Assembly (NCBI GenBank): GCA_008330645.1
Contig: VLTN01000026.1
Location: 248,001-312,000, forward strand
DNA: 64,000 bases
Direction: 5' to 3'
Source of the DNA: Cafeteria roenbergensis
Lineage: Eukaryota > Sar > Bigyra > Bicosoecida > Cafeteriaceae
Made by a program: the position numbers and the translations under genes. The notes beneath the pieces were generated by a model. It saw only the letters and a list, made by a program, of their open reading frames with translations, was not told the DNA's origin and did no database searches. Below, piece by piece: positions 1-64,000 of the stretch (positions within the stretch are counted from its first letter, which is position 1; each line of letters starts with the position of its first letter).

Positions 1-364
1 TGGCGCGGCCGCGCGCTCAGGTCCGCGAGGGTGCGCAGCATTGACGCGCGGGCAAGCGTTTGGTTGCGCATGCTGTGGGGCCTTCCGCTTCCCTGACGCG
101 GCGGCCTCCCAACACACGCGATTCTCACCGGCTGAGTCGCAATGTGCCTGGCCAGGGCACGCCAAGGCGAGGTTCGGTTCCGCGCAGAGGTGCCCGACGC
201 CCCGGCTTCGCGCAGGGGCTCCTTCTTGACCCGGTCGCGATCGATCACGCGCCGGCGAACACGTGCCGTGTCCCGGCGGCAGAGCCCGAGGCGACGCCCT
301 GCGACGGCGACGACCTCATTGCCCGACGGCATCCGACGCAAGCGCGGGCGCCGCACCGGCGGGC
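1..364. other. 5' flank of the CAP-Gly-like gene
   Basis: No gene is supported here. On the minus strand an ATG at 41-39 opens a frame (MLRTLADLSARPR) that runs off the left edge. It could be the first exon of a divergent gene, in which case this stretch is a shared promoter. With 13 codons visible that is only a possibility. Confidence 0.3.
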
Positions 365-3300
365 ATGGCGCTGGGTGTCGGGTCTGCCGTCGCCACGCAC
401 GACGGCTCCATCACAGGTGTGAGTTGGCGCGAAGTTGCTGCATCGGCCCCCCTGCGCGCGCGGCAGCAGCTCGCTGCCAGGGCAAGCCCGCCAACAGCGC
501 CCGCGAGGCGTCGCTCCGGAGCGGCACGCACGGCCAATGAGGGGGTATGCCCATCTCGTGCGTCCTGGGCGGTGCGCATCGCTTCCAGGCGGCGCCGTCA
601 GCCGCTGGGACTGGGGCCGGCAAGCGCAGCAACCAGACCCCCTCGCTCGAGCCCCTGCGTTCTGAGGCCTGCCGTGGCGACCAACCACGGGCGCCGCATA
701 CTTCCCAAGCCGGGCACGCGCTGCCAGTACCCGCGGTCGCTCTTCCCATCCCGCGTCTGCCCTGCGGCTGCCGCGCGATCACGCAGGACATTCGATGGAT
801 CGGTGCGCTGCCGGAGCTTGGACCCGGCGACTGGGCCGCCATCGAGTCGGCGGAGCCCCCGCGCCTTCCCAGGACAAAGCGAACGCAGTACACGGCCCTC
901 TTTGACGGCGACTATGCCGGGTCCCGCCTCTTCAGGCCGCGCGCAGGTCACGTTGCACACCTGGTGCCCACGTCCGACACCGTGGCTTTGCTTGCGTCTC
1001 CGACCACGAGGAGGCCTGCCGACAGGGCCAGGGCATCGCATTTCCTTGCCCACCAGCCGCCTGAGCACGCGCCAGTGAGCACAGACTTCCCTCCCGGGCA
1101 CCCTGGTGTTGGCGCAAGCGAAGGCCGCCGTTCGCCACAACACGACTGGCACCTGCTTCGCGCAGCCGATGCGCGGCCCGGAGCGGCCCACGGGGCTCGC
1201 TTGCCGCTGGAACACGCGCCACCAGGCGCACCCCGCCACGACCCGCACGGGCGGCGCCACCCGCCCCAGCCGCCGACGAGGGAGGCGGCCGGCAGCGCCC
1301 GAGGAGCCGCCGCCCGCTCCGGAGCGCTTCCGACCGCAGCCACGCCGCCTTCGCCCCCGTCCCCCCGTCAACGGAACCCAAGACGTCACCAGTCGCTCAG
1401 CCACAGCCACTCGTCGCTGGGCGATGCGTCCACGTCTCGAGACGGCGTCTGGGCCGACCCCGTGCTGGGAGCGGCGCCGGACGAGGCGGGGTCCGCTCCT
1501 GGCTGGCCATCGCTCCGCCCAGAGGGCTACTCGACGCCCTCCCCCCCGCAAAAGTTGCCTCCAAGGCCTACGCATGGGGCTGGTTCCTCGCAGCAGGCGC
1601 ATTCAAGACGCGAGCGCCTCCCAGCCTCGACAGGCATCTCGGGCGAGGCGGCCCCCGGCCGCAGGCTCTCCCCTTCCCCCACAGGATCCCACGGAAGGAA
1701 GGGGTCTCCCTACGAACAGCAGGAGCCGCGCCCGCCCGCCCGCCCCTCGCCCGTCGACGACCGGACTGCGGACCTCGACGCGCAAGCGGCCGCCCGCCGC
1801 GCGAGGCTCGCCGCTGCCAGAGCCGCCAGGAAGGCCCTGGATGTGCCGCAGGCGGCGTTTGGGGGCGACATTGACCCCCTCAGGGCAGTCCTCTCCGCTG
1901 TTTCGTCGCCGGCAGACAATGCTGCCGCTGCCCGCACCCAGCAGGCCGCACCGCCCGTGGGCCCTGCGAGCGCTGGGGAGAGCGCCGCCTCTGCCGTGCC
2001 GCCCGGTGACACCCGTAGGTCCCAATCCACTGCCGACGCTGGCGGGGCGTCATCGCCGCCGCACACGGAAGACCGCGGCCGTGCCAACGACAGCGACGGG
2101 CGGCTCACAGTGCCCGTGGTGACGCTGACCCATGCCGCGGTGCCCGTGTCCAGACGGCTCGGGGGCGTGGCCGCATTCGGCGTTGACCCCTCATGGGCTG
2201 GCGCGGCGCTTTCGGCGCTTCGCTCCTCAGCGCCCTCCGCCAATGCCGCTCAAGGCGGCGCCTCCGCCGCCGCAGGCCAGCCTGCTCCCGACGCCAGCAG
2301 CACCGCCGCAGCCACGGAGGGCCGCCCCCTCAAGGCTCGGTCTCCCAGTCCCGATCGGCAGAGCCAGCAGTCCGAGTCCGCGGAAGGCACTCAGTCCGGA
2401 TCACGGGGTGGCTCGACCCCGGAGTACTTGACCTCGCACAAGTACCCGCTCACCAAGGAGGCAGCGGTAGCCGCAGCACGGCGCTCCCACCAGGCGCTCT
2501 GGGCTGCGGCTAGCGCCCGGTCAGCCGAGGGCCGCAAGCTGCGGGCCGAGGCCGTGCTGGCTGAGCTGCAGGAGGCGTCCCCCGTGGCGCTCTCGGCTGC
2601 AGCTTCGCTTCTGGACACGTCGGCAATGGCGGAACTGCTAACGGCCGCCAAGTGGTTCGTTCGCAGCGACGCCGCACCGCAAAGCGCGGAGCGGACAGAA
2701 TCAACACGTGCATCCAGCCAGGGGAGCGCCGGTGCGGAGAGCGGCGACCAATCGGCCGGTGCGGAGCGCGGCGGCCAATCGGCCGGGGTAGAGGGCGGCT
2801 CGCCGGAGCACGCGGCCAGCGACGCCGCAGCGCTCCAGGCGGTGCTGGACCGCCTGGTGGCGCAGGCTGCCGATGCTACACGCGGCCTATCGTCCTCCAG
2901 CGAGGCCTCCGGGCCTGGCCAGCGGCGTCGCAGGAACGAATCGTCGCTCGGCCTGTTTGCAGCCAGGCTGGTGGCCGGAGCCGCGGCCCGGCTTGCGACG
3001 GTGGCTGCATCGGAGGGCGGTGGCGCGTCGCTCGCCAGGCGGATCATGGCGCCCCCTGCGCCCAGCCAGCAACGGGGCGGGGCGGACCACGGCAGCGAGA
3101 CTCGACTTCTCGCCAACGGTCCCGGACACACTCTCGCGACGAATGCCTGCCCAGGCGGGGGGGCCTCGCAGGAAGTTGCGGCGCTGTGGCTGCGGGACAC
3201 CACGACCCCGCTTGTCAAGCTGGCCGACGGCATGGTCGAGGCCTCGGCGGCGTTCGGTCCCGGCCCGGGCTTGCGCGCCGATAGTGCGCGCAGCCCTGTC

Positions 3301-5811
3301 AGACAGGGGGGCTTTAGCACCGCGCGCAAAGACGATGCCGGGCAAGGTGCTGCGAGCTCGCCGGGGCCGGCCACGGTCGCCGCGTCTCTGGCGGCAGCGA
3401 GGCGGGCAGCGGCAGGCGCGGACGGCTCCGGGTCCTCCGACTACCAGCAGCTGCTTCATCACCGCATCCAAGAGGCGGAACAGCGCTCTGCCGACATGCT
3501 GCGCCGGCTCTCGGACGTGCTTGGCCAGCGAGATGTCAGCGGGACGTTGCCTGCACCAGACCCAGCAGGCTCGTCACCCGGCGGCGGACCAACGTTGGGC
3601 GCGAAATCACCGCGTCGCGCACCCCCTCCGCCGCCTCCGGTCGAGGCTTCTCGGCCAGCTGGCGCTGCTGCGGGGCGCGATTCTGCCGCAGACTCTGCCG
3701 CCGCATCGCCGCCAGCCGCCGATGCCGCACACGGGTCTGCAGCGCAAGCGTCGGGAGGTGCCCTCGGCTCCCCTCAAGCGCCTGGCAGCAGCAGCAGCAG
3801 CAGCGAGGGGTCAGCCGCGGCTGCTGGGGCCCCTGCTCAGCGGCGAGCTGTGACGCCTCCCCGGCCGGCGCGGCATTGCTCACCGGCGTCGACCTCGACG
3901 GAGCATGGCAGGGCTGTCCAGGCGGATCAGCCCGACTCTTTCGCACGTGAAGAGCCAAGAGGAGGAGGGGGAGGAGCACCCGGCTTGCCCCCTCAGGCAG
4001 TGCCACTGGCCGCGCGCGCCGAGGAATGGCGCCATGAAGCTGCGGCGTCCGGTGGCTCCCCCATCGACTCTCCCTCCACCCAGCCGGATTCCAAGAGCTG
4101 GGACGCCGTGTTCGAGTCCGCCTCGCGAAAGCCGCAGCCAGCCCACCTGCGTCATTACCAGCGCCCGCACCAGCAGCAACGGAGCAGCCCTGCTCATCCC
4201 ACCGCGAGCGCTGACCACGTCGAGACCTTCTCCCCCGCGGCGGCTCGACGCCTCTTCGTCGGTCTTCCTTCGCACCAGTCGATTGTTCCCCCGGCAAGCT
4301 CCTGGTACGACACGAGAGCGCTGACACAGACGGCTCTTTCCGCCTCACTGCACGGCCCGCCAGCTCGGTCGCCATGCTCGCCGTCTGCCAGCGCAGCTGC
4401 CTGTGAAGCTGGCCGCTCGTATCCTGACCTCCACAAGGAACTGGCCTTACCTTCGAGCCTGGCTTGTTCCCCAGAGCAGCCAGCAGCGCGCCCTCCGTCG
4501 CCCCCTCCGGCGCGTGAGGTGGTTGCGGACGTGCCAATTCCAGCAGGAACCCCGCCGGTGCGCACGTCGCTGCCTGACGCCGCCCCGACGCAGCAGCTTG
4601 GGCAGCGCCCGCTTTCGCCAGGCAACGGCAAGGCAACGAGGCCGTGGCCCAGCGTGTCCGCCGCCACCGCGGACGATGGCAGCGAGCCGGCGCCGCCTCA
4701 GCCAGAGCCCGTGCCTGCCAGTCGCATTCCTGTGCCCGCAGCCTCGCCGACGCGGAGGCCCGCAGTGGGGGAGCCGCGCTCCGCCCACCCCGGAGCTCGA
4801 GCTGTGTCTCCATCACGCGGCGGGGCTGCTCCCCGAGCTGGCCATCCACCCGAAGCCGCGCCGCGCGACCTGCACACCGGTGCGCTCACTGCAACGTCGC
4901 CAAGCAGGCCGCCAGCCCCGCCCAGGCCCGGTCTTGAGACTGAGGGGGGCAGGGTGCGTAGGGACCCGACAAATGCGTCGCCTGCACACTCGCCACGGTT
5001 GGGGGGGCAGCAGAGGGGAAGCAACCCCGCATCGCCGCAGATGCAGGCGGGACTTGAAGACTCGCCGATCCGCGCGGCGCGTCGGGCCGGACCTTCCAGC
5101 GTCGGTGCAAGCGCACGGCAAGGGCACGAGCGTTCGCCTCCTTCAGGGGCAGCTGAACGCAGGGTTGCTTCTTCGCCAGCACGGGCGCCGCCTTCGCCGT
5201 ACTCGGCTGCAATCGCGCGCGCCGTCGGCGACGACGGAATTTCCCTGCGCGAGTCAGCAGAAACTGACCCACGGGCGGCGGCACCTCGATTCGCCGCACC
5301 TGCCGCGGATGCCGGAACATCACCAGCGCGCTCTCATCGGTCGGCGTTGCCACGGGGCGCCCATGGGCGCGCCGGCCAGGCCGCGCACAGCCCCGGTGGG
5401 CGCAGGGCGCAGCGCGGCGAGCTCGGCGCGTCTCGCGAAGGTCGTGCCGCCTCTCGAGACACGTCTCCGAGGAGTGTTGCGAGGTCCAGGACGCGGGACA
5501 GCGCGCCCTCGCCCGAGAGGGCTGCGCGGCCAGGGTTTCGAGCGGCTGGCCAAAGCCGTCGGCCCGCTGCAAAGCCGGCCGGTGCTCGGCAGCAAGCCGG
5601 CGAGCAGATGGTTGTCGAGGAGCGCCGGAGCGCCGGCCAAAGCGTGTCACCTGTCGCGACGACTTCTCAGGCCCGGGCCGGGCCCAGGACCCAGTCGGGC
5701 GCCCCCGCGGGAAAGCACTCTGCGCCCTTGGCTGGCCGGCCTCAAGCGAGACTGCGGCCCGGGTTCTTCAGTCATGGTGCGGGGCTTGCGGGGGGCGGCT
5801 TGCTGGGCTAG
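365..5811 (+). CDS. CAP-Gly-like protein with a long low-complexity tail
   Basis: Proposed exons are 365-418, 787-1074 and 1594-5811. The first intron (419-786) joins in phase 0 with GTGAGT and CACGCAG. The second (1075-1593) also fits the local GTGAG/GCAG rule, but the frame is open through it, so the product is 1,519 aa if it is removed or 1,692 aa if not. The first splice builds a divergent CAP-Gly fold: GDIRWIG (residues 18-24), GDWAAIE (32-38) and FDGDYAGSRLF (57-67). The canonical GKNDG groove motif is degenerate (LFDG). CAP-Gly domains bind the C-terminal EEY/F of tubulin and EB proteins, so a microtubule role is inferred. The rest is Ala/Ser/Pro/Arg-rich, with a helical block near residues 390-470, a short coiled-coil-like stretch near 728-757 and a poly-Ser run. 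The domain call is moderately sure; the 5' exons are less so. Confidence 0.55.
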
Positions 5812-6475
5812 CCGGCTGACACACACAAGCTTTGGTTCCAGGTCCCCTCGCTTCCATTCCGCTGGCCGAGCCCGCACGCGTGCAAGCGCTGGGACCGACC
5901 CACCCGGGCATGTTGGGCGTTGCTGCCAGTCTCCGGCACGAACGTTAGGCCGCTGCTCGCCAGCGAGCAGCGTCGCGTGCCACAGCTTGCGCGTCCAACG
6001 TTTACCTCAACAACCGGGCGACGATCCCGCCCGCACTTCTGTCTGCAGCCGTCCACGATCACGCCACCGAAGAGCCAGGTGCCCGGGCATTGCAGGGGCG
6101 CGCTCTCTAGAGTCAGCCCCGGCCGACTGCGCCGGCGGTGCCTGGCGCCCAAGGGCGCGTTTGCCACAGCCTGCCCGAACTGGCGAGATCGGAAACGGCT
6201 GCTCGACGAGCAACGCAGCAATTCCCAGCGACTTGAGCCACTGCAAGCGAGCACTCCACGTGCACCGGACGGCGCTCGCTGCCCTTCTTTTCGGCCTTGT
6301 CGAAGGGCCCGCACCGCGGGTGGTGCTCTCGGGCCTCTGTGCGCCTCGCTGAGCCCAGCTGAGGCGGACAAGCGCGTGTCGATTTTCGGCAGCTCGTCGA
6401 GACGTTCCAGCCCGACAGGCGCGCCAGCACCCCGCAAGGGCCAGCAAGTCCCCGCAGCCGCAGCAACCGCGCGAA
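5812..6475. other. Intergenic region before the first histidine kinase
   Basis: This is 664 bp between two plus-strand genes. Open frames here lack any recognisable motif, and no exon bounded by GTGAG/GCAG was found. It presumably holds the 3' UTR of the CAP-Gly-like gene and the promoter and 5' UTR of the kinase. Confidence 0.4.
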
Positions 6476-9400
6476 ATGGATGTCGGAGAGACCCTGCGGG
6501 AGTCATCGCTGCACCGCGTCGCCTTCCGCTGCTGCCAGGGCAGCAGCAAGGAGACTCGCGTCGGATGCTGCTGGGTTCCATCGAGCAGGAATGCTGACGC
6601 CGTCCTCGCGACGTTGGCTCTCCTGCACGCCGTCTGCACCGTGGCCATGCTGGCAATCGGCATCTTGAGCCCAGGCACCATTCCCAGCGCGGTGCCCTTT
6701 CGCTTCGATGCAGGCTCGGTTTGCAGGAACGCCAGCTCGAGCGCAGGCCAAGCCGAAGGCCCCCCCAACCCCTTCGCTCACAACGAAATGGGGCGCGTCC
6801 TCATCGGGCACGCATTCGTCATCTTCGGCATGGCTGGGTTTCTGCTGGCAACGCTCCTGCTGCCGCGTCCAGAGCGAGCCGAAGACTCGGGGTTGAGCGC
6901 GGAGCATTGGGACAGCTACTTGTGGGCATACCGGTGGGCCATTTTGCTGCCCATCGGGTGCATCTGCATCGCTGGGACGCCAATGGCCTTGGGCGGTGAC
7001 CTTCTCTTCGTTGACCCCGAAGACGGCTGCCCCGCCGGCTTCGGCATAGGAAGCACGTTGACACTGTCCCACCTCGCGACGTTTTACACGTCGGCAATCA
7101 CCATGCTGCTCGCCGGCAGGCAAGACGGCAACATCGGGCTGCTCTGGGCCATCACTTCGGGCCTCTCTTCCACCAGCGGCGTGCTTGCCAACATCATCAC
7201 GGTCGTGGGCCCGGGCCTCGGCCAGCCTGTCACGTTCTTTGCGCAAGTCGCGGACTTCGGACCCACCGCCGCCATGACGTTGATCCTGCTTGGTGGCACG
7301 CAGCTTGTCTCCTTCCCACTTTCGTGCTGGTGGTGTTCTCCGCCTTGCCGGCGCGTAAGGCGTGGGAGGGTTGGAGCGAGGCCCTCGCAAGAGCCACGCA
7401 CCGCATCCAGGTCTGCGAGAGGATCGCAACGGCAACTCCCTCGGCTGGCGCTGAGTCTCGTGCAAGTTGAGAGCCTCGGCCCCCTTCCCGCCAAGCACGA
7501 GCCAGCGGACTCGAGGCCTGAGCTGGCGCCTTGCTGCAGGGTGTGGCTACCGAGCTCGCCCGTGCTGGCAACGACATTCGTGGCCGCTCTTCGGCTCAGC
7601 TTGCTGGCTTGGGGCTTGGACAAGGGCCGCGTGCGGCCTGGAACCCACGCCCTCGGAGTGTCCGCAATCATTTGCGCAGGGGTGATTCCCATTACGCTTC
7701 TGATGACGGCCGCCTCTCTTCAGCGTGCGATCGTCGCGCAGACGCAGGCAGCCACCCACGCCAAGTCCGTTGGCCTGAACCGGCTTATTGGCTACGTCAG
7801 CCACGAGGCGCGAAACCCCATCTCCGCCGCAATGCTTGGCGCGGAGAACGCCGACCTGGACCTGGCCTTGGCAGTTCGCCGCCTCGACGCGGCTCTCGCC
7901 CACATGGCCTCGGTGCAGGGCCACGATGGCAGAGAGGAGATCGACTCGGTGCAACAGAGCACGCCAAACGCACAGCAGGCACTGCGGAAGCGGCCAGCCA
8001 GGCCTCCAGCGGCTGCGCGCCACGCATCACTGCCTTCCAGCGCGTGGCGCACAGTTCAGTCAGCTCGGGCTTCACACGGGGCACAAGGTCCTGAGGTGCA
8101 GCCCGTGTCGGGCGCGGCCACGGCCTGCACACTTGAACGCAGAGCCATCTCGACGGCGGCGGCAAAGCAGCGCGAAGCTTTGGAGTCTGTTCACGCTGCT
8201 GTGTCTGATATCGGGTCCGTGATGGCCGGCCTGGCCAGTGCCCGCGATATCCTGTCCGACACCCTGGGCCTCCAAAAGGTCGCCTTGGCGCAAACGGAGG
8301 CCGTCGCCGTCGAGTGGCGCTCGCTCGACGACGTCATGAAGCCGCTCCGCCTCATGTACGGGGGCGAGAAGCCCCGGCAGGGCGGCGCGTCGCACGTGTC
8401 GGTGCGGTTCGCCTGGGACGCCGGGACGCTGGTTCAGCCCGGCGGCGGGGTCGCCGACGCGCGCCCGGAGGTGGCGCTGAGCGCGACGAGCGTGGGGCAG
8501 GTGCTGACGAACTTTTGCTCCAACGCGGTGAAGTTCGCTACGTCGCGCGTGGACGTCGAGGTCACCATCGCGACGCAGTTTCACGAGCCCTTGGTTGGCC
8601 CGGATGCTTGCGCTGCATCGGGGCCCCGGCCCGGACGTCACGGCCCGGGAAGCGCGACCGTGGCGCCGCTCCCCTGTGACCAAGCCGGGCTCGGCGGTCG
8701 GCAGGTGCCAGTGGCGGCTCAACGCCCACTCGGAAGCACGCCAGCGAGTGGTGGTGCACAGGCCGTCAGCCAGCCTCCGCCGGCCCCAGTCACCGCAAAC
8801 CCCGTGGCAGCGGCCCTGGCAGCAGCCGCACCCACTGATTCGAGTGCTGCCGACCTGGCAGCCTTCCCAGGGATGAATAGGAGGCTTGTTCCCATGACTG
8901 AGTCACGCGTGCTCGTAGCTGGCCAAGTCGCGAGCTCCGTGGTGCAGAGCGCCCCCGCCGTGCTCGTGCTGGTGGTGCGCGACGACGGGGCGGGCGTGCC
9001 GCCCGAGCACCGATCCTCCCTCTTCGCCTCCTTCCAGCAGCTCGCGTCCTCCAGCCTCTCCCAGCGCATGGCGGGCACGGGGCTGGGGCTGGCCTTCTGC
9101 CGCGCGGTGGCGTCGCTGATGGGGGGCGCAGTCGGCCACCGCGACCGCCTGGACGGGCAGCAGGGTTCGGAGTTCGTGATGTGGGTGCCGGTGCGGGTGC
9201 GGGCGCCATCCCTGGCATTGGACACCGACAGCACGTCTGCTCAAGCCGCCGAGCTCACGGAACTCGCAAGGCCGTCTATTGCTCTGACGGAGAGCGAAGC
9301 GGGCGTGGTGATTGGGCCCCAGACTTCGGCCGGCGAGCGCGCGGGGGGACGCAATTTGTCCAGCGGGCGGCCCTCCTGGCTTCGCCGTCTTACCAGCGGC

Positions 9401-11224
9401 CGCCGCGAGGATTCATCTCGCAGTACAGAGCGACAAGGAGCATTTCGGGCCGATGCGAAACCGGCAGCGCGAGCTGTGGTGAGTCAGTCGTCTGGAGCAG
9501 GCTCGCTCAACTACGCCGTCCGCACTGACGATGACGGGGTGGAGGTGCCGGACGAGCAGAGCGTGCATTCATCGAACCTTGGAGCGGACGCGCACCGATC
9601 GGACTCGCGGTGTGCTGCCCTTGGCTATACCGAGGCGCGGTGGGGACCTGTGCCAAGCAGCCCTGCGCTCACCGGCCAATCTGGTTCCCTTGGCGATCGG
9701 GAACCGAGAGACGGCGCGCTGTGCTTTCCCGGGGTTCGCCGAGCTGTCGGCGGGTCGCCGCTGTCAACGACTGGGGCGCCCATCGGAGCCGAGTTGGGCG
9801 CGGGATTGAGCAGGGAGCGCTCGCTCCACGCTGGCCACGTCGTGGCGACCAGAAGCAACACAGTCATCGGCTTGGATGGCCTCTTGACTGGCCGCTCCCA
9901 GTCTCCGCACTCGCGCCACGGCGGTACTCACCGAGGGCTTGGCTCGCCTTCGACAGCCACCGAAGCCAACCCGCGCTCGTCGGGTGCTCCACCCCTCCGC
10001 TTCTTGTCCTCCTCCAAAAGCGGCTCGCGTCATCGCTCGTCCCAAGGGAGCCCCGCCGACACCCCTACCGCAAGCGGCTTCGAGCAAGCGATCGGCAATG
10101 GGAGCCGCGACGTGGTGGAGGACGCGACCGTGGCTGAAGCGCTGCACCCCAGCCCGGCAGGCTCCACGCCGGAGGGCGCCGCCAGCCCTGCGGGACGGAG
10201 TCGAGTCGTTTCAGCCTGCATGACAGTCAGGTCCAAGTCGAGGGCTCAGAGGGACGTCCGAAGGGTGGCGCGCGCCAAAGCTCGGGCTCAACACTCCAAC
10301 TCCTCCCTTGCTGCTCAGCGAGTGCCTGACGAAGGTGCAACTTGGGGAAGCATCCAGAGCATGCCTTCAACGGCGTTGCCGTCTTCAGGGGCGCTGACGA
10401 CGCCCTCGACGCCGGCTCGATCGCTTTCCTCGTCCGGCGGCTGCGGTGCTGCTGCAGACTCGTTGCTTGGCGAATTCGGGGACCTTGGCAGCCGCGCTGC
10501 GTGCCTCGTTGTGGAGGACAACGACTCCCAGAGGCTTGGCCTGTGCCGGCTTCTCAGGCGTCTCGGTCTCGAGTGCAGCCAGGCGGCAGACGGCCAAGCA
10601 GGCTTGGACAAGCTAGTCGAGCTGTGCAGCTCAAGCGTGCTCGGCGCGAACGGCGGTGCGATTGAGTACGACACGTCTCCGCCGCTTGGCGATGCGGCCG
10701 AATCCAGGACACTCGCCCAGTCTGTTCCCCCCTCAGCGCCCAGGAGGGCAGTTTTGCCGGCCAGCTCTCCAGACCAAGCACCCGCGTTGCGAAGGAGCAG
10801 TAGTGCGATGGCTCTGACGTCGGTGTTTGGCAGCAACGACGGGAAGTTGCCGTCCCCGAGTGCGGCCGAGCGCGAAGGCAGGGGCGGGGCAGAAGGGCTC
10901 CCAGGCATGGAAGCCATCGAGGGCGAGAGGCGGCCACGCGGAATCGCTTCGGCTGCGCGGCAGCGCCGGCGCCGGCTCATCGTGTGGACCGACTGCCGCA
11001 TGCCCCGACTCAGCGGCCCAGAGCTGGTCGCGGCGGCGAGCACCTTGCCATCAGTTCTCTCGCACGGCCAAGTGACCTTCGTGGGCACCACCGGCTCGGC
11101 TGAGGACGAGGGCGCCTTCTCGCTTGCGGGCGCCAAGTTCGTGCTTGCCAAGCCGCTGGAATTCGCCTCTGTCGTTTCAGTTCTTCGGCAAATCCTCCGG
11201 GATGACGCCCACCCAGCTTCCTGA
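6476..11224 (+). CDS. Membrane-bound hybrid histidine kinase 1
   Basis: This 1,582-aa protein is a two-component sensor kinase fused to a receiver. The start ATG has a favourable context (GCGAAATGG). Residues 40-415 hold about eight hydrophobic segments and no known ligand-binding domain. The H-box reads YVSHEARNP, with phospho-acceptor H443. The ATPase domain has its N-box (NFCSNAVKF, N679/N683), G1 (DDGAGV, from D836), an F-box (LFASFQQL) and G2 (GTGLGLAF, from G867). The receiver starts at CLVVED (1343-1348) and has phospho-acceptor D1506 (TDCRMP) and K1559 (AKPL), so it looks catalytically complete. Disordered insertions interrupt the DHp region, the ATPase domain (N-box to G1, about 126 aa) and the receiver (about 115 aa before beta-3). 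It is a tandem paralogue of the next gene and shares two near-identical DNA tracts with it. The signal sensed is unknown. Confidence 0.9.
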   Translation: MDVGETLRESSLHRVAFRCCQGSSKETRVGCCWVPSSRNADAVLATLALLHAVCTVAMLAIGILSPGTIPSAVPFRFDAGSVCRNASSSAGQAEGPPNPFAHNEMGRVLIGHAFVIFGMAGFLLATLLLPRPERAEDSGLSAEHWDSYLWAYRWAILLPIGCICIAGTPMALGGDLLFVDPEDGCPAGFGIGSTLTLSHLATFYTSAITMLLAGRQDGNIGLLWAITSGLSSTSGVLANIITVVGPGLGQPVTFFAQVADFGPTAAMTLILLGGTQLVSFPLSCWWCSPPCRRVRRGRVGARPSQEPRTASRSARGSQRQLPRLALSLVQVESLGPLPAKHEPADSRPELAPCCRVWLPSSPVLATTFVAALRLSLLAWGLDKGRVRPGTHALGVSAIICAGVIPITLLMTAASLQRAIVAQTQAATHAKSVGLNRLIGYVSHEARNPISAAMLGAENADLDLALAVRRLDAALAHMASVQGHDGREEIDSVQQSTPNAQQALRKRPARPPAAARHASLPSSAWRTVQSARASHGAQGPEVQPVSGAATACTLERRAISTAAAKQREALESVHAAVSDIGSVMAGLASARDILSDTLGLQKVALAQTEAVAVEWRSLDDVMKPLRLMYGGEKPRQGGASHVSVRFAWDAGTLVQPGGGVADARPEVALSATSVGQVLTNFCSNAVKFATSRVDVEVTIATQFHEPLVGPDACAASGPRPGRHGPGSATVAPLPCDQAGLGGRQVPVAAQRPLGSTPASGGAQAVSQPPPAPVTANPVAAALAAAAPTDSSAADLAAFPGMNRRLVPMTESRVLVAGQVASSVVQSAPAVLVLVVRDDGAGVPPEHRSSLFASFQQLASSSLSQRMAGTGLGLAFCRAVASLMGGAVGHRDRLDGQQGSEFVMWVPVRVRAPSLALDTDSTSAQAAELTELARPSIALTESEAGVVIGPQTSAGERAGGRNLSSGRPSWLRRLTSGRREDSSRSTERQGAFRADAKPAARAVVSQSSGAGSLNYAVRTDDDGVEVPDEQSVHSSNLGADAHRSDSRCAALGYTEARWGPVPSSPALTGQSGSLGDREPRDGALCFPGVRRAVGGSPLSTTGAPIGAELGAGLSRERSLHAGHVVATRSNTVIGLDGLLTGRSQSPHSRHGGTHRGLGSPSTATEANPRSSGAPPLRFLSSSKSGSRHRSSQGSPADTPTASGFEQAIGNGSRDVVEDATVAEALHPSPAGSTPEGAASPAGRSRVVSACMTVRSKSRAQRDVRRVARAKARAQHSNSSLAAQRVPDEGATWGSIQSMPSTALPSSGALTTPSTPARSLSSSGGCGAAADSLLGEFGDLGSRAACLVVEDNDSQRLGLCRLLRRLGLECSQAADGQAGLDKLVELCSSSVLGANGGAIEYDTSPPLGDAAESRTLAQSVPPSAPRRAVLPASSPDQAPALRRSSSAMALTSVFGSNDGKLPSPSAAEREGRGGAEGLPGMEAIEGERRPRGIASAARQRRRRLIVWTDCRMPRLSGPELVAAASTLPSVLSHGQVTFVGTTGSAEDEGAFSLAGAKFVLAKPLEFASVVSVLRQILRDDAHPAS
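8224..8571 (+). repeat. Conversion-like tract A, copy in kinase 1
   Basis: These 348 bp match 14317-14664 at 347 positions. The one difference (8339 A versus 14432 G) changes K622 to E784. The tract encodes the second DHp helix through the N-box of the ATPase domain. Identity stops abruptly at both ends. Confidence 0.95.
8950..9207 (+). repeat. Conversion-like tract B, copy in kinase 1
   Basis: These 258 bp match 15625-15882 at 256 positions. Both differences (9112 and 9130) are synonymous. The tract encodes the G1, F and G2 boxes of the ATPase domain. The 378 bp between tracts A and B have no counterpart in kinase 2. Confidence 0.95.
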
Positions 11225-12082
11225 GGCGCAATGAAAGCCATTGCGGGACCAGCAGCAGGTCACATTTGTGCGCTCTCGGCTGTTTGGTTCGTGTGTGCCA
11301 CAGCGCCCTCTCAAACAAGGGGCTCGTGTCGTCACAATGCTTGCGAGTCGCCGGTGATCACCCCCCTCCCCACCTTTGCTGCCCCGTCCATCGCCCACGG
11401 ACCTGGCCTCGCGCACCGCCAAAGCGAGCGCCGTCTTGTGTCCGGGCAATCGAGCCTCGGTGGAGCCGCTTGCGTGTGTGCTCGGGAAGCGTCGCACCAG
11501 CGTGCGCAGCCTGACGGACGGTGCATTCAGGGGTTGCCTGCCTGCCAGCCAGTCCAGAATGCCCCATCGCCAGGCTCGCTCGCGATGCGCAACCTGGGCC
11601 CACATAGCAGGCACGCCAGGGACTGCCGCCCGGCTTTGCCGGCTGCGAGCGTTGCGCTTGAACTGCCTTACCGAGTTGCAGGCAAGCTCCTCTGTCTCGC
11701 TGAGTTGTTGTGAGGGAACAACCCGCCAATACCTCTGACGCTCCGGCCACTCGCGCCCCAGACACCTGGCGGAGGGGCGGCACCCGGTGACGCTGGCACG
11801 TGAGCCGCGTGCTCATCGGCTACGCGCGCGCCTCCTCCGGACCCCCTGCAAGCGGCTTGGGAGGGAGTCGACGCAGGGAGCTGCCAGGCTTGCGCAGAAG
11901 GCGCCACAGCCACCCGCGCAGCTCCCCGAGGACAAGAGAAGCCTTCGCGCTCCCGGCGCGACTGAGTTCCAGCGCGCTCGCAGGTCATCACCGGACGTGG
12001 GGCAAGTCTGCCTGGCGCCCCTTGCTGGTCGCGGGGCCTGGGAGTCGGCGCTGGTCGCTTTGGCCGACACAAGCAGCAAGGG
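11225..12082. other. Intergenic region between the tandem kinases
   Basis: This 858-bp stretch separates the two plus-strand kinases. GTGAG strings occur near 11708 and 11800, but no coding exon could be joined to kinase 2 with confidence. It presumably holds the kinase 1 3' UTR and the kinase 2 promoter. Confidence 0.4.
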
Positions 12083-15000
12083 ATGCCAGTCAGCCCCAGG
12101 TCAGACAGCGCATCGGAGCGGCGGCCCCAGACTGCGGACGAGTCACCAGACCAAGGCGTGCTCAGCTTTGTGCTGTGCAGCTCGCCTCGGCAGTCCTATG
12201 TGGCCCGGCAGGCGGGGCGAGTCGGGGGCGTTTGCTGGGCAGGCGCGGACGCCCAGCTCGACCGCGCCGCGGCAATTGGCGCAGCCATCGCGGTCGGCCT
12301 GACTGTGGCGACGACAGTCCTTGGAATCTTGGTGCCGGAGACATCGCCGGGGGTTGCGGCGGCGCCGTACGCGGATGGGCTGCCGTGCGGCAGCCAGCGG
12401 CTGAGCGGGTCAGATTCTTCCGAAGGCGGAAACGCTGCCGTCGCCGCCAGCGAGCAGCTGGAATCCTCAATGCTCGTCATCAGCACCGGGTTCATAGGAA
12501 TGGGCATGCTCGGGTTTCTGCTCGCCGTGCTGCTGCTCCCGGGGGCGGCAAGGGCGGCCTGCCGGCCAGCGAGTGCCAACGGACGTGTCAACTACATCTG
12601 GGCCATGCGCTGGTCGCTCATCGTGCCTTCAGGGAGTCTGGTCATCGTGGCTGCGTTCTTGGGCTTGCAAGCCGACCTTGTGGCGGTGCAGACACCCGGC
12701 GGCTGCGACAAGGAGTTTGCGCTCGGCCCGCCCATGAGCTGGCTTCGGCTCCTCAACTTCGTCTCTGGCTCGCTTCTCATGATGTTTGCCGCCCGCGCGC
12801 GCGGAAAGGTCGCCCGCGTGTGGCCAGTCGTGGCACTCGGGCTCTTCGGGGCTACGTCCGTCCAATGCTTGGCGCAGTTTCTGCCAACGCCGTTGGCGTT
12901 CACGAGTACGATAGGCTTGGTCACGGTGTCGATGGGTTTGCTGGCCATTGCGTCTATTGGCCTCCTGCTGACGACTCGCTGGACTCCAACCCGCATCCAG
13001 CTTCCCTGCATCCCCGTCGCAAGTGGACCGAGGGGCTACGCATGCCGAGGCTGCCCTACTAGGGCGGCCACGGCAAGAGCCGCGGGCAGGCGCCGATCGA
13101 CCCGGGCTGTCGCTCCGATGCCGCCGCAGCACAAGCCGGGCATGCAGGCCGAAGCCCCCAAAGTGCTCGCCCAGCAACATGTGCGGCTCTTGTCCATCAT
13201 GGCGCTGGGCCAGCTGCCCGAGGCGGCGGGCGATGTTGCCGGAGGAGGGAGCGAGCGCCGCCGAAGCAATCAGTCCCAGAGCTACGCTTGCACGATCCGA
13301 GTGCCGGTGCGCCCGGTCATCGGGATGCTGAGCATCACGGTGACGCAGATTGCATACGTGTTTTCGACGCTTCTGACCCATCTCAAATACAACGGCACCG
13401 TTTCCCTTGTCTTTGCGGGCATCTTTGCGACTCTCATCGTCCCAGCCATGCTGGTCACGGCAGCTGCCGCCCACCAGCGGGCTGCCATGCTCAAGACTCA
13501 GGCTGCCTTGGAAGCCAAAGCCAGCGGGCTGAACCGACTGATTAGCTACGTAAGCCACGAGGCGCGCAACCCCGTGTCTGCAGCGATGCTTGGGGCTGAC
13601 AACGCAACGCTGGACCTGGAAGATGCTGCCATGGCCATCGACCGGCTGCGGCGCCGCACTGCAGCGCACAGCGTTGCGGCAACGCCGCCACTGAGAGGGC
13701 AGGGCGGGGGTTCGGAGGTCCGCGCAAGGTCGAGGTCCGGCAGCCTGATGGCTGCGCCGAGCAACCTCCAGACTGCCGTCGAGGGGCTGCCGCAGCTGCC
13801 CCGGCAAGGAGTCTTGCGCACAGAGAGTGAGGGACAAGGCCGCAAGCGCCGGACACCGCGACCAGGAGGCTGGGACTCGTCGGACTTGACGGACTCGGCG
13901 CAGCCCCTGCACGTGGCGTCTGGAGAGGCCAGCCCACGCGTGGCAAAGAGCCGCGATAGCGCGTCGCGGCAGGACACTTCAAGGGCGGAACGCCGCCCTT
14001 CGATCACGGCCGAGGAGGCAGCTGCGGCTGCAGGGCCCGCCGCGCCGGATCTGCCTCTGGCGTCGATGCAGCTACGGCGGTCGCCCAGCAGAGTGACGCA
14101 TGGCGTGTCGCGGCATTCAGTGGTCGGCCCAGCATCGTCAGCCGCTGCGCCATCCCCGGCCCAGCGGCGTCCAAGCACCGCTTCGACCTCTAGTCGCTCG
14201 GAGAGCTTGCACAGCGGGGAGGGACAGCCCGAAGCGCCGGGCACCGTGGCAGGCTCGGCCACGGAGTCCGCAGCGGACGCGATTCTGTCCGCCGCTTCGG
14301 AGCTGGCCTCCGTGAGGGCCGGCCTGGCCAGTGCCCGCGATATCCTGTCCGACACCCTGGGCCTCCAAAAGGTCGCCTTGGCGCAAACGGAGGCCGTCGC
14401 CGTCGAGTGGCGCTCGCTCGACGACGTCATGGAGCCGCTCCGCCTCATGTACGGGGGCGAGAAGCCCCGGCAGGGCGGCGCGTCGCACGTGTCGGTGCGG
14501 TTCGCCTGGGACGCCGGGACGCTGGTTCAGCCCGGCGGCGGGGTCGCCGACGCGCGCCCGGAGGTGGCGCTGAGCGCGACGAGCGTGGGGCAGGTGCTGA
14601 CGAACTTTTGCTCCAACGCGGTGAAGTTCGCTACGTCGCGCGTGGACGTCGAGGTCACCATCGCCGCGCTGCCCAGCGGCTACACGCTGCCAACCGCGGC
14701 ATCTCGCTCTGCTGCGGCGCTCGGCGGCGCGGCAGCTGCCGCTGCCTCCGAGAGCAGGGCGGCCTCCAATCCCAGTCGCAGGCAGCACAGGCCGCAGCGT
14801 AGCTCAGCATGGGAGGACATCGGGAGCTGGGTGGCGCCAACTGCCGGCCGGTCGGCCGCAACGCAGTCCGCCGTCATGAGCAAACGCACCCTGACGACAG
14901 TCATGGACAGCCACCGGCCCGCCGCAACAGACGGCGGGTCGTCCATGTACCCAGGGGAGCCCGCGTCATTGGTGTTCGGCGGCGCAGGGGCGGGACCTGA

Positions 15001-18000
15001 CGGCGCTGCTGCAGCCTCGGCTGAGCCTCGATCTCCCGGTGCAACTGGCGCCGACGCCGCCGCGCAGCTGGGAGTCAGCACCCGCTCCAAGGCGAGCCAC
15101 CCTCAGCTGTCTCCGTCCCAGGCAACGGCCGTCGCCGCCAGCCGACGGGCGCTCTCGGTTGGCCCGGCAGGTGCAGATGGGGCGCCTGGAGTGCCCGTTC
15201 ACGTGAAGCCGCTGCTGGCGGTGCCTGAAGAGCGAAGAGGGGGGGGGTCCGGCGGTGCGGACGAATCGTCGCGAACAGGCGGCAATCCGGAGCAGACTCC
15301 CGCGTCAGTGCCGCCCACTTCCAGGGGTGATCGGGCCCGCGCTGGCCGCGGCAGCAGCGCTGCCCCTACCCGCCTGCTGGTTGAGCTGACCTCTGGTCCC
15401 GACAGCTCCGCCGACGACAGCACGGAGGCAGGGCAGTTTCACCCAGGCGCGTCGTCTCCAACTGCCGCCGCTGCGTCCGCCTCCGGAGCGGCGGCAGGTG
15501 CTATTCTGCCTCGAATCGACACGGGCAGCAGCGAGCCAAGGGAGGGACGTCGACGTCCTGCCGCCTCCTCCCCCACTGCTACTGCCGACCGGAGCGCCCC
15601 GAGAGAGTGCTCTCCGTGCCCCTCCGCCCCCGCCGTGCTCGTGCTGGTGGTGCGCGACGACGGGGCGGGCGTGCCGCCCGAGCACCGATCCTCCCTCTTC
15701 GCCTCCTTCCAGCAGCTCGCGTCCTCCAGCCTCTCCCAGCGCATGGCGGGCACGGGGCTGGGGCTGGCCTTCTGCCGCGCGGTGGCATCGCTGATGGGGG
15801 GCGCGGTCGGCCACCGCGACCGCCTGGACGGGCAGCAGGGTTCGGAGTTCGTGATGTGGGTGCCGGTGCGGGTGCGGGCGCCGCAGTTGAGCCGTGCCAT
15901 CGGAGCCTCCGCCACGGGAAGGCACCCAGGCCATAGCCCAAGCCACAACCGCGACGGCGGGCAGCAGTGGGGTGCCTTGGCCGGCGGCACGCATCACAGC
16001 CGCGCAGGCGGAGGCGTGTCCGAAGCGACGCCCGACCGGGGGCTGAGCCGGTCGGGCGCTGGAACGATCGGCCACCAGCTGTCCGAGCAAGTGCGCCGGC
16101 ACCTGGAGAAGCAGCCGACGCTGCTTGGCGGATCGCGGGACCACGAAGAGCTGCTCGAGCGCCGACGGCTCGGGCGCAGCGGGGGAAGCAGCGGCGAGCC
16201 GGGCGGTTCCGCAATCTACCGGCCCGCCGCCGCCGCCGCCGCCGCCGCTGCCGCCTCCCCAGGCGACAGCCTTGCGCCGCTTGTCTCCCGAGACCAGCAA
16301 GCAGAGTCCGATGCCTCCCCAGGCCCCGGGGCGCTGGCGATAGGAGCAGGGCCGGCGGGAGCAGCGCTCGCCTCGCCAGCCCGGGCCGGCGTCCAGGCTG
16401 CCCTCTTCAGCAGCCCCTCGGGGCTTGCTGGCCGCTGCAGCCGGCGCGCGTCTGACGTTGCCCGCCACGGCCCCGCGATCTCGGCCTGGGCGAGCGGCTC
16501 AGCCACGTATGCCCGCAGGGACGAGTCCGGCGCGACACGCAGCGGGTCCCCGACTGGCGGAGGAGACGAGCCCTGCTCGGACCCTGCCGAGCTTCCAGCG
16601 GACCGGCAGATCGATCCTGTCTCCTCGGGCCAGAATAGAAGCGCGCGCGCGCGCAATTGCAAGCGTAGCTCGGCAGGAGCCTCGTCCCAGGCAGTGCCCA
16701 ATACTGCCAGCCTGGGGCCTCGCGGCTCCGTCGCCGACTCGGCCACGAGCATGCCCGGGGACCCGGCCTTCTCGGGAGACTCTCCCTCAGTGCCGTCGGC
16801 CACGGCGGTGTCCGTAACGGCGTCCCCCTGGAGGTCGTCGGGGCGACAGTTTGCGGCCCTCCCAGAGGAGCCTTCTGGCGAGTCCGACGCTGCCGTGGGG
16901 GACGTCCTCCTTCCGCCCGGCGTGGCCGTTCTCCGGTCGCAGGGCACTTCGGTGGCCGGAGAAACGATGGCTGGGAGCTCGGTCGCGGGGTGGGGGCACT
17001 CCAGCCAGGACATGCGCACTGTGCTGACTGGCTCGGCTGTGGCGCTTGACGCGCAGGGCATGGCCGGGGGAACCCTGGGCGGGGACGAGCGCCTCAGCAG
17101 CAACCGCACCAGCAAACACGAGGAGCGCGCGCCAAGCGAGCTTGCGCCCGACGGTGCTTGCAGCCGCGGGCAAAAGGCCACTGACGGCGCGAGCATGGCC
17201 GGGGAGGGTGCGCGTTCAGCCAAGGCCGCCTCAACAGTGAGGACCACGTCATCCGGAGCCGTCTTCGTTCCTGCCCACAGCGAGCACATGTCGGGCCTGA
17301 CACCTCCCCCGTCGGCCGTGGCAGCCGCTGCAACGAGCGGCCCCACCAGCGGCCCCGAGCGCCAGCCCACGGCGCCGCATTGCCAAGGCGCTGCTGGCGT
17401 GCAGTGCCAGCCCCACCCCCAGCGCCGCGGGTCCGCGGTTGCTGCGAGCATGGCTGCGCATCGCCGCTCCAGCGCCACCAACTCTCGCGCGTCGCTCGCC
17501 AGCCGCTCCAGCGCGGCCCTCCGCGGCTCTGGCCGCTCGGGAAGGGCGTCGTCCATGCTGTCGAACGCCCAGGAGGCGGGGAGCGGGTCGCCGATTCCTT
17601 CGGGCATGGCGTCCGCCCGCTCGGAGCGGGCGCGATCGTCGCGCGCTGAGCGCGACGCCCGGCGGTCGAGGCGCCGGGTCGAGCGGTCGGGCCGAATCCC
17701 CAACAGGCACAGCTCTGCCGGCGATGGGGAGTCCAGCGCTGCGCAGTCGGAGGCCTCGTCGGTCGGAGAGTTCTCCCCGTCGGACGCCAGCGAGGCCGGC
17801 CTCAAGTCCGCCACGGGAGGCGTGCAGGGGCCGGCAGGAGCGCCTTCGGTGGGAGGCGGGGGCGCTAACACCCACCGCAGGCGGCCGCCCATGCTCGCTG
17901 TGGGGAGGCAAGGAGGGTTCCGAATCAAGCAGGACCCCAAGCAGCCGACGTCTGCTCCCGGCCACTGGACGCGCCTCACGTCGTCAGCACACCCCCACGC

Positions 18001-19327
18001 TCCGGGTATTGCTACTGCTGCGGGCGGGGCGCATGCTGCCTCTGCAGCCATCGCTTCCGGGTGCTGCTGCCTCGTGGTGGAGGACGAGGCCTCGCAGCGG
18101 CGAGGGCTCTGCCGCCTGCTCCGCCGCCAGGGCATCCGCGTGGAGGAGGCGGCTGATGGCGTAGATGCTTTGCAGGCGCTGCAGCGGCTGTGCCGGGAGC
18201 TGGCGACCAAGTTCCAGCGCGAGTCGAGGAGGCACCGGCGCTTCTTCGCCGGCGGCAGTGACCCGGGCGTGGTGGGTACGGTGGCCGAGGCGGACGGAGC
18301 GGCTGCGGAGTCGGACGAGGCGCGCTCAGAGTCGACCCAGAGCCGCCCGGGCCGAGCTGGCGCGGGGGGCTCTGGCCTCGCCGTGGCCGCCAGGTCCCCA
18401 GCCAACGGCCCAAGCCCGCCGTCGGCCATGCCAAGCGGCACCCCGCTCCCCAGCAGCCGTGCAACGGCGCGGGGGTCGGACGCCGACGTCACACCGCACT
18501 TCTCCCTCGTGGTCGATGCGGCGTCCATCACGCCCCACAAGGGGGCGATGCAAGGCGTGTCGCTTCGGGGCTCTGAGCGCTCGACAAACGAGTCCGCCGA
18601 CGAGGCCGCCGCCGTCGAGCCGGCCGCCGGCGACGGAATGGGAACGCCCGTGGCTGTGGGCCAGGGCCCTCCGATGGCCGGGTCCCCCCCTGCGGAACGC
18701 GCCCAGCCGGTGAGCCGTGGGCAGAGCCAGCCACTCATGCTGTCGCGCGCCGCCACGGGCGACTCTGCGCCGGCCACCACCTCTGCCCAGCACAGGCTTG
18801 TATTGCTCGCGACAGGCGGCCAGGACGTCGGCGCCGGCGATGGCTTTTTGGATGCGAGCGCCGGCAGGGCGCAGTCGGTCGTTGCTTCGGCCTCCCCGAG
18901 GGGCTTCACGCCGCTGGCTGCTGCGCTGGCCTCCAAGACGCCGTTTGCCAGCCATGGAGTTGCCGGCTCTGGCGCCGCAGGACACGCTGCGGGGCGCAAG
19001 GCCGATCCAGCGGCGTCGTCCAGCTCCAACAGCAGAGCTCGAGGCATCCTGGCCGACGTTGGCACCGTCGCTCCAGTCACAGTCCCCCCTCGAGTGGTGG
19101 TGTTCTCGGACTGCAACATGCCTCGGATGGACGGCCCCGGGCTCGTGCTGGCGGCAGCTTCGGATCCCGACGTGCGTGCTCTGGGCCGCGTGTTCTTCGT
19201 TGGCGTCACGGGCACGCCGGAGGACGAGAAGCGATTCAGGGACGCCGGCGCCCGCATCGTCATCAGCAAGCCAATCGGCAGTTCTGCTGTCAAAGCGGCC
19301 CTGCACTCGGCGCTCAGCGCGCTGTGA
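12083..19327 (+). CDS. Membrane-bound hybrid histidine kinase 2
   Basis: This 2,414-aa paralogue of kinase 1 keeps the same order: an N-terminal multi-pass sensor (about residues 65-480, with recognisable counterparts of the kinase 1 helices, such as GMLGFLLAVLLLPGAARA), an H-box (YVSHEARNP, H492), an N-box (N841/N845), G1 (from D1192), G2 (from G1223) and a receiver. The receiver has ED at 2000-2001, D2343 (SDCNMPRMDG) and K2396 (SKPI). Its disordered insertions are larger: about 320 aa between N-box and G1, about 700 aa between ATPase and receiver, and about 290 aa inside the receiver before beta-3. It also carries an Ala run encoded by a GCC repeat at 16226-16255. A 1,057-codon frame lies antisense to its 3' half and is a composition artefact. 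The start ATG follows a GGG-rich stretch; no upstream exon was identified. Confidence 0.9.
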   Translation: MPVSPRSDSASERRPQTADESPDQGVLSFVLCSSPRQSYVARQAGRVGGVCWAGADAQLDRAAAIGAAIAVGLTVATTVLGILVPETSPGVAAAPYADGLPCGSQRLSGSDSSEGGNAAVAASEQLESSMLVISTGFIGMGMLGFLLAVLLLPGAARAACRPASANGRVNYIWAMRWSLIVPSGSLVIVAAFLGLQADLVAVQTPGGCDKEFALGPPMSWLRLLNFVSGSLLMMFAARARGKVARVWPVVALGLFGATSVQCLAQFLPTPLAFTSTIGLVTVSMGLLAIASIGLLLTTRWTPTRIQLPCIPVASGPRGYACRGCPTRAATARAAGRRRSTRAVAPMPPQHKPGMQAEAPKVLAQQHVRLLSIMALGQLPEAAGDVAGGGSERRRSNQSQSYACTIRVPVRPVIGMLSITVTQIAYVFSTLLTHLKYNGTVSLVFAGIFATLIVPAMLVTAAAAHQRAAMLKTQAALEAKASGLNRLISYVSHEARNPVSAAMLGADNATLDLEDAAMAIDRLRRRTAAHSVAATPPLRGQGGGSEVRARSRSGSLMAAPSNLQTAVEGLPQLPRQGVLRTESEGQGRKRRTPRPGGWDSSDLTDSAQPLHVASGEASPRVAKSRDSASRQDTSRAERRPSITAEEAAAAAGPAAPDLPLASMQLRRSPSRVTHGVSRHSVVGPASSAAAPSPAQRRPSTASTSSRSESLHSGEGQPEAPGTVAGSATESAADAILSAASELASVRAGLASARDILSDTLGLQKVALAQTEAVAVEWRSLDDVMEPLRLMYGGEKPRQGGASHVSVRFAWDAGTLVQPGGGVADARPEVALSATSVGQVLTNFCSNAVKFATSRVDVEVTIAALPSGYTLPTAASRSAAALGGAAAAAASESRAASNPSRRQHRPQRSSAWEDIGSWVAPTAGRSAATQSAVMSKRTLTTVMDSHRPAATDGGSSMYPGEPASLVFGGAGAGPDGAAAASAEPRSPGATGADAAAQLGVSTRSKASHPQLSPSQATAVAASRRALSVGPAGADGAPGVPVHVKPLLAVPEERRGGGSGGADESSRTGGNPEQTPASVPPTSRGDRARAGRGSSAAPTRLLVELTSGPDSSADDSTEAGQFHPGASSPTAAAASASGAAAGAILPRIDTGSSEPREGRRRPAASSPTATADRSAPRECSPCPSAPAVLVLVVRDDGAGVPPEHRSSLFASFQQLASSSLSQRMAGTGLGLAFCRAVASLMGGAVGHRDRLDGQQGSEFVMWVPVRVRAPQLSRAIGASATGRHPGHSPSHNRDGGQQWGALAGGTHHSRAGGGVSEATPDRGLSRSGAGTIGHQLSEQVRRHLEKQPTLLGGSRDHEELLERRRLGRSGGSSGEPGGSAIYRPAAAAAAAAAASPGDSLAPLVSRDQQAESDASPGPGALAIGAGPAGAALASPARAGVQAALFSSPSGLAGRCSRRASDVARHGPAISAWASGSATYARRDESGATRSGSPTGGGDEPCSDPAELPADRQIDPVSSGQNRSARARNCKRSSAGASSQAVPNTASLGPRGSVADSATSMPGDPAFSGDSPSVPSATAVSVTASPWRSSGRQFAALPEEPSGESDAAVGDVLLPPGVAVLRSQGTSVAGETMAGSSVAGWGHSSQDMRTVLTGSAVALDAQGMAGGTLGGDERLSSNRTSKHEERAPSELAPDGACSRGQKATDGASMAGEGARSAKAASTVRTTSSGAVFVPAHSEHMSGLTPPPSAVAAAATSGPTSGPERQPTAPHCQGAAGVQCQPHPQRRGSAVAASMAAHRRSSATNSRASLASRSSAALRGSGRSGRASSMLSNAQEAGSGSPIPSGMASARSERARSSRAERDARRSRRRVERSGRIPNRHSSAGDGESSAAQSEASSVGEFSPSDASEAGLKSATGGVQGPAGAPSVGGGGANTHRRRPPMLAVGRQGGFRIKQDPKQPTSAPGHWTRLTSSAHPHAPGIATAAGGAHAASAAIASGCCCLVVEDEASQRRGLCRLLRRQGIRVEEAADGVDALQALQRLCRELATKFQRESRRHRRFFAGGSDPGVVGTVAEADGAAAESDEARSESTQSRPGRAGAGGSGLAVAARSPANGPSPPSAMPSGTPLPSSRATARGSDADVTPHFSLVVDAASITPHKGAMQGVSLRGSERSTNESADEAAAVEPAAGDGMGTPVAVGQGPPMAGSPPAERAQPVSRGQSQPLMLSRAATGDSAPATTSAQHRLVLLATGGQDVGAGDGFLDASAGRAQSVVASASPRGFTPLAAALASKTPFASHGVAGSGAAGHAAGRKADPAASSSSNSRARGILADVGTVAPVTVPPRVVVFSDCNMPRMDGPGLVLAAASDPDVRALGRVFFVGVTGTPEDEKRFRDAGARIVISKPIGSSAVKAALHSALSAL
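14317..14664 (+). repeat. Conversion-like tract A, copy in kinase 2
   Basis: This is the partner of 8224-8571, at 347/348 identity and a constant offset of 6,093 bp. Flanking sequence on both sides is unalignable or clearly diverged. Confidence 0.95.
15625..15882 (+). repeat. Conversion-like tract B, copy in kinase 2
   Basis: This is the partner of 8950-9207, at 256/258 identity. The offset is 6,675 bp, 582 bp more than for tract A, because the linker between the tracts is longer in this gene. Confidence 0.95.
16226..16255 (+). repeat. GCC trinucleotide repeat
   Basis: There are eight uninterrupted GCC units followed by GCT-GCC-GCC. They encode an Ala run in the low-complexity region after the ATPase domain of kinase 2. 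Confidence 0.85.
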
Positions 19328-19688
19328 CGCGGGCGGCGGCACAGGGGCACGTGTGGGCTCCCTGCCAAATCGGCTCGCAATGACGGCATTCCCGCGGCTG
19401 GTATATCACCCTTTTGTCATCGCGTCGGCCTTTCCCTTCGCGTGAAGGCCTGCTTGAGGAGACTTCTCGAGAGCCACGCTTTGCACGGATCGTTCTGACT
19501 GCGGGCCCTTGCACGGCCAGGTTGCGTTCTCACGCTCCACGATTGCAACTCAGCGGGTTGTATTCGATTGATTGAGCTGCCCTTTCCAACGACGCAGTGA
19601 CTTCTCATCGCAAGCCACGCGCACGCCCGCCGTCGTACGATTGCACGCAAGGCAGCCACACACGTGCAGCCTTTTTTTCTGGGCGCTG
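19328..19688. other. Tail-to-tail intergenic region
   Basis: This 361-bp stretch lies between the 3' ends of kinase 2 (+) and the Cys-rich gene (-). It should carry both 3' UTRs. No AATAAA and no further gene are seen. Confidence 0.45.
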
Positions 19689-20617
19689 TCACGCTCCGCC
19701 CAGCCCCCGCCATGGTGCGGCGCCAGCAGCCGCTGTGGCAAACACAGCAACCAGAGCTGCCAAGCCTGCAAGCAGCGCAGGCGTGGCAGCAGAGCCGGGG
19801 CACTTGGCTCGCTCCGTGCGCCAGTCGTCCTCGTTGGTGGCGAACCGGCCGCACGCGCTCTCGCTGCAGTAGTCGGCCATGTACTGCTCGTAGTCGAGGC
19901 ATATTTGCATCGCCCTGCAGAGGTAGTCCGTGGGCGTGGCCGGGCAGCGGTAGAGGGGGTCCGCCACGCGGCTGCAGTCGCAGTCCGTGACGCCCAATAT
20001 GCGCGTGATGCGGTCCGTGTACGCCTTGCAGTCACCTTTGCAGACGGACGTGAAAATCTCCCACTCCGTCGGCGGCCCGAACTGCAGCCGCTGCAGAGCC
20101 AGCACGTTTGCCTCGCAGTCGCGGCCCCGCGTGTCGAATCCCTCAGTGATCTCAAAGGCGTACGATCGAAAGTAGGTGGTGTAGTCACAGATTTGCTCCT
20201 CCGGCCGCCCGGGGGTCGGCGAAGGGGTCACGGCAGGCGTCGGCGACGGCGACACGTCCTGCGCCGAAGCTGCGGCAGGGAACTAGCGGCGGCCAGGAGA
20301 GGGCTCGGCACAGCGCGGCGAGCTGACATGCCACCCGTGGAAGCCGGGCGCTTGCGGCCGGCTCGCGCGCGATGGGCGGGCAGATGCAGCTCGGGGATGC
20401 ACACTGCAGAGCGACCCGCGAATCAAGCCGCGACACCCAAGCGCCAACAAAAGCCCGTCCCTTGTGCACCCCGCCGCACGCGCAAAATTTTGTGCAAAGC
20501 CGTCGCCGCGCAATCCTGAGCGGAAGCGAGAGTCGCGGTCTCACCATGCGAAAACACGGCGGCGGCAACAGCAAGCACCGCAAGCGCGCCCAGCGCTGGC
20601 GACGGGGCGCCAACCAT
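19689..20617 (-). CDS. Small Cys-rich secreted or surface-anchored protein
   Basis: Exons are complement(20545-20617) and complement(19689-20269), joined in phase 1 by a 275-nt GTGAG/GCAG intron; the product is 217 aa. The first exon supplies a clear signal peptide (MVGAPSPALGALAVLAVAAA, with likely cleavage near SHASA/QD). A Thr/Pro/Ser stalk (VSPSPTPAVTPSPTPGRP) follows, then about 140 residues with 12 cysteines, many in CxxxC or CxC spacing. A C-terminal hydrophobic stretch (LLAGLAALVAVFATAAAG) ends near the terminus, consistent with a GPI signal or a single membrane anchor. The even number of cysteines fits a disulphide-bonded ectodomain. I do not recognise the family. It is divergent from the MFSD1-like gene, with 207 bp between start codons. 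The splice is well supported because only the joined form has a proper signal peptide. Confidence 0.8.
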
Positions 20618-20824
20618 GCCCGGGCGACAACGCTCGGATGCGAAGCGACAACCTGCTGCGCGCGAGTCGGTTTCAAGGGCCGCCCCCGCCGCGAGTGTGA
20701 GGCTTCGACGGCCGCTCGAGCGGCCAACGCCCCCGAACGCCACAGCGGCTCTGCCGGCTCGGGGCGCCGGCCGGGCCGCACCCGCAAGGCAGGCGACGAC
20801 GGTCGGCGGCGCGGAGGCCCACGG
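20618..20824. promoter_or_regulatory. Divergent promoter region
   Basis: This 207 bp lies between the start codons of the Cys-rich protein (-) and the MFSD1-like transporter (+). It must hold both 5' UTRs and probably a shared promoter. No TATA-like element is obvious. Confidence 0.45.
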
Positions 20825-23800
20825 ATGACCATGGCCCGGGGCAAGGACGCGCACTCCCGCCCGCCCCGTTCCGGGGCCGTGGACGAGGCAACGCCCGCCC
20901 CGGAGGCGCACGCCGTCGAGGTTCCGGCGTCGAGCGTGCACGCCTACACGAATTCGCTCCTGGAGCGCGTGATCCAGCTGCTGCTCATCTCGCTCCTCAG
21001 CATTGGCGTCCAAGTGAGGGAAGAGAACGCGCTTCTTTGGTTGATGCAGCGACGAGCCGCGCGCGGGCCGGCGCGGCAATGCTGCGGCTGCCGCCACGAG
21101 CCGGCCTGCGCCGTGTAGCGGGCTGCTCAGGCCGGCCGGGGACCGGGCGCGGACTGGAGAGCCTGGGCAGGAACAGAGGGCTTGAGTGGTTCCGTTGGCG
21201 GGGTGCCAGACCGTGTAGCCGTCTGCGAGCGGAATCGCGCGCTCGTGCAACATGGGCTGTTGCCGCCGCCGCGCCAGCGCCGCGGCACTCGACAGCTCGC
21301 CGTGGCACCGCCTCTCGCCAACGCCCCTTCCCTGCGCCTTGTCCAGCCCTTCGCGGATCCGCTTCGCAGATCTCGTACGACTCCGTGGGCGCCTCCGCGC
21401 CATACCTCCGCAAGGCGTTCGGCTTCGGCGCCGAGGCCATCGGCGACCTCTACAGCGCCTACCACCTGCCCAACATCTTCATGGTGGCGCTGGGCGGCAT
21501 CCTCACCGACCGCATGGGCGCCGTCAACGCGTCCATTCTCTTCACCATCATCGCGGCCGCGGGCACAGCCCTCGTGGCCTCTGCCCGCACCGTGTCTCTC
21601 ATGATGATCGGCAGAGCCATCGTGGGAATCGGGGGGGAGTCGCTCTGCGCCGCGCAGCTGGCCCTCCTCTCCCACTGCTTCGGGACCGCAAAGGTCGAGG
21701 AGAAACCGGACGAAGTGGCTCTGCTCAAGGACGGTGAGGGGCCCATCAAGGCGGAGGGCGGCGCAGCTCAGCGGGACGGCGCGCCTGCCGGGGCCGGGGC
21801 CGGGGCAGAGGCCGCAGCTGCTGCCGGGGCTGCCGGTGTCGCCGGCGCGACGGCTTCCCCAGACACGACTGGAGAGCTGCCGAGAGGCGCGGCTGGTGCC
21901 GGCGGCGGCGAGGGTGTGAGCGAGAGTGGTGGTCTCCTTGCGTCGCAGCGGGCTCTGCCGAACCAGGCAGCCGGGGACGGTGCCGCTTCGGGAAGCGCAC
22001 CCGGCGTTGCGATGGCGGCGGGGCCTGCCGATGACCTTGCGGTGATTCGGCGTGACGCGACTTCGACGTCGTCGCTGCCCGCCATTCCCACGGCTGGAGC
22101 GGTGAGCGACGCGGCGTCCCTCCCCTGGGCCGCCACCTTCCCAACAACGGCCGTGGCGTTCGCGCTGCAGCTCATGGTGGCCCGCCTCGGAACACTGGGA
22201 GTGTTCCTCATCCTGCCATCCGTGTACCGCGCGGCAGGCTACGGCGGCGAGTGGGTCGTCGTGGCGTTCACGCTGCTCAGCGTGACGGCGGCTGCAGTGT
22301 TCGGCCTGCTCTGGCAGACGCGTGGCTGGGAGCGCACCGCCGTCATCGCGTGGTCCCCCCAGAAGGCGGCAGAGCAGGGATCGAAGTGGCAGAGCCGTCG
22401 ACGCGCCAGGCGCAAGAGGAGGGAGCGGGCGCTTGCCCGCAGGCAGGCTCGGGGCGGCGGAGGGGGCGGCGGTGGCGGCGGCGGTGGAGGGGGTGCCTTT
22501 GGAGGCGGCGACGAGTACGATGAGGAGGACGAGGAGGGCTGGTCCATCGAGGACAGCTTTGGCGGCCAGGCGCGGGGGCGCGGGCGCCGAGGCGGTCGGG
22601 GCGGCTGGCGCCCAGCTGGGGAGCGGCCTGGCGCTGGGGGGGGCGACGGGGACGGTGCCGGCTCCTACAGCGTTGGCGACGGTGATGACGCCCCTGTGAG
22701 GGAGGTGGGCGCTGGCACCATGAGCGAGTTCCCGCTCACGGCGCAGCTCCACGTCGCGGACGGGCAATATTTGACCGGGGCTGAAGATGGCGAGGGGCCA
22801 GCGGCACCGCCTGCCGAGCCGGCCGGAGGCGTTGCGGCGTCGGGGGCGAGGCCAACGGCGGGCGCCGCGCCGCTGGACGCAGCAGCAGGTCCTGGAGAGG
22901 CAGAGCCGTCTCTCACGGGGGGAGGTGGCGGCGGTAGCGGCGCGGGTGACGGGGACAAGGGCTTTGGCAACGGCGGAGGCGGCGGCGGTGCTGTCGACGG
23001 CGGTGCTGTCGACGGCGGCGGCGGTGATGTTGGCGGCGACGACGATGATGACGATGACGATGATGACGAGGACGAGGAGGAAGGGGCGAGGCTTGGCTGG
23101 CACGGCTCCGTTGAGCGCCCCACGGCCACAGCGGCGGCGCTCGACACAGTGCCTGGCGTCGCCGGCATCGGCGCCGATGCGGCCGGCCAGCCATCAGACC
23201 ACCACTCGCTCGGTAGTGGCGTCGGGCTGCGCCGCCGCGCTCGCCACGGCTCTGCAGACAGGGCGGGACACTGGGACGAGCACCTCGCGCCGGGGGGCAC
23301 GGCCGGCGCCCGGCGGTCGGGCGCGCGCAAGGCAGCGCGAGGCACCGGCCCTGGCACCGGCGGGGCGGCTGGCGCTGGCGCGGGTGGCTCCGGAGGCAGC
23401 CCCGGGCAGCGGCTGACGCTGTGCCAGGAGCTGTTCAAGGCCGTGTGCGTGGACACGCCTCGTGCCGCGTCGCGGTTCCACGGCAAGCTTGCGTTGCTGG
23501 GATTGTTCCTGGTGACCTATTCGAGCATCTCCGTGTCTCTCGTCGACTTTGCAACGGACATGTTTGCCGAGCGATGGGGGTACTCCGACATTGAGGCCAG
23601 CAGGACGACGTCGGTCATCACGGCCGTGGCCATCGTGCTCACAGTGCCAATGGCGTACCTGCTGGACGTGATCCAGCGGCCCGGGCTGATGCTGCTGACG
23701 GGAGCGTTGCTGGTGCTGCCCGGCCACGCCCTCCTGCTGGCAGTGCGCTCCTGCCCGCCGGAGTTCGCGTGCCTCCTCATCGGCGCGGGCGGCTCCATCG

Positions 23801-24279
23801 TGTCGGCCACGCTGTGGCCCGCGCTCTCCGGCGTGATCCGCCCCTCCGAGAGCGGAACGATGCTCGGATTCCTGCTCGCCCTCCAGAACTGGGCCTTATG
23901 CTTCGCCCCTATGACCGTGGGCGTGATGCGCGACCGGTCGGGCGGGTACGAGATCGTGCTTGGGTCGTTCATCGCGCTCGACCTGGTATGTGCGCTGCTT
24001 GCAGTGGCAGTGGCTGTGATCGAAGTCCCGGCGGCCGCGGCGCCGGCTTCCGCCCCGGACACCAAGGCGCCGCAGGGAGCGGTGCCGCCGCCGCCGCAGG
24101 GCGCGGTGCCGCCTGCCGACCTTGCTCTGGATGCGTCCCCCTTGCTGCTGCCGCGCGGCCCGCTGGGGTCCGGGGCGGCCTCGCTGCAGGAACACGGCGC
24201 TGGAGCCCGCTCGCTCCCGGAGGCGCGCGGGCTGCCGCGAGTCAGCTCCGCAGAGCACGTTCGCCGAACGAAGCGCTAG
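20825..24279 (+). CDS. MFSD1-like lysosomal major facilitator transporter
   Basis: Exons 20825-21013 and 21370-24279 join in phase 0 (356-nt intron, GTGAGG/TTCGCAG) to give 1,032 aa. The splice restores the MFSD1 N-terminal helix running into ISYDSVGASAPYLRKAFGFG. Family motifs follow: the loop GGILTDRMG, GRAIVGIGGESLCAAQ and LQLMVARLG, then the C-terminal half with LWPALSGVI and LALQNWAL. MFSD1 exports dipeptides from lysosomes. Unlike animal MFSD1 (under 500 aa), this protein has a roughly 140-aa insertion after the fifth helix region and a roughly 385-aa Gly/Asp/Arg-rich loop at mid-protein (about 380-765), including a poly-Gly run and an acidic run. DASPLL (984-989) near the C-terminus fits an acidic dileucine lysosomal sorting signal. 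The second in-frame ATG (20831, ACCATGG) has the better initiation context. Confidence 0.85.
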
Positions 24280-24723
24280 AGGATCGGGTGGTTCCCGGTC
24301 AGTCTGTGTGAACTTGTGGACGCGGCTGCGCCCCCGCCTCGCGCGCAGCCCCTGTGCAGGCATCAGCATTCGATACCTCGCGAACATTGTTGAGTGCCGT
24401 ACACGTTATCGCGGGTCACGACTGTGTCGCAGCGCGCGGGCACCGCTGCCTTTTTTGCGGAGCAGACGGAGAGTCCACGCGAAAAGCACCGCTTTCGTGC
24501 TGGTCCACGACGCCCTTGCGTGCGGCAGAATGAACGGGAACGAGGCGAGCGGCACAGCCGGGAAGCCCGCCAACCCTCGATTCGCCAAGTACCGGGGCAG
24601 CGCGACCCGCGGCCAAGCGCCTGGGAAGTAGAGCCGCACGGGCCTGAAGCAGGGCTCTGCCGAACGCGCACGGGGAAAGCGAGCTGCTGGCCCCGGCCCA
24701 CCTCGCCGATTCGCCCAGGCAAC
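24280..24723. other. Intergenic region before FCF1
   Basis: This 444-bp stretch lies between two plus-strand genes. It holds the 3' UTR of the transporter and the promoter and 5' UTR of FCF1. No independent coding signal or RNA gene is seen. Confidence 0.45.
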
Positions 24724-25738
24724 ATGGTGAGCATGAGCGCTCGTCGGACGGTTTCGGCCAGAGGCGCTGGGCGCCGCGCGCTCGCTCCAAGCGGCAGCGG
24801 AACCGACCGCGCTGGCACAGGCGCTCTGCTGACCTCCTTGCGCCTTCTCGCAGCCCAAGGTCCGGAAGACGAAGCGCATCCAGATGTCCAAGCGTCTACT
24901 GAGCACCAAGGACAGCCGATTGTGAGGCTTGAGTGCGCGCCTTGTGCATTCACGCGATGACCTCCAGGGCGCGCACACGGGCGGCACAGCGCCTCGCGGC
25001 GGGTCTGTCGACGCGGCCAGGGCACGATTCTGCGCAGCCCCTGGCCTCCAACTGCTCCTGATGTTGCTCGCTGCTGTGATCGCGTACGCAGGACATCTGT
25101 CCGCGAAGCTAACGAGGCGAAGATCGCGCCCAAGCCGGTGAAGAACGTGGCCGCGCCCGCGGCCGCAATGTGGTTCGCCCACAACGAGCACCTCGGCCCG
25201 CCGTACTACGTCATCCTCGACACCAACGCCATCAATTTTGCGTGAGAAAGTGCTCCTGAGGCCCGCCCGCGTGCTGCGCTTGCCTGAATCCCGGGACGCG
25301 GCGTGCGTTGTGCTGCGTCCGGAGATGCCCGGCCAAGCTCGCAATGCTCCCGCGGCACGCCCGCCCCCGCCGACGCTCCCCTGCAGAATCAAGAACAAGC
25401 TGGACATCGTGCGCGGCCTCATGGACTGCCTCCTCGCCAAGGTCATCCCCTGCGTGACCACCTGCGTCATCGCCGAGCTGGAAAAGCTGGGGCCAAAGTT
25501 CCGGGTTGCGCTGCGTCTGGCCAAGGACCCCCGCTTCCGCCGGATCAGGACGGAAGGCGACTACGCAGATGACAACATCGTCAAGCTCGTCACCGAGAGC
25601 AAGTGCTACATCGTAGCCACCTGCGACAAGGACCTGCAGCGCCGCATTCGCAAGATCCCCGGTGTGCCCATCATCAGCATCAAGTCGCGCCGCTTCACCG
25701 TCGAAAGGATGCCCGAAGCCATCGGCGCGCCCCGCTAG
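24724..25738 (+). CDS. FCF1: FCF1/UTP24 rRNA-processing PIN nuclease
   Basis: Four exons (24724-24726, 24854-24921, 25092-25241, 25387-25738) give 190 aa, close to the roughly 190-200 aa usual for the family. FCF1/Utp24 is the SSU-processome endonuclease that cleaves pre-rRNA at sites A1/A2 in the nucleolus. The basic N-terminus (MPKVRKTKRIQMSKRLLS) aligns with the family from its first residue. The PIN domain shows LGPPYYVILDTNAINF, IPCVTTCVIAELEKLG, GDYADDNIV and CYIVATCDKDL. Acidic active-site candidates are D67, E104, D135/D136 and D154, so the enzyme looks intact. The C-terminus (RRIRKIPGVPI, VERMPEAIGAPR) is also typical. The first coding exon consists of the ATG alone: without the 127-nt intron after it, the start would not line up with the family. 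All three introns are GTGAG/GCAG. Confidence 0.95.
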
Positions 25739-26131
25739 GCGCCTCCCCCCCACGCCACGCGAGCGACCCGAGCAGCGCCGCGCGGCCGTCCTCCCTGAGC
25801 CGATGCATTGTTCCACTTTTTGTGTGTGCGCGCGTGAATGTGTGCGCGTGTTCCTGTGTGCAGGGTGCCCCGTGCGCCCATTCTCTCTTGCGTCCGTTCG
25901 CTCTTGCGTCCGTTCGCTCTTGCGTCCGTTCGCTGCGTCCGTTCGCTCTTGCGTCCTCACGAACGCTCCGGCTGCTGCCTGTGCCCCGCTCCTCGTCCGC
26001 CGCCGTCCTGCCACGAGAGGGGCATCTGTGCAGATGCGCCCCACTCTTGCTAGAGGCCATCGCTCGCAAGCCGCAATCGAAACATGACGCGACTGTGTCC
26101 GATCAGCGCCGGAGGGCCACAGCAGCAGTCG
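25739..26131. other. Convergent intergenic region
   Basis: This 393-bp stretch lies between the 3' ends of FCF1 (+) and the acyltransferase (-). Apart from a 16-bp tandem repeat at 25887-25956, nothing was recognised. Confidence 0.45.
25887..25956. repeat. 16-bp tandem repeat (minisatellite)
   Basis: About 4.3 copies of CTTGCGTCCGTTCGCT occur head to tail; the fourth copy has lost its first three bases. The array lies in the convergent gap just downstream of FCF1 and has no coding role that I can see. Confidence 0.9.
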
Positions 26132-29100
26132 TCATTCGGCGTCAAACCCGACAGTTTGACGCACCACCGATACAGCTGGCAGGAGCAGCTCTGCGGCCCC
26201 ACGGTCAAACGCGACAAGCGCCTTGAATCCTTCCAGACAGAGAGCAGAGCAGTCAGCTGACTCGCCAGAGGCGGGCACCAAGGCTCCCGGGAGGCTCGAA
26301 GCCACGTCGAAGAGCCGGTCCACTTCCGATGTGATCTCCGTGACGCTCTCCGCGCGGCGGAGCGATGGCCTTTCAAGCGACGCGTCGCCCGACCCGAACG
26401 AGCCCACAGCATCTCTCGGACCGGCGCTGCCAGCGGCCCGGGCGGCGGCCCCGCGTCCGGCGCCTGCTCCCGGCGTCGCTGGCTCCGCGCCGCTGCCCTC
26501 CGGCGCGCCACCGCCCACGGAAACGGTCAGCTGACCCGTTGGGCGGCCGCCGCTGAGGGAGGCCCTGGAAGGAGTCTCCACCGGAACGGCGGTTTCGCGT
26601 GTACGCGGCCCCGATCTGAGCGCGTGTCGCTGCCTGGCCCGCCTCAGGGCGGTCACGGCCCACTCCACGTCTGCCCGGTCCAGGTGGCCGTCGCCCTGCC
26701 TGTCGATGACGGCGAACGCCAGCTCTGCCTGCAGGTCAAGAGTGGCAGCCTCGGCAGCGGCCTGCTCCGCCTCCGCAGCGGTGCGCGGCGAGCTGGGCCC
26801 GACGCCCGGCGCGGATGGCGCCGAAACACTCGTTCCGTGCGGTGGGGCAGCTGCCGGTGACGGAGCACCGATGCGCAGGTGACCGGCAGTTGACGACCCA
26901 GTGATGCCCACAACGTCCGCCCCGAGTCCGACGGGCTCGCCGTCCGGGCTGGTGCTCGCCCTGCCGGCAGAGCTGCGGTCTGCCAAGCCCCCCCCAGCAG
27001 CAGCGGTGGCACTCGCCGCAGCGGCAGCACGGGGCTGTCCGTCTGTCGCAGCCGCGGTCGCAGCCGCCACGCCCAGGCCCAGAACGAGCTCCCGCCAGCG
27101 CAGCAGCCCGTCGCCGTCGCGGTCCAGCCGCGAGAAGAGCGCGTTGGCCAGCCGCTCGCGAACGCGTCGCTCCGCCCTCCCCGGCCCTGCCGGCGCGCCC
27201 CTGCCCAGCCGGCCGCGCCGCGGGGTGCTCGGCTCGGCAGAGCTGCTGGCGGGGCTGTCGCGGTCTCGGCTGCGGGCACGCGGATGGAAGTCCGCGTCGT
27301 GAGGGTCCTCCGCGGAGCTTCCGCCGGCCGTGCCCTCCTTCCTGGTGGCAGCGGCTCCCACCTCCAGCAGCCTGGACGCGAAGTGGGCCACGAACTCGTC
27401 TCTCGTCAGGGCCCCGTCCTGGTCCGCGTCAGCGGCGGCGAAACCGCGCGCCAGCTTCACCAGCGAGCGAATCTGCGCGTTGGTGTGACGCCGGGCAACG
27501 CGGGTGAAGAACCCGCCTCCCGCCGAGCCGCGGTCAGCTGACGGCTGCGCGAGCATGTGCCGCAGCGCGTACTGCGCGAAACCGCCGCGAATCGCGCCCT
27601 GGTAGAGGAAGGAGTCTGCGTTGGACAGAGGGCATGCCGGCACGCCCAGCTCTGCCGCAATGGCCGTCTGCACGCGAAGCGCGTGCCTCCAAGCGTCGGC
27701 AGCGCTGACCTGCTTGGGGGCCGCGGCGCCGGCCGCTCCCGCCGTGGCGTGCCCGGGGAACGGCGCGGCGGCAGGAGCGGGGCTGAGGGAAGTCCGCGCT
27801 CCGGCGGCTCGGCCGGGAGCAGAGGCTGGCGAGGCGGCGGCGTCTTGCGCTTCCGGGGCGCGCCCGGCCGCCTCCGGCGCCGGGGAAGCAGCCTCGGGTC
27901 CAATGGCCGGGAGCCACGTGACTGTGATTTCGTTGTACACCTGGCAGCACAGCCTGAAGAGGAGGAACGGCATGCCGACGTCGGGCGTCCAGCTGGGGTC
28001 GTGGGAGCGGTGCGGGTAGGCTATGGCCACGGGCTGGACCGGCTGGCCGAGGGCGAAGGCGCCGCGCTGAAACTCGATCACCGACGTCTGATTGACAACG
28101 CAGCCCTCCGGGAAGATCAGCAGAGGGGGCCTCGGGCCCCTTGGAGCCGGTGCCGGCTCGGCAGCGTCGCGGGCCTCGGCTGGAAACGCTGGCGCAGTGG
28201 CGGTCGAGCGCTCCGCCGCGGCCGCTCCGCGCGCCTTGGCTGCCGTTTGGCCGCTCGCTGGGACCGCCGCTGCGGTTGCTGCGACAGCCGATTTAGTTGC
28301 TGTCGGTGGCTGTGGCGGCGGTGATGTCGACGCCGAGGCCGCGGCGCCGACTGCGCCATCGAGGGGCTCGACGGGAAGGCCAAGCCTGTCGCGCATCTGG
28401 TGCATGACCGGCGGAATCCTGGCACGCTCCTCGCGGGTGCTGGGGACGAGGATCGCGTCGAGGGACCTGACGGCGAAGCCGACCACTGGCACGTCGACGT
28501 TGGATGCCTTGGAAACAACTGAGGGAAAGACCTTGGTGCCCATGTAAATGGCATCTGCGGCGGCAGCGGGCGTGGAGCGGGAGACAGAGTGGGCAGACGC
28601 GGCGAGAGGTTCCGCCGGGGCTGCAGGAGCGGCGCGGGCTGCGCGAGGGCGTGGGCTTGTAGAGACTGCCACGAGCGCTGCAACAGGGCCGCGCTCGCGC
28701 GCGCGCGCGCGAGCGCTCACCGATGAAGTTGCTGTGATTCGCGACGATGATCCTGGGCGCCCCTCGTCGAAGCGCGAAGGGGACGTGGTCGCACCGGAAG
28801 CAGCTGCCGCAGCCGACGCACCCGCCGTCTGTGTTGCTGCAGCACCCCTCTCGCAGGCGGACACGCCGCGGAGCAACTGCACTCCCGCCTGCACGTGCAG
28901 GCGGGGCTGGACCGCCAGCAGAGCCGTTGGCAGAGCCGGCGCCAGCATCCTCCTCGACTGCGGGGCGCTGATCGTGGTGAGGAAACCGCTCGTTGATCCA
29001 AAAGAAGCCCAGGATGAAGAGCAGGATGCGGCAGAGCACAGCGACAAAGCCGAGGCAGCGGGCGCGAGCGCCACCCCACGGAATCCAGCGGCCGTTGCTG

Positions 29101-29583
29101 TCAGTGCGGCGCCGGCAGCCATTCACCGCGAAGACGAAGACCCCCAGGAGCAGGATGATCACTGCGGGTGGAACGGTCGCCATGTTTGCGCGATATACAC
29201 AGATCGGGGCGGGGGCGGGAGCGGGGAGCGGAACTCTTGCACAGTGGCGCTGCGCGCGTGGGGCCGGCCGCTTGCGCCTCTTTGATGGTCAGCAGCATCT
29301 CACAGAAGAACAACAGGATGCGGACGACGGCGATGGGCGTCATCAACACGGTCTTAACTATCTCCAGCCACGAGTATGGCGGCGCCCCGGGGCCTTCCGT
29401 GCCATTCGTGAAGGGATCAAACAGACCAGCACCCTCGGGTTTGCCACGCAGCCGAGCAGGAAGGCGCTGCTGCATGCGGCCCTTGAGCGAAGAGCCAAAC
29501 ATGGGCTCCATTTTCTGCTCAATCCCACCGCCATCGAGCTCTACGGACACCGCAGCGCTCTCCGGAACATTGGCGCTTGCCAT
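26132..29583 (-). CDS. LPCAT-type lysophospholipid acyltransferase with EF hands
   Basis: Exons complement(29304-29583), complement(28721-29161) and complement(26132-28554) give 1,047 aa. It belongs to the LPCAT1/2-like branch of the PlsC family, which re-acylates lysophospholipids at the ER. Residues 40-95 carry the family's DPF N-terminal signature and a membrane helix completed by the first splice. A second hydrophobic stretch (LGFVAVLCRILLFILGFFWI) follows. Catalytic motif I, NHSNFID (235-241), is assembled only by the second splice; motif III is FPEG (388-391). Three EF hands follow: DADQDGALTRDE (about 615), DRDGDGLLRWRE (about 717) and DRQGDGHLDRAD (about 859), implying calcium control. 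Oddities are a six-Cys insertion just before motif I, a roughly 100-aa Ala/Pro-rich insertion between motifs II and III, and nearly twice the length of human LPCAT1. Confidence 0.9.
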
Positions 29584-29967
29584 CTCGCAGGAGCCAGCGA
29601 CCCCGCCTTGGCGCTTGGCTGGCTCCGCAGCAAGCTCAATGCCTCCAATGCCGACGGGCAGCCAGCTGCTCAGCAGGCCGCCTCGCGTCCGCCTGCGGGC
29701 GCAGGGTCGCCGCCAGGGCGTCGGCCGCTCGCGTGGGTGAATGGCGGGCCTTTTCACGCAAGCTCCGAGCACGCGCAGGCAGAGCAAAGCTCAACTATTT
29801 TGCAGCAATGCGCCGCCGCCAACTGCAGCTCCAACCGCCTTCCAGTTCAGCCTTCGAAGGTTGCCGAGTGGTGTGTGGCGGTTTGGCTGTGGAGCGGGTA
29901 GGGATTGCACGGGGCGTGGCACAGCAGGAATGGGCACGCAACGTGCGACAACCACGCGCCGCGCCCA
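29584..29967. other. Intergenic region between two minus-strand genes
   Basis: This 384-bp stretch holds the acyltransferase promoter and the 3' UTR of the EGF protein. The acyltransferase frame stays open upstream of its start, but the extension (rich in Arg and Pro) looks non-coding. Confidence 0.4.
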
Positions 29968-32900
29968 TCAGAGGATGATGGACCGGGCCGCGCAGTTGTA
30001 GCCCTGGAAGCCCTCGAAGCATTCGCACGTGCCAGACGTGCGATCGCACGCGCCTCGGCCGGAGCACTCCAGGCTCTTGCGCGACTCGCCGGCGGGGCGG
30101 ACCTCGACTGCGGTGCAAGAGCCGACGATGTAGTAGAAGTAGTAGTCGCCGGCCGCTGGCGTCTTGGTCGTGAACTTGAGCCGAAGGCCGGCGCCGACAT
30201 GGACCGGCTTGGTCTCAAAGTTCTTCGACGGCACGGGGCGAGCGGCCATCGTGGTGGTGCAGGCCCCTTCGGTCATGGTGGCGCCCGAAACGGTGATGGG
30301 ACAGGTCTGAGCCGCGATCGTCGTGGTGTCAGCTGCGGTCTTGTACGTTGCCGTGGCGATGGTGACCTTGATGGCCACGCCGTCGACGCCTCCGGGGGGC
30401 TTGATGACGAAAGGCTCGGCTGGCACCACGTCGGTGGACGCAACGAAGGAAGCGGTCATGCGCGGTTGCTGGTAGCGCGGGCGGCAGCCGGGGAAGGGGC
30501 ACCCGTAAGTGTCGGGGCAGAACGCCTCGGTGAGCGTGCCGGCGTTCTGGTGTCCGGCGAGTTCAAGAGTCACGGCGCGGGACTTGGCCGTGCTCGCGTC
30601 GGTGATGACCATTGCGTCGTCCGCGACGTAGTTGGGAAGCGCCTGGAACACCGTTGCCAGGGCGGTCTTGAGGTCGGCAGAGGAGGCGGCAGCGCCGGTC
30701 TTGGTGGCCAGCAGGTTGTGCACGGGCGAGGTGAAGAACTGCTCCCCGTTGGAGCTCTGCCAGCCGAGGGCGAGAGAGGCGTACTCCGTCTCCCAGGCAT
30801 TCGTGGTTCCGGCGAAGCCGCCCGGCGCGGTGGGGTAGGACCCGGCCAGCGCATCGACGTCAGAAATGGGAAGAGCGAGCGTCACCGTCTGCTTCTTGTT
30901 CGCGCCGCCGCCGCAATGGGTCTGCGGGTCGTCTCCAAAGCTACACATGCGCTGGCTGCAGTCCGGCCCCGTGTATCCAGGGTCGCAAGCGCAAGTCTGG
31001 ATGCGGGCAGCGTCCCAGTTGCTGTAGGAGAGCGCATTGGGCAGCTCGTTGATGTACCTGCACCGGCCGTGCCCCGAGCAGCCGTTCTCGCAAGCAACGC
31101 GGTCGCAGGCGGGGCCCTCGAAGCCGCCGAAGCACTGGCACTCGCCAGTTGCGCGGTCGCAGTCGCCAAGGCCCGAGCACTCGGCGGAGGCGCGAGGCAC
31201 CTCGGAGTTGGACGCCCAGCCGTCGCCGAAGGGGCACACGCGCTGCGAGCAGTCGTAGCCGCCGAAGCCCTCGAAGCACTCGCACTTGGCGTATGCGCGG
31301 CAGTAGCCCTTGCCCGAGCAGTCCCCAGGGCAGCCGCCTCCCGCGACCATGAACCGCCCGTCGAGCTGGCTGTAGGTTGGGACGGGCAAGCTCACACCGG
31401 CCACGATTGAGAAGCTGGACACCTTGCCGCACAGCTTGCCGGTGCGCGAGTTGTAGACGTTCCCGGTTGTCTCTTCGAAGGAGGCATACCCCAGGCTCAG
31501 GTCGTCGCAGTTGACGGCCGGGGCGTGGTACAAGGTGAAGAAGCGGTCGGTGAGCGCCTTGCCCACAAAGACACACACCTCGAGCGGCTTCTCGAACTGC
31601 TGTCCGCACGGGCCGAGCTTCACGGCAAGGTCGGTATCCACGATGGCGCCCTCCTTGGGAGGCGCCACGGCAACAGCGACGTCCTCTGTGACGCCTGCAA
31701 CCTCGATGGCCACCTCGGCAGTAGTGGCACCAGTGGGAACGTCGACCGCCACGAAGCCGCGGGCCGATTCCACCTCGGCATCCGTTGGGGAAGAGCCAAG
31801 CGCGGTTTCCAGCGCAGCCGCAGAAGTCTCGCTCCGAGCTCCCGACACCACCATCGTTGCGGCTTCGCCCGCTGGGACTGCACGGGGAGGGAAAGTGCAC
31901 AGTGATGGGATCGTTGCGTCGTCGTTGAAGTTTCCGTTGGGGTTCTTCCAGCTTACGTTGGCAGAGTCGTACTGGGCGAGGTTTGTCGCGACTGGCAGCT
32001 CGTCGAGCGTCACGTTCTTGTTCAAGAAGGAGGTGCCGTTGGTCCAGGAGCCACGCACATCCATGCAGCCGCGGACTTCGATGTCCAGGTACATGTTGCG
32101 GATGGACTCGAGGCTGTCGTCGGTCGGATGCTTGGCATGGATCCGGAAGTGAAGGCGCTTTGCGGTGGGCGACGTCCTGGCAGTGGAGAAGTTTGTCAGG
32201 TCATACGCACTGTCGTACGTTGGCTTGCCGGCGAAGACCAGGTGCGTCCAGTTCTGCGTGAACTTGAAACCGAAGTCGGCGTTGTCGGGGAACAGCTCAG
32301 ACAGAGTACTTGTCGTGTTGGCCTCCACTGTGGCACCCGACAGCGACCCAGTAGAGGCCGGATCGCTTTCGAAGGTGACCTCGCCCATAAGCTCGATGCT
32401 GAATCGGGGACGCGCTGACGATGCCGCAACGGTTGGGTTCACTGCAATGCTGGAGATCGGAATCGCGAACTCGTTCCTGATGCCATGGACGAAATCCAGA
32501 GGCGGGAGAGTCACATTCTGAACAAGCTCGGCATCAACCGAAGAGTCGTAGTAGTTGTATGTCGGGGCGTCCGTCAGAATATTTCCGGTTGCGCTCTCGA
32601 GGTTTGCCGTCTTGAGGGTGAAGCTGGCCTTGAGCGATGAGCGGTAGAAGCTGCGCTGGTTGACGATTCCAACCGTGCCAGTGCGGCGACCAGTGATGGC
32701 TGCGGTGCCAGCGGAGGGGGGGAAAAAGTGTGGCGCCTCGTCCGCAGTATCAACGACCTGGTACCAGATGGTGAAGTTGCGAGCGTTGGCCCCATTGGGG
32801 CTCGACGCTGACAGGGTGAGCGGAAGCTTCCCGTCGGAGGTCATGTTCGCGAACTTGTTGGGAGCCAGGTTCTCGCGGTCGATGGTGCTCAAGCTCGAGC

Positions 32901-34937
32901 GGGTGGCCCCGTTGACGGTCTCTGCGTCCACAGCGGCAACGCAGACCTTGTAGGTGCGGTACATGATCGACGTGGCCGCGCCGGCGACGAGCGTGCTGCC
33001 CATCTGAGACGTTGACGCAGCTGTCACGTCAGTCGGCACAAGCTTGAAGATCTCAAGGTCCGCTGTGTCGAGGCCGCCTTCGATGATTGTCATGCCCAGG
33101 TCAGTTGCCGAAGCCGACAAGTCGCCAGAAGAGGAAGCCACGTCGAAGTCCTCGATCGTGATGACCAGATCAGAGTCCGAGCTCGTTTGCAGGCACGCGT
33201 CGGCAGCGGGGTGCTCGGAGATCTTGAGCGTCGTCGTGGCAGCGGAGAACGCCGATGCGTTGTTGGCTTCGCTCTCGACCATGATGCCCAAGGCGTCGTC
33301 GATGCTGGTGACATTGAAGGAGACGCTTGCTGTGCCCTCGAGAAAGCAACCAGCTGGGCCCGTGGCATCGCCAACGCAGCTGTCCGTGACGGTCACCGTG
33401 AGCCCGACGCCGCTCGTCGCATCGGGGTCGTCGGAGGTGTGAGTAAACGTGACGTTTCCGAGGCCGTACTCAAAGTCGGCAACGGACGCGCTTGCGGCGT
33501 CATCAGCCGGGGTCAGAGTGATCGTGCAGCCGTCGTCTGTGAGGGCAGAGGTCAGGCTGGCGGGGAAAGCGTCCGCCACGCCGAGCGTTTCCTTCCCGGT
33601 GGCGCAAGTGTCGATGGCAACGACCGCCTTGGTCATGTCGGTGTCGGCGTCAGTGATCGAGAATACAACGTCGGAGCCCAGAGCACGCGCGCCGCCGTTC
33701 TCAGAGTAGGCGAAGCTTCCAGTCGCGCCAACGACTGGCGCGCCGTTTGCAGTAATCGTCCACGTGCCTGTGACCGTTGCTGGCGCGTCCGCAAAGCTGT
33801 CCCACTCGTGGGTGCACGTGACGGACACCGACACAACTCCGGCACCCGTGAAGGTGCACGAAATCTCTGGGCTGGTACTTTGGGCAGCTGCGGGCGACAC
33901 GCCCGTGCAAGCGCCACCTTGCGACCCGGAGATACCATTAATCGTTGCCTCAACCGTCACATCGTCGTCCTCACCGGTGGATGTGCAAATACTGCTCAAG
34001 TCGTAGGTGAAGTCGCGGGTCCCAGACTCTGCAAAGACGCCGCCGATCGTCACGTCAAGGTTGTCCTTGGTGGCGGAGATGGACGACTGCAGGGCAATGA
34101 AAAAGGTGGTCCCGCCCTGGACACTATCACCGTCCGTCACGGTTAGCACAAACTCGAACAGGTCTGCGCTTCCTTCGGGTGTTGCACCAGATGCTGCTCC
34201 GGTCACGACGCAGCCGGCAGAATACGTGCCCTGGCACCCAGACACGTCGAACACAGAAGTTGCTACCACGCTGTTGTCAGCTCCATTGTTGACCGAGAGC
34301 TGCAGCGTCATGTCGGCCGCGTCTGTCACGCCATCATCGTCAACCAGAGATTCAATGACCCGCGCGACGACATCAAACGATAGGTCAGTGCCTTCGACAA
34401 CCTCAAAAGGCGAGGCAGCAGCTGCTGTCTTGGTGAGGTCTGGCCCGTTCGGGACCGCGGCCGCGGTCATGATCGAGCCTGCGGGCAAGGAGGCGAAACA
34501 TGCAGCGGGGCGAGCGTTGCGCAGGGCAAGGCTCGATGGCTGACGACGAGGGCTGAAGGCAAGCCCTCTGCGCGCCTCGGATTCGTTGACAAGAATCCAG
34601 CGAGGAGGGAGCCGACTCAGTGATCACCAGCCCCGCAGCCTTGGCTCGGGTGACGGGCAAGCCGCCTGCCCAACTGCCAACGGCCGGCCGAAAAGCACGG
34701 GACTTCCGCGCGAGCGCACGTCAACGCTGGGCACCACCTGCCTCGCCCTCGCTGAACGGCAGCCGGGCCATGGTATCCAGGGAAGCAGCGCAGAAGAGCG
34801 AGGCAGCTTTGACCTCGCCCCAGAGCGGCCTGGAGCGGCATGGGAGGGCACCAGCCCAAACGCGACGAAACCGGCACTGCGCGGCGCTATTGCAACGACT
34901 CACACGCCAGCACGAGGCCAGCCAGAAGGGCGCGCAT
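29968..34937 (-). CDS. Secreted cadherin-like/EGF repeat protein
   Basis: Exons complement(34904-34937) and complement(29968-34478), with a 425-nt intron joined in phase 1, give 1,514 aa. The 34-nt first exon encodes MRALLAGLVLA, which with the next exon's SIMTAAAVPNG makes a convincing signal peptide. The N-terminal 560 or so residues resemble tandem beta-sandwich repeats (for example FAYSENGG, VFSITDADTDM, VTVTDSC), cadherin-like by pattern. Three EGF-like modules lie at about 1055-1185 (CSGKGYCRAYAKCECFEGF and relatives). A Cys-poor domain follows, and a fourth EGF module (CSGRGACDRTSGTCECFEGF) ends a few residues before the stop. EGF modules of this type are frequent in stramenopile surface proteins. 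There is no C-terminal membrane segment, so it is probably secreted, as an adhesion or matrix protein. Many N-x-S/T sites fit this. Ligands are unknown. Confidence 0.85.
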
Positions 34938-35803
34938 GCTTGCGATCCAAGCGAGCCCGCGCACAAGAAGGCAGCGGGCAAGGGGCGGTGTGTCGGCCTC
35001 TCTTGCTTCAAGAGGGGTGCCGAGTGCTGGCAGCCGAGGCCGTGCGAGCCGCCGCGCTCAACGCCACCCGCCGCAGCTCTACTCGCGCGCCCGCAAGCAC
35101 TGCCAGCTGCGCGGCATGCAAGCTCCACCAGATCCAAGCCAGCACAAAGGCCACTGTCACGGTGGCGCTCGATCCATCTGCGCCCGGTCGCAGTGACGGA
35201 GCCAGCTTTGCGGGGAGCGGCGGTTCCGTCGCACGAGCGTGCACCAACCTCGGTCTGATTGTCAAGCAGCGAAGACCGTCCACGTCCGCAATCCCAAACG
35301 CCCCCACGCACACTGGATTCACTGTCGCCTTTGGCTGGGGGCAGAGTCGCGACAAGGCCTCCGTTTCTGGACAAAGCTGCGCGGGCCATTCGAGTGCTCG
35401 CCCCTGAGCGATCCGGCAAAATTGTGGCCCTCGCATGAACCGCACTTGCCGAAGTCTGGCACTCAAGTCCTGTCCGGCCCCGACCACCTCGTGCTCCACT
35501 CAAACCAAAGAGGCAAGCAAACAAAACAAAGGCCATGCGCGGGCCGTTCAAGGTTCCCTCGCCAATTGGAGGCGAGGGTCGCGGCTCTGCCAGCCTCAAG
35601 CAGACGCCGGCGAACGCGGAGGTCCCGGCCTCGCTTGCAGAGGGGCACGGAGTCGGCGGGCACACGTTGGGCACCAAGGGCCGTGTGGCCCTTACCTGGG
35701 CTGTCTGTCGCGAGGCACGTAGATACCAACCTCGGCCTGCTCAGCCGCGCGCTGCTCAGTGGCTCCCAGCCCTCGCTCGCTCCTCTCCCCCGCAGCCGAC
35801 GCC
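34938..35803. promoter_or_regulatory. Divergent intergenic region, probable two-way promoter
   Basis: This 866 bp lies between the start codons of the EGF protein (-) and GRASP (+). Short open frames on both strands have no family motif and are poorly protein-like. No specific promoter element was identified. Confidence 0.45.
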
Positions 35804-37635
35804 ATGGGCATCGCGGAGTCGGTCCTTGGAGGGGAGGAGGCCGACTTTGATGCCGAGTTCGGCGAGGAAGGCGCTTGGCTTGGGGAGGACGGGGAGGGGT
35901 CTCAGGCGCAGTCGACGCCGCGCACAGTTGTGGACGCAGACGCCGAGGCCCGCCAGTTGCCAGACCGCGGCCTGCGCGTGATGAGCGTTGAGTTTGGGTC
36001 TCCCGCCGCGACGGGCCGCGTGGTCGCCTTCGGTTCGGAACGGGCAGCCGCGCTGGCGGGCCCGCATCACCGTGGCCTGATCACGTTCACGGACATTATT
36101 TTGTCTGCAAATGGCGTCGAGTGTGTGAGGGCTCGCCGAGCTGCTTCACTGCCCGTGCGCCGTGCTGGACAGCTCCCGCGGCGCCTTGCGTGTTGCCGGC
36201 TCTTCCTTGCGCTTCGTCGCCGGGCGCCCGCCTTGCTGCAGCTGCGGCGGCCTTTGACAACTGTCGCGCCCCCTCTGCCCTGCGTACCGCTCCTTTTGCA
36301 TTCCGATGTGCGCAGGGCGACGACGGCGAGGAATTCCTTCGCATCGTCCGCGCCGTCGTAGCCGAGACCGGGTCCCAGCAGAGCGTCGCCTCGCAGGCCG
36401 CCCAGCGCCCAGGCGGCAGCCTCGACCTTGAAGTCTTGGAGTCTCTTACCAACACGCTTCGAAGTGAGGACGGTAGTTCGTGCTGCGCCACATGCGCTTC
36501 CCCATGGGCTGCGCTCCTTTTCCACCATCTCGCGTCAGCAAGGCTTTGGTAGAGAGATTTGCCCAAGGGCGAAAGTTGGTCGCGCCGGCTCGCTTGGTCA
36601 ATGCGCCCGTTGCTGCCGCCCTGCACCGCTGACCGCGCAGTCGTGCGTCTCCGTCCTGGCCCGTGGGAGGGTCACGGACTCTTGGGTATCACTGCGGAGC
36701 CAGCCTTTGTGTCCGACACGGATGTGGACGAGGACCCAGACCTCGCGGCCTTGGACGAGGCAGCGACGTCCGGGGGCTACGCCCTCCCTGTTGCCTCCAG
36801 GGCGCGGCTGGACGTGCTGCGCGTGGACGGAGTGCTGCCCCACGGGCCCGCAGCCCTCGCCCGCATGAGCCCTGCTGGTGACGTGATCCTGGGGGCGGAC
36901 GGCGCCGTATTTTCTGGCGTGGAGGGCTTCGGCGACCACCTGCACGCTGCCCGCGGCACCGTCACAACGCTGCACGTGTTCAATGAGCGGCGCTGCACGG
37001 TGCGTGACGTGCCCCTCTTCGTGACCACGCGCCGCTGGGGCGTCGACGGCGAGCACGAGGGCATCGGCCTGGTTCTCTCCAGCGGTTTCGTGGGCCGACT
37101 GGCCGAGCCGTCCTCCTTGCCTCGAGTGGAGTGGGCAGTTCTGCCCCAGCGCGCGGTTCGCCGAGGCCCTGGAGCGCCTCAAACCGAGACGAAGCCGCGC
37201 CGGCACGGGCCGACGGAGACGCTTGTTCGGGGCATGGCCGCCACTGCGCCCTCCTCTGGACCACAGACCCGCCTGGCCGGGGCAGACCAGTGGGGCGATG
37301 ACTGGCAAGAGGAGGACGGGTCGCCAGGCGTCACGCGAACGCTGTGGTCGAGCACATCCCCGGCCGAAGCGGCAGTGACAGCCCGTGACGAGCCGTCGCG
37401 GCAGAGCGATGGCGACACGCCGCAAAAGACTGACGCCAGCGCTGGAGGCCCTATAAGGGCTGTTGAGGCTGGGGAGCCCTCCCAGGAAGCCGACGCCGAG
37501 CTCCTGTCCGGGTCAGCGACGGACCTGTGGCACTCTCTTGACACAGTTGAAGCCCGAGAGGCCTCGCTTGCAAACGCGCACGGCGAGGGACAATGGCGCA
37601 GTGGTGACGCGCCATTCGCAGAGCCCGAGGTGTGA
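35804..37635 (+). CDS. GRASP55/65-type Golgi reassembly stacking protein
   Basis: Exons 35804-36124, 36316-36463 and 36641-37635 give 487 aa. GRASPs tether Golgi cisternae and act in unconventional secretion. The start MGIAES gives a Gly2 N-myristoylation site, as in animal GRASPs. Two PDZ-like halves are visible. The first runs through LRVMSVEFGSPAA, DIILSANGVEC and, across the first splice, EEFLRIVRAVV. The second runs through VRLRPGPWEGHGLLGI, LPHGPAALARMSPAGDVILG and WGVDGEHEGIGLVL. The paired W-G-x-G-x-LG signatures are characteristic of the family. The C-terminal 170 or so residues are Ser/Pro/Glu-rich, matching the phosphoregulated tail of the family. Both introns follow the local GTGAG/GCAG rule and their phases match. 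The start is chosen for the myristoylation motif and a strong initiation context (GCCATGG). Confidence 0.85.
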
Positions 37636-37952
37636 GCTTGGTCAGAGGTCGCCGAGGAGCAGGCGTCGCTCCTCGGGCCGGTTAGAGCTCTTGCCGGGAG
37701 CACGAACGCCGGAGCGCGGGCCTTTGATGGCCTGCGAGTTGGCTTGAGCTGTCTCCAGGTTTGCCTGGCCCAGTTCTGTCGAGTGGGCCCTGCTGGGTTC
37801 TCGAGACGTTGGTGCTGCTGACGACGCACTGATCAACAACGCACGCTTGTGTGTGGCCTCCGGCGCCTGTGGCTGCCTGCCCCGGCAGCCGCGATTGTTC
37901 TGCGTTCCATTGCGACCTACTCACGCAATGCACCGAGCGGCGCTGCAAAGTG
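37636..37952. other. Convergent intergenic region
   Basis: This 317-bp stretch lies between the 3' ends of GRASP (+) and the unrecognised protein (-). Nothing was recognised in it. Confidence 0.4.
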
Positions 37953-40217
37953 TCACGCTTTGGGGCGAAGGCTGCTGCTCCCAACATACGACCCGAACGC
38001 AATCGCCGCTCGCCTCTCGAAGCGCTGCGAGCGCGACCCAGCGTCCTTGCGTTTTGCAGCGGGCAACCCGTGGAGCATGATTGGGACGCTCGGGTCACCC
38101 CCATGCGTCTTTTGCCGAACCATGGCGTCTTTTGACCGTCGCAAGCTTGCCAGATTCCACCCTGCTTTCGCTTCTCGTTCCCACTTTGCGTCGATGGCAT
38201 CGTCCACTTGCTGCCGCAGCCGCGTCGCGTTCCGCTGACAAAACGCGCGAAAGAGGAACGGTGCATCCATTGTCTCCAACTGCGACGCAAGTGCCGCAGC
38301 CTCGTCGCCTCTGGACAGGACGGGGCCGTCGGGCGTCGCGCTCGGGCCGGCGGCTGCTGGCGCCGTTGCAGCAGTCCGAGAGCCGTCGTCGGCTTTCCAC
38401 TTGGATACAGGCACTGCCCAGTTCCCGAAGCGCACTCGCGTTGGCGGCCGTGCCCTTTCTTCCACGGGGCCCAGCCTGATGGGCCGTTCCGTCCGTCGCG
38501 CTCGAAGGGACTTTTCCCGCAGAGACGCGGTTGACAGCTTGAAGGCTTCGCCCAGCCAACGGTCGCGAGTATCCGGGGGCAAGTCCATGACACGCAACGT
38601 GTTGAGGCCCGCGTCGGCGGCAAACTGCGTCGAGGGGAGCAAGAACCTACCGGCAGGCATGTCGTCCGCCTTGAGCGGCTGAACGATCGCGCCGAGGCGG
38701 TCGGCCACTCCGCCTGGCCGCCGGGTCGACACGTCCTTGACGGGCGCATCCGCGCTTCCGCCCGACCGTGAAGGTGCACTTCGAGGGGCCACCACCCCGT
38801 GCCGCTCCGGCGCGCAAGGTGGCAGCATCAGCTCGAGCCTGCTGCCCTCCATGGCTTGCCACTCTACCCGCAGCTCGTGCTGGCGCTCTCCCGCTTGGTC
38901 GCCAGACTGCGGCGCAGCAGCGACGCCGTTGCGGCGCAACACTTCGATCGCAGAGTTGGAGTCTTGGCCGCTCTTGGCATCGATCGCGCTCATGATCTGC
39001 TTTCGCTCCTTTTTGCTTGAGCTCAGCTGCGCGTTGAGCCCCATTGACTGCAAAAAGGACCGAGGGCGAAAGGACAGCTTGCGAGCTGCCTTGTCGGGGG
39101 CCCCAGTCTCGTCCCCATCAGGGCTGGCATATCGCACAAGCGAGTCCGCCATGGAGTGCTTTCGCGTCAACGGTGGCCCGGCGGAACCCACCAGCGACGA
39201 ATGCACTGCATTCTGCGACTGTGGTCGCATCGCGCTCAGGGCCGACGTCATCGACTGGACGCGCGAAGCCATGACGCGCATGCTGGCAGATCGACTCAGC
39301 ATTCCAAGCGATCCCTCCTTCCCGCTGGCGTGCGACTCCGTCTTCGGCCGGCCCAGGCTCATGAAGCCTGCGGAGCTAGTTCGGCGCAGCCTTGAATCGG
39401 CGGACTCTGTGCCTGATGGGGGCAGACGACCAGCGTGGGCCTTGGGCGCAGCAGGAAAGGAAAACGTTGGCGGCTCCAGCTTTGCGTCAGTTCCAGTCGC
39501 CGCGCCTTCGAACGGCCGAATCGCCACAGCCACGCCACTGCTGTGTGCCCCGCTCGAAGGAAAAGTGGCCCTTTCGACGACCCGTCGCGCGTGGGAACCT
39601 CTAGCAAACGCATTGTCCTCCTGCATTTCCTCCAGCGGTCCAAGCGATTGAAGGGAGCCCACCGATTCGCTGCCGTCGCCGCTGTCGGCGTCAGAATCAC
39701 CCGACGCAGTATCAGGCTCCACCCCTTTGCTTGGAGGGTGCCTCAGACGGCGCTGGAATTGCGATGTTGCCGCTCCCGCGCCAAGCCTGTCCATGTCGGC
39801 CAGAATCCGCTCTGCCTCAGCCTCCAGGCGGCCCGCTGCTCGCCTTTCCAGCTCCTCAAGCCGAGCGTAAAGCACTTGACTCCGAAAGAGCCGTGCTCGC
39901 CGCCCTACCCTGCGCTTTACCGAGTCGAGAGGCGGAGCTGTGGTGCCTGCTGGCGCCGTCCGCAGCTGTGATTCATGAAACCGCCATTTTTGCGTGGGCG
40001 ACTTGCTCCCAGGGATTTCCCTCGAGGTCCTGGCGTTCTGGTCGCCGCCTCTCATGCACCCCGAAAAGGAAAGGGCCCGTGTGGGCGCCTCGCGCAGTGG
40101 AGCGTCGCTGGCCGTGGCTGTTGCGGCTGGCTCTGCCGCGCGCCGATGCTGGCTCCTGTGGAACGTCGCGCGCGCAGCCGAGAGGCCAAATCTCAGCCCA
40201 TGCTCTGAAGACGGCAT
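37953..40217 (-). CDS. Hypothetical basic, Ser/Arg-rich protein
   Basis: I do not recognise this 754-aa protein. The frame is open further, to 40337, but it enters the stop region of CWC25 there and begins with GTG. The first ATG in frame (40217, favourable context) was chosen. Segments that look like real folded or helical protein are YARLEELERRAAGRLEAEAE (probable coiled coil) and AFCQRNATRLRQQVDDAIDA followed by basic residues near the C-terminus. In between lie Ser/Arg-rich stretches with repeated SMR/SRxxSM-like pieces that resemble kinase target sites. There is no signal peptide or membrane segment. It sits head to tail with CWC25, 116 bp from its stop codon. A role cannot be assigned; a cytoskeletal or nuclear protein would be compatible with its composition. 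Confidence 0.6.
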   Translation of the reverse strand: MPSSEHGLRFGLSAARATFHRSQHRRAAEPAATATASDAPLREAPTRALSFSGCMRGGDQNARTSREIPGSKSPTQKWRFHESQLRTAPAGTTAPPLDSVKRRVGRRARLFRSQVLYARLEELERRAAGRLEAEAERILADMDRLGAGAATSQFQRRLRHPPSKGVEPDTASGDSDADSGDGSESVGSLQSLGPLEEMQEDNAFARGSHARRVVERATFPSSGAHSSGVAVAIRPFEGAATGTDAKLEPPTFSFPAAPKAHAGRLPPSGTESADSRLRRTSSAGFMSLGRPKTESHASGKEGSLGMLSRSASMRVMASRVQSMTSALSAMRPQSQNAVHSSLVGSAGPPLTRKHSMADSLVRYASPDGDETGAPDKAARKLSFRPRSFLQSMGLNAQLSSSKKERKQIMSAIDAKSGQDSNSAIEVLRRNGVAAAPQSGDQAGERQHELRVEWQAMEGSRLELMLPPCAPERHGVVAPRSAPSRSGGSADAPVKDVSTRRPGGVADRLGAIVQPLKADDMPAGRFLLPSTQFAADAGLNTLRVMDLPPDTRDRWLGEAFKLSTASLREKSLRARRTERPIRLGPVEERARPPTRVRFGNWAVPVSKWKADDGSRTAATAPAAAGPSATPDGPVLSRGDEAAALASQLETMDAPFLFRAFCQRNATRLRQQVDDAIDAKWEREAKAGWNLASLRRSKDAMVRQKTHGGDPSVPIMLHGLPAAKRKDAGSRSQRFERRAAIAFGSYVGSSSLRPKA

Positions 40218-40333
40218 CGCCGTCGAAGTTCGCTGCGTGGGATTGATCGCGGCCGGCGCAACTCGCGTGACTGGCAGCTTTCGTTCACGCCTGGCAGTTC
40301 GCGGGGCAGTGCTGCGACTCGGCTCTCCCTCAG

Positions 40334-42121
40334 TCACTCGGTCACTGGGTCGTCGGTGCTGCCGTTGGGCGCAAGCGCCCTCGCCACGAGCGCCGCGCCT
40401 CCTGCGGCACCAGCGCGCTCGAGAGCAAGCCGCTCTGCCTCATCGGTTGCAGCAGCGCCCCGCCGAGTCGCCATCGCTCGCTCTCGCTGTGCCCTCGCCA
40501 GCCTGTCGCCGTCCGCTGCCATGCGCGCAAGCGCCTCCTGACGCTCAGCCTCCGTCATCGCTCGTGGAAGGGTGCGCGCCTCCACGCGGCCCGGCGCTTG
40601 CGCGCCCGAGGACACCGCCGCACCCGTTGCCGCTCCACCAGCCCCCTCGGGGCGCTGTGCTGGAGCTGCCCTCTGGCCGAGAATCAGCTCTGCCGTCTTG
40701 CCATCCCTCCCGCCAGCCTCGCGCATCTTGGAAAGGGTGCTGGTCCTTGAGGCCACCATGGCTGCGGATGGACCAACGGCGGCCGCTGGGCCAGAGGGAG
40801 CAGCAGCCTTGCTGGCGGGCAGCCGGAGGCCGTAGCCTGCGCGTCGCTCCCTCGCTCGCCGCTCCGCCAGCTGCACTTGCGGCTCGCGCTCCGCCGTGCT
40901 CGCAAGGGCCGGCGCGGGGCCCTCTGCCGGCCGGCCTTCGGGCGCGTCGCTTCGAGCGAACGCCTGGGACTCGGCGCCGGCTGCAGCAGGGGCAGTCGGC
41001 GCGGCGGCCGCGGCCGGGGCGTCCGGGCCGCTGGCGGGCAAGCCGCCCGCACGGCCGCGTGGCAATGCTAGCGAGGCTGTTGCCGCGCCCGCTCCCGCTG
41101 CATCAGCCGGGGGCTCGTCCGCGTCGTCACGACCGTCGGCGGAACGGCGCGAGCGCGAGCGGCGATGGCGGCGGTGGCGGTGGTGGCTTCCCTCGGCGTG
41201 GTCAGCGTCGTCGTCATCGCCAGCGTGGCGGCGGCGGTGGCGGCGGCGGTGGTGGCTTCCTTCGGCATGGACGTCGTCGTCGTCGTCGCCAGCGTGGCGA
41301 TGGCGGCGGCGGTGGTGGTGGCGGTGGTGGCTTCCCTTGGCGTGGTCGTCGTCGTGGTCGTCGTCGTGGTCGTCGTCACGGTGGCGCTTGCGACGGCGGC
41401 GGTGTTGGTGTTGGTCCTCAATGTCGCCCCCCTCGTGCGATGAAGCAAGAAGGGCAGTCGACTCGCGCGCGGGTCTGGCGTCGCCCCACCTCGACCCGAG
41501 AGGCTTGGAAGGCTGCGCGGACGACGGCAAAGCCGACGAAGGCGGTGCAGGCACATGCCCTGGCGCCGCGTGCGCCTGGCCCTGCTCCTTTGCCCGCGCC
41601 CGGAGGCGCTCGTTGAGGAGTCGCTCCCGCAGCCGCGCCATCGCGACGGGGTCAGCCATGCTCTCGGCAGCGCGCCGCCCCTCGGACGCCATCACGGCGA
41701 ACATGGGGTCTTCCACACGCACCGTGAACTGCTTTCGTGCGGGCAGCAGCGCCGGCTTTGCGTGGCCTTGGGCGGCCTCGGCCGGACCCGCGGAGTCCGC
41801 AGCAGCGCCGTCGGCCGCTGGAGCCGGGGCGGGCTCGTCCTCAACTCGCGCCCGCCCCAGCAAGTAATCGTCGGCAGACGGCGCGGAGGTTGCCACGCCC
41901 TCGTACATCCAATCCAAGCGCTCTCGCTTGGGCGGGCGGCCTGCGTTGCTGGCGTGCTCCCGTTCCAAAGCCTCCTGCTCCCGCTCCGTCTCCATGGCGC
42001 GCTGCAGCTCCACGAGCTTGCGGTTCTCCTCGATGACCTTGCGCTCGGCATCGTACACCCGCTGGACGTTTTGGGGCTTTTTGGGGTCGAAGGCCTTCTT
42101 GCTCAGGAACGAAAGCGCCAT
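40334..42121 (-). CDS. CWC25: CWC25-like pre-mRNA splicing factor
   Basis: This single-exon gene encodes 595 aa. CWC25 joins the catalytically activated spliceosome and is required for the first transesterification after Prp2 action. The N-terminal Cir_N/CWC25 signature is clear: KKAFDPKKPQNVQRVYDAER, a charged coiled coil, then ERLDWMYEG (about residues 67-75) and DDYLLGR. The start has an excellent context (ACCATGG) and aligns with the family start. Downstream is a His/Arg/Asp repeat region (about 240-325) with three GSHH units, then an Ala/Arg-rich tail with a conserved-looking end (LPRAMTEAERQEALARMAAD). The repeat is read from the imperfect GGTGG/CGTCGT-rich DNA at 41125-41395. The basic/acidic repeats resemble the RS/RD-type tails of other splicing proteins. 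It is followed closely by the unrecognised gene on the same strand. Confidence 0.85.
   Translation of the reverse strand: MALSFLSKKAFDPKKPQNVQRVYDAERKVIEENRKLVELQRAMETEREQEALEREHASNAGRPPKRERLDWMYEGVATSAPSADDYLLGRARVEDEPAPAPAADGAAADSAGPAEAAQGHAKPALLPARKQFTVRVEDPMFAVMASEGRRAAESMADPVAMARLRERLLNERLRARAKEQGQAHAAPGHVPAPPSSALPSSAQPSKPLGSRWGDARPARESTALLASSHEGGDIEDQHQHRRRRKRHRDDDHDDDHDDDHAKGSHHRHHHRRRHRHAGDDDDDVHAEGSHHRRRHRRRHAGDDDDADHAEGSHHRHRRHRRSRSRRSADGRDDADEPPADAAGAGAATASLALPRGRAGGLPASGPDAPAAAAAPTAPAAAGAESQAFARSDAPEGRPAEGPAPALASTAEREPQVQLAERRARERRAGYGLRLPASKAAAPSGPAAAVGPSAAMVASRTSTLSKMREAGGRDGKTAELILGQRAAPAQRPEGAGGAATGAAVSSGAQAPGRVEARTLPRAMTEAERQEALARMAADGDRLARAQRERAMATRRGAAATDEAERLALERAGAAGGAALVARALAPNGSTDDPVTE
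41125..41395 (-). repeat. His/Arg/Asp-coding tandem repeat in CWC25
   Basis: Three imperfect units of about 23-28 codons each begin A(K/E)GSHH, followed by His/Arg-rich and then (in two of them) AGDDDD segments. They lie back to back inside the CWC25 frame. Spacing and composition suggest in-frame unit duplication. Confidence 0.8.
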
Positions 42122-42396
42122 GGTGCCGCTGCGCGAAGCGGAGACCGCGAGCCTCGGGCGCCAGGACCAATCGCGGGCGGGTCGGGTTCGACAGGCGCGC
42201 GCACGCGAGCGTCAGATGGAGCAAGCGCCCGCGTTCTCTGGAGGCTCGAGTGCTGGGCAGGGTATTTCTCGCTGTCATTTGGTTCGCTTGTGCAGAGCAA
42301 ACCTGCCGGAACGGCGGCTGCACAAAAAAGCGCAAGCGACGCTCCAGCCCGCGCGCATACGGCGGCGAGAAATACCAACATCGTTCGCGACTTCAC
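42122..42396. promoter_or_regulatory. CWC25 promoter region
   Basis: This 275 bp lies between the CWC25 start and the FANCM stop, both on the minus strand. It contains the FANCM 3' UTR and presumably the CWC25 promoter; no motif is identified. Confidence 0.4.
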
Positions 42397-45300
42397 TCAG
42401 CTGGGCTTGGCCATCGCCCTCACAGGCGCCAGCTTGCGCAACCGCGCGCGCAGCATGGCCGCGTCTCGCACGCTCAGGGACGGCACCCGCCGCACCAGGT
42501 CGGGCGGCAGCATGGCTTGCAAGTCGTCGATGCGCAGCCGGGCAGCGACGCTCTCCACAGCGGCAGCGAGTGCCGTCGCCGGCGTGAGCTGCGCCACCCG
42601 TTCAAACAAGCGGGCGCGTCCCTGAACAGCTCGGCTGTGCCCCTCGCTCCCGCCGCGAGCCCCCCGACTGTCCCCGCCACCGCCGCCCCGGCCAGGGGAC
42701 GGCAAGAATGGCTTCACCGCCGGCGCGTGCGCGCGCGCCATCGCTGAGGCGGCCGCACTGGACTGTCCCGGCAGACCCCTTGCCGCCGCCCGCCCCGCTG
42801 GCCCCGCCACGTCGCAGCCGGCTGGCGCACCGGCGCGGGCGTCGTGCTGCTGCGCCTCTGAGAGCCCCGCCTCGTCACCCTTGATGGGCGACAGCGATGC
42901 TGACAGCGCGGGCGGGGTGCTCGCCGCCACGCCGCCTGTTGCACCTGCACCCGCGCCCCTGCCCTCAGGCTCCTGCGCTGAGGGCGGCGGCGCGCCGCGA
43001 AGCAACGCGGCACGAAGCGGCAGGGCTGGGGACACTGGCTGGCGCCGGGCGAGCCCGTCGAGTGCGGCTGAGCCGAGCGCCGAGTCGATGACAGACGTGG
43101 ACCCCAGCGCAGCGGAGCTTGCTTCAGCAGAGCCGTGCATGGCAGAGCTGTGGCTGGCAGAGCAGATATCGTCGCTGGGAGCGTCATTGCCCAAACTTCC
43201 GGCCGACGTCTCCTCGCCGGCCGCAGCGCTTGTGCGTCCCGAGATAGCCGGCCCTGGGCGGCTGCGGGCGCCGGCCGCGGGTCCTTGTCCCGGGGAAGGC
43301 ACGTCGGAGGCGGCGTCGCGCTGAGCGCCGGCCTGGTTCGCCGCGGGGCCTTGGGCGCATGGCTCTGGCTCTGGCGCCGAGGGGGGCACGATGGCAGGCT
43401 CGGCCGCGTGGGGAGAGTTGCTCTGACATGAGCGCCTGCTCTCCGACACACCAGCGGCGCCTCCGTGTCCGGCGCGACAACGGGGCCTGGCCTTGACGCC
43501 GGCCATCCCCGCGCGACTGGCTCTGCCCCGGCCCCGCCCGGCCGTGCCCCGGTCAGGTGCGGGACCCTCGTCCTCGTCGTCCTCGCCGTCCTCGCTGTCG
43601 TCGGCTCCCCCCTCCCCCTCCTCCTCATCCGCGGACAGCGCCTCCGAATCGCGCGTCGCCCCACCGTCTGCGGCGTCCTCCTCGCTGCCGGACAGGAGGT
43701 CGTCTTCGATGAAGGAGTCGCTCGCATCGCTCGCGTAGCCGCCGGCGTACGCTCCAGACAGGGCCAGCCCGCTGCCCGCCTGGGCTGCCGCTCGCCGCGC
43801 CTTCGGGCGCCGACGGTGCCGCCTGGCGTCGCGGCGCCGGCGGTCCGCCTCCTCCTCCGCGGACGCCGCCTCTAGCTCCCGCAGCTCTGCAAGCACCGCA
43901 GCGCGAAGTGCCTCGGACCGACGTCGGCGTGACCTTGAGGGCTCTGCAGCAAGCTCCACACCGGTAGCGGGCACGGGCACCAGCCGCGGCCGGCCTCTGC
44001 CGCGAGGCGCCGCCGGCGACGAATCGCTGCTGGAGGACACGGGCTGCGAATCCGCGAGAAGCGGTCCGCCGGCACCGCGACTGGCTTGCTCGGCAGCCAC
44101 GCGGGCCCGGGTTTCAGTCGCGGCTTCCGCGTCTCTCTCCGCCCTTCGCCTCTTCGGCGCCCGCCTGGCTCTGCCTCCCACGTCGATCCCTCCCTCCTCT
44201 GCCGCATCCAGCAGAGCCGCGATCAGGGGCATGCGGCCAGCGTTGGGCCGCCACTCGCCAGGCTCCTGGGCAGCTCCGCCGCGGGCCCTGCCGCCGGGAC
44301 TGCCGGGCGAGCTCGAACGCTGCGTCCAGGGCCGGTCGCTGACCTGGGATCCCCCCCTGTCATCAATGAAGGACGCTTCAAACGCATCCTGCTCGGGGTC
44401 CGTGCCCGACCCGGAGCCATCGGGGTCGGACTCGAAGCCCGTCCCGTGGCGTCGCTGTTGGCCGGCGCGTCCGCCGGCCTCGCCGCCTTTGCCGCTTTGG
44501 CCAGCCTTTGTCCTGCCGCCCGCCCCCGCCCAGCCCTCTTCCGGCTCCTCCTCCTCGGCCTGGTCGTCGAAGAAGGCTCTGGCAAGGCGCTTCGCAGCGG
44601 CCTGGCCAGAGTTCCCTCCGCCGCGGGCGCCCGGACCCGCTGACGGGCGTGCAGGTGCCTCCTCGGCGCGGTCGGGCATCGCGCCTGCGCGCCGCTGGCC
44701 GGTGTTGGCCTGCGGCCGCAGCTGCGGAATGGCATCATCTGCGGAGGTTGCACGCCCATGCGCCGACTCGCCTGCTGTGCGAGCCTTCTTCGGCCGCCTC
44801 TGTACGGCGCTGGCGTCGCTCCCGTCCTCGCTCCCGTCGCCGTCGGCGACGTCGGCGGCTTCAGAGGCCACTGCTCTTGGCAAAATCGCCGCTGACCGGG
44901 CGCCTGGCTTCACGGCGCGGCCCCGACCGACGGCACTAGAGTCCAGCGTGCCGCCCACGAGCGACAGGCGACCGGCCGTGCCGGCGGAGCCCTCCTGGTC
45001 AGAGAGCAGGAGCGCCGACGACTGGGACGGGGAGGCGGCGCCGTTGCTCCGCGCATCCGCCTCGCCAGACTGACTGCCCGCCCCCCGAGCCAATGCTGGC
45101 CTTGACGAGGAGTCGCCTGAGGCCGCGGCGTCGGAGACCCTGGGCGCTGCTGGATGGCTGGCAGGAGCGGCAGGCGGCACTGGCGCTCCAGCAAGGGCCT
45201 GCGTGCCGAGGGAACGCCCTGTCGAGGTGGCTGGCGGCTCGCTAGTCGAGGGGCCTGCTGCTTCCCGGGGCACGGGCCCTGCGGCCGTCGACGAACACTC

Positions 45301-47508
45301 TTGCGGTCGACCGTCCGCCTCCGGCACCGGCGGTTTCAAGCCACTGAGGGCAAGCAGAGCCGCACCAGCAGAGCCAGCAGCAAGGGCCATCGACCACCGG
45401 ACGCTGCCGCAGACTGCCGAGCAATCGTCTAGCGCGACCGCAGGCCTGGGCCGAACTGGCGAGACCAGCTGACCGCTGTCGGCCGCTCGGCCAGAGCCAG
45501 AGAGCGGCGGCTCGGCTGAAGCGGCCTGCGACTCAAGAGAGCACAGGCGGCGGTCGCCCAGCCTGCCGGGGCTCGAGCGCTTGTTATCAACATCAGCCGC
45601 GTTGCTAGGCGTGCTCGCCGAGGCAGCGGCATTGCCAACGGCTGCATCGCAACGAGCTGCGGCATCAGAAGCTGCGGCACCCGTCGCGGACGGGAGTCCC
45701 CTGGCTGAGTCGGATGCGGCGTCGCCTTGCTGCTCAAGCGCCTGATCGGGAAGGCCGGCAAGCGGTTCAGTGGCCCCCGGGCCGCGGCGAGCCAGCAGCG
45801 GAGCCCCGGCCCCAGCCCTGGGCTCCGCCCCGCACTGCAGCTCTGCCGAACGATCAGCGAGCAAAGACCCAGGGGCAGGGTGTCGCTTGCTACGCTCCTC
45901 CCCTGCGGGCTCTGCCGTTCCCTCACCCGGGCCAGGTGCGTGGCTCCTGGCTGGAGCGTCGCGCTCGACAGCGGCGCCCGTTGTCGTTCCCCCAGCTGAA
46001 ACTCCTGCCCAAGGCGGTGCTGCCTCCCCGGCCTCGGCTTCAACAGCCGCCCCTTCCGTTCCCGGTTCTGCTGCTGCAGTCGCTGCTGCTGCTGCTGCTG
46101 CTGCTGCTTCCTCATCCTCGGCCATGGCAGCCAAGGCAAGCAGGGCAGCCTCCTCCTCGGCCTCGGCCGCTCTCACAGCCTCCTCGTCCTCGTCCTCGTC
46201 CAGGTCCCCCTCGTCCTCCTCGTCCTCGTCCTGGCCTTTGTCCTCCTCGTCCTCGTCCTCCTCCTGATCCTCGTCCTCTTGCTCGTCGTCCCCGATATCG
46301 CCATCATCGTGCTCGTCATGCCGGTCCATGCCCTCCTTGTGCATGCCATCGGCACCTCCTCTGTCTAGGTCAGCCGCCGCTCCACCGCCCCTTCGCAATG
46401 CAGGCCCGTCTGCAGCTCGCCCACGCAAGGGCAGCTCGCCTTCGCTCACGAACGACCCGTTCGCGTCGGCCCAGTCGCACGGCTCGTCCATCTCGGCAAG
46501 TTCCCCCGCCCACCCCTCCCCTGCCGCCCCGGCAGGACTTGTAGCCGAGCCGAAACTTTGCCTGTTTTCCATTCGCTCCGGCTCTATGACGCGCACTGAT
46601 GAGCGACGCTGCACCCCCTTTGAGCGACGCTGCCGCTGTGAAGCCGTCACAAGCGGCAAGCCCTCGAGCCCCGCAGACAGGGCAGCATCCTCCGCAAGCA
46701 AGGCAAAGTCGACCGACTCGGCACTGCCTGGGGAGCCGTCCGACGGTGCTGGAGGGTTCACCACAACGTCGCTTTCAGAGCCTTGGTCGAAAGCGGGCTG
46801 CACTGCAGAGTCGTGTTCCGTTCGGCCGGCGGCTTCACCGCCCGGTGTGGCGCGGATTCCCGGGGCACTGACTTGACCCGGGCCAGAACCTGCGTCGTCT
46901 TCCACGGCTGTGTGCGGCAGCAGGGCTTCGGTGCCGCCTGCATCTGGCGCGCCTTGCGCTGCTCGACGCTCCCACCTGGTCGTTCGGCTTGCAGAGGAGG
47001 CGAGCCCAGCCCCCCCTCTGCCTCGTGAGGCAGGGGTCCTGAGCTGGTTGATTCCCATGCGACTCAGGGCCGAAGCCGGCGTGATGGGCATGTGCGAGCC
47101 GTGTGCGCTTGCGCCTCCAACGTTCCCGTGTCGGCTCTCTGGGAAAGGCCCGGCGCGTTCCTCTCTCGGCCGCTCGCGGTAAATCGTGCCAAGCACCCCA
47201 CCGCCGCCACTGCCGCCGCCGCCGCCGACTCCGTTGGCACCCTCATCAAAACCCAGCTGACCATCGGCACGCGGAGGCTGCCCTGCCCACGACATTCGCT
47301 CAGTTGGGGATGCGAGCCCGGTTTCCTCCTCAGCCAGCCCAAGGCAAGGACCAGGAGGCTTGGCACCCTGAAAGCGACCGCCACCTTGCGCCTCGCCCGG
47401 TCCCGGGGCAGGCGGCTGCTCGTCGTTACCCACGGCCCTGGCCAAGGTGGGCACGCTGGGCCTACTTCTGCTGACCTGCCAGCAGTCGTCGTCGTCGTCG
47501 TCGTCGTT

Positions 47509-47546
<38 letters not shown>

Positions 47547-50500
47547 TGATGACCACCTCGTCGTCGGCGGCGGCAGCTGCACCCATTCCCACGCCCCCGG
47601 CCCGCAGCTGGCCGGTAGAGCCGACCCTGACAGCTGCAGCCGACGCGCCGGGCACGTGGCTGCCGCCGCGTCCACCTGCCGCTGCATCGGCAGCGCTGGC
47701 GGCTGGCGCGCGGCGGCCCGCTGCCCGCCCTCCTGCGGCTGCGGCGGGTTGGCGGACTGGGCCCAGGCCCAGGGCGCGCCGAGCCCGCTGCTGCAGATGA
47801 AGCTCCTCAGGCAAATTCAGAGAAAGCTCTGATCGCCCTGCCGCAGTTGCGCAATCAACCGCACTCAGAGCGCGCCAGGCTTGGCAGAGCACAGAGGCAT
47901 GCGTCGCCGTGGCGCCTTGCGAGGCACAGCCAGGGTGCACCACGCTGATTCGCTGGCGGTTTCGCGTGGCAGCAGCCAAGAGGGCCGATCGCTGGACGGC
48001 GGCAGCAAGGCGGGGCGGGAGGCTGCGCGGGCGGCATGCGTTGGACGGCAGCAGCCGCGGCCGAGCCCCGGCCACGGCTGCTGGTGCCATTGCAGCCTGC
48101 GCGGGGCCGGCACGAAAGTCAGCAGCACCCTGGCTCGGCGCGACACCTGGTGAGCCCTGGCGGTGCCCTAGCAGCCGCGAAACCGCGACGGGCCCTGCGC
48201 TCAAGTCCAGGTCGTCCCGCTGGCCGTCCCCACCCGCTGAGCCACCGGCCCCTCTTGCCTGCGAAGCGCTCGCCCAGCCAGCTCCAGCGGGGGCGCCAGT
48301 CCCAGCTGCGGCTGCCGCTGCCGCCGTCGCTGCCCCGTCGGCCGGGGAGTGGAGCGGCTGCGACCCGCCGTAGGCCCGGCTGATAAACGCCGCCTGCGAG
48401 GCCGTGAGGGCGCCAGCATCGCTGCCTGCCCGATTTCGGCTCATGGCCGCCCTGATGTCCGGCTGGCTGGCTCGCGATTGACCTCCGTCAGGGGCCGACG
48501 GCACCTGCGCGCCGGCAACCTGTGACATGCGCAGCTCGCCGACGTCCATGCGCTTCCGCACCAGCCCCGCCCCGGAGGGCACCATCACAGGTGACGCGTC
48601 GCTCATGCGGAACCGCGACGCGTTGCTCCGCAGCGCTGACGCGACGTGGCGGTACTTGCGAAACGCTGCCTCGAATTTGGCCGACTCGGCCCCGGGGGTG
48701 ACCAGCGCCACGATCTCGCCAGCCTTTTGCCGGCCGGTGCGCCCGATGCGCTGAACAGTCCTGACGGGGCTCCCGCTGGCGTCGAACAGCACAATCAGTC
48801 CAACGTCGCCGATGTCAAGCCCCTCCTCGCCAATGCACGTGGCCACTAGGGTGTTGTACCGCCCGCTGCGAAACCGGGCCACGACTGCCTGCTGCTGCTT
48901 CTGAGACTGGCCAGTGATGGAGATGGGACCTTGCGACGAGCTCAGCACGGATGTCGTGGCCTCCTGCTGCGGCCCGCCGTCGCTGGTACCGGCGTCAGCA
49001 GCTGTTGACGACGAGGACGACGAGGAAGCGGCGCCACCAGGTGCAGCGCCCTTGGGCCTGCGGGAGCCGCCCTGCCCCACAAAGGCCGCCGGACGGCAGC
49101 AGTCTGCAGCGTGAGCGCGCAGGTACTTGACGATTTCGTCCACGCTCGGACGCGTTTCGGTGAAGATGATCACCCTCGTGCCGCCTCCCCCCTTGGCGGC
49201 GGCCCCTGACGCCGAGCCCTCAACGGCCGCGGCCACACCAGCGTCCCTGGCGGCGTCGTGCCTCTCAAAGTGATGCCGAACCTTGTCCCCGAGCATCACC
49301 AGCTTGGGGTGCAGGATGTGCCTCCCTGCGCGCTCCAGCTCGGCGAGGCGAGTTGTCAGCTGGCGCCAGGGGTGGGACCGCAGCAGGGTGTTTTCGGCCT
49401 GGGTGCCCTTGCGCTCGCGCGCGAAGCGCTGCAGCGAGCACCAGAACGCGTGCGTGCCGTGCATGAGCAGCTCTGACATGGCCGGCTGGAGCCGCTGCAG
49501 CGTGTAGAGCGCGCTCATGACGCCGTGCCACTCCGGCTGGGGGACCGGGTACTTTCCTGGATTCTTCCTCGCCTCGTCCGCGACTTTGCAGAGGCCCACC
49601 TGGCTGAGCCGCATGGGGTCCCGGTGGGAAATGAGCTTGGCCGCGTGCAGCTGGACGCACAGCGGGCGCAGCACCGCCGCAAACGCGGATTGGAACACCT
49701 TGAGGTCGGAGCTGATGCTAACGGTGATGCGGTCGATGGTGCGGTTGTGCGTGTACGGCGCGACGTCGGGGTCGCCGTCCGCGCGCGCCTCAATGGCCGA
49801 GATGCGCAAGGCATCGATCACACCTTGCACCCGCTTCAGGTCGGACCCCGGCGTGGCGCTCAGAGCGAGAAGCCGGAACCGCGCCCCTGCCTCCTCCATG
49901 AGGCGCACCACCTCGCAGTAGGCGTACTTGCCCGTGGCCCGGTGCGCCTCGTCCACGACCAGCAGGACGATGCGCCGGGCGTCCACGCGGCGCGCCTCCA
50001 AGTCGTTCTGCAACATTTGCGGCGTGCAGTAGATGACCGCCCGCTCTCGCCAATACCCCTCCCGAAGACTGGCAGCCACGCTGCCCTGCATCTGCGCCGT
50101 GTCCTCGGCAGGAATGCCCACGATCTTGTGGCAGGCCTCCACTTGCTGGGCCACAAGCGGCCTCGTGGGAGCCATGAACACCACCTTGCCCGAAGGAAAC
50201 CAGCGCCTGTAGTTGTGCATTACCACGGCCGCGATGAAGGTCTTGCCGAGGCCAGTGGGCAGCGAAACCAGCGTGTTCTCGAACAGCGCGCGGCCCGCAA
50301 TGGCGAGCTGGTACTCGCGTTCGGGGTACTCCGGGTGCGCCGGAAACACCCATGTGCCCGCGTGCGCAGGGTCCAGCGGTGCAGTGCCCAGTCGGACGGC
50401 TTCGTCCCGCAACGCAGCCACCGCAGCTGCACCGGCGGCTGTCTGCACTGGAGCCTCAGCAGGCGGCAATGCGCCAAAGGCCCTTTGCTGCACCGGCGCG

Positions 50501-51129
50501 GAGGCGAAGTCCGAGTCGGTGTCGTCACGGCTGCGACTTGCAATTTCCTGGCCCGACGGAGCCAGTCGGGAAGCCAAGCCTTTGGCCCCGCTTGCCCCCC
50601 ACGTGCTCGCTTCGGACCCATTTCCCACGAGTGGAGCGCCACCCGCCAAGCGGCCGAGACCCGCCGGCTGCAAGAGCCTCCGTTGGCCGGGGATGGCAGG
50701 CTGCACTGCCGCCCTCGCCCCGCGCTGCATCAGCGAGGACGCCGCGTACGAGCGGTGCTCGCTGCGGCTGGCCGCTGCCCGAGCCAGAGCCAAATCGCGC
50801 GCCCGCTGTGCTCCGTACGCAGCCTCCCGCGCTGCGCGCTCGCCGGCCGCGTCAGCAGCAGCAGCACCTCCCCTCCCGGGCCCGGAAGCGCGCGCAGGAG
50901 CGGCAGACGCAAGGCCGCATACAGGGCAGCTGCTCTGCGACGCAGAGATACCTTGAAACTGGCAGCCACGGCATGTGCGGCTCGGGGCCGGCGCCCTGTG
51001 CGGTTGGTCTGCAATGTGAGCGCCGTCAGCGCGCACGTTGCCGGCCGAGCCTGTCGCTGCAGCAACCTCCGCCTCCTCAGCTTCCAGCAAAGCCAGGAGC
51101 TGTGCGGGAAACACGGCACACACGGGCAT
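42397..51129 (-). CDS. FANCM/Mph1-type DNA translocase, very long
   Basis: This apparently intronless gene encodes 2,910 aa. FANCM/Mph1/Hef enzymes remodel stalled forks and D-loops. The SF2 helicase core spans about residues 270-840. It has motif I LPTGLGKT (K296), motif Ia APTRPLVAQQ, DEAH (393-396), LSATPGSD, an alpha-helical insert, the C-lobe motif VIIFTETR, IGEEGLDIG and motif VI QRIGRTGR (793-800), followed by the FANCM-like SPVMVPSG. All ATPase residues are present. Before the core is a C4 zinc-finger-like stretch (TCRGCQ...CPVCG). After it come about 2,000 mostly disordered residues with a 20-residue Asp run, long Asp/Glu runs and two SFI(D/E)DD motifs. No ERCC4 nuclease domain is visible, as in fungal Mph1. 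The start at 51129 is preferred; the frame also opens at 51267, but that extension is read through a G-run. Confidence 0.9.
47485..47545. repeat. GTC/GAC trinucleotide repeat
   Basis: Twenty GTC units (one is GTT) on the plus strand encode a run of 19 Asp and one Asn in the FANCM-like protein. The run directly follows the hydrophobic EVVIS segment. Confidence 0.95.
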
Positions 51130-51873
51130 CGCGAGGTGGGTGGGGGGGGGGGGCGTCGGCGCGCCTGCAGGGCAAATGCTTCGCGCCGGGAGCTGCCCGC
51201 TTGCTTGCCATGGTCGCAGGCGAGCCAGGCATCGTTGCTCGCACCTCGTCATCATCGTGGCAGTCATAACTCATTCCGCGTACCACAGGGGGGGGGGGGG
51301 GGGAGCGCCCACAAGCCCTCCGAGGCGGCCGGCAAACGCGCGCGCGGCGTTTAAACTTGGTTGCGGAAGAGATGGGGCAAGCGGCCCCTCAGGTTGCACC
51401 CGAGGCGAGCCACAGCAACCGTACAATCGGAGCGCGGGATAATGACCCGGGCTTCCTGGTGCAAGGGCACGCCCGCGTGGGACAACTCGGGGTTGCCAGA
51501 GGGTCTGACGTTGGCTCTGCGCATCGACAACTCTGCCCAAGTGATTTCTCCGTCGGCACGATTGCGCGCCAACCTGAGGCGACGGTCACTGCTGGGCTTT
51601 CCCAGAGCGCGTGATTGCTTTGGGCACGGGGTTGGAGTGTGAGCAGCAAAACGAAAACTCGATTCGATGGCTTTTGGACCAACCTCGCATTCCGCAAGCG
51701 CTGAGCACGCACGGCTGGCTGCGTGACGATGTCGGGGCGTGCGCAAGGTTGTTGACAGAAGTGGCACAAGCGGCGCGGAGGAATCTGTCAGCCGTCACGC
51801 ACACGGCTCGCAAGCTACGCTCGGAGGACGGCTGTGGGCCGGCGGGGGGCCCCAAGGCGAGCCAGCACCCGCG
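51130..51873. promoter_or_regulatory. Promoter region of the FANCM-like gene
   Basis: This 744 bp lies between the FANCM start and the WDR89 stop, both on the minus strand. It contains G-runs of 12 (51142-51153) and 16 (51288-51303) on the plus strand. These could form G-quadruplex-like structure near the transcription start. No exon was recognised. Confidence 0.4.
51288..51303 (+). repeat. G16 homopolymer
   Basis: Sixteen consecutive G lie upstream of the FANCM-like start codon. Its length may be affected by sequencing error. Confidence 0.7.
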
Positions 51874-53379
51874 CTACCGCCGCCTGGCCGCCGCGGCCCT
51901 GGCGGCAAGCTTTCCACGAAGGCTCGACTTGCCCTTGCGGTGGGCTCCCGCATCCGAGGGTGTGACTGCATCCACGACGAACGCAGGCGCTGCAGCCGCT
52001 GCGCTGGCCCCGCCAGCAGGCGCGAAGCCGGAGCCCCAGAGGCAGACGCGGCCGTCCTCGCCTCCTGTGACGCACCCCGAGAGCGCTCCTGCTCCGGCAG
52101 CGGCGCCTCCGCCCGCCGCGGCCGCCGCGATCCAGTCGATGCAGCGCACGGAGTCAGAATGCCCCGAGGGCGGCGCAGCGGCCAGCTGCCCGACCGGCTC
52201 GGCGGCGTCTCTTCGCACATTCATCACCGCCACAGCGCCGCTGTCGTGCGCGCTGCCTGCGCAAGTAAGGGCTCCTGATGCCGCGTCGAAGTGGCAGCCA
52301 AGCAGCGTGTCGCAGGCGAGGCCTGCCCTCCTGCACGCGCCGGGCAAGTCCGGAAAGGACGCCACGACGTCCGCCGACGCAAGAGACCACAGCACCAAGT
52401 CCGACGTCGCAGACACACCCCAGGCCCCTCCGTCCCCTGCCCCGAAGAAGCCGCAGGCGCGCACGTGCTGCCTGCCCGGCATGGGGAGGACGGACATCAG
52501 CGCGTCGTCCTCAGTCGCGATGGAGGTGTCGAACAAGGCAACCATTCCGTCCTCCGACCCCGTGATGGCGTGGGCCCCAGAGGGCCCTCCCAGCGCCACG
52601 CACGTCACCGGCTCTGCATGCGTCTCCGTGTACGATCCCAGCGGCGCAGTAGGCTTGCGATCGTCCAAGAAAACCACATCTGTGTCAGCCGCGGCCGCGA
52701 TGAGGTGCCCCCTGGCCGCGATGGCAGCGCACGGCCCCGGCAGAGCCGCTCTGAAGACCGCCGCGCGGGAACGCAGGTCCCAAGCGCGCACCGTGGAGTC
52801 GGCACCGGCCGAGAGAAGAGCGCCCGGCGCGTCGCCATGGAAGGTCACACACGATACCGCAGCAGCATGGCCTCGCAGCTGCGCACGCGAGGCGAGGGGT
52901 TGTGGGGGGGGAGGGGGGAGCGGGAAGCGGGAAGCGGGGTATGAGGGGGGGGGAAGAGGGGGGGTGAACCCAAAGCTGAGCGCACTGGCGGGGTCGAGCC
53001 GAGCCCGAGATGCGGCCAGCCCGGGGGCAGCCACAACCCAAACGGAGCTGCCGGTGATTTCAGCACACTGAAACCACTGCTTTGCCAGCGCGACTTCCGC
53101 GTGGGGAGCGCGAGGGCTCACCACGGCCGCGCCAGTGAGGCCAGCGGAGGACACATGCATCACGCGGACGGCTCCGTCTGACAAGGCCGCAGCAACTGCA
53201 GGTGCTGCGCTTGGTCCGCCCGTTGCGGAATAGCTGCAGTCCAGCACATATTCCGCGCTTGCGGCCGCGGGGATGGCGGCGAAGATGGCATGCGGAGCCG
53301 CCGCGGCGCCTGCAGCGCCCTCGCCACCGAGCTGCGCAGTGGCAACGCAAGGCAGCAAGCTTTGAGCAGCGCTGGCCAT
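51874..53379 (-). CDS. WDR89: WDR89-like WD40 repeat protein
   Basis: Exons complement(53122-53379) and complement(51874-52878) are joined in phase 0 by a 243-nt GTGAGC/GCGCAG intron and give 420 aa, near the 387 aa of human WDR89. Without the splice the frame runs through a Pro-rich pyrimidine tract (about 52890-52970) typical of an intron end. With it, a WD repeat is rebuilt across the junction: ALSDGAVRVMHV..., LRGHAAAVSCVTF, LSAGADSTVRAWDLR. Family signatures follow: LGSYTETHAEPVTCVALGG, ITGSEDGMVALFDT with EDDAL, CDTLLGCHFD, GHSDSVRCIDW and TGGEDGRVCLW. The basic C-terminus (KGKSSLRGKLAARAAAARRR) matches the basic tail of the family. It should form one beta-propeller acting as a scaffold; WDR89's cellular role is poorly defined. 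Confidence 0.85.
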   Translation of the reverse strand: MASAAQSLLPCVATAQLGGEGAAGAAAAPHAIFAAIPAAASAEYVLDCSYSATGGPSAAPAVAAALSDGAVRVMHVSSAGLTGAAVVSPRAPHAEVALAKQWFQCAEITGSSVWVVAAPGLAASRARLDPASALSFGFTPPLPPPSYPASRFPLPPPPPQPLASRAQLRGHAAAVSCVTFHGDAPGALLSAGADSTVRAWDLRSRAAVFRAALPGPCAAIAARGHLIAAAADTDVVFLDDRKPTAPLGSYTETHAEPVTCVALGGPSGAHAITGSEDGMVALFDTSIATEDDALMSVLPMPGRQHVRACGFFGAGDGGAWGVSATSDLVLWSLASADVVASFPDLPGACRRAGLACDTLLGCHFDAASGALTCAGSAHDSGAVAVMNVRRDAAEPVGQLAAAPPSGHSDSVRCIDWIAAAAAGGGAAAGAGALSGCVTGGEDGRVCLWGSGFAPAGGASAAAAAPAFVVDAVTPSDAGAHRKGKSSLRGKLAARAAAARRR

Positions 53380-53815
53380 GCCCCTCCCCCCTCTTGACGC
53401 ACAGCGCAGCGAGTGGGCGCTTGGTGGCTGGGCTGTTGCTCGGCGCTGGCGTGTGGGCGTCGGCCCGTCGTCGGCAGAGCCGCAGTGCTTGCTTTTCTGC
53501 GGCTGCAATGGCCGGCGCCGTCGCAGGGCTGTCACGCTTGAGTGGTTTGGCGGCATGCACTGCCAAGGAGTCACGCGCACAACAGGTGGCCGGCCCGGGC
53601 CGGGACCTCCCTTCCCCCGGGTCTGGGGGGGGGACGCAGGGGATAGCGCGAGAAACTGCACCACTCTGACGGCACCAGGGGTGTCGCGCAGGGCATGGGT
53701 GATGTGCCCGGCTGCTGGGCGCAATGACGACCAATGCGTGCTCATCAACATCAGATGCGATGGCCGAACGACCAAGGTCCTCAGCGGATTGAGAACGCCT
53801 CTGCAGGCGACGCGC
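53380..53815. promoter_or_regulatory. WDR89 promoter and kinase 3 3' flank
   Basis: This 436-bp stretch lies between two minus-strand genes. The WDR89 frame stays open upstream of its ATG, but that extension has no WD features. Nothing else was recognised. Confidence 0.4.
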
Positions 53816-56800
53816 TCACGACTTGCCGTCCCGCTTGGCCATCGACGCCGCCGATGCCCCGTGGCGCTCCGCTGACTTGACCGCGCGGAGGACCGCAGCC
53901 ACGATGGTTTCGCGGTGGACTGGCTTGGTCATCACCCCGACAGCGCCACGCCGCATGAATCCCTCGCGGATTTCGTCGACGGCATTGCCAGTGCAGCCTT
54001 CGACGCGCACACTGGACATTGCGCGCTCTACAGGGTCCGAGCTCGTCCGGTACCGGAGCAGCGCGTCGAGGAAGCCGAATCCGTCCATGACGGGCATGTC
54101 GCGGTCCAGCACGACGAGGGAGCAGCCGGAGGGAACACCGCTGGCCCAGGGCGCGCCGGCCGCCCTGCCGGACTCCTCAGCCTCTGCAGCCAGCCGCAGC
54201 GTCCGAGCGGCGATGGCCCGCAGCTGAGCGAGGCCCTGCTGGCCGTCTGCAGCTTCGGCAACCGTTGCACCGGACGACGCGCACGCTCGCGCCAAGAGCA
54301 GGCGGTTGACCGGGACGTCCTCCACCACGAGGACAGTGTGCCCTGCTGCTGGCTTGGCCCGGGGCTTGCGCGAGCTGAGCCCGCTGTCGCCGGGCCGGGC
54401 GCGGCCGGACCCGCGCGATGACCGCTGCGCCCTGGCCTCCGCTCTGCGCCGGCGCCTCTCTCCGCGGTCTTGGGCTGGAGCCGTTGCAGCGCCAGTCACG
54501 CTGGAGCGGGGACGGTGCGAGTGCTGCTGGCTCTCTGCGTCGCTTGATGCTGTCTCTGCGGCCGACTCCACGCCGCTCTTCGCCGATCCTCCCGAAAGGC
54601 GCGTCGAGCGGGACCGGCCAGGCTGGCTCCGCGCTGCAGTCGTGCCGGCCTGCTCCTGTTCGCCAGCAGCTGGCGAGTCGCGTGGGCCCGGCTGCTGATC
54701 AGCAGCCGAAGGGCGGCCAGGCGCGCCTTGCCCACCACAGTCGTCGAGAGCCCTTGCATCGTCCATTCCGACTGCTGCCTTCCTGACGGCTGCGACGACT
54801 GGCGGTCGCCTGGCTGGCGGGACGGGGCCCGCCAGGCGCAAGCTCGACAGCGTCGCCGGCGAGGCGCCAGCAGCAGGGGCACCGGTCAGCGGGCTGGTTG
54901 CGGCCGTCGGCGGCGCCTTGCCGGAGCCCGACCACTCCTTCTCGGGCAAGTGAGCACTTCCGGCGCCGCTCCGGCGCTGGCTTGTGCGCCCGTGGTCCTC
55001 AGGGGCGGTGTGCGGAGCTTGGAAGCAGGCTCCGCTCTCGCCCGAGAGCGGGTAGGTGCCGGACCCTGCCGAGGTCCCCGCGGAGTCGTCTGCGAGCAGA
55101 AGCTCAGCAGGCGACTTGACCCCTCGTCGCTGGGCAAGCGCCCTGGCCTCCGCCGACGGGCGCTTGGCTGCTCTGCTTTCTGCTCGCGAGTACAGCGATG
55201 CTTCCGACGCGTCGCAGCCTGGGGCGCTGCCGTCGTAGCGGCGGGAGCCGTAGTCGACGGCGCTCTGGCTGTCGTTGGAGGCCACTGCGCTGGTCAGGTC
55301 ACGGTTTTCGCTGCTCGACACCCCAGCATCGGCGTCTGGTTCGGTCGGCCGGGAGCCGCGGTGCGCTGCCACACGGGTCGGCGGCATTTGCCCAGGCCGA
55401 ACGGGGTCCGGGAGGGGCGAGTCTTCGCTCTCGAGCTGCTCCGCGCTGGACGTTACTTCGCCCTGGGTCGCCAGCACCGACACCTCCCTGGCTTGTCTGC
55501 GTCGAGCAGCGCTGCCTCGCGAGTCAGATGGCTCTGAGCTGCAGGGGCCATGCAAGGCCCTGCCGCGAGTGGGCCCGGCGTCGCTGTCAGAGAAGTCGTG
55601 CGTTTGGGGCGGAGCTGCGGCCACAGGCTCCGCGTCAGGGGTGAGGCTGGCTGTGCCTGCCGCGTCCACCGTCGTGAGGCGCCCAGACGCGGACGTTTCC
55701 GTCAGAGCCGCGGCTCGCTGTGCGCTCCGAGTGGCACCTCCGTCAGTCAGGGTACCGGCTCCAGCATCACAAGGCTGGCGCGCTGCCCCGCGGCCGGCGC
55801 CTGTGGACGCCAGCGGGGCGGGGACGGGGGCGGGGCCTTGAGGCAAGGCTGGAGACCTGCTGCTAGCTGGTGGCGCAGCGGCTGCGTCGCTCGCTGCCTC
55901 GTCAGCAGGGCGTGGCGACGACGACACGGGCGCACTGCTTGGCTGGTCTCGAGACCCGGCGCTCGGCGCGGCTTTCCCCTGCACGGCAGCTGTTGCAGCG
56001 CCTTGCGCGGACGGCGGGCGCAGGCCAGCCGTTGCAGCATGCCCCTGCTCGCTGAGAGGCGACCGTCGCCGGCTTCCGCTTCCGAGCTTCCCGTTGCGGA
56101 CGCCGGCAGCCTGAGCGGCCGCTCTCTTCGTTGGCACGCCAGAGGGGGGACCGTCGGCGGGGCAGGTCATGCACACTGCCGATGAGCTGAGCATGGTTCG
56201 AGGCGACACCGAGCTGGCAGAGCTGGCAACCCCGGGCGTGGCGCTGTGTTCGAGACCGGACAGCCCGCCGGACACGTGCTGCGGCTGCTGGTCTGCGGCT
56301 CCGAGTGCTGGCCCACTGATGCGGACATGCAGGGCCTTGCCAGCCTCGGCGAGTCCGCCCAAGTCTCCGAACTGCGTGTCCGCTCCGCGCTTGGCTGGCC
56401 GAGACTTCGCGCTGGTCGTCGGCCCGCTGGCGGACGCGCTGCTCCTCCTGCGCTGCCCCGGCCGTTGCGACGAAGGGACCGGGTGCGGCGAAGTTTCGCC
56501 AGCTTCGTCGCTTCGCCTTCCTCCAGTGGCGCTGCCTGGAAGAAGCGACTGGCCGAGGCCATAGCAAGCGTCCTGGTCTCCGGCAGTGGCCCGGCGGGCA
56601 GAGCCGCGCTTCTGGCCGAAGACCGACGCAGTAGCGGGGCTGAGCGGGTAGGTGGTGTGGGACGACAGGGACATCGCAGTGTCCACCGCTCGGACAGCGC
56701 CAACCTCATCCGCGGCGGTCGCGGCATCTGCCGAGGCTGCCGCAGGGGCTGGCTGCGTGGACCCACCGCTGCTGGGGTCCACGGCCGCTGCTGCTGCTGC

Positions 56801-59800
56801 GCTCGGCACTCGCTCACCAGCATGGCCAACTGCCGAAGGAGGTCTGTGCCCCGCGGGGCTAGGCCGCGAATCGCCCCTCGAGGCGCGAGGGCTTGCCTGT
56901 CTGCGAGGCGACTCGGCCTTGCGTCCGGAGCGGAGAGGAGGCGGAGGCTTGGGCCCAGAGGACGACCCTCGAGAGCCAGTGCTGTCGTGTGGAGACTGCG
57001 AAGACGACCGGCGCCGCCCGTTGCCGGGCAGTCTGGCTGAGCTCTTGCCTTCAATTCTCATGACGCGCGAGTCCCCGCCAGCAGAGCCACTCCGGCGCGG
57101 AAGCCGGAACGAAGCAGTTGGCGGCAGGGGCTCGTCGTCGACAACGACGGAGGCGTGTGGCGAGCCTGACACCACCGCAAGCCCTGCAAGCACCTCCGGG
57201 GTTCCCCCTCTGGCAGAGTGGTCCAGACCGTCCCGCGCCGGAAGCCGTTCATCTGCGCTCGTGGATCCCCTGAGCTCGTCAATCCGCGCGGCGCCGATTC
57301 TCAGCGGGGTCATTGATGCGCTTCCCCGGGCATGGCGCGCCGCGTGCCCAAGGCGGTCCAGGCCTGTCAAGGAGCCGCTGGTCACCACGCCCCCAGAGGC
57401 GCTCCCCTGCGTGTTGGCCAAGGACGAGGTCGTTTCGACCATTCCAGAGTCGCTGGGCGCATGGCTGGCGCGTCCACGCTGGCGCGACCCTGGCCTGCTC
57501 GTGGAGCCTGAGCCGCCTGAGCTGCGATGGTGCCTGGTGGACTCGCCAGCCGGGCGGCCCCGACCCCCAGCGCCCTTGGTGCTTTCGACACTGCCGGCGC
57601 GGCTGGCAGCTCTGCTTCCCCTGTTGGACGCGCGCCCGGGGTTGCGAGCCCTGTGGGCAGCTGCATCTTCGTCGCCAGCAGAGCCTCCCCCAGCGCCAAC
57701 TGTGTGCGACGACCCGAAGCTTGCAGGAACAGCTCCCCACACTGACGGCATCGTGCTGCCTCGCAGAGCTGGGCTTGCGCCAGAAAGGCGCGAGCTGAGC
57801 CACCCCGAAGTCTGAGGCCGCTGGGGACCGCAGTTGCCCGAAGAGGCCAGCGTCGGAGAGCCGTTCTGCTGGTCTCCAGGCCCCACTCCGCTCACTGTCC
57901 CGCGGGTGCCCCAGTGAGTCGACTGGCTGCCTGAGCCGAGGCGGGCCAGCCGCTCGTGGTGTGGCAGGAAGCTTTGATCATGGGATTCACGCAGATGGTT
58001 GCGGCCACTGGCGGGCGGCTCCGTCCGCACCGAGTCGGAGTGGCCGATGGCAGGGTCGGTAGCCATCCTGGACCCGATCGCGGGGTGCTTGAGATGCTGG
58101 TGGCGGGGATCCTGTGCCAGCAGCGCGACGGCGCCAGCGGCTGCAGGCCGGGCGCTTGGACTAGGCAGCTGAAAGCTGGCCCCTTGAGACGCTGCTCCCC
58201 AGTCGCTGATGCTTGGGTCGGGGCCGGCAAGGTGGCCGCCCTCCACACCGGAAGTCTTGCCAACTGCGGACGCAAGCAGCGTGCTTCCACTCACTGCGTC
58301 TGGACTGAGCCCTGAGCTCCGCTCGCGCGGCAGCGCGCTGTCGCTGTCCTTGTCCGGCTTCAGCATCGCCCGTTGCGCTGGCAAGTGCCTGCCGCCCCCC
58401 CCCACGCTGCCGGCGGCGCCACTGTCTTGAATGTCAAAGGCGCGGTGCCGGCCCTTGGCCTCCACCGACGGAGTGCGCAAAATGGACCCCGTTGGCGCCT
58501 TGGTTCGGCGATGTGCGGGCTCGAACTCTCCCGGAACAGGCGCCAACGGCGAGCACCCACCTCCGTGTCCCGGGCTCCCGGAGTGTCCCCGCGCTTCCCT
58601 GCGCGTTTGGCGTGTCCCTGCTGCCTGCCTCGGAGAGAGCTCCTCCATTCCGATCACCCCGGCTCGTCTGCTCGCGGACGCACGCGGAGCGGACGCAGCT
58701 GGCTCGGCTACCGGAAAGTTGGCAATGGCGGATCCGTCCTGCTTGGCATCTGACGCCGACCGAGGCATGAAGCTGCTGCCGATTCGATGTGCTGGCGAGT
58801 GGCTGTCAAAGCCTCGCGACTGCTGCCTTCCCACTCCCCACCCCGTCTCCGTGGAAGCCCGGGTGGTGGCCGGATGGGTGTCGGAGTGAGTTGGTCGGAC
58901 TGCGACTGGCACAGCAAACCAAAACACGGAGCCACGGGCCCGGCTCGGAGCGAGAGGTTCGATTGAGCCAAAGGCATCGCCCGAGCTGTGCATCCGAGCC
59001 CCAACCTGCGACGTAGAGTCAGAGGGCCCCGTGGCCTGAAGCGCCGCCGCTGGGACAACCGTCTGCGTTGTTGTGGCGGCTCCGATGAGCTCGGGGAGCC
59101 CAGTGAAGCTGGTGCCGCCGCTGATGGCGCCGTGCTTTGAGCGAGCGTCGCAGCGCTCGGTCACGCTTGGTCCGACAGTCGTCTCGCTGTCGTCAACCAT
59201 TCCAAGGGGCGTGGCCTTTGCTTTGGAGGCGACGGCAGCAACCCTCACTGGCGCGACCAGACGCCGTTTTTGCGGCCGCACCGGTGCTTCGGTGGACGAG
59301 GAAGTCCTACTCTGCTGGTTCCGAAGTCCCGTTGCGTCACTGTCCATTGCATCGCTTCGTGCCGAGCTACCACCCTCGTTGGAGCTGAGGGGCACCCCTG
59401 AGTGCCCTCTCGTGCCTTGGTGGCGGCGGGTCGTTGGTGCGGACTCATCTTCGTCTGCACGACGCGTTAGCGGGGCATGGGCCCCCTCGTCCACTCCTGC
59501 GGCGCCAAAGGCTACGGTGTTGGGGGCATGGCCGACTGTTCCACCCATGGCGTGCGCGAGGGCGGCACATACAGCCAGTCCAAGCCCCGTTCCGACGCCC
59601 TTGGTTCCTACGCCCGCATCGACTTGGGCGAATGCGCGAAACAGGTTGACACGGTCCGCCTCTTCCACGCCGACCCCCTGGTCCACGGCCTGCACCACGA
59701 GTACCATCGGCTGCCAACGGCTTCCTGAAGTTGGAGAGCCGGCGTGCACGGCAGACGATCCAGCCCGCATGCTCCCGCCAAACGCCGAGTGCCCCAACGA

Positions 59801-62493
59801 AGTGGCGCTCCCGGATGCCTGCGGCCCCCCCGTTGTGTTGTCCCGCTCTGATGAAGCCTCCCAGGACGAGGGCGGAACCATTGCAAGGGAGCGGCGCCCC
59901 ACCTCGCGAACCAGCTCGTTGAGTGCAGGTACCACGAGCGCTGGAAGCGGGATGCGCGTTGGCTCCTGGCCGAGGGGTCCTGCGTCGGCAACAGTATTGG
60001 GCACGATGGAGGCTCGCGTGTAGCGCGGTGCCTCTGCTGGCCGACTGCGTTCCACGGGCCGCCCGTACCGAAGGGAGCCAAACGCCGGAGCGTATCCAGG
60101 CGCGGCAAGCTTCGGCGCGCGAGTTGCGCCGCCGGGCTTGCGGCGTTGGAGATGGACGACAAGTCGGGCGGGTCGGCCAGCACCAAACTTGATCGAGTTG
60201 GAGGCAAAATTTGCACAAATCTGCAATCGCACAGGGCACAGAAGGGAGCGGCAAGCACTTGAGATTGGGCAACGCCAGCGCGCATGCTGTCCGAGGAATG
60301 GGGCCGGGGAAACCCGCAGCGGGCCGACGAGCACATGCCCGAGCCGCTCCCTCCCCACCACAGCCACGCTCTCACCTGTGTCAATCGTGCATGGTCAACG
60401 AAGACGTCCACCCCAGCCATGCTGACTGCATCGATGATGTCAAGATCCTTGGCTCCCGCGGCGCTCGACCCGAGACTGGTCCCGCCTCCCTCAAACATGG
60501 AACGCACCGGGCCAAGCAGGTCGCGACCGCGCACCCACGTGGGCCGAAGGCTGCCTGCCCCGCGCTGCAGCGAGCTTTCCAGTGTGAGCACATCGTCCAG
60601 CACCGCACGCGCTGCGCCAAGGCTGTTCTGCAAAATCTCGAGCATTGCAGCCGCGTCTGGGTTCATCAACCCGTCCTCGACGGCCAGCGTAATGTCCTCG
60701 TTGAGTTCATCTGCAGCGAGCTGGGCAGCGTTGAGCGGCACTCTTGTGGAGTGGGAAATGTAGCCGGTGAATGCCCGGAGCGTCTCCCCCGACTCCTGGA
60801 GCTGCGTCCGCGTCGCCTTGGCCGCCAGGGCCTGAATGACTCCGCTCAAAAGGAAAATGAGCGCCGGAAAGTAGACTGAGAGGGTGATGGCCACTGGGAT
60901 CGAAGCCTGCCGGCCAAACGACGCGATTGGTCCGGTGGGAAACATTGAAATGGCAAAATGAGCAAATGCTGCGACGAAGAGAAGAGTCGTGAGAGAGTCC
61001 GGTTGGTGAATCGCAGACGCGATCGAAATGCATGCCTGCTTCCACCGCCTGCCCTTTCGCACGCAGCGACGCCAGCCACGGCCCCTGCAGAAGCACCTGA
61101 AGCAGTTGTGGTCAGGATGGTGCCTGACGCGAGAGCTGCGCCGCCACGTTCGAGAGCCGACCGGCTGCGAGGCAGCGCCCGGTGCCAGCGCGGCGTGAAT
61201 CGAAGACAGCTTGGGAGTCATGATGGTCTGGTGGGACCGGGACTCCATCTGCGAGCTCGCCGTCGAGCAGCCGCACACTGTCGCAAGCGTTGCGACGCGC
61301 GAGCTTGGCCTGGCCGCGCGGGACCATGCCAGAAAGGCCAGGACAAAGTAGGCGAGCCCTGATCGGACCAGCGTCAGCGGGTAGGAGGAGCCTTGCGAAG
61401 GAGCCTCCGCTCCAACGAGGGACGGAAAGTACGTCGACGGGGACACTGTGGTGTGGATGATGGCTGCAAGCATCGCCACGCGGGAAGGGGTGACGCAGCT
61501 TACGTACGTGCAGGTCGGCGGGAGGCGGCTTGCGAAGCCCAATAGAGACGTCCTGGCGCCTCGGGCTTTTGCCACACTGTCCGTGTCCGGGTCGTCGTCG
61601 TCGGATGAGACATGGGCCCGCCCGCCCCCCGTCGCGCTGCTCCTGTGTCCGGACTGGCTCCTGGCCGCTTTGCCACTGAGGTGCCTCTTGCGCGCGCACG
61701 AGATGCAATGCTGGGCGGGTGGCTCCGTGGGCGTGGCCGCAATGACACCGGCAACAGCCAACGCGCCGAGAGCCGTCGCAGCGACGGCCATGCCGTCCGC
61801 TGGGAACAGACACGCCAGCAGCTCATCCAAGCGCGGCGGTTCCAGCTGCCCGCTGGAAAACTGGCGGTGAAGCTCCATTGGGGTGGAGCGCATCGTCCAC
61901 TCTGTCGGCCAGGCGCTGGCATTGGGCCCGGCAATGAGAGAGGCGAGGGCAGCTGTCAAGTTTTGCCGGCACGGCTCCGGCAAGGCCGAGGCCTCCCATT
62001 CCCGCGTCCAAACCACCGCGGAGCCGGACAAGAGCGCAAGCCCGGCGATGATGGCGCTGAAGAGGCTTGACATGCCCAAGACGACCGCCGCGCGGGTTGA
62101 GATTGCGCTAGTCCCGCGCGCGCAGCACGCGAAGGCCAAGAGTGTGACGGGCGTCACGATGGAGATGGCGCCCGCCGCCATGTGCGCCGGAAACAAGGAC
62201 TCGATGGCAGCCATCAGGGCAGCGGAGTACTGCACCAAGCGGTCTGCCACCTTGGGGTGGATGAACGGATGAGCGGCCAGCTGGTGACACACCGGCACGA
62301 CGGCGTTCCGCAAGCGCTCCGAACCGGCAGCCCAGCGCGGGTTGTACGCCGTCGGGTCGAACCACGCGATGACCGCAGTCGCGACACCGCTCACGACGAG
62401 GAACAGGCAGGAAAGGACGAACACGGTGTCCAGGGCGCAGCAGTTGGTGTCTGCGACGCGCTTGCGCTGCGAGGCCGCGCTCGACTGAGGCAT
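53816..62493 (-). CDS. Membrane-bound hybrid histidine kinase 3
   Basis: Exons complement(60376-62493) and complement(53816-60220), with a 155-nt intron in phase 0 (CAG|GTGAGA, TTGCAG|ATT), give 2,840 aa. The splice brings the DHp region to the N-box (ICANFASNSIKF, N710/N714). The N-terminal 560 residues have multiple hydrophobic segments, including VFVLSCLFLVVSGVATAVIA. The H-box is GYISHSTRVPLNA (H581). G1 is VDQGVGV, and G2 is GTGLGLAVCAALAHAMGG. A Ser/Gly/Arg-rich region of about 1,800 residues separates the ATPase domain from a complete receiver with VVEDVPVN, D2745 (LDRDMPVMDG) and K2805 (MTKPV). The frame is open upstream to 62682 without an ATG, so an upstream exon is possible. The design matches kinases 1 and 2, but without DNA-level identity. 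It is divergent from TMTC. Confidence 0.88.
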
Positions 62494-62941
62494 GACCAGC
62501 TGCGGCTTCCGAGCCGCGAGGCTTCCAGTCCAGCCCTCGCCCGGTGGGCCTGGCCTTGGCAGGCGCTCGCCCTGCCTGGAGCGCGCCAATGGGCGGAACG
62601 ACTCGGGCAGCTGACGTCTTGAGTGCCGCGGGCTTCCCTCCTCACGAGACGGACTTTCGATGTCAATCGGGGAGGGGGGCAAAGCGGGTCACAGCGGTCC
62701 GCAGTGATTCGTCAAGTGAACGACGAACCGGGTCGCAAAGTGCAGAGCAGTCACCCCCGCTCCGTCCTGCTCATTTCGGAGCCAAGTCAAGTGAGGGCGC
62801 ACAGCTCGCACGCGTCAGCGGGCGGGCCGTCGCGTGGGGCCTCGGCTTCTGCGTGGTCTTGATTTCAGCCCCTTGGCCCACCGGAGGGCTCCGCGCGTGC
62901 GCTTTCGGGCGTGCGGTCCGTCCACCCAACGCGGCGTCAGC
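62494..62941. promoter_or_regulatory. Divergent region between kinase 3 and TMTC
   Basis: This 448 bp lies between the two start codons. The part from 62494 to 62682 is open in frame with kinase 3 and reads as Ser/Arg/Pro-rich protein-like sequence, so it may be coding if an upstream exon exists. The remainder is the likely two-way promoter. Confidence 0.4.
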
Positions 62942-64000
62942 ATGACGGGGCAAGCGATGGTGGCTGCTGCGGCCGCCGTGACCGCAGTCCTTGCGCACTT
63001 CGCCAGCATTGACAACAAGTGGGCATACGACGACAAGGTTGCCATTCAAACCAACCCGGACGTGGTGGGGCGTGAGTTTGCGTTGGGGAGCCGCTCGGCT
63101 CCAAACTCCGTCCCCCTCGCAGCTGGCGCACGCCGGGGCCGGGGCCCAGCCCCACCTGCCCCGCGAAGTTTGGCGAGTGGGAAAAGGCCTGCTCGCGTGG
63201 CCCTGGCCTCGTGGGTCACTTGGGGCGGGCAGGCGCTCGGTGTGTGCTCTCCAACGCCAGATTTCTTTGCCGCGGGCGCAGCTGGCGGCCACCCCGGAGC
63301 CTCTCGCTGTGGCAGGTGGCCCTTGTGAGGCAGCTCTTGGTGTTCGCCCCGCCAGGCCGTGACGCGCGTCCTGGTCTCGCGCGCCCGCTCGTGTCCGCGC
63401 ATCGCAGATCGTCCGCTGCTGGAGGCCTTCTCGAATGACTTCTGGGGGCACTCGCTCCGGCCCAAGTCTGCGGCCGAAGACCCCAATGCCAACATGTCTT
63501 GGTGGTCGCACCACTCGTACCGCCCCCTGACTATTCTGTCCTTCCGAGCCAACGTCGAGATGGCGCAGCCGACTGGGCTCCGGGGCGCCGCACACGTTTT
63601 CCACGCGACCAACATCCTGATCCAGGCAGCCGCGTGCGCCGCCGTGGTCCCGCTCCTGACGGCCTTGACGGGGCTGCAGCCCGTGCCTCGGGGCGGCAAA
63701 CACGGCGTGGCTACCTCCCCCGGCAGAGCCGGAGCCCCTCGCGAAGCGGACCGGGCGCAGCTCGGCCTGGAGCCTGACGCGGGAGCCGAGCTGCTTGCTC
63801 GGCCACGCCCCAGCCAGGCAGACCCTGCCTCCAGTGCGGGCGGCACTCTTGCGGGACGCGCGCTTGCGTGGCTTCGCCGCTGGACGTCGCCGCGGCCGGC
63901 CGTCGACTCGCTGAGGCCATCCGCCCTGACCGTGGTGGCAGCCGTGCTCTTCGCCGCGCACCCCATCCACGTCGAGTCCGTCGCAAACGCGACGCACAGG
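62942..64000 (+). CDS. TMTC-type O-mannosyltransferase, 5' part
   Basis: Only the 5' part is in the window: exon 62942-63071, a 336-nt intron (GTGAGT/TCGCAG, phase 1), then an exon from 63408 that runs off the right edge. TMTC proteins are ER multi-pass GT-C enzymes with C-terminal TPRs, and animal members O-mannosylate cadherins. The N-terminus has a hydrophobic helix followed by the acidic-loop signature KWAYDDKVAIQTNPDV. Across the splice come EAFSNDFWG, SYRPLTILSFRAN, a predicted helix (ILIQAAACAAVVPLLTAL), a roughly 90-residue low-complexity loop not usual for the family, and FAAHPIHVESVAN. The catalytic DD pair is present. The TPR region is beyond the window. The start ATG has A at -3. 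Confidence 0.88.

What the first reader, a model, noticed from the sequence alone, without database searches (positions are those of the whole stretch)
8224..15882. Two near-identical DNA tracts inside otherwise diverged tandem histidine kinases
Tract A (348 bp, one difference) and tract B (258 bp, two synonymous differences) encode the catalytic core of the ATPase domain in both kinases. The linker between them differs in length (378 versus 960 bp) and shows no similarity. The nearby H-box region is similar in protein but clearly diverged in DNA. Protein constraint cannot explain identity at silent sites. Repeated gene conversion, or recent exchange limited to these segments, is the simplest explanation. 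It would homogenise catalysis while sensor and output parts diverge.
Basis: seen in the sequence. Interest (0 to 1): 0.85.

Follow-up and report, generated by a model that had tools for sequence, protein, structure and literature searches.

The report
Tandem kinases swap DNA domain islands
In a single-celled marine flagellate, neighbouring sensor-kinase genes that are otherwise old and diverged appear to overwrite each other's DNA in a few conserved islands, so parts of the genes stay nearly identical while the rest drifts apart.

Summary
Confirmed: two tandem hybrid histidine kinase genes share tract A (348 bp, 1 difference) and tract B (258 bp, 2 synonymous differences) in otherwise saturated surroundings: 136/138 fourfold sites match inside, 44/125 in aligned blocks outside. 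The assembly figures fit Cafeteria roenbergensis strain BVI, a stramenopile. Near-identical tracts recur in all 7 same-strand neighbour groups I identified among 40 listed ATPase matches; in C44 only 73 bp with two mismatches. The shared island differs by array: ATPase core alone in C40 b/c; H-box-like block and receiver but not core in C28; receiver in four C64 genes but core in three. In C40 one tract stops inside the ATPase block: 30/30 fourfold sites match before the edge, 5/13 after, and GC3 falls from 0.98 to 0.75. This fits repeated ectopic gene conversion between neighbours, mostly confined to homology islands between unalignable low-complexity linkers. GC bias is likely, not proven. 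A clean, replicated case of a known process.

The parts
6476..11224 (+). HK1, hybrid histidine kinase ORF (1582 aa from this ATG)
   Evidence: Pfam HATPase_c 3.8e-17, Response_reg 1.4e-5 below its curated cut-off
12083..19327 (+). HK2, hybrid histidine kinase ORF (2414 aa)
   Evidence: Pfam HATPase_c 2.7e-16, Response_reg 1.2e-9
8224..8571 (+). tract A in HK1: stretch before and including the N-box half of the ATPase domain (domain reading recalled)
   Evidence: 76/76 fourfold sites equal to HK2; GC3 0.94 over 8216-8571
14317..14664 (+). tract A in HK2
8950..9207 (+). tract B in HK1: G-box half of the ATPase domain (DDGAG...GTGLGL)
   Evidence: Pfam HATPase_c match lies here; 60/62 fourfold sites equal to HK2; GC3 0.96
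15625..15882 (+). tract B in HK2
8572..8949 (+). low-complexity in-frame linker inside the ATPase domain, HK1 (378 bp)
   Evidence: no stop in frame; the two other sense frames have 3 and 4
14665..15624 (+). low-complexity in-frame linker inside the ATPase domain, HK2 (960 bp)
   Evidence: no stop in frame; the two other sense frames have 4 and 6
7740..7865 (+). H-box block of HK1 (YVSHEARNP), aligned with 13494-13619 of HK2; not homogenised
   Evidence: 76% DNA identity; 8/21 fourfold
13494..13619 (+). H-box block of HK2; not homogenised

Best explanation
Tandem, same-strand hybrid histidine kinase genes of this protist undergo repeated ectopic (interlocus) gene conversion. Conserved domains form islands of homology separated by long, fast-changing low-complexity linkers that cannot pair. 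When a break in one gene is repaired from a neighbour roughly 4-13 kb away, copying is mostly confined to one island, so each island is homogenised on its own and the genes become mosaics of near-identical and saturated segments. Repair probably favours G and C, which would raise GC3 in converted islands. Shown: identity confined to islands, discordance between islands of the same genes, one tract edge inside a conserved domain, recurrence in seven neighbour groups, higher GC3 in converted tracts. Inferred: break repair as trigger, GC bias as cause, repetition over time, linkers as the barrier.
For: HK1/HK2: 136/138 fourfold sites match inside, 44/125 outside; step plot. C40 b/c: ATPase block 251/251 bases identical, yet H-box 24/28 amino acids with 3/15 fourfold, N-box 2/6, receiver 13/22 and 12/29. 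C40 a shares only the first 155 bp of that block with b and c: 30/30 fourfold, then 5/13. C64 33k/38k: receiver 98/102 fourfold (two typed stretches, 59 and 85 codons) but ATPase block 37/45, while 38k, 44k and 26k share the block at 97-98%. C28 298k/302k: H-box-like block and receiver 99%, ATPase block 71% (receiver identity by Pfam); 310k/302k: H-box-like block 98.5%, ATPase block 16/41 fourfold. C22: N-box, ATPase block and receiver 99.3-99.7%, membrane region 15/30 fourfold. B block, different contigs: 312 pairs, mean fourfold match 0.46, maximum 0.84, against 0.92-1.00 in the homogenised same-contig pairs. B-block GC3: five homogenised arrays 0.89-0.99, 13 other genes 0.63-0.98, Mann-Whitney p = 0.004; B minus rest of ORF p = 0.0005.
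Against: No second strain and no reads could be examined, so repetition over time is inferred from differing tracts. Two genes without a listed same-contig partner (C45, C10) also have high B-block GC3 (0.98, 0.95). Low-complexity stretches inside converted tracts are only modestly richer at third positions (307/356 against 1110/1402), so codon selection on conserved residues may explain part of the GC3 effect. C6 and C28 302k/306k are near-identical over 2-3 kb and may be recent duplications. Some tracts include low-complexity stretches (C22 and C64 receiver, C6), so linkers are not absolute barriers. Illumina polishing could have erased single differences.
Confidence: 0.9

Rival explanations
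1. One recent exchange (conversion or double crossover) made tracts A and B identical; there is no ongoing process.
For: In this pair only 2 of 138 fourfold sites differ, compatible with one recent episode.
Against: A and B are separated by unalignable linkers of different length, so at least two tracts are needed. Seven neighbour groups show tracts with different sets of islands and different identities (100% in C40 b/c, 97-98% in C64, 91.5% in the C22 H-box).
Confidence: 0.06
2. Assembly or polishing artefact: collapsed or cross-polished repeats.
For: Racon polishing with Illumina reads (PMC6972860, passages) could remove isolated differences between near-identical copies.
Against: The BVI contigs were built by Canu from raw PacBio reads (same passages); the tracts sit between unique flanks; polishing should not turn saturated blocks into identical ones, because each copy's own reads map best (reasoning); a tract edge falls inside a domain; seven groups agree.
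Confidence: 0.03
3. Purifying selection at DNA level or extreme codon bias keeps the tracts alike without exchange.
For: GC3 in the homogenised tracts is 0.87-1.00.
Against: Codon usage of the tracts predicts about 50% fourfold matches; the same block on different contigs matches 46% on average; C40 a loses identity about two thirds of the way through the block.
Confidence: 0.01
4. Selection for a shared catalytic core favours converted alleles, so that conversion is functional coordination of neighbouring kinases.
For: In C26 and C40 b/c only ATPase parts are homogenised.
Against: In C28 298k/302k the ATPase block is the part not shared, and the homogenised H-box-like block reads FVSMRSRGP, without the histidine, in the two C28 genes read. 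Receiver or H-box is homogenised also in C64 and C22. In C44 a short tract is shared with a copy that lacks the DxGxG motif.
Confidence: 0.13

Closest known systems
Segment-limited gene conversion between neighbouring paralogues (primate opsins, protocadherins, plant receptor-like kinases, rice duplicated segments)
   Same: Paralogues near-identical in some segments and diverged in others. Opsins: passage in PMC3924837; receptor-like kinases, with an effect of clustering and orientation, and rice domain-encoding sequences being converted more often: passages in PMC3924838. Protocadherins were seen only in a reference list.
   Different: Here islands are separated by long unalignable low-complexity coding linkers, silent sites outside are saturated, and the genes are hybrid histidine kinases of a stramenopile protist.
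GC-biased gene conversion in multigene families (mammalian histones, Hsp70)
   Same: Raised GC3 where copies are homogenised; Galtier 2003 and Kudla 2004 seen only as references.
   Different: Here a GC3 step follows a tract edge within one gene, but the evidence is compositional only; in rice and sorghum the link was judged doubtful (PMC3924838, passages).
Bacterial-type histidine kinases; best solved match 6rh7/3dge/2c2a, sensor histidine kinase (Thermotoga maritima HK853 by recall)
   Same: G-box half of the ATPase domain, phmmer E = 2e-9.
   Different: The ATPase domain is split by low-complexity inserts of 126 or 320 codons (coordinates); no HisKA match in Pfam for HK1/HK2 at E 0.01.

Membership tests
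Ectopic gene conversion between tandem paralogues | Abrupt step in silent-site divergence along the gene pair | tested here: met
   136/138 inside, 44/125 outside, p = 1.3e-32; plot
Ectopic gene conversion between tandem paralogues | Discordant relationships of segments of the same genes | tested here: met
   C64 33k/38k receiver 98/102 against ATPase block 37/45; C28 298k/302k
Ectopic gene conversion between tandem paralogues | Tract edge not explained by loss of homology | tested here: met
   C40 a, edge inside the ATPase block; one clear case
Ectopic gene conversion between tandem paralogues | Paralogues within a strain closer than orthologues between strains | not testable with these tools
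   no relatives of this genome are held
GC-biased gene conversion | Raised GC at silent sites in converted tracts | tested here: met
   two genes without a listed partner are also high
GC-biased gene conversion | Excess also where codon selection is weak | tested here: inconclusive
   converted low-complexity stretches 307/356 against 1110/1402; small effect
GC-biased gene conversion | Conversion bias towards G/C measured directly | not testable with these tools
   needs crosses, lines or polarised strain differences
Hybrid histidine kinase | HATPase_c plus receiver domain | tested here: met
   receiver of HK1 is under the curated cut-off (25.7 against 30.2 bits)
Hybrid histidine kinase | HisKA phospho-acceptor domain | tested here: inconclusive
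   no Pfam HisKA match, but a YVSHEARNP block is present; motif reading recalled

The most novel reading that the evidence does not exclude
The low-complexity linkers act as recombination barriers that cut each kinase gene into separately evolving islands, so that in a protist with no known sexual cycle neighbouring kinases exchange single domains, with a GC bias, over long times. This would be a modular form of concerted evolution in which linker growth decides which domains stay shared.
Probability: 0.35. Interest if true: 0.7.

Novelty: new member of a known kind. Interest (0 to 1): 0.55.

Why it matters
Seven neighbour groups in one genome give sharply bounded tracts next to saturated controls in the same genes. 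That makes a natural test of how homology length, linkers and GC bias govern interlocus conversion in a diploid protist with no known sexual cycle. It also warns that trees of these kinases built on the ATPase or receiver domain may record conversion rather than descent.

Tried and rejected
Introns as an explanation of the linkers: rejected, since six linker stretches of HK1/HK2 (1,994 codons, bounds set by me) hold no in-frame stop while each other sense frame of each holds 1-8. Codon bias: rejected. A genome-wide mobile cassette: no further DNA copy found. A whole-protein search of the genome and an rRNA search gave no answer. Literature: searches returned no paper; others returned 2, 10, 2, 4 and 2 papers, seen as listings only, none with gene conversion of histidine kinases in its title or shown start of abstract; so absence in print is not established. 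The protocadherin paper was not held. Before the counts 6 of 34 extracted matches were dropped: three failed extraction (C36, C23, C13), one looks pyruvate-dehydrogenase-kinase-like by recall (C40_140k), two align poorly (C20, C12_57k). Six further matches of the 40 were not extracted (C28 298k and 306k, C44 214k and 227k, the window's third kinase, a second piece of C12_57k). The between-contig count also left out C141 and C110, near-identical second contigs of C6 and C10 regions. My notebook says that C64 26k lacks the shared receiver; one search shows that it has it (97%), and the report follows. In one search the line marked 'without C6' dropped C64 too, so it covers C22 alone (94/102 against 632/751, p = 0.04). 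In one search the 13 'other' genes include C28_302k, which has a 97% neighbour in 306k. One search printed 150 of 286 rows.
Full report
What is there. The window lies on contig C26 (460,467 bp) of a 36.3-Mb, 167-contig genome. These figures fit Cafeteria roenbergensis strain BVI (170 contigs, 36,327,047 bp, N50 460,467, 70.1% GC; PMC6972860, passages); [quoted passage not shown] The strain name rests on these figures alone. HK1 (6476-11224) and HK2 (12083-19327) are tandem hybrid histidine kinases. The linkers between A and B split the ATPase domain; they are open in frame, so I read them as coding, not as introns, although the genome does have introns (1.67-1.89 per gene, passage).

More than chance. 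Inside the tracts 136 of 138 fourfold sites match; in four aligned blocks outside (membrane region, H-box region, two receiver parts) 44 of 125 do (p = 1.3e-32). A plot in 40-codon steps shows background values outside the islands. Biased codon usage would make about half of the fourfold sites equal.

Replication. A search with HATPase_c lists 40 matches; 39 of 78 first-look candidates were scored, so the list may be incomplete. Among them seven contigs carry same-strand neighbours within 13 kb: C26 (2 genes), C40 (3), C22 (2), C64 (4), C28 (4), C6 (2) and C44 (2). 7 of 7 have at least one near-identical tract. The weakest is C44: 351 bp of each gene were fetched and the tract is 73 bp with two mismatches. 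C6 and C28 302k/306k are near-identical over 2-3 kb and may be recent duplications.

Mosaic structure. C40 b/c: ATPase block 251 of 251 bases identical, with 3/15 fourfold sites equal in the H-box, 2/6 in the N-box, 13/22 and 12/29 in the receiver. C40 a shares the first 155 bases of the block with both (30/30), then drops to 5/13, with GC3 falling from 0.98 to 0.75. C64 33k shares the receiver with 38k (98/102) but less of the ATPase block (37/45), which 38k, 44k and 26k share at 97-98%; the receiver is shared by all four at 95-98%. C28 298k/302k share an H-box-like block and the receiver at 99%, with the ATPase block at 71%; 310k/302k share the H-box-like block at 98.5% but 16/41 fourfold sites in the ATPase block. 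C22 shares H-box, N-box, ATPase block and receiver, the H-box less exactly (91.5%; 39/40 fourfold in its core), while its membrane region has 15/30. Across contigs, 312 pairs of B blocks match at 46% of fourfold sites on average, at most 84%.

Composition. B-block GC3 is 0.89-0.99 in five homogenised arrays (one value each) and 0.63-0.98 in 13 other genes (p = 0.004); the difference from the rest of the ORF gives p = 0.0005. Homogenised tracts of other domains also lie above the rest of their ORF, by little in some (C64 N-box 0.87 against 0.83). The high genes C45 and C10 go against a simple link. Low-complexity stretches inside converted tracts are only slightly richer (0.86 against 0.79). 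GC-biased conversion is the likeliest reading; codon selection, or GC-rich islands being easier to convert, remain open.

Mechanism. The simplest account is repair of a broken island from the neighbouring gene. Linkers without similarity stop copying in most cases, so A and B must have been converted separately. Shown: island identity, discordance, one in-domain edge, recurrence. Inferred: trigger, direction, bias, timing. In C28 the homogenised H-box-like block lacks the histidine itself (FVSMRSRGP in both genes read), so identity there can hardly serve phosphotransfer through that residue.

Standing. This is interlocus gene conversion, a well-known process with segment-limited precedents (opsins and receptor-like kinases in passages, protocadherins in a reference list). 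Its value lies in replication within one genome, saturated internal controls and a GC3 step at a tract edge.

Noticed in passing
L033 and L028 (C28:300693-303923 and 309337-312600): The H-box-like block of both C28 genes read is FVSMRSRGP, while the 7 other extracted ORFs that matched the same search keep VSHE: the phospho-acceptor histidine is replaced by methionine. The array may be of pseudokinases, and the changed block is itself homogenised.
   Followed up: partly
window 53816-62682 (-): A third hybrid histidine kinase: HATPase_c and receiver in one ORF (53816-60367), HisKA (below cut-off) in an overlapping ORF in another frame (59608-62682), suggesting an intron or frameshift. It did not match the HK1 tracts in the DNA search.
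   Followed up: partly
window 547-5811 (+): A 1754-aa low-complexity ORF just upstream of HK1 with no Pfam match; may be chance in a GC-rich genome.
   Followed up: no
window 41148-41415: Imperfect direct repeats (about 76%) within the span of a CWC25-like splicing-factor ORF.
   Followed up: no
L062 1-351 (C44:227250-227600): A kinase-like ATPase block that lacks the DxGxG motif yet keeps a near-identical 73-bp end shared with its neighbour 12.5 kb away; looks like a degenerate kinase.
   Followed up: partly
L042 9255-9441 and 9784-9970 (C36): A 187-bp exact direct repeat 529 bp apart, some 4 kb from another HATPase match.
   Followed up: no
L025/L026 and L007/L008: Contigs C110 and C141 look like second alleles of C10 and C6 regions (99.75-99.88% over 3.2 kb) left in the assembly.
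   Followed up: partly
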